Positions 1-22,930 of a DNA stretch of 22,930 nucleotides are shown here, piece by piece (the stretch's first letter is position 1; each line of letters opens with the position of its first letter). Origin of the DNA: a virus. The position numbers and the translations under genes were made by a program. The notes under the pieces are model-generated. The model had not been told where the DNA came from and searched no databases. It was given only the letters and a program-made list of their open reading frames with translations. The stretch lies in the IMG/VR virus record IMGVR_UViG_3300045131_001142, positions 1 through 22,930 of that record; one strand, written 5' to 3'.

Positions 1-84
1 ATACAAGAACGGGGATATAAAATTGTATATGATTCCGGACAAGTTAAAGAAAAGGTTTGCGAAATGGGGGTAGGGTTATGTTAG
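1..84 (+). CDS. C-terminal end of an upstream gene, possibly terminase large subunit
   Basis: The window opens inside a reading frame (frame 1) that has no stop until TAG at 82-84. It gives the last 27 residues of a protein, ending in KVCEMGVGLC. The piece is too short to identify. Position is the only clue to function: in most tailed phages the gene just before the portal is the ATPase/nuclease large terminase, which pumps DNA through the portal. Its last 7 bases overlap the start of the next small gene (ATG at 78), which suggests translational coupling. That a real coding end is present is fairly likely; the terminase name is only inference from gene order. Confidence 0.5.
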   Translation: MQERGYKIVYDSGQVKEKVCEMGVGLC

Positions 85-281
85 GATTTACAAAAGTTTA
101 TCGTATGTTGGAGTTGATACTCGACACGCAAAAAGCCAATGAAAAGGAAATAGCCGAGATAAAGGCCATGCTTGGTAAAAAGGTAGTTGCAAGTTCAAAC
201 GCCACTGACAAGTACGAAGCATACCGGACACCGGACGGACTGTTTACCGGCAAGAGGATTTCTACAAAGGACAAGGAATAG
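78..281 (+). CDS. Small hypothetical protein between terminase position and portal
   Basis: This is a 67-residue protein starting MLGFTKVYRMLELILD. The ATG at 78 is preferred over a TTG at 57, because GGGGGTAGGG lies directly upstream and the shorter form starts inside the end of the preceding gene. The first 35 residues are amphipathic and charged (Lys/Glu/Ile pattern) and could form a helix or short coiled coil. The C-terminal half is polar (YRTPDGLFTGKR). It has no cysteine cluster and no membrane segment. Small genes between terminase and portal are common in phages and usually have no assigned function. I do not recognise the family. It sits 12 bases before the portal gene and is probably co-transcribed with it. 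Confidence 0.7.
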   Translation: MLGFTKVYRMLELILDTQKANEKEIAEIKAMLGKKVVASSNATDKYEAYRTPDGLFTGKRISTKDKE

Positions 282-293
282 GGAGGTATAAAC

Positions 294-2267
294 ATGGGAT
301 TATTGGATTTACTGACAGGCAAGGGCGTAAACAATCGCATAGACTTTGAAAAATTCATGACAGACACCGAGATAGAGGAAGCTAAACAGGTGGCTACAAT
401 CTGCAACCGGAATGTATCTGACACTATGGCAAGGCTTAAATTCATAAAGGACATAGACGTTGCATACAACGGCGAACAGGAAATCATAGAGAACAGACCT
501 AACAGCAGGGTTAATCTGATACATCCCAACGTAGAGGGACAAGTGGCGGATATAGCACTACAACAGTTAGGCTTTTTATTTAAAGGGCAAGAGGAGATTG
601 ACGCAAAGTTCGCAGATGATGCGAGGATTCTAACTGAATGGAACATGGAACATCAGAACAATCTTCAAGGAGCGGTTGCCACTTTCGCAAGACGATTAGT
701 CAAGTATGGTAATTCTTTCTTAAAGCAAAGTTTTAATCACATGGCATTTGACGGGTTCGGACTTGCAACCATAGAAACTCCTAATATAGACAGAGTGTTC
801 ATAGACCAAAAAATAACCAACTGCAACGACATTCAAAGCGCTGAATACATATTTGAATACATAGATATGTCAAAGTCGCAGGCAATAGCCATATACGGCA
901 AGGACAAGGCGGAGGCTATATCCTATGGCGGCACCGGGAAGAAAACCGAACTTATATTCACTACGGACGAGTTTCGCACCGACAACGAAACCTACTGGAT
1001 GCTTATACAGTTCTGGAATAACGAGGGTGGAGTTCTAAGGTGTAGGGAATATACGGACAGAGGATTATTGCTTTTTGATTCCATGAAGGGTTCTGATAGA
1101 AAAGAAAACCAAAAGACTAAAGAGGTAGATTTTGAACAAGCCATATATACCAAAGTCTACAACAGGTATCCTTATGTAATGGCGGTATGTTATGAGCGTG
1201 ACGGTGAGTTGTATGGTACCGGTGACGTTAAGTTAATATCCGACATACAGGATATTATAAACACCATGTACGACAATATAAGGGTGTCTACAAGACCTAA
1301 CAGATTGCTTGTAGACAGTAGAAGCAACATAGATCCCGAAGAACTCAACGAGGAATCGTTTGAGCCGATACCATTTGACGGTTCGATGATGGAAAATCAA
1401 GCGCCGGTAAGAGAAGTCATAATGGGAACACCAAGTCCGGAATGGTGGAGAATGATTGACAACCTTGTAAACAATATCCAAAGAATCACAATGTATAACG
1501 ATTTGATGAACGGGCAAGGCAATGCCGGAAGAACCGCAACCGAAAGTGCCATATTGCAGCAACAGGGTTCAAAAACAACTACAATGAAACTTGCAATAGT
1601 CAGCAATGCCATGAAAGAGGCGGCACTATATTGTCTGGGACTTGACCTGCAATACAAAAAAGGCAAGAAGTCAATGCGGATAACGGGAGATAGCAACGAA
1701 ACACAGTTTATCAACTTCGATGCCTTGAACAACATACCCGTAACCGTTCCTATGGAAATTGGCGAAAGAGAGAAATGGCGACAAAGCGGATATTCAGATG
1801 AAACAATACCGGGTACACAGATTCTTGAAGAAAACGGGAAACCGGTCACACGCTCTATCGCACTTGATTTAAAGGTATCCATTGGAAACAAGATGCCAAA
1901 ATCTCCCGCCATGTTCGGACAACTTATAAACCAGTTTGCTTCGCTACAGTTAATGAGCGAGGACGGACAACCAAGACCGGCTATATTCTGGGAGGAATTT
2001 AGGGACGTACTCACAGAAGTCTATGACCTGCCATTGGAAGATGCCGAGAAAATCAAAGAGGATTTGCAGAAATCGGAGGCAAAACGAGAAGCTGAACGCC
2101 AAAAGCAAATGCAGATGGAACAGGCACAGGCGCAAGCAAAAATGGGCGGTGATACTGGGTTGGCAAGTCCTATTCCAAACGGTTCACCTACAAACATGGG
2201 TTCACAAGACGGTAGGCAGGACATAGGAGTAATGCAAGGCAACATGGACTTCCAGGCAACACAATAA
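294..2267 (+). CDS. Portal protein (head-tail connector)
   Basis: This 657-residue protein is the likely portal, the dodecameric ring at one capsid vertex through which terminase packs DNA and from which the tail is built. The strongest sign is the segment around residues 300-320 (GELYGTGDVKLISDIQ, then DIINTMYDNI). Such a segment, followed by a long helix, is typical of P22/T7-like portals, and a later stretch, NGQGNAGRTATESAILQQQG (about residues 404-423), is the usual portal stem helix region. The length fits podovirus portals (about 500-750 residues). The C-terminus is Glu/Lys/Gln-rich (residues about 585-620), as in the barrel or crown of long portals, and then becomes Gly/Asn/Gln-rich. 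The start follows GGGAGG with 7-8 bases of spacing. It lies directly before zinc-ribbon, scaffold and capsid genes, the expected head-gene order. The family call is confident; the exact subfamily is not. Confidence 0.9.
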   Translation: MGLLDLLTGKGVNNRIDFEKFMTDTEIEEAKQVATICNRNVSDTMARLKFIKDIDVAYNGEQEIIENRPNSRVNLIHPNVEGQVADIALQQLGFLFKGQEEIDAKFADDARILTEWNMEHQNNLQGAVATFARRLVKYGNSFLKQSFNHMAFDGFGLATIETPNIDRVFIDQKITNCNDIQSAEYIFEYIDMSKSQAIAIYGKDKAEAISYGGTGKKTELIFTTDEFRTDNETYWMLIQFWNNEGGVLRCREYTDRGLLLFDSMKGSDRKENQKTKEVDFEQAIYTKVYNRYPYVMAVCYERDGELYGTGDVKLISDIQDIINTMYDNIRVSTRPNRLLVDSRSNIDPEELNEESFEPIPFDGSMMENQAPVREVIMGTPSPEWWRMIDNLVNNIQRITMYNDLMNGQGNAGRTATESAILQQQGSKTTTMKLAIVSNAMKEAALYCLGLDLQYKKGKKSMRITGDSNETQFINFDALNNIPVTVPMEIGEREKWRQSGYSDETIPGTQILEENGKPVTRSIALDLKVSIGNKMPKSPAMFGQLINQFASLQLMSEDGQPRPAIFWEEFRDVLTEVYDLPLEDAEKIKEDLQKSEAKREAERQKQMQMEQAQAQAKMGGDTGLASPIPNGSPTNMGSQDGRQDIGVMQGNMDFQATQ

Positions 2268-2306
2268 GTATAACCACTTTACTAATTCAAAAAAGAGGGG
2301 TATAAT

Positions 2307-2726
2307 ATGGAAAACAACAGATTTGACATTGAACAAGAAACAATGAAAGCACAGAACAAGCTGATAAAGGTATTCACTGGGGGAACGGCACACAACAGAC
2401 GACTTTTGACAAACAATGACATTTATAAGATAGCGGGGATAGAAAGACAAGTGCCGATTGTGAAACAACCTATTTGTGAACATTGCGAGCGAGTAGTTAT
2501 ATGGGATTGGGAATATGATATGTTTGGCAGAGAAGTCCCACTGGCAGTTTGCGAATATTGCGGAACGATAACAAAGAACCCTATGACCTATGGCGAGTAC
2601 CTTATGAACGGATATGACATACCTGCTACGGTTACTGGTGCAAAAAGACAACAGAGCGAGGCGGCGAGAGTGCTTATAAACATGATGTTCAATATGAAAG
2701 GAAGAAACGGGGTAATAACAGAATGA
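2307..2726 (+). CDS. Zinc-ribbon-like small phage protein
   Basis: This 139-residue protein has two CxxC knuckles: CEHC (C57, C60) and CEYCG (C82, C85), 21 residues apart. That is the usual spacing of a zinc ribbon that binds one zinc ion. The segment between them is rich in aromatics (VVIWDWEYDMFG). The N-terminal part is polar and includes a T-N-N-D-I-Y-K-I-A-G-I-E segment; the C-terminal 30 residues are basic and could be helical. It starts after AAGAGGGG, and its stop overlaps the next start by 4 bases (ATGA), so the two are probably translationally coupled. Sitting between portal and scaffold, it could be a minor head protein or a nucleic-acid-binding protein made with the head genes. 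No function can be assigned from sequence alone. Confidence 0.8.
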   Translation: MENNRFDIEQETMKAQNKLIKVFTGGTAHNRRLLTNNDIYKIAGIERQVPIVKQPICEHCERVVIWDWEYDMFGREVPLAVCEYCGTITKNPMTYGEYLMNGYDIPATVTGAKRQQSEAARVLINMMFNMKGRNGVITE

Positions 2727-3106
2727 AGATTAAATTTTCAAACAACTATGAACTTAAAAAGAAGTATGACGGGACACTTACACCAATGAAATTCGTGGAT
2801 CAGGAACAGTACGGCATGAAGAAGATTGACAACTGGTACGGCGGCAATATGACAAGACTTGCAAATGTCGATGATACCTCACTCATGCTTGTGCTGAACA
2901 AACAGTTAAAGACCATTGACGTAGGGTATGTCATAGGCAGAGAGAACGAAGTGCCGTTGGAGGATTGTGCAATATTCGGGATAGAGGTTGAATTTGCAGA
3001 TAGTATGTCACTTGTTGAATCAGACAATGACGAGGGACTTGTAATCTCACCCGAACAACTCGACATAAAGAAGAAACCGGTAGCAAGGCGCAAAGTGCGT
3101 AAATAA
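2723..3106 (+). CDS. Hypothetical protein of the head module
   Basis: This 127-residue protein begins MKIKFSNNYELKKKYDGTLT, and its ATG overlaps the stop of the zinc-ribbon gene (ATGA). The middle is mixed beta-like sequence (LMLVLNKQLKTIDVGYVIG), followed by an acidic stretch (about residues 93-108) and a very basic tail, KKKPVARRKVRK. The basic tail suggests contact with nucleic acid or with an acidic partner, such as the very acidic scaffold encoded next. It has no signal peptide or membrane segment. I do not recognise the family. Its place in the portal-to-scaffold interval makes a head-assembly role plausible but unproven. Confidence 0.75.
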   Translation: MKIKFSNNYELKKKYDGTLTPMKFVDQEQYGMKKIDNWYGGNMTRLANVDDTSLMLVLNKQLKTIDVGYVIGRENEVPLEDCAIFGIEVEFADSMSLVESDNDEGLVISPEQLDIKKKPVARRKVRK

Positions 3107-3125
3107 CCACTTATTATATATTTCT

Positions 3126-3178
3126 TACGTTGGTGACGGTAACAACCAAAATATACGTTGATGACGGTAACAATCAAA
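3126..3178 (+). repeat. Imperfect 25-bp tandem direct repeat before the scaffold gene
   Basis: The 25-base unit beginning TACGTTGGTGACGGTAACAA occurs at 3126-3150 and again at 3154-3178 with two differences (G to A at the eighth base, C to T near the end). The period is 28 bases. The second copy runs directly into the AAAGGAG ribosome binding site of the scaffold gene. It could be a duplicated leader, a protein- or RNA-binding site that sets scaffold expression, or a chance slippage product. Confidence 0.75.
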
Positions 3179-3190
3179 GGAGAAAGAAGT

Positions 3191-4075
3191 ATGTTGTTAG
3201 AAGAAGATGAGAAAACCACGCCAATGCCTATTGAGGAAGTAAACGAACTTGACTTGAACAAACTCATGAAAGGAATCGAGCAGGAACAACTTGAAGAAGA
3301 TGACGAAGAAAACGATGATGAAGTAATCATTGAGGGTGACGAAGATGAAAACGATGCCGACAATGACGATGCAGAAGTCGAAGAACCGGAAGAAGAAACA
3401 AGCGACACCGAAGATTCCGAATCAGACGAGATTGACTTGGAAGCTGACACAAAAGGCAAACAAGTGCCAATGGCAAAGTATGTAGAAGAACGCAAGAAAA
3501 GACAAGAGGAACAGGCAAAGATACAGGCGCTTGAACTTCAACTAAAGTCTTTACAACCAAACAAGCAAGACGATGAGGTATCGCAGTACAGGCAGTCAAT
3601 AGTTGATGAATATACCGGAATGGGCTATGAATCGGACTTTACCGAATCCCTTGCAGATAAACTTACAAATCTTTACAAACTGGCATTGGGGAATAAAAAA
3701 GAGGAAAAAGAAGTAGTTGATAAGGATATGTTGGAGATAATCAAACTGAAATCCGAAAGCACCTACTACGACAATGCAGACAGTTTTGCAGACAAGATAA
3801 AAGAATCCATGAAGAAACATGGGGTAACTGCAAAACAGGCGTACAATATGCTTGTAGAACCCACAGTACGCCAAAAGGAACTTGAACAACGTACCCTTGC
3901 AAAGGGGACAGGAAGCCAATCCAAAAAGGAAAGCACAATCCAAAGCAAAGGCGGTTCTTCCTCAACAGTAAATACGCTGAAAAGCCAATCTGACAGGGAC
4001 GCACTAAAAATGCTGCAAGAGAGTTTTCCAAATGACGGATGGGACGAGAAAAAATACTTAGCCACAAGAAGATAA
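3191..4075 (+). CDS. Capsid scaffolding protein
   Basis: This 294-residue protein is strongly acidic and lies directly before the major capsid gene, the classic place for a scaffold, the internal protein that guides procapsid assembly and then leaves. Residues about 1-90 are dominated by Asp/Glu runs. Residues about 90-125 (KYVEERKKRQEEQAKIQALE) form a likely coiled coil. The rest is helical and charged, with a Ser/Gln/Lys-rich stretch near residues 240-265. The C-terminus ends in basic residues (KKYLATRR), as is usual for scaffolds that touch the coat through a basic C-terminal hook. I chose ATG 3191, which has AAAGGAG 8-9 bases upstream; in-frame TTG 3158 and ATG 3161 have no ribosome binding site and lie inside the direct repeat. 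Confidence comes from composition and position, not from a recognised motif. Confidence 0.8.
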   Translation: MLLEEDEKTTPMPIEEVNELDLNKLMKGIEQEQLEEDDEENDDEVIIEGDEDENDADNDDAEVEEPEEETSDTEDSESDEIDLEADTKGKQVPMAKYVEERKKRQEEQAKIQALELQLKSLQPNKQDDEVSQYRQSIVDEYTGMGYESDFTESLADKLTNLYKLALGNKKEEKEVVDKDMLEIIKLKSESTYYDNADSFADKIKESMKKHGVTAKQAYNMLVEPTVRQKELEQRTLAKGTGSQSKKESTIQSKGGSSSTVNTLKSQSDRDALKMLQESFPNDGWDEKKYLATRR

Positions 4076-4095
4076 AATAATAGGAGGACAAAATC

Positions 4096-5037
4096 ATGGC
4101 AGCTAAAACTAATTTAACAACTCTTTCAAAAGCAACAACCGCACTTTGGGATACATACTGGACACCCAACTGGGAACAGTACCCAAAAGAATATTCACAG
4201 TGGAATACAATGTACGGCAAGGATCAAGTCGTAGGGTATTACAACACAATCGGAAACCTTAAAACCGCAGTAGCATTGTCAGATGGTGCTGACTTCCCTT
4301 TCGAAGCAATCACACAGGCATTTGAAACAACCATCACCGCCGCACCTTACGCAAACGGTATGGAAATCACATGGTCCCTTATCAAACAGGCACAGAAACT
4401 TTCAAACATCGTATCCGAAGCAGAAGTTTATGCGAGGGTAGCTTCCCTTGTATCCAAACTTGAAGCAATAGGTATCGCACCCTGGGACAACGCATTTACA
4501 ACCAATCTCGCAAACGGAGTTCCCTTGTGTTCAGCTTCCAATCCATGTAACGATACAACCGGCTCAACCAATCTCACATATTCCTCTTTGGCTACCGGAC
4601 CTGCTTTCGGTACAGGCGGATATGCCAATGTCATAACGGCACTTGAACTCTTTGCGAACATGAAAGACCACCAGGGCAATCCAGTTCCGTCTATCCCGTC
4701 AAGGTTCATGACACATTCACAAAATCAGTTCAAACTCAAAGCATTGTTTGAATCGCAGACAGTACCTCTTGCAACCGCCAACACATCAGAGAAAAACGTC
4801 ATTCCTAATCTGACGCCGGTATTCTCTAACTACCTCACAAGCAAGACTGCATGGTTCATCGAGGACAAGAGAATGGATAGACCTCATGGCATCTGCCAGT
4901 ATCTCAATTCCGTTCCTACACCTGAAACAAAGACCGAGATATTCCAGAAATCAAGGGGCATCGGTATATCAAGTGGTTTCTTCATGGGTGCTGGTGCAGT
5001 ATCCAACGTAGGTATCGTAGGTTCAACCGGATTATAA
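4096..5037 (+). CDS. Major capsid protein
   Basis: This 313-residue protein follows the scaffold by 20 bases, with a strong TAGGAGGAC ribosome binding site. Length, position and composition fit a HK97-fold major capsid protein. It has few lysines in the core, many Ala/Thr/Asn/Gly residues, and an N-terminal helical part (LSKATTALWDTYW) that could be the N-arm. The middle part (residues about 135-175) is a small-residue loop containing two cysteines (PLCSASNPCND). The C-terminal part has IEDKRMDRPHGIC and a glycine-rich end (GFFMGAGAVSNVGIVGSTGL). It has no obvious prohead-protease gene next to it, which agrees with a separate scaffold. A strong terminator follows, as expected for a very highly expressed gene. 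Identification rests mainly on context. Confidence 0.87.
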   Translation: MAAKTNLTTLSKATTALWDTYWTPNWEQYPKEYSQWNTMYGKDQVVGYYNTIGNLKTAVALSDGADFPFEAITQAFETTITAAPYANGMEITWSLIKQAQKLSNIVSEAEVYARVASLVSKLEAIGIAPWDNAFTTNLANGVPLCSASNPCNDTTGSTNLTYSSLATGPAFGTGGYANVITALELFANMKDHQGNPVPSIPSRFMTHSQNQFKLKALFESQTVPLATANTSEKNVIPNLTPVFSNYLTSKTAWFIEDKRMDRPHGICQYLNSVPTPETKTEIFQKSRGIGISSGFFMGAGAVSNVGIVGSTGL

Positions 5038-5039
5038 GT

Positions 5040-5068
5040 TTGATACCTTGACAATTTAATGGTATAAT
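5040..5068 (+). promoter_or_regulatory. Sigma-A type promoter for the fibre module
   Basis: The -35 box TTGATA (5040-5045, 5 of 6 matches to consensus) is separated by exactly 17 bases from a perfect -10 box TATAAT (5063-5068), which also carries the extended -10 motif TGG at 5060-5062. Predicted transcription start is near 5075, three bases before a hairpin. It would drive the genes from 5146 onward. Confidence 0.75.
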
Positions 5069-5077
5069 AAGTCCTAT

Positions 5078-5115
5078 AAGGGCAGATGGGTATAATGCCT
5101 GTCTGCCTTTTCTTT
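5078..5115 (+). terminator. Intrinsic terminator after the capsid gene
   Basis: A 13-bp stem (left arm 5078-5090, right arm 5098-5110, with three G-U pairs) encloses the 7-base loop TATAATG. It is followed by TTTTCTTT (5108-5115). It lies 40 bases after the capsid stop codon and should end the head-gene transcript. A promoter lies immediately upstream, so fibre transcripts would start with this same hairpin. Confidence 0.8.
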
Positions 5116-5145
5116 ACAAAATAACAATGAAACGAGGTATGACAA

Positions 5146-7434
5146 ATGCCAACCTTAAAAACAATCAATGTGACTTTCACTGGTTCAAACGGAAACGAAG
5201 TTCCAGTCTTTGACGATATGGTGATAGGTGAAGAGGGCGAACACAGGAATACAAAGCTATCCCTTACATTGCCTGATGCGTGGGAAGCCTTAAAAGACCT
5301 TGACCCTCTTGTCAAACTATATCTGAATTATCTGAACATCAAAGGCAGAGGTGGCATACTGGCAGGAATCGACATAGTAACCGATGGGGTATACGAATTT
5401 GAGATTCCCAAGGATATGCTATATGCGGCTGAAACCGTCATTTGGTTTTCTCTCAAACAAGTGATTGATTCTGAAGAAACACGAATAGCCAAATCGCAGA
5501 TAATAAGAGCCACTGTCAATGTGGGGTATGATGTAGGCACTGCCACCGCACCGTTTGGGAACGATATAATCCAACAGTTGCTTGCAAGGATAGAAGCAAG
5601 TGAAGATGCCATTGACTTAAGGGAACTGCTTGCCAACAAGGTAGATGCTTTTACAGAAACTCCTGATGATACAAACTATCCTACAGAAAAACTTGTGTAT
5701 GATAATCTTGCCTTGAAACTCAACAAGGATTTTACTGCCTTTACCGCAGAAACAACTGTTGCTGATACTGACATATTACCAATGAATAAAGCAGATAAGA
5801 CACTAAAAAAACTGTCATGGACTTTAATAAAATCCACTCTCAAAACCTACTTTGATTCCTTGTATCCTGCCAAGAACACTGCCATCACTGGTGCTACAAA
5901 GACAAAAATAACCTACGATGCGAAAGGACTTGTTACAAGCGGTGCAGATGCTACTACTGCTGATATTTCTGATAGTACAGACAAGAGATATGTTACAGAT
6001 AATGATTTGCTTGAAATAGCAAAAGTAGAAGATAAACTTGATATCGCTGAAATGCCTATTCGTGTATGGAAATCTACAACACCTTACTTGACTGGTGCTA
6101 TGGTATATAGACGATTTATAGCAGGTGCTTATGAAGTCATGGAATTTTGGTATGCGTTGCAAAACAGTACAAATAAAGACCCAAGCACAGAGTCTACATA
6201 CTGGCAACCATATCTTGCAGGCAGGGCATTGTCTGACGGTGCAGGAAATATCATTACAACAAAATACGTTGCAAAAGAAACTGGCAAATCTCTTATGTCT
6301 GACACTGCAATAACTGACCTTACAGACGGTGGAGATACTATACTTCATACGCATGATAGCAAAGTAAATGTATCCGCTATCGTGAATGACTTAACCACTG
6401 GTGGCACTACCGTTCCTTTATCAGCTGAAATGGGTAAGACATTGCAGACAAGTAAACTCGCAAAAGATTTTACAGGCGAAACCGCCGAAACAATAATAGT
6501 GGATACTGACCAATTTCCGATGAACAAGACAAACGGCACAATTAAAAAAACTGCATGGACTTTAATCAAATCCACTCTTAAAACCGCACACGATTTATTG
6601 TATATCCCGAAATTGTTTAATGACTTAGATTCTTTGACTGCATCCGAATTGTCAGGTTCAGCCATATTGCCTGTTAATAAGTCAGGGTTATTAAACAAAA
6701 TATCATTCAATACATTAAGCAGTTACCTCATGGAATATTCTACTCATGTCAGTTTAGCCACTATAGCACAGACAATCAAGGGTGCAATAAATGAGTTAGT
6801 TACTACTGTTGGAAACAAATTAGCCAAAACCACCAACATAACATCAATCGACGACACAGGTATAGCTGACGGTGAAATCATGGTGGCTAATCTGACAGGC
6901 AAGAAGATTGAAACGAGCAATGTGTTGATTGGGGATTTGGCAACTACCGTTAATTTGGCTAAAAAGACAGGCAAAATATACGAATATGTGGTAGCAACGT
7001 CCATGACATCTCATACAATAACTGGACTTGACGTATTGGCAGACGGTGGATATGAAATCGAGATAAAAATTCCATACAATGCAACCCCATATTCCTTTGG
7101 ATTGAACTATTTTGTAAATGCAGACACCACTACTACAAATTACTATGTCGCAACAAATACAAATAGTGCAAGAATCTCACAACAAGCAGACAAGAATCAG
7201 ATAATTTTTAATCATGACCTGTATATGCGTGCAACATCAACCAATCCAGTTATCATGGGTAGGTCATGGACATGGGTAGACCCTAACACTATGGGTATGG
7301 TTTCTACGGAGAGATGGAGATATTCCCCTGCATCACTACCAACAAACATAACGTCACTGACTATTAATAACAGTTATGCAACAGACATACCCGTTGGAAC
7401 GGTCATAACGCTATACAAAAAAGGAGTGTTGTAA
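5146..7434 (+). CDS. Tail fibre / receptor-binding protein with carbohydrate-binding-like domain
   Basis: This 762-residue protein is probably part of the adsorption apparatus. Residues about 1-125 resemble the N-terminal attachment domain of baseplate upper proteins (BppU type) of Gram-positive phages. Residues about 195-241 and 441-487 are two copies of a shaft block containing the DTD...PMNK and WTLIKSTLKT motifs; a weaker third copy covers about 493-533. Residues about 300-348 (WKSTTPYLTGAMVYR ... ALQNSTNKDP ... YWQPYL) match the pattern of small carbohydrate-binding modules of the chitin-binding CBM5/12 type. Near 395-440 the DLTTGGTTVPLSAEMGK motif is common in phage fibres. The C-terminal 110 residues are beta-like and may form the receptor-binding tip. 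It starts after AACGAGG and has its own promoter. The fibre role is well supported; the ligand is unknown. Confidence 0.83.
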   Translation: MPTLKTINVTFTGSNGNEVPVFDDMVIGEEGEHRNTKLSLTLPDAWEALKDLDPLVKLYLNYLNIKGRGGILAGIDIVTDGVYEFEIPKDMLYAAETVIWFSLKQVIDSEETRIAKSQIIRATVNVGYDVGTATAPFGNDIIQQLLARIEASEDAIDLRELLANKVDAFTETPDDTNYPTEKLVYDNLALKLNKDFTAFTAETTVADTDILPMNKADKTLKKLSWTLIKSTLKTYFDSLYPAKNTAITGATKTKITYDAKGLVTSGADATTADISDSTDKRYVTDNDLLEIAKVEDKLDIAEMPIRVWKSTTPYLTGAMVYRRFIAGAYEVMEFWYALQNSTNKDPSTESTYWQPYLAGRALSDGAGNIITTKYVAKETGKSLMSDTAITDLTDGGDTILHTHDSKVNVSAIVNDLTTGGTTVPLSAEMGKTLQTSKLAKDFTGETAETIIVDTDQFPMNKTNGTIKKTAWTLIKSTLKTAHDLLYIPKLFNDLDSLTASELSGSAILPVNKSGLLNKISFNTLSSYLMEYSTHVSLATIAQTIKGAINELVTTVGNKLAKTTNITSIDDTGIADGEIMVANLTGKKIETSNVLIGDLATTVNLAKKTGKIYEYVVATSMTSHTITGLDVLADGGYEIEIKIPYNATPYSFGLNYFVNADTTTTNYYVATNTNSARISQQADKNQIIFNHDLYMRATSTNPVIMGRSWTWVDPNTMGMVSTERWRYSPASLPTNITSLTINNSYATDIPVGTVITLYKKGVL
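5728..6606 (+). repeat. Duplicated shaft block within the fibre gene
   Basis: The blocks at 5728-5868 and 6466-6606 encode about 47 similar residues each. Their most alike part, 5816-5847 versus 6554-6585, is 32 bases with only two differences, although the flanking codons have drifted. Copies are 738 bases (246 codons) apart. Near-identity at DNA level suggests recent duplication, gene conversion or strong constraint. Confidence 0.7.
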
Positions 7435-7435
7435 T

Positions 7436-7615
7436 ATGAAAACAGTCAAAGAATCTATTGTTGATATTAAAACAGGAATCGAAACCATTATAGAACATCA
7501 GATTGACGAAATCCTAATCCCTCAATCAGAACCAATCCAAGAACCAACGCTTGAAGAAAAATACGAAGAATTGCAATCTTTGGTTGCAGAACTTTTGGAG
7601 GTGCTGAATGGATAA
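7436..7615 (+). CDS. Small acidic protein following the fibre gene
   Basis: This is a 59-residue protein, starting MKTVKESIVDIKTGIE and ending LLEVLNG. It starts one base after the fibre stop, behind AAAGGAG. It is acidic and probably helical (regular Ile/Leu/Glu spacing), with a Pro/Gln/Glu linker in the middle (PQSEPIQEPTLEEK). Small helical proteins after the fibre are frequent in Gram-positive phages, where some act as fibre chaperones or accessory tail parts; none is recognised here. Its last 8 bases overlap the next gene, so the two are probably translated together. Confidence 0.7.
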   Translation: MKTVKESIVDIKTGIETIIEHQIDEILIPQSEPIQEPTLEEKYEELQSLVAELLEVLNG

Positions 7616-7766
7616 CAAGGTTTTAAGGGATAAAATCGACAAGCTGAAAGCTAATAAAATTATACAGGAAAATGCCAAAAAGGAATTTGCCGACAAGGAA
7701 AAGAAAAAGGCACTTACAGACAAGGAAAGACTGGACAGGATAGAGCGTATTTTGGGTATAAAATAA
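7608..7766 (+). CDS. Small basic coiled-coil-like protein
   Basis: This is a 52-residue protein, starting MDNKVLRDKIDKLKANK and ending RILGIK. Its ATG overlaps the end of the preceding acidic protein (ATGGATAA) and is served by TTGGAGG, 7-8 bases upstream. It is almost entirely charged (Lys/Asp/Glu) with a heptad-like Leu/Ile pattern, consistent with one long helix. It has no cysteine and no membrane segment. The pairing of an acidic helical protein with an overlapping basic helical one suggests they may bind each other. No known family is recognised. Confidence 0.68.
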   Translation: MDNKVLRDKIDKLKANKIIQENAKKEFADKEKKKALTDKERLDRIERILGIK

Positions 7767-7788
7767 ATCGAAAGTCGAGGACACAATC

Positions 7789-10404
7789 ATGGGAAACTTT
7801 AACAGAAAAGCGGAACTCGCATCAACCGCAGGCACAGAAGAACTTATTTGGAACAAGACAGGGGCGTATGTATTCCCTGCAACCGCACAGAGAATGGAAG
7901 TAGCATCATCTGATGGCAAGGACGTAATAGGTGGTGTAGGGGCAAGGACAGTCAAAGTTGATTATCTTACCGACACGTTCATTGAGAAATCAGAAATTGT
8001 AAGGCTTGGCGACTTTGCTACAAACAAGGTTGCAAAGGGTGATATGGATACAGTCACCGCAGGTACAGAATGGAAGAACTATGGTGTGCAGACAAGTCTT
8101 GATGTTTCAAGTGGTGCTGCGGTATTCACTCCGGAATATCAGTATGACGGAATAATGCAAGACATAAACGGCGCTACAATTCCAGTAACAAGCGGCAAGA
8201 AGTATTTTGTAAGGGCAAAGTCAAGTGTGGCAAGTGGATCAAAACAACTGGCGGTAAGACTATTATCAAGTGGTGGAGTTAAACAGGTAGAAACTGCAAC
8301 AGTCATAGGCACAATAGGTGCTGCGGGTGCGGGAAATGCAAGTGTAATAGTTACTGCGGCAGGCATGGGAAATTCGCCTAAGACAATACTTGTAGCAGTT
8401 GCAAACAATGATACTGCGGCACAGGTAGCAGGTAAGATAAGAACTGCACTTGGTTCTGACTCCGATGTAACCGCATTATTCACAGTTGGTGGTGCTACTG
8501 ACAAGGTTATACTCACACGAACAATCAATGCCGCCAATGACGCAACCCTCAATATTGCAACTGCGAATGGAACTTGCACAGGACTTACTGCTGCACCAAC
8601 ATCAGCAAACACTACGGCGGGTGTAGCAACACAAGGGACAAAGCAAGTAGAAACCGCTACTGTTGTTGGGACTATCACATTAGGCGGTAAGGCAAAAGTA
8701 ACCGTAAGCAATATCAACAACAAGGGAACACCATTTGAAATACTTGTAGACGTTGCGGGAACAAAGCAAGTAGAAACCGGAACTGTTATATGTGGTAGTG
8801 GTTCACTCCTAACTGGTGGTAATGCGTCAGTTATCGTAACCGCAACTGGAATGACAAACTCACCTAAAACAGTAACAGTAACGGTAGCGGGAGCTAAGCA
8901 AGTGGAAACGGCAACCGCAGTAGGTACCGTATCAACATCAGGATTTGCATGGGTAACAATAACATCAAAATGGCACGCAGCACTAAGGATTGACGTACCT
9001 GTTGTCTTAAATGACGATGCTTCGGCAATAGCACTTGCCATTCGGACAAAACTCGCCTCACTCAAAGTCATTACCGATTACTATGCGGTATCCGGTGCAA
9101 CAGACAAGGTTATACTTACAAGCAACAAGGCGGTAGCAAACGATTCAATCCTTAACATAAGAATCGAGAATGGAACTTGTGTTGGTGTAACAACCGCCGC
9201 AACTTCCGCCAATACAACCGCCGGTGTACTTGCAGATAATACCGCACAAGTAGCGACAAAGATAAGGGCGGCACTTGTAGCAGACGCAGATATAGGACAC
9301 CCTGATACTGGGTTCTTCACCGTATCCGGAACTGGAAACGATATTGTGCTGACAAAGAACACCATAGCCGCCAATATTGCAAACATGAACATTTCAATCG
9401 ACAATGGGACCTGTACCGGGATAACAACTGCTGCGACTTCGACAAATACAGTAGCGGGAGTAGCGGCAGACGATGCAAGTGCAATCGCAGGCAAAATGAG
9501 AACTGCATTAGGATTATATTCACAGATAACAAGTTACTATGACGTAAGTGGCGCAACCGACAAAATCATACTCACTTCAAAGCAGAAACTTGCTAATGAC
9601 AGCACCTTGAACATAGCTACGGCAAACTATACCTGCACAGGTATCACCGCAGCCGCTACAAGTGCCAATACAACCGCAGGAGTGGCAGAAACGTATGTGA
9701 GTGCATTAACTAACTTTGATGTGGCTACAGCCGACACAGACACCGTTGTAAGTGCAATAGTAACCGCAACAGGAACTTCCACCTCGATAGCATTTGCAAT
9801 AGTGGATACGACAACCGCAGATTTTGTAGCGGTAACTCTTGACGATATTGGTATGTATGAACTCGATACGTTAGGATACCAGGATAAATCACTTGCATCT
9901 TTGAAACTGTACTTTGAAACATATATCCTTACTGCTGAAACAGTTAAAAGAACATTCAATGCGGATCTGTTCAGAATCCAAAGGGCATCGGTGTTGTCAG
10001 CAGGAACAGAAATCGACAATGCGGGCAACATCAGTGTCAAGGAACTTACAGGCGGAAGTGATTATGTCTATGCCTACATAGCGGCAGGCAAGATGGTATC
10101 AGAACAGTTGGTAATGACAGTCCCAAGCGGCAAGTATCTTTGCATAAACTCAATAATCGCAAGTGCATTGTTGGCGGCGGGTGGAAAATTATCTAAAATA
10201 ATGGTAAAGTCAAGCTACAACAGAGCAGGTGGAGTGTATCACCCCGCATTACTCTACACAACTGATTTCAGCTTTACCATTAAAGACAATACGGTAGAAA
10301 TTCCAACAGAACTTTCATACCCGGAGAAAACAGACTTGCTTGTAACAACAAGTGGTGACGCTACAAACGCAATCAATGTAACCCTAAACGCTGATATGTA
10401 CTGA
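7789..10404 (+). CDS. Modular virion surface protein with nested repeats
   Basis: This 871-residue protein is very rich in Ala, Thr, Val, Ser and Gly and is predicted to be nearly all beta. The N-terminal 40-50 residues (YVFPATAQRMEVASSDGKDV, then GGVGARTVKVDYLTDTF) and the C-terminal 120 residues (AAGKMVSEQLVMTVPSGKYL ... PEKTDLLVTTSGDATNAINV) resemble the two ends of a structural protein family common in podovirus tails, from memory. Between them, residues 163-633 consist of eight half-modules: a1 163-205, b1 206-279, a2 283-323, a3 324-367, a4 368-407, b2 408-482, b3 483-560, b4 561-633. The 'a' halves start GxKQVETxT; the 'b' halves carry KIRxAL, VSGATDKxIL and GTCTGIT...TAGV. It is probably an adsorption or decoration protein exposed on the virion. 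It ends 30 bases before a strong terminator. Confidence 0.75.
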   Translation: MGNFNRKAELASTAGTEELIWNKTGAYVFPATAQRMEVASSDGKDVIGGVGARTVKVDYLTDTFIEKSEIVRLGDFATNKVAKGDMDTVTAGTEWKNYGVQTSLDVSSGAAVFTPEYQYDGIMQDINGATIPVTSGKKYFVRAKSSVASGSKQLAVRLLSSGGVKQVETATVIGTIGAAGAGNASVIVTAAGMGNSPKTILVAVANNDTAAQVAGKIRTALGSDSDVTALFTVGGATDKVILTRTINAANDATLNIATANGTCTGLTAAPTSANTTAGVATQGTKQVETATVVGTITLGGKAKVTVSNINNKGTPFEILVDVAGTKQVETGTVICGSGSLLTGGNASVIVTATGMTNSPKTVTVTVAGAKQVETATAVGTVSTSGFAWVTITSKWHAALRIDVPVVLNDDASAIALAIRTKLASLKVITDYYAVSGATDKVILTSNKAVANDSILNIRIENGTCVGVTTAATSANTTAGVLADNTAQVATKIRAALVADADIGHPDTGFFTVSGTGNDIVLTKNTIAANIANMNISIDNGTCTGITTAATSTNTVAGVAADDASAIAGKMRTALGLYSQITSYYDVSGATDKIILTSKQKLANDSTLNIATANYTCTGITAAATSANTTAGVAETYVSALTNFDVATADTDTVVSAIVTATGTSTSIAFAIVDTTTADFVAVTLDDIGMYELDTLGYQDKSLASLKLYFETYILTAETVKRTFNADLFRIQRASVLSAGTEIDNAGNISVKELTGGSDYVYAYIAAGKMVSEQLVMTVPSGKYLCINSIIASALLAAGGKLSKIMVKSSYNRAGGVYHPALLYTTDFSFTIKDNTVEIPTELSYPEKTDLLVTTSGDATNAINVTLNADMY
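8275..9687 (+). repeat. Half-module repeat array a-b-a-a-a-b-b-b
   Basis: The 'a' units lie at 8275-8403, 8635-8757, 8758-8889 and 8890-9009 (40-44 codons each). The 'b' units lie at 8404-8625, 9010-9234, 9235-9468 and 9469-9687 (73-78 codons each). Within the 'a' units a 19-base stretch beginning ACAAAGCAAG is identical at 8638-8656 and 8761-8779. The order is compatible with modules nested at one hinge: a2[a3[a4-b2]b3]b4. Confidence 0.8.
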
Positions 10405-10434
10405 TAATAAACACTGTACTAATCAATAAAGAGG

Positions 10435-10464
10435 ACACCCTGCTACACAGTAGGGTGTTTTCTA
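10435..10464 (+). terminator. Intrinsic terminator after the fibre module
   Basis: A 10-bp stem (ACACCCTGCT at 10435-10444, AGTAGGGTGT at 10449-10458, one G-U pair) has the 4-base loop ACAC and is followed by a T-rich run. It lies 30 bases after the stop of the modular surface protein and closes the fibre transcription unit. Confidence 0.85.
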
Positions 10465-10477
10465 TTGTTTGCAATTA

Positions 10478-10486
10478 TGTTATAAT
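10478..10486 (+). promoter_or_regulatory. Extended -10 promoter of the lysis cassette
   Basis: The sequence TGTTATAAT (10478-10486) is a perfect extended -10 element, also preceded by the TATG (-16) motif favoured in Gram-positive bacteria. No good -35 box lies 16-18 bases upstream, where the tail of the terminator sits; extended -10 promoters can work without one. It would give a start near 10493, just before the GAGAGG ribosome binding site of the amidase gene. Confidence 0.6.
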
Positions 10487-10509
10487 ACAATCGAAAGAGA
10501 GGTAATTGC

Positions 10510-11292
10510 ATGGAGATAGTACAAGATTTTATTCCCGTAGGCAGAAAGAACAGACCTTCTCACCCAATGCTTCCAACGTATATCACAGTACATGAAACCG
10601 GAAATAAGAGTGTTGGTGCCAATGCACAGATGCACGCAAGGTATCTAAAGGGCAGTACCGCAAACGATGCACCGGTATCGTGGCATTACACTGTATCGAG
10701 TGAGCAGATATATCAGCACTTGCCAGTCATTGAAAGTGCGTTTCATGCGGGTGACGGTGGACAGGGCATAGGAAATAGGAACTCGATAGGTATAGAGATA
10801 TGTGTTAATGCAGACGGAAACTTTGAACAGGCTAAAGCTAATGCACAATGGTTAATCAGAACACTCATGGCAGAACGGCACATAAAGATAGAGAATGTTG
10901 TGCAACATAACCATTGGTCCGGGAAAAACTGTCCACAGACAATGCGAGAAACAAATACATGGAAACCATTTATAGACGGAATACAGAAAGTAGAGGGGAA
11001 CACTATGACAAACGAAACAAAACTATGGCAAGGAACATTGGTAAAGGCGGGGTATCCACTTGTGATTGACGGAAAGTTTGGACCTGCATCATTATCGGCA
11101 AGTAATTCAATATTAACTGCACGAAATGTAGAAATTGCTTCTCTTAAAAAGGCAATAGAGGGGCAGAAGAAAACAATCGCAGACCTCAATGCAAAACTTA
11201 GTACGGCTAATACAAATGTTGTAGCCTTGACTGCAAACAACAAGACACTGACTTCTAAGATCACGCAGATACACACAATATCAGCAACATAA
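10510..11292 (+). CDS. N-acetylmuramoyl-L-alanine amidase endolysin
   Basis: This 260-residue endolysin cuts the bond between N-acetylmuramic acid and L-alanine in peptidoglycan. Residues about 18-150 form an Amidase_2 (T7 lysozyme-like) domain. Probable zinc ligands are H28 (in YITVHETGN), H133 and C141 (in QHNHWSGKNCPQ), with the 8-residue spacing between the last two seen in T7 lysozyme. Other family marks are SWHYTV (57-62), AFHAGDG (77-83) and GIEICVN (94-100). Residues about 166-200 look like a partial peptidoglycan-binding repeat (DGKFGP), and about 205-250 form a likely coiled coil. It starts after AGAGAGG with its own promoter. An internal in-frame ATG at 11005 has its own ribosome binding site and could yield the C-terminal part alone. 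It has no signal peptide, so export would depend on the holin encoded next. Confidence 0.93.
   Translation: MEIVQDFIPVGRKNRPSHPMLPTYITVHETGNKSVGANAQMHARYLKGSTANDAPVSWHYTVSSEQIYQHLPVIESAFHAGDGGQGIGNRNSIGIEICVNADGNFEQAKANAQWLIRTLMAERHIKIENVVQHNHWSGKNCPQTMRETNTWKPFIDGIQKVEGNTMTNETKLWQGTLVKAGYPLVIDGKFGPASLSASNSILTARNVEIASLKKAIEGQKKTIADLNAKLSTANTNVVALTANNKTLTSKITQIHTISAT
10992..11007 (+). promoter_or_regulatory. Internal ribosome binding site and start in the endolysin gene
   Basis: AGAGGGG at 10992-10998 is followed after 6 bases by ATG (11005-11007), in frame with the amidase at residue 166, exactly at the border between the catalytic domain and the C-terminal wall-binding/coiled-coil region. 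The product would be 95 residues. Confidence 0.55.
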
Positions 11293-11349
11293 AAGGAGGA
11301 TAAATTTATGCCGACAAATCCATATTATAAAAGGAGGAACAATTCAATG
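11290..11349 (+). promoter_or_regulatory. Duplicated ribosome binding site and start of the holin gene
   Basis: Two similar blocks 39 bases apart each contain AAAAGGAGGA and then an in-frame ATG: AGGAGG at 11294-11299 with ATG 11308, and AGGAGG at 11332-11337 with ATG 11347. The arrangement predicts two products that differ by 13 N-terminal residues, as in dual-start holins. Confidence 0.7.
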
Positions 11350-11577
11350 TTAAGTAAAGACCAAAAAGAAATCACAATCGTATCACAACCAAAATGGAAG
11401 TCTAAATACTTTTGGTACGCTATGGTATCAATCGCAGCTTTTGTTTTAGGGAATTGGGGACTTTATGACTTCATAGGACTGACAAACGAAACATTCCAAC
11501 AGTTATGCAACCTTGTATTCGCAGCAGTAACCGCATTGGGTGTATGGAATGATAGTGGCCGAGCCGATGCGCATTAG
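11308..11577 (+). CDS. Phage holin with two in-frame starts
   Basis: The gene encodes 89 residues from ATG 11308 or 76 residues from ATG 11347. The likely role is to form the membrane lesion that lets the neighbouring amidase reach the cell wall. The segment WKSKYFWYAMVSIAAFVLGNW is the first membrane span, and LCNLVFAAVTALGVW is a second, separated by a short polar loop. The end, ALGVWNDSGRADAH, resembles the conserved end of the phi-LC3 type holins (PF04531), in which NDPTT and a DS ending follow the last span. The longer form adds PTNPYYKRRNNS, which carries three extra positive charges before the first span, the feature of dual-start antiholins. It lies 15 bases after the endolysin, an unusual but not rare order. 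Small size, spans and position make the holin call solid; which form is active is inference. Confidence 0.85.
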   Translation: MPTNPYYKRRNNSMLSKDQKEITIVSQPKWKSKYFWYAMVSIAAFVLGNWGLYDFIGLTNETFQQLCNLVFAAVTALGVWNDSGRADAH

Positions 11578-11594
11578 CAAATAATTCATACCTT

Positions 11595-11623
11595 TTGTAA
11601 ATTACCTCTTATTGTAGTATAAT
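11595..11623 (+). promoter_or_regulatory. Promoter embedded in hairpin, upstream of tail genes
   Basis: The -35 box TTGTAA (11595-11600, 4 of 6 consensus matches) lies 17 bases from a perfect -10 box TATAAT (11618-11623). Predicted start is near 11630. It would serve the membrane-anchored protein at 11646 and probably the tail genes after it. Confidence 0.65.
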
Positions 11624-11645
11624 ATACGCAATGGGAGGTATTTTT
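11603..11645 (+). terminator. Hairpin overlapping promoter and ribosome binding site; possible terminator
   Basis: A continuous 13-bp stem (11603-11615 with 11628-11640, three G-U pairs) has a 12-base loop that contains the TATAAT box. The right arm holds the GGGAGG ribosome binding site of the next gene and is followed by TTTTT (11641-11645). In read-through RNA this could be a weak terminator or could hide the ribosome binding site. RNA started at about 11630 would lack the left arm. Confidence 0.6.
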
Positions 11646-12092
11646 ATGATAATTCTCATAATAAACATCATGGAGGACTTAGATATGGTAACTATGGAAT
11701 GGATTGTAGGTACTTTGATTGGGATAGTAGGACTGTTATTGGTATTCATGGGTTATAGTTATAACAAGAATCGTAATAGACAGACGGATATGCAAAAGGA
11801 TTTAGTTATTGCAAAGGCAGAGGCAAAGGAATATGGCTCATTAATCCAAAAAATACAGACCTTGACAGACAATGTAGCCGCCATGACAACACAATTCACC
11901 GCAAGGATAATTACCATAGAAACAAGAGCAGATGAAAGACAGGCTAACTGTATCAAGCATGGCGAAACAATAATAATAGCAGAGGCAAAGGCAAGTTCCG
12001 CACATAAAAGGCTTGATGAACACGTTAGGTTGTTTGAGGAAATAAACAGAAAACTTGACAATATCATGGAGAAACAAATAAGGGGGGAATAA
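11646..12092 (+). CDS. Membrane-anchored coiled-coil protein
   Basis: This gene encodes 148 residues from ATG 11646 (GGGAGG, 7 bases away) or 135 from ATG 11685 (TGGAGG, 8 bases away). An in-frame ATG at 11631 has no ribosome binding site. One N-terminal membrane span (WIVGTLIGIVGLLLVFMGYSY) is followed by Lys/Arg-rich residues and about 90 residues of charged, helical, coiled-coil sequence (KAEAKEYGSLIQKIQTLTDN and on). The topology recalls small lysis-accessory proteins (XhlA-like or spanin-like), but XhlA has its span at the C-terminus, and a Gram-positive host has no outer membrane, so neither fits well. It is encoded directly after the holin but from a separate promoter, 3 bases before the adaptor gene. 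It may help lysis, alter the membrane, or be a virion part. Function unknown. Confidence 0.72.
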   Translation: MIILIINIMEDLDMVTMEWIVGTLIGIVGLLLVFMGYSYNKNRNRQTDMQKDLVIAKAEAKEYGSLIQKIQTLTDNVAAMTTQFTARIITIETRADERQANCIKHGETIIIAEAKASSAHKRLDEHVRLFEEINRKLDNIMEKQIRGE

Positions 12093-12095
12093 CCT

Positions 12096-12728
12096 ATGAA
12101 ATCAATAGCCAATCTAATATTCACAATGACTGATATGTACCCTACGATAAGGAGTGTATCTGATGCGGTCATAGTAGACAGGATTAAATCAGCAGAGGAC
12201 GAAATTTATCAGTTCTTAGGCAAGGTTATAAAAAAAGACATTACCGTTACTGTTGATAACAAGGCGGTGCAAATAGCTGATGATTTTAGAAGTGACAATC
12301 TTGTAAAGGTTTTATACTATGAACAAGGAACATTAAAGGGAAGTGCGTATCCGGATACGGAATTTGATACTGTAATGGATATTGACAAATTAAAGATAGA
12401 CGAATTTAACGATTATCTTAAACTGCCACTTCCAATAAAGGCTAATTACAATGTCGCTACTGTTTTCTACAGACCTATACCAAGTGAAATATCCGAAGAT
12501 CCGTCCACATGGGATACAACATATCCGGTAATTGACGATGAATACACAGACTTGCTTGTATATGCCACTATAAAAGCTATTGCCTTGTATGGTGACTGTC
12601 CTGACATTTCAATAAACAACAACAATGAAAGACTGTATCGAGATAGACTGTCAAAGGCAAAAGCAGACTGGTATAAGCGTAGGTCAAGGAACAAACCTAA
12701 TAAACAATCACATAATAAATACTGGTAA
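12096..12728 (+). CDS. Head-to-tail adaptor (connector) protein
   Basis: This 210-residue protein starts 3 bases after the previous stop, with AGGGGGG in front. The N-terminal helical part (MTDMYPTIRSVSDAVIVDRI ... AEDEIYQFLGKVI), the middle beta part and the helical basic C-terminus (YRDRLSKAKADWYKRRSRNK) fit the gp4-like/T7 gp11-like adaptor rings that dock under the portal and receive the nozzle. Lengths in those families are about 160-230 residues. The next gene encodes the probable nozzle, the expected neighbour. The basic C-terminal tail is typical of adaptors that insert into the portal-capsid interface. The assignment rests on length, pattern and order rather than on a diagnostic motif. 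Confidence 0.7.
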   Translation: MKSIANLIFTMTDMYPTIRSVSDAVIVDRIKSAEDEIYQFLGKVIKKDITVTVDNKAVQIADDFRSDNLVKVLYYEQGTLKGSAYPDTEFDTVMDIDKLKIDEFNDYLKLPLPIKANYNVATVFYRPIPSEISEDPSTWDTTYPVIDDEYTDLLVYATIKAIALYGDCPDISINNNNERLYRDRLSKAKADWYKRRSRNKPNKQSHNKYW

Positions 12729-12813
12729 CATATATCTTTGAAAGGGGTAAAAAGTTATGAAAAGGGTAATAGTCTTTTGGCTTATTATCGGAATACTGAT
12801 GGGGGTAAATTTT

Positions 12814-14763
12814 ATGTCATTTCTAAACGAAACAAGCGGTAAGGTAAGAATGAAACCATTGACTATTGGTGATGGGGTAGATAAAGTCCATTCGCCTTTA
12901 CAGGTATCTCCCAACATGGCTACTGATATGCTGAATTTATCGAGTAAGGATTTCCCGACACTTACCCAAAGATACGGCAGGGATAAGTACCCTGACATTC
13001 CTTATACGGCGGAAACCGTTACCGAAACATACACAGGTGATATAAAGCCTTATATGTCGAGCAACGGAGAATTGCACTATCTCATGGTAACAACAGACAC
13101 AATTCCTATTTTTTACTGGTATATAGTAAAAAACTACACACAGCCTGCAATCTTACTATATTCTGATTCACTCGTTACAATAAATGTGCCAAGTTATAAG
13201 TTTGCAGACACATATACAACGGGTAATTTTTCAGAGTTTAACGGGCAGATATTCTTCTGTTATTTTACATATAATAGCATTGAATATGTAAGGCATATTA
13301 TTTCGTATGATATGGATACACAAGCGATAAATGATACATACGCTACAATCACAGGAGATGATACTGCAAGACTTTCACCATCGGCTATATATTATGAGAG
13401 GTTGTTTTTAGCAAGTGATTCTATAATATATTTTTCAGAAGCACAAGAACCTACGGATTTTACTTCAATAGGCAGTGGAACTATATTTTTGAAACAAGGC
13501 GGTAGACCTACTGCGCTTATTCCTATGCGTGATAGAATGATTATAAGCACCGCAACTTCACTGTTCGTACTTATGGGGAATACAAAGGATAGTTATTCTA
13601 TTCATTTGCTATCAGATAACTTAGGAATCAGAAATCCAAAAGGAATTGTTCAGAAAAACGGTGTTGTCTATTTTATTGGAACTGATTATGATATTTACGA
13701 ATACAACGGTAACACCTTGCTGAACATTTCAAGAGAACCTATAGATACTGGTTCAAAGAGTGGTGTCAAGGGTGGATTCGACTATGGCTTGATTACTACA
13801 GATTCATTGGCAATCGAAAACAATATGCTTTACTGCACAGGATTTGCAGACAATAACCTCATATATGTTTTTGACCTTAATAAAAGACGGTGGTATATAG
13901 AAGATTATCCGTTCGATAGTCAATACATAATAGCATTTAGCGATACCACAAGGGCATATTATATGGGAATCAAGCTGACAGGTGGAACTTATGCTACGGT
14001 AACGAGAAATTTAATTCTTGCAAATAATAAAGGGACAATAGACCAATATATAGCAATAGATACGGCAGGAACTAAACAAAAGGAAACCAATACAATAGTA
14101 GGTACTGTTGCAGGGGCGAGTGGTGTTTACTGTACGGTCACGTTAACACATGACCTATTTTATGGTACAAATAGAGCATTTGGTGTATCTGTAACATCAG
14201 GGGATAACGCCACTACGGTTGCAACAAAAATCAAGGATACGTTATTAACGTCAAGAGATGTATATGAACTGTTCAATATAACTACAAGTGGTGCAAATCT
14301 CATACTTGAATCCAAATATGCCATCGCAAACGAAAGTTCATTTAATGTAGAGGTTAAAAACGGTACTTGCACAGGACTAACCACAACTAATTCAGCTAAT
14401 ACTACGGCAGGAGTTTCAAATACATATAAACTCGTAGACTACACTCCCACTGAATACTTTTGGCAGTCACCTTGTTATCAATTAGATACCACTGGCAGAC
14501 AACTATTAAAATCAGTACACTTCTCTTACTATTCTCCAAATGGAACTGAAATAGGACTTTATATTTCAAAGACTGTAGACGGTGATGATTTTGAAAGAGT
14601 AGCTACATTACCGACTTCCGCATTAAAGCAATCACAGAAATTCGTATTGCCTATAAACAGATACAGATTGTCTGACTGGGTAAGAATCAAGATACAAGGG
14701 CATGGCGCTATTGAAATCTATAACATGACTATGGAATGGCGTGTATTAGGAAAGTTGAGGTAG
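12814..14763 (+). CDS. Tail nozzle / tail tubular protein B-like
   Basis: This protein has 649 residues from ATG 12814 or 668 from ATG 12757. Residues about 150-330 carry the marks of podovirus tail nozzles (T7 gp12 / P22 gp10 type): YYERLFLASDSIIYFSEAQE, PTDFTSIGSGTIFLKQGG and MRDRMIISTATSLFVLMG, then GVVYFIGTDYDIYEYNG. This is the repeated propeller-like pattern that lines the DNA exit channel. Residues 419-534 are an inserted a-b module matching those in the 871-residue surface protein. I prefer ATG 12814 (GGGGG, 8 bases upstream; MSFLNETSGKVRM is a normal-looking start). The upstream start adds a hydrophobic 19-residue leader (MKRVIVFWLIIGILMGVNF) that a cytoplasmically assembled tail protein should not need, yet it too has an AAAGGGG ribosome binding site. 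The role in the tail is well supported. Confidence 0.83.
   Translation: MSFLNETSGKVRMKPLTIGDGVDKVHSPLQVSPNMATDMLNLSSKDFPTLTQRYGRDKYPDIPYTAETVTETYTGDIKPYMSSNGELHYLMVTTDTIPIFYWYIVKNYTQPAILLYSDSLVTINVPSYKFADTYTTGNFSEFNGQIFFCYFTYNSIEYVRHIISYDMDTQAINDTYATITGDDTARLSPSAIYYERLFLASDSIIYFSEAQEPTDFTSIGSGTIFLKQGGRPTALIPMRDRMIISTATSLFVLMGNTKDSYSIHLLSDNLGIRNPKGIVQKNGVVYFIGTDYDIYEYNGNTLLNISREPIDTGSKSGVKGGFDYGLITTDSLAIENNMLYCTGFADNNLIYVFDLNKRRWYIEDYPFDSQYIIAFSDTTRAYYMGIKLTGGTYATVTRNLILANNKGTIDQYIAIDTAGTKQKETNTIVGTVAGASGVYCTVTLTHDLFYGTNRAFGVSVTSGDNATTVATKIKDTLLTSRDVYELFNITTSGANLILESKYAIANESSFNVEVKNGTCTGLTTTNSANTTAGVSNTYKLVDYTPTEYFWQSPCYQLDTTGRQLLKSVHFSYYSPNGTEIGLYISKTVDGDDFERVATLPTSALKQSQKFVLPINRYRLSDWVRIKIQGHGAIEIYNMTMEWRVLGKLR
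14068..14415 (+). repeat. Single a-b module inserted in the nozzle gene
   Basis: The module encodes 116 residues: an 'a' half beginning GTKQKETNTIVGT and a 'b' half with ATKIKDTL, TSGANLILES and GTCTGLT...TAGV. It matches the repeat family at 8275-9687 in a different gene. The flanking nozzle sequence reads on smoothly on both sides. Confidence 0.78.
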
Positions 14764-14766
14764 ACT

Positions 14767-15378
14767 ATGGCATGGTTTGACGCTTATTCATTAAAGGATA
14801 GTGATACTACTCAAAAGCATAATTTTCTTGTTGAGTTATTGAACAGGATATTTGGTGATAGATATGACGATAATAACACAGGAATCAATCCTCGTAATAC
14901 TGGTACTGGCAGACCTACTCTCGCCACATGGATGGGAAATATACAACAGTTTCAGTTTGCTGTAAATGACTTTGCCGATATGTCACCGATTGAATGGTTG
15001 CATGGATGGAAAGAGGGTACACCGATAGAAGTCCATTGCCACTGGTGTACTGGTGGTGCGAACAATGCTACGGTAAGAGGAGTCAAATGGGAAGTAGAAC
15101 TTTCTTATGCAGATATGAACAATTCAGTGTTTATAACTCCAGTAGTGGCAAGTGTAGAAACCGCAATCCCTGCCAATCAGGCAGACAGAACTGCATTTTA
15201 CACAAGCATACACACATTCACTCCTACTGGATACAAGATAGGTACTCAGATGGGTTTTAGGATAAAGAGAATAGCGAGTGTGACAAACACCGCACCGGCA
15301 GCTAATCCATTTCTAATGTCGGTTGGTGTGCATTATATCAAAGATGGATTAGGTTCAAGATTAATAAGTTCAAAATAA
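14767..15378 (+). CDS. Putative virion/tail appendage protein with HCHW motif
   Basis: This 203-residue protein starts 3 bases after the nozzle stop, with TTGAGG upstream. The middle segment TPIEVHCHWCTGG (H90, C91, H92, W93), followed by VKWEVELSYADMN, matches a pattern I recall from small phage structural proteins that read 'PHxHW ... WxxEYSWA' and lie near tail genes; their exact role is not established. The histidines might bind a metal. The C-terminal half is beta-rich (ASVETAIPANQADRT, then SIHTFTPTGYKIGTQMGFRI, then KRI and GVHYIKDGLG). It is likely a tail or head appendage protein forming a beta-sandwich. No membrane segment or signal is present. Confidence 0.65.
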   Translation: MAWFDAYSLKDSDTTQKHNFLVELLNRIFGDRYDDNNTGINPRNTGTGRPTLATWMGNIQQFQFAVNDFADMSPIEWLHGWKEGTPIEVHCHWCTGGANNATVRGVKWEVELSYADMNNSVFITPVVASVETAIPANQADRTAFYTSIHTFTPTGYKIGTQMGFRIKRIASVTNTAPAANPFLMSVGVHYIKDGLGSRLISSK

Positions 15379-15393
15379 CAAGGAGGGCGATAT

Positions 15394-16461
15394 ATGGCTA
15401 CAGTAACGAATTATAAATATGGTGACAAGGGTGACGGTGTACTTGCTTTACAACGTCAATTAAACTCACAAGGATACGGACTAAAGGAAGATGGAAGTTT
15501 CGGGCCTTTAACTCAAAGTGCTTTAAGGGACTTTCAAACAAAGAATAATCTTACTGTAGACGGTATCTACGGGACACAGACTGCGGGAATGTTCAATACA
15601 TTGGCACAGAACAAGCCTGTAGTAGCCAACAACGCACCCGTAGTAGCACAGACAAGTAATGTTACTCCAAATGTTGCAACGGCTCAAAACGGCACACAGA
15701 ACCCTTACGATATGAAATTTAATTATGATGTTACTAAAGATGTTGGGTTTCAAAATGCAACTGCTTTGGCAAAATCCAAGATAGCGGAAGAAATGGCGGC
15801 TCGTGGAATAGGTGGAAGTACCATTGAACAGGAAAGAATAGCACAATCTATCGCCGGACTTAACTTAGATTATACAAATGCTGCATTTAATAAGTTTTCT
15901 ACAGAACAACAGTTGGCAATCCAACGAGATCAAGAACAGTACAATCGAAATCGTCAAGCTAAAATGGACGCACTTGAAAAGGTGCAGACAATAGGCAATG
16001 GGATATTCGACAATGAAAGTGCTAAGTTATGGGGAGTTCCGCCAGGGACAAGGACAACAGATAGAATAGCAAGGGACGCACAAGAGGCACAAAGGATAGC
16101 CGACAAAAAAGCAGCAGAGGCAAATGCAAGAGTAGTGGAACAGAAAAACACTTACTACAAGGATATTCTGAAAGCCAACCAGTCCATATTCAACACCGAT
16201 CCAACACAGGCGGTCAATAATATCCTCAATAATCCTTTGTTGTCTGACACAGAGAAAATGAACATGATAAATTCAATGAGTTCAACAAGTGTTGATGATT
16301 TTGGCAATGTAATACCAACCGCAGGCAAGACAGGACTTGAAGTATTACAAGACATAAAAAACGCAGAAAAAAAGAAACAAAATGACAAAGATTCATTCAA
16401 CACAAGATATGGCATTAACGTAGAGGGTGCAACGGGAAATCCTTTTGGCAGACCATTTTAA
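15394..16461 (+). CDS. Internal virion protein with N-terminal peptidoglycan-binding domain
   Basis: This 355-residue protein starts behind AAGGAGG. Residues about 8-68 form one peptidoglycan-binding type 1 domain (GDGVLALQRQLNSQGYG, EDGSFGPLTQSALRDFQ, VDGIYGTQT), the wall-anchoring domain usual in hydrolases, but no catalytic domain follows. Residues about 70-105 are a Thr/Asn/Pro/Val linker. Residues about 120-275 are helical and Ala/Gln/Arg-rich, with MAARGIGGSTIEQERIAQS, a pattern common in internal or ejection proteins of podoviruses (T7 gp14 / P22 gp7 region). The C-terminus is polar and ends NPFGRPF. Lying between tail genes and the giant protein, it probably travels in the virion and helps position the ejection machinery at the cell wall. 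The domain call is firm; the ejection role is inferred from context. Confidence 0.78.
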   Translation: MATVTNYKYGDKGDGVLALQRQLNSQGYGLKEDGSFGPLTQSALRDFQTKNNLTVDGIYGTQTAGMFNTLAQNKPVVANNAPVVAQTSNVTPNVATAQNGTQNPYDMKFNYDVTKDVGFQNATALAKSKIAEEMAARGIGGSTIEQERIAQSIAGLNLDYTNAAFNKFSTEQQLAIQRDQEQYNRNRQAKMDALEKVQTIGNGIFDNESAKLWGVPPGTRTTDRIARDAQEAQRIADKKAAEANARVVEQKNTYYKDILKANQSIFNTDPTQAVNNILNNPLLSDTEKMNMINSMSSTSVDDFGNVIPTAGKTGLEVLQDIKNAEKKKQNDKDSFNTRYGINVEGATGNPFGRPF

Positions 16462-16474
16462 GGAGGAACATTCA

Positions 16475-19400
16475 ATGGCAGACGATTTAATGGACTTTAT
16501 CAAGAGCAAGAGTGTAAATGCAAGTAATAATGGATTGAATTTAGTTCAAAAGACTATCAGAACTCCTATTAGACCTACAAGGGCACAACAAGACCAAGCT
16601 ACACGCAATTTCTATAAAGTGCAAAAGGCAGTAAAGCCTATAATGGATTTTAAAATGGCCGAAGAAAAAAGAGTGAAAGAAGCCAAAGCAAAAGAAATGT
16701 CAGACAGGGCGGCGATAAATAGAAAGAATATAATCAACAAGAAGTTAGGATTGCCTCTTGAAGTTTATGTTGCCGATGGACTTACACCTGCTGAACGCAT
16801 AAATCAGTTTGCCAAAGACAAGGCGGTTATTGATATGGTGGGTGGTGCTAAATTGCCTAAGTCAATAAAGCCATACAAACCTACTGCATCAGAAAGTGCG
16901 ATAACACAGAAGATACAGGCTTCACAAAAACAGGCAAAGCAAACTGCAATAGACAATGCTTCTGATTTTTACAAGATAACTGAACACTTGAATAATATGC
17001 AAAGCGACAAGAACTATGCCAAAGAATATAATCAGCAGATTAAAATGGAAAAGGCAATGGAAACTGTCAAGAAGAATGAAAGTACACCAATGGGTAAATC
17101 CACAAACGAGATATTATCCTTTGCGGGTAACTATGTCAATTCTCTTTTAGGCGGTGGACTTGTAAGTAATCTGACACAGACTTCTCAAAGCGGAATGACA
17201 AAAGAACTTGCAAGTATTCCGGACATAAGACAGACGCTCGATGCTTTAAGTTACAATTCGCCAATATCAGCAGGATTGGGAAATGTTGCAGGACAGATAA
17301 CCAACATGGTTGTCATGACTAATATGCAAAATCAGTTGTTGTCACAAGGATTTAAACTCGCTGAAATTTCATCAGCATCAAGAATTGCAAGAGATTTGAA
17401 CTATATCGGCATAGGTGTTGCTACACAGTTGCCACAATCGGTATTCAAAAGGGATGCGGTTCAACAGTTAATCAAAGAACGTGGCGAAGTAGGGACTGAA
17501 ATAGCATTAAGTGCGTTGTCATGGTATGCAGGTGGAAAACTTGAACAGTTGTTTGACGGTGCCATAGGACGTTCTCTTTTAAATGCCAATCAGATGTTGG
17601 AGGCAAGGCAGACATTTCTTACACTTGCAAGACAAAAGCAATTTTTAAAAGCGGTTAGCGGAACAGTTGGCAAAGGACTTACAAAGGTTCCTCCACTTGC
17701 AAAGATAATAACTGAATTTGCACAATCAAGCGGTATGGCACTCACAGACCAACTGACAGGCAGACAGGACTACATGAACAATCCTGCGTTGTTGGCACAA
17801 GAGTTTGCCGTTGATTTTATATCGCTTATGATATTAGGCAAGATGGGAATGGACGGAACCAATAAGGCGGCTGCTCGTTCTGATTTATTCAAAGCGAAGA
17901 AAAACTACCTAAGAGAAGTAAGCGGCGAGAACAGAACTGAAAATGAAATATCCGTTGCAAAGACTAATCTCATGGTGGACATTGACAATATCGTTCAGAA
18001 ATACGGAATAAGTGAAGCTGAAATAAAACCTATGCAGGCTATATTCAAGGACATTCTGACAAAGACACCTGAACAGATATATTCAGAAGTAGGAAGTCCT
18101 ACGGAAGCGAAAGCTGAAATGGATATGGAAGAACAGACCGCAAGGGTATTGGCTGACGATCAGAACAAGGAACTGTCACCAAAGCGTTCAAGCACAGATA
18201 ATGAAGTGGATTCAACCACTCTATTCAATGACGCAGTAAGAAATGGTGCAGTACCGGGACTAACCGCAGAAGATGTAGCAAACGCTGAATTTAAGTCCGA
18301 GCCGGTAAATCAAGACGCAATGGATATGGCTACGAACATGAAAGCCATGTTTGGCGTTGATATTCAATTCGGTAATTTCGGCGACACTAACATTGATTCT
18401 CGTTGGAATGGCTTTTACAATCCGGATACAAATGTCATAACGATAAACACTAAAAGTGACAAGGCGGTATCTGCGGTAGTAATGCACGAAATAACTCACG
18501 CAATGGAACAGAACAATCCAAAGGCTTATGCTGAACTTCAAGATATGGTGCTTAAATATACCGCCGACAACAATATTGAACTTGCTGATATGACAAAAGC
18601 GTATTCTGACAATCCCGATGTAGATACGAAAGGTTCAGATATTGCCAATTCGGAATATACCGCAGATATGCTTTTAAGACTTACTGAAAACGGCAATATT
18701 GGATTGAAGTTTTGGGACGATGCCTTAAAGAATGGTAAGAAAAATGTCGTTATGAGATTTGTTTCTGATATGAAACGTGCCTATGCGGTATTGAAATCTA
18801 AATCATATAAGCAGAAATCTGTTGAGAATGGCATTGTAGGACTATATAAAATCATAAGACAAGCCGACACCGCACTTGCTAAATTCAAAGGTGAGGACAA
18901 GGCTTTTGTTAAAGCTGAAACTAAGGTTGAAGAAGTCAAGCCTAAACAAGAAGTTAAGCAAGAATCGGTTACTGCAAAAACTGAAACTAAATTAAAGGAA
19001 CGAGGAACAGACGCCGCTTGGGAAACTCTCGATAAAAATGTAAAGTCTGCAATAGCAACAGATGTGGAAAAAGAAAGCCCACAACAATTAGCATATACTG
19101 TTGGTTCATTAAAAGAGGAAATATCTTTAATTAAAAATGGGTATCAGTCAAAATACAAAGAAAATCTGCTACAAAAGATAGTTGATAAGATGGATAAAAA
19201 AGTTGATGAATACTATTCAAAAAGACAAGAATTAATGAAAGAAACTGAAAATCCATTAGAACTGTTAACTACTGAACCTATCACAAAAGAAGTTACAACA
19301 CCTATCAAAGAGAAAGCCGTAGCTACCAAACCTACGCCAAAGAAAGCTATTAAGAAAGGTGAATTAGTCGCAAAGGACAACACGAATAAAATAGCCAATA

Positions 19401-22400
19401 AAAAATATACTTCATGGGAAGATGTTGCAGGAAAACAAGACATTCCACAAGGCAAGACTTATGACGAATATCAGCAGATGATAGACGATTACGAAGATGT
19501 ATTGGCAGCTAAATACGGTGAAGAAGAATTAATGAATATCCCATCAATGTATTTTAAAAATAATTCACTGGAAGAAAACAGAGGAAATACCAAAGCCACT
19601 AATAGCGAAATCGCAAAATATTCCGCATTACTTGACGCAAGAGATAAAGTCAGTAGTGATGAAAAAAACGCTATGGCAGATTCTATAATTAAAAGAATCA
19701 ATCCAATAGAAAGTATGTGGACTCCAAGTAAAGACGAAATAAAAGATACTTTGTCTGATATGATGAACAACGCAGAGTTAAGAATGGTGTTTGGTAATAA
19801 CAATGCTGAAACCTCAAAAGAACAGATAGAAAACGAACTATACAATGACTTTAAATGGAATAATGATTTTCCGCAAGAATATTTCGATACTTACAAGGAC
19901 GTATTGGACGAGTACAATCTACAGAAAAGCAAGGGGTTATCTAATTTTGGTGATTTAATTCCGTTTATTGATACGATAAAACAAATATCCGATGTTATTA
20001 CCAACGAAAATGCTGATTATAGCAAAAAGCCAGACTATAAAGAAGTAAAAGAACCAAAGAAAACTCCTATCCAAAGGGTGATAACCGACACTCCTAAAGA
20101 ACTAAGGGATAAGATTAAAATTGCAGAAGAAACTTATCAAAAAGCATACGCTAAAGAATTTGAAACGTATCCAAGAGATAAAGAAATATCAAATGCAGTT
20201 TTAAAATCCAAGCGTGAATTGGATTCTTTAAAGCGAGATTATAAGATTTTACAATTCCAAAAGCCTGAACTATTTAAAAAGCCTACCAAACAACCCGCTA
20301 CAAAGTCCACAGATACACCTACAACGAAGTCTATCAAAAAAGTCGATAATGTACCTGTCGAGGAAGTTAAGGCGGTTAAACAGGAAGCTAAGAAACCAGT
20401 TAAGGTTGAGGAACCTATAAAAGAATCTGATTTGCCAATAGGTTTTAATAAGTATGAGAAAGAACCAACAGGAACTGCAAAAATGGCAACAGCAAGTAAG
20501 GCGGATTCGTTTTCAACTTATATTGACACTGATTCCTATATAGGCAACGGGCATTATGTTCTGTTAAAGAGTGAAATGGATACAAAAGTATCAGATAAAT
20601 TCACAAAAAGCAAAACTCCAAACAAAAATATAACTGAAAACAATATTATTGATATGTTATCGCCCAAGCAAATTCCAGAAAGCGAATCGCAAGTTGTTGC
20701 CTCTAAAGATGATGGGGATTTTAATGTTGTTATTTTAAAAGGCGAAGATGATTACGTTGCCATGCAAAAAACTTATTATGATTATTTTAAATCAAAGGGG
20801 TATGAGTTAAGAGCATCAACACCAGTGGGTGCAATATATATGTTAAAAAAAGGCAAAATGATAGGAATGGTATTGCCAACACGAACCGATACTGAAACAT
20901 TAAAATATTATATAAAATACGGAAAGATGCCAGTTGAATCAAAAACAAACAAGCCACTCCAATTCTCCCTTGTGGGCAAGAAAATCAGCAAAGGATTTGG
21001 AACTGAACTTGCAACTAAATTAGGAAGTGAAGAATACAAGAAAGAACTATTAGACGCAGAAGAAAAATTTGCCTACGAGGTTGTAGGTTCTAAGCAACTA
21101 TTGAAAGACAAGGCTACCGAACTTGCAACTGGGAATGTCGCAGATAACGTAACTAAATACAGGGCAGACTGGAACAACCTTATAAAAGAGGGCAGAAAGA
21201 TAAAGCCTGATGATTGGGCGAAAGCTATTGCACTATTAAATCATTACAAGGTTGTAGATACTCCTGAAACAAGGGCAGAGGCTATTGATTTAAGGGCAAG
21301 TATCGCAGTTGAATTAGGTGATAGTGCAAGGTTTATGCAGGCAATATCAATGCTTGAAAAGGCAGGCAAGGACGTTTATTTGAAACACCTTGAAAAGACA
21401 CTTGAAAAATACTATCAATCCGGACTTAAAAAATACGGTGAGAAGTTTTGGAATGAGAAAGGCAATATGCGTGATGTTTCAAGGCTTACTGCTGACGAAC
21501 AAAAGGCGATACTTGCCACAAAAGAAGATGATATTGTTGCAAGGGATAGGATAAAAATGCAGATAGCGTCAAGGATATTAAGCGAGGCGCCTTATAGCTT
21601 GATGGATCAGCTAAATTCGTTCCGTAAATTTGCAATGCTAACTTCACCAAGAACACACATAAGAAACATAACCTCAAATGCTTCATACATGGCTATAAGA
21701 AGATTGGACAATGCGTTCAGTACGATAATTCAAAATGCCTTTGTGAAGAACGATAAAGCTATGGTCCGGTCAATTACCGGTGACAAGGCAAAGCAGAAGA
21801 TAGTGGAAGATTACATGAAAGCAAACAAGAAAGCTATTCAAAGCGGTGTTGAAAGTGATTTTTACGGTACTAACAAGCTATTAGGCGTTACAAGGACAGA
21901 CTTAAATCCGTCATGGAAAATATTTAAACCTCTCAATGCTTATATGCAGGCAAACGGTAAGATGCTCGCAGAATGGGAAGATACTCCATTCTTTAACAAT
22001 GCCTATAAATTTGCTCTTGTGCGTTACCTCAAAATGCAAAAACTAAACGAAGTCACCGCAGACGCACATCTTTATGGACTTCAACAGGCACTTGACGCAA
22101 CATTCAAGGCTACCGACAAGATATTAAAGGGATACATGAACTTTAAGAACTCGTCCGTAGTAGGTAATTATCTTGCGGATACGGTCGTTCCATTCACAAA
22201 GACACCATACAATGTGGTAAAGCAGTCAATACTCCATAGTCCCATGGGATTTGTTTCGGGACTGGTAAATCTATCCAAGTACCTCAATGGCACTAACTTG
22301 ACACAGCTTCAAAGCGGCAAGATAGTAAAGCGTGGTGATGTTGAAACATTACAAAAGGCCATTGACGACATAGGCAAGGCTACAAGTGGTTCATTGTTGG

Positions 22401-22930
22401 CGGGGATAGGAATAGCACTATTCAATTTAGGAATATTGACAGGGCCTCCGGAAGATGAATACCAAAGAAAACAGTTTATAGCTTCGGTAGGACAAGCGCC
22501 ATTCGCTTTCCACTTTGGTGATAAATACTATCCAATAGCTTTCATGCAACCGGCTATGACCGCATTAACTGTTGGTGCGTCTATGGCAAAAGGATTACAA
22601 GGCAAGGGGATTACTGCTGACGGTGTTTTATCTTCGTTTGGTGACGGTTCTGAAACATTGTTTGACCTACCTATGCTACAAGGTGTTCAAAGATTATTTG
22701 ATACCACCGGGAATAAAACAATGACAGACAAGGCACTTGAAGTTGCTATGAGCAATGTAAAGCAATTCATTCCTAACATATTAGGTGACTTCGCAGCAGC
22801 AAGGACACCGGAAAAGCATACCTCTTATACTCCACCCATAAATAAAGAGGGAGTACCGCCTGCCATTTACAAGGCAATGAGTGAAATGGTAAACAAGGTA
22901 TGGCCTGAAAGATACCCTGTTGCAACTAAT
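16475..22930 (+). CDS. Giant polyvalent virion protein with HExxH metalloprotease motif (partial, 3' end missing)
   Basis: An open frame from ATG 16475 (AAGGAGG, 8-9 bases upstream) runs 2152 codons to the window end without a stop. It is probably a protein packaged in the head and injected with the DNA. Residues about 1-200 are charged and helical; about 205-300 and 420-480 contain Gly/Ala-rich hydrophobic stretches. HEITH at 671-675 inside VVMHEITHAMEQ, with E727 in NSEYTADML as a candidate third ligand, marks a gluzincin-like zinc protease domain (about 610-790). Lys/Pro/Glu-rich linkers lie near 810-840, 930-970 and 1262-1320, and a separate unassigned globular region at about 1330-1490. 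The C-terminal 450 residues carry LTSPRTHIRN (1722-1731), VVPFTKTP (1904-1911) and a hydrophobic segment near 1965-1990, as in giant 'large polyvalent' phage proteins. No terminator or next gene is visible. Exact targets are unknown. Confidence 0.82.
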   Translation, partial: MADDLMDFIKSKSVNASNNGLNLVQKTIRTPIRPTRAQQDQATRNFYKVQKAVKPIMDFKMAEEKRVKEAKAKEMSDRAAINRKNIINKKLGLPLEVYVADGLTPAERINQFAKDKAVIDMVGGAKLPKSIKPYKPTASESAITQKIQASQKQAKQTAIDNASDFYKITEHLNNMQSDKNYAKEYNQQIKMEKAMETVKKNESTPMGKSTNEILSFAGNYVNSLLGGGLVSNLTQTSQSGMTKELASIPDIRQTLDALSYNSPISAGLGNVAGQITNMVVMTNMQNQLLSQGFKLAEISSASRIARDLNYIGIGVATQLPQSVFKRDAVQQLIKERGEVGTEIALSALSWYAGGKLEQLFDGAIGRSLLNANQMLEARQTFLTLARQKQFLKAVSGTVGKGLTKVPPLAKIITEFAQSSGMALTDQLTGRQDYMNNPALLAQEFAVDFISLMILGKMGMDGTNKAAARSDLFKAKKNYLREVSGENRTENEISVAKTNLMVDIDNIVQKYGISEAEIKPMQAIFKDILTKTPEQIYSEVGSPTEAKAEMDMEEQTARVLADDQNKELSPKRSSTDNEVDSTTLFNDAVRNGAVPGLTAEDVANAEFKSEPVNQDAMDMATNMKAMFGVDIQFGNFGDTNIDSRWNGFYNPDTNVITINTKSDKAVSAVVMHEITHAMEQNNPKAYAELQDMVLKYTADNNIELADMTKAYSDNPDVDTKGSDIANSEYTADMLLRLTENGNIGLKFWDDALKNGKKNVVMRFVSDMKRAYAVLKSKSYKQKSVENGIVGLYKIIRQADTALAKFKGEDKAFVKAETKVEEVKPKQEVKQESVTAKTETKLKERGTDAAWETLDKNVKSAIATDVEKESPQQLAYTVGSLKEEISLIKNGYQSKYKENLLQKIVDKMDKKVDEYYSKRQELMKETENPLELLTTEPITKEVTTPIKEKAVATKPTPKKAIKKGELVAKDNTNKIANKKYTSWEDVAGKQDIPQGKTYDEYQQMIDDYEDVLAAKYGEEELMNIPSMYFKNNSLEENRGNTKATNSEIAKYSALLDARDKVSSDEKNAMADSIIKRINPIESMWTPSKDEIKDTLSDMMNNAELRMVFGNNNAETSKEQIENELYNDFKWNNDFPQEYFDTYKDVLDEYNLQKSKGLSNFGDLIPFIDTIKQISDVITNENADYSKKPDYKEVKEPKKTPIQRVITDTPKELRDKIKIAEETYQKAYAKEFETYPRDKEISNAVLKSKRELDSLKRDYKILQFQKPELFKKPTKQPATKSTDTPTTKSIKKVDNVPVEEVKAVKQEAKKPVKVEEPIKESDLPIGFNKYEKEPTGTAKMATASKADSFSTYIDTDSYIGNGHYVLLKSEMDTKVSDKFTKSKTPNKNITENNIIDMLSPKQIPESESQVVASKDDGDFNVVILKGEDDYVAMQKTYYDYFKSKGYELRASTPVGAIYMLKKGKMIGMVLPTRTDTETLKYYIKYGKMPVESKTNKPLQFSLVGKKISKGFGTELATKLGSEEYKKELLDAEEKFAYEVVGSKQLLKDKATELATGNVADNVTKYRADWNNLIKEGRKIKPDDWAKAIALLNHYKVVDTPETRAEAIDLRASIAVELGDSARFMQAISMLEKAGKDVYLKHLEKTLEKYYQSGLKKYGEKFWNEKGNMRDVSRLTADEQKAILATKEDDIVARDRIKMQIASRILSEAPYSLMDQLNSFRKFAMLTSPRTHIRNITSNASYMAIRRLDNAFSTIIQNAFVKNDKAMVRSITGDKAKQKIVEDYMKANKKAIQSGVESDFYGTNKLLGVTRTDLNPSWKIFKPLNAYMQANGKMLAEWEDTPFFNNAYKFALVRYLKMQKLNEVTADAHLYGLQQALDATFKATDKILKGYMNFKNSSVVGNYLADTVVPFTKTPYNVVKQSILHSPMGFVSGLVNLSKYLNGTNLTQLQSGKIVKRGDVETLQKAIDDIGKATSGSLLAGIGIALFNLGILTGPPEDEYQRKQFIASVGQAPFAFHFGDKYYPIAFMQPAMTALTVGASMAKGLQGKGITADGVLSSFGDGSETLFDLPMLQGVQRLFDTTGNKTMTDKALEVAMSNVKQFIPNILGDFAAARTPEKHTSYTPPINKEGVPPAIYKAMSEMVNKVWPERYPVATN

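Follow-up and report, generated by a model that had tools for sequence, protein, structure and literature searches.

Three copies of one small domain very probably lie nested within one another in an 871-residue phage protein, each outer copy being interrupted by the next at the hinge between its third β-strand and its α-helix. With a denoting the N-terminal half of the domain (β1-β2-β3) and b the C-terminal half (α-β4-β5), the stack a2-a3-a4-b2-b3-b4 would read a2[a3[a4-b2]b3]b4. This reading, which comes from sequence comparison, is well supported, and the support comes mainly from relatives of the protein: these display graded depths of nesting, balanced strings of halves and a nested order of pairing, and so bear out the nested arrangement proposed in the initial annotation of this DNA.

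Order of the half-modules and the interrupted host protein

The window, meaning the whole stretch of DNA analysed here, is the 22,930-base IMG/VR phage contig IMGVR_UViG_3300045131_001142 (positions 1 to 22,930), which carries genes of the portal, capsid-region, lysis and tail classes. Sequences of relatives were collected from both IMG/VR and bacterial genomes. Two half-module HMMs were built from 76 complete modules cut at the hinge, every open reading frame was parsed with them, and the models were later retrained. In the window protein they located one complete module, a1b1, followed by a2-a3-a4-b2-b3-b4 (Table 1), confirming the a-b-a-a-a-b-b-b order first read from the letters. There are four halves of each kind, as originally described, with lengths of 37-44 codons for a and 74-78 codons for b; the earlier ranges were 40-44 for a, which missed a4 with its 37 codons, and 73-78 for b. 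Similarly, the motif quoted for the start of the b halves, with K-I-R, holds with the exception of b2, which has A-I-R. The module ends are nearly constant (Q-V-E-T ... T-T-A-G-V).

Each half was detected independently, with 31-64 bits for a and 91-116 bits for b, and the halves are therefore not chance matches. Repeats in the DNA agree with the half-module register: each end motif is present in four copies, one pair of which is 90% identical. The others are mostly 66-73% identical, indicating that the copies are old rather than an echo of assembly. Under random placement the chance of n a halves followed by n b halves is 1/C(2n,n), which gives 1/70 for the deepest array (locus L040), 1/20 for the three-level stack of the window and 1/6 for an aabb lineage. 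Proteins are generally described as growing by duplication end to end. Like ordinary tandem domain repeats, the window protein has several copies of one domain; unlike in such repeats, nowhere between a2 and b4 does one complete module adjoin another, and this segment is not a tandem repeat. The succession of a1b1 and the stack is a tandem arrangement. The contiguous module in a second open reading frame is a natural control within the same phage.

Table 1. Features of the module-bearing reading frames in the window
Feature	Coordinates	Strand	Basis or remark
ORF, 871 aa, carrying the module stack	7789..10404	+	open throughout
Host domain (phrog_8198-type), N-terminal piece	7789..8028	+	flank-joined profile match
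CBM_4_9-like carbohydrate-binding jelly-roll domain holding the stack, N-terminal piece	8029..8277	+	weak
a1 half-module (β1-β2-β3)	8281..8400	+	half-module HMM
b1 half-module (α-β4-β5); a1b1 is a complete contiguous module	8401..8625	+	half-module HMM
a2, outer layer, N-terminal half, partner b4	8641..8763	+	HMM and pairing test
a3, middle layer, N-terminal half, partner b3	8764..8895	+	HMM and pairing test
a4, innermost layer, N-terminal half, contiguous with b2	8896..9006	+	half-module HMM
b2, innermost layer, C-terminal half	9007..9228	+	half-module HMM
b3, middle layer, C-terminal half	9229..9462	+	HMM and pairing test
b4, outer layer, C-terminal half	9463..9684	+	HMM and pairing test
CBM_4_9-like domain, C-terminal piece	9688..9876	+	weak, flanks joined
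Host domain (phrog_8198-type), C-terminal piece	9877..10401	+	flank-joined profile match
Single contiguous module (ab) in second ORF (12757-14763) of the same phage	14074..14415	+	half-module HMM

The intact 871-residue protein gave no match to Pfam or PHROGs. When an insert of 616 residues, comprising the modules and the CBM_4_9-like region around them, was removed and the two flanks were joined, phrog_8198 was matched over profile positions 63-248 with an E-value of 2.8e-6; the host protein thus becomes recognisable only once the insert is taken out. Module-free relatives of this phrog_8198-type protein were present at two loci (L287 and L289). The joined immediate flanks of the stack matched CBM_4_9 with an E-value of 0.019 and 15.7 bits, which is under the curated cut-off of 25.9. 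On this weak match, the stack may sit inside a CBM_4_9-like domain, which would itself sit inside the phrog_8198-type host protein. Searches of annotated phages by tblastn with the whole reading frame and with one module returned no match; flank-joined host sequences do find relatives there.

Three further reading frames of the window were noted. A tail-fibre-like frame at 5146-7434 has internally repeated motifs (ADTDILPMNKADKTLKKLSWTLIKSTLKT and similar), and a very large frame at 16427-22930 runs open off the contig end. The frame at 15394-16461, distant from the amidase gene (10510-11292), matches endolysin PHROGs through an N-terminal peptidoglycan-binding region.

Graded nesting among relatives

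Among the distinct reading frames of all fetched loci, balanced strings comprised 107 ab, eight aabb and one each of aaabbb (L049), aaaabbbb (L040) and abaaabbb (the window), so that the depth of nesting is three in the window and L049 and four in L040. The initial annotation had suggested looking in related phages for versions with one or two levels; one, two, three and four levels are all present. The remaining strings were abab (two), aabab (six), aab (one) and b (four). The aab string and three of the b strings are cut by contig ends, and the fourth b is a fragment of 68 residues. If each a opens a bracket and each b closes one, no intact array is left unbalanced, provided that abab and aabab are read as use of a second acceptor loop (see below). 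Two scans of the whole of IMG/VR for a-a junctions returned only contigs with an already known balanced array and a truncated one. The linkers are uniform, with about 3-5 residues at each a-a junction and 1-2 at each b-b junction. All layers were found by the same pair of HMMs and are 40-68% identical to one another; the inserted and the interrupted domains are therefore homologous. Elsewhere, single modules were found in tail sheath proteins (L002 and L020), major tail proteins and head-tail adaptor proteins.

Two host proteins provide graded series, each at a single site. In the first, encoded by the gene after the major capsid gene, Microcystis phage Mwe-Yong1 (L288) has no module, L042, L121 and L124 have one, and eight loci of the L003 type have two nested modules (L003, L006, L007, L009, L011, L019, L041 and L052). 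In the second, encoded directly after the capsid gene, a phage from Manatee Spring (MW202444) has none, L141 has one and L040 has four. When the outer module of L007 was reassembled from a1 and b2, its identity was 84% to the contiguous L042 module but 55% to the inner module of L007 itself. Likewise, a3 and b2 of L040 together were 81% identical to the module of L121, compared with 59-68% to the other layers of L040. The empty sites, together with the comparison of L042 and L007, indicate that one domain interrupts another that is contiguous in relatives lacking the insert. Where the series is clearest, it is the outer module that resembles the older single module; the inner one therefore arrived later, and the protein grew from the inside.

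The idea that a module was inserted into itself is upheld in that the insertion is self-homologous, but it is often not literal, because layers of L007 and L040 are closer to single modules of other phages than to their neighbours. Layers 1 and 3 of the window form a tree group that also takes in L049 (support 0.85-0.93), and local copying may therefore also occur.

Insertion was originally placed at the same internal loop each time. The β3-α hinge is indeed preferred, but the β1-β2 loop is also an acceptor: in L079, L094, L119 and L123 a complete module lies between β1 and β2 of another module. These arrays had been candidates for tandem or unbalanced strings (abab and aabab), a reading that was rejected because β1 is cut from its β2 by the complete module. 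In L119 and L079 the β1-β2 insertion occurs in the host protein and at the site where phages of the L003 type use the β3-α hinge. The nested pair of L094, on an Acidobacteria MAG contig, lies within a very large bacterial open frame of 4561 residues, and the architecture may thus extend beyond phages. In L167 and L169 (reading frame 2582-4921) two modules are in permuted register, starting at β2 and leaving an orphan β1 at the end, and come after an apparent discoidin-type domain. The host context of L040 and L141 recurs in L032 (reading frame 3605-4771), where a single module is flanked on either side by a domain of a different repeated phage type (NEVQT...).

Pairing of the halves and alternative explanations

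Partnership between a and b halves was assessed blind, from the similarities of each half to the matching halves of 69 non-redundant single modules, the resulting profiles being correlated. For the single modules themselves, matched halves gave 0.43 and mismatched halves 0.00, and the matched combination beat the swapped one in 96-98% of pairs. Among all possible permutations, the nested order came first in every one of the 11 arrays (1 of 24 for L040, 1 of 6 for L049 and the window, and 1 of 2 for each of the eight aabb arrays), in agreement with the predicted co-variation of a4 with b2, a3 with b3 and a2 with b4. It remained first when gap-rich columns were dropped and when up to 6 and 12 hinge-proximal columns were removed, except in L040, where it came second of 24 in two of three settings. 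The margin in the window was small (nested 0.11-0.13, parallel 0.08-0.09), and the window layers are divergent. Because the aabb arrays are mutually related and the layers of the window and L049 fall in one clade, the number of independent cases is below 11. As a pairing test, the highest joint identity to any single module is informative only where a close one is available; by itself it did not favour nested partners in the window, L049 or L040.

Repeats can mislead assembly, and this is the sole point in favour of regarding the nested order as an assembly or recombination artefact of a metagenome contig. The age of the DNA repeats, a reading frame that is open throughout, and the presence of the same architecture on contigs of many different metagenomes make such an artefact extremely improbable. 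Duplication in tandem of a and b as independent small domains, the alternative raised initially, could draw on the structure predictions, in which a halves alone form three strands and b halves a helix and strands, and on the clustering of two of the three window layers in the tree. Yet independent domains predict unbalanced strings and no pair-specific similarity, whereas every intact array is balanced and the pairing is order-specific. There is also no orphan a in an intact gene, intermediates such as aab or abb were never seen in intact genes, and reassembled outer modules are 81-84% identical to contiguous single modules. We therefore regard independent duplication as very improbable.

A nested origin could also be combined with a domain-swapped fold, the strands of an a half pairing with b halves of neighbouring layers. 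The sequence tests bear on origin rather than on contacts, and some of the recursively inserted HABAS domains in RNA polymerase SI3 are domain-swapped (PMC11515920). The pair-specific similarity suggests, without proving it, that original partners stay together, and a swapped fold is on balance unlikely.

Predicted fold and implications for phage virion proteins

An AlphaFold2 model of the window stack, built from a three-row alignment, had a usable pLDDT of 77 but a modest pTM of 0.57, and a model of the L040 array was similar (pLDDT 83, pTM 0.58). Every layer of both models is predicted to consist of three strands, the hinge, a helix and further strands. The best foldseek matches among solved structures were the Pseudomonas aeruginosa flagellin FliC and the tail sheath of Agrobacterium phage Milano; their probability was 1.00, but with E-values of 0.002-0.02 and TM-scores of 0.2-0.3 over 134-166 columns. 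By sequence, the module matched the Milano sheath with an E-value of only 7.6, and a search of solved structures gave no sequence relative with a convincing E-value. The module did not match any Ig family of Pfam, and antibody matches in foldseek had low probability.

In phage tail sheath proteins and flagellins the assembly core is built by the two terminal parts of the chain, N and C, and extra domains grow outward (PMC9230969). The chain of such extra domains leaves and returns through a loop, as that of the module arrays would, and the module itself occurs in sheath proteins; the extra domains are not described there as nested copies of one domain. Ig-like accessory domains of phage virion proteins, for which weak sugar binding has been proposed in work cited in PMC9230969, are promiscuous and swapped among virion protein types like the module, but differ from its predicted order, in which a helix lies between β3 and β4.

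Recursive insertion is already known from SI3 of the cyanobacterial RNA polymerase β′ subunit, where HABAS (barrel-sandwich hybrid) domains are inserted recursively (PMC11515920), to six levels (PMC13114784), and the architecture is therefore not new in principle. Both systems place a domain within loops of its homologues and do so over several levels. SI3, in contrast, is ancient and belongs to a single cellular enzyme, whereas the phage module is promiscuous, ranges in depth from 0 to 4 among related virion proteins and forms strings of n a halves and n b halves through one preferred hinge. What is new is the graded, recurrent series in phage virion proteins; a literature search that covered few subscription journals found no description of self-nested domain repeats in phages.

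The module is best regarded as an accessory domain that is promiscuous among phage virion proteins (sheath, major tail, adaptor and the product of the gene after the capsid gene) and enters loops as a unit, its own loop being among those entered. Sequence comparison shows that a module with constant ends was inserted time and again into the preferred hinge of its own kind. Each discontinuous module would close into its own fold, the chain running out through the a halves and returning through the b halves. The product would be an arm tethered twice, its two ends at the base, perhaps the long stalk envisaged initially. With its ends so placed, such an arm could be borne by a virion-protein loop and leave assembly undisturbed, a task to which a tandem chain would be less suited. 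The locations of the module, together with proposals for other extra virion domains (PMC9230969), suggest that the arm might serve in weak attachment to cell-surface sugars or in virion stability.

Both the module and the interrupted host were missed by Pfam and PHROGs until the layers were parsed, so that such proteins look like orphans; for annotation, parsing the layers is needed before the module or the window host protein becomes identifiable. These phages offer a natural system that spans every depth from no module to four levels. Since two host proteins each show a series at a single site, the steps, polarity and folding of recursive insertion are open to direct study. We tentatively propose, at somewhat short of an even chance, that a mobile domain inserting recursively into its own loop is a route by which phage virion proteins have repeatedly lengthened, and still lengthen, their loop-borne arms at the tip. 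Base-tethered ends would let capsid, tail and sheath proteins acquire such arms while their assembly goes on unhindered, and the depth n would differ between related phages much as the number of repeats does in tandem proteins.
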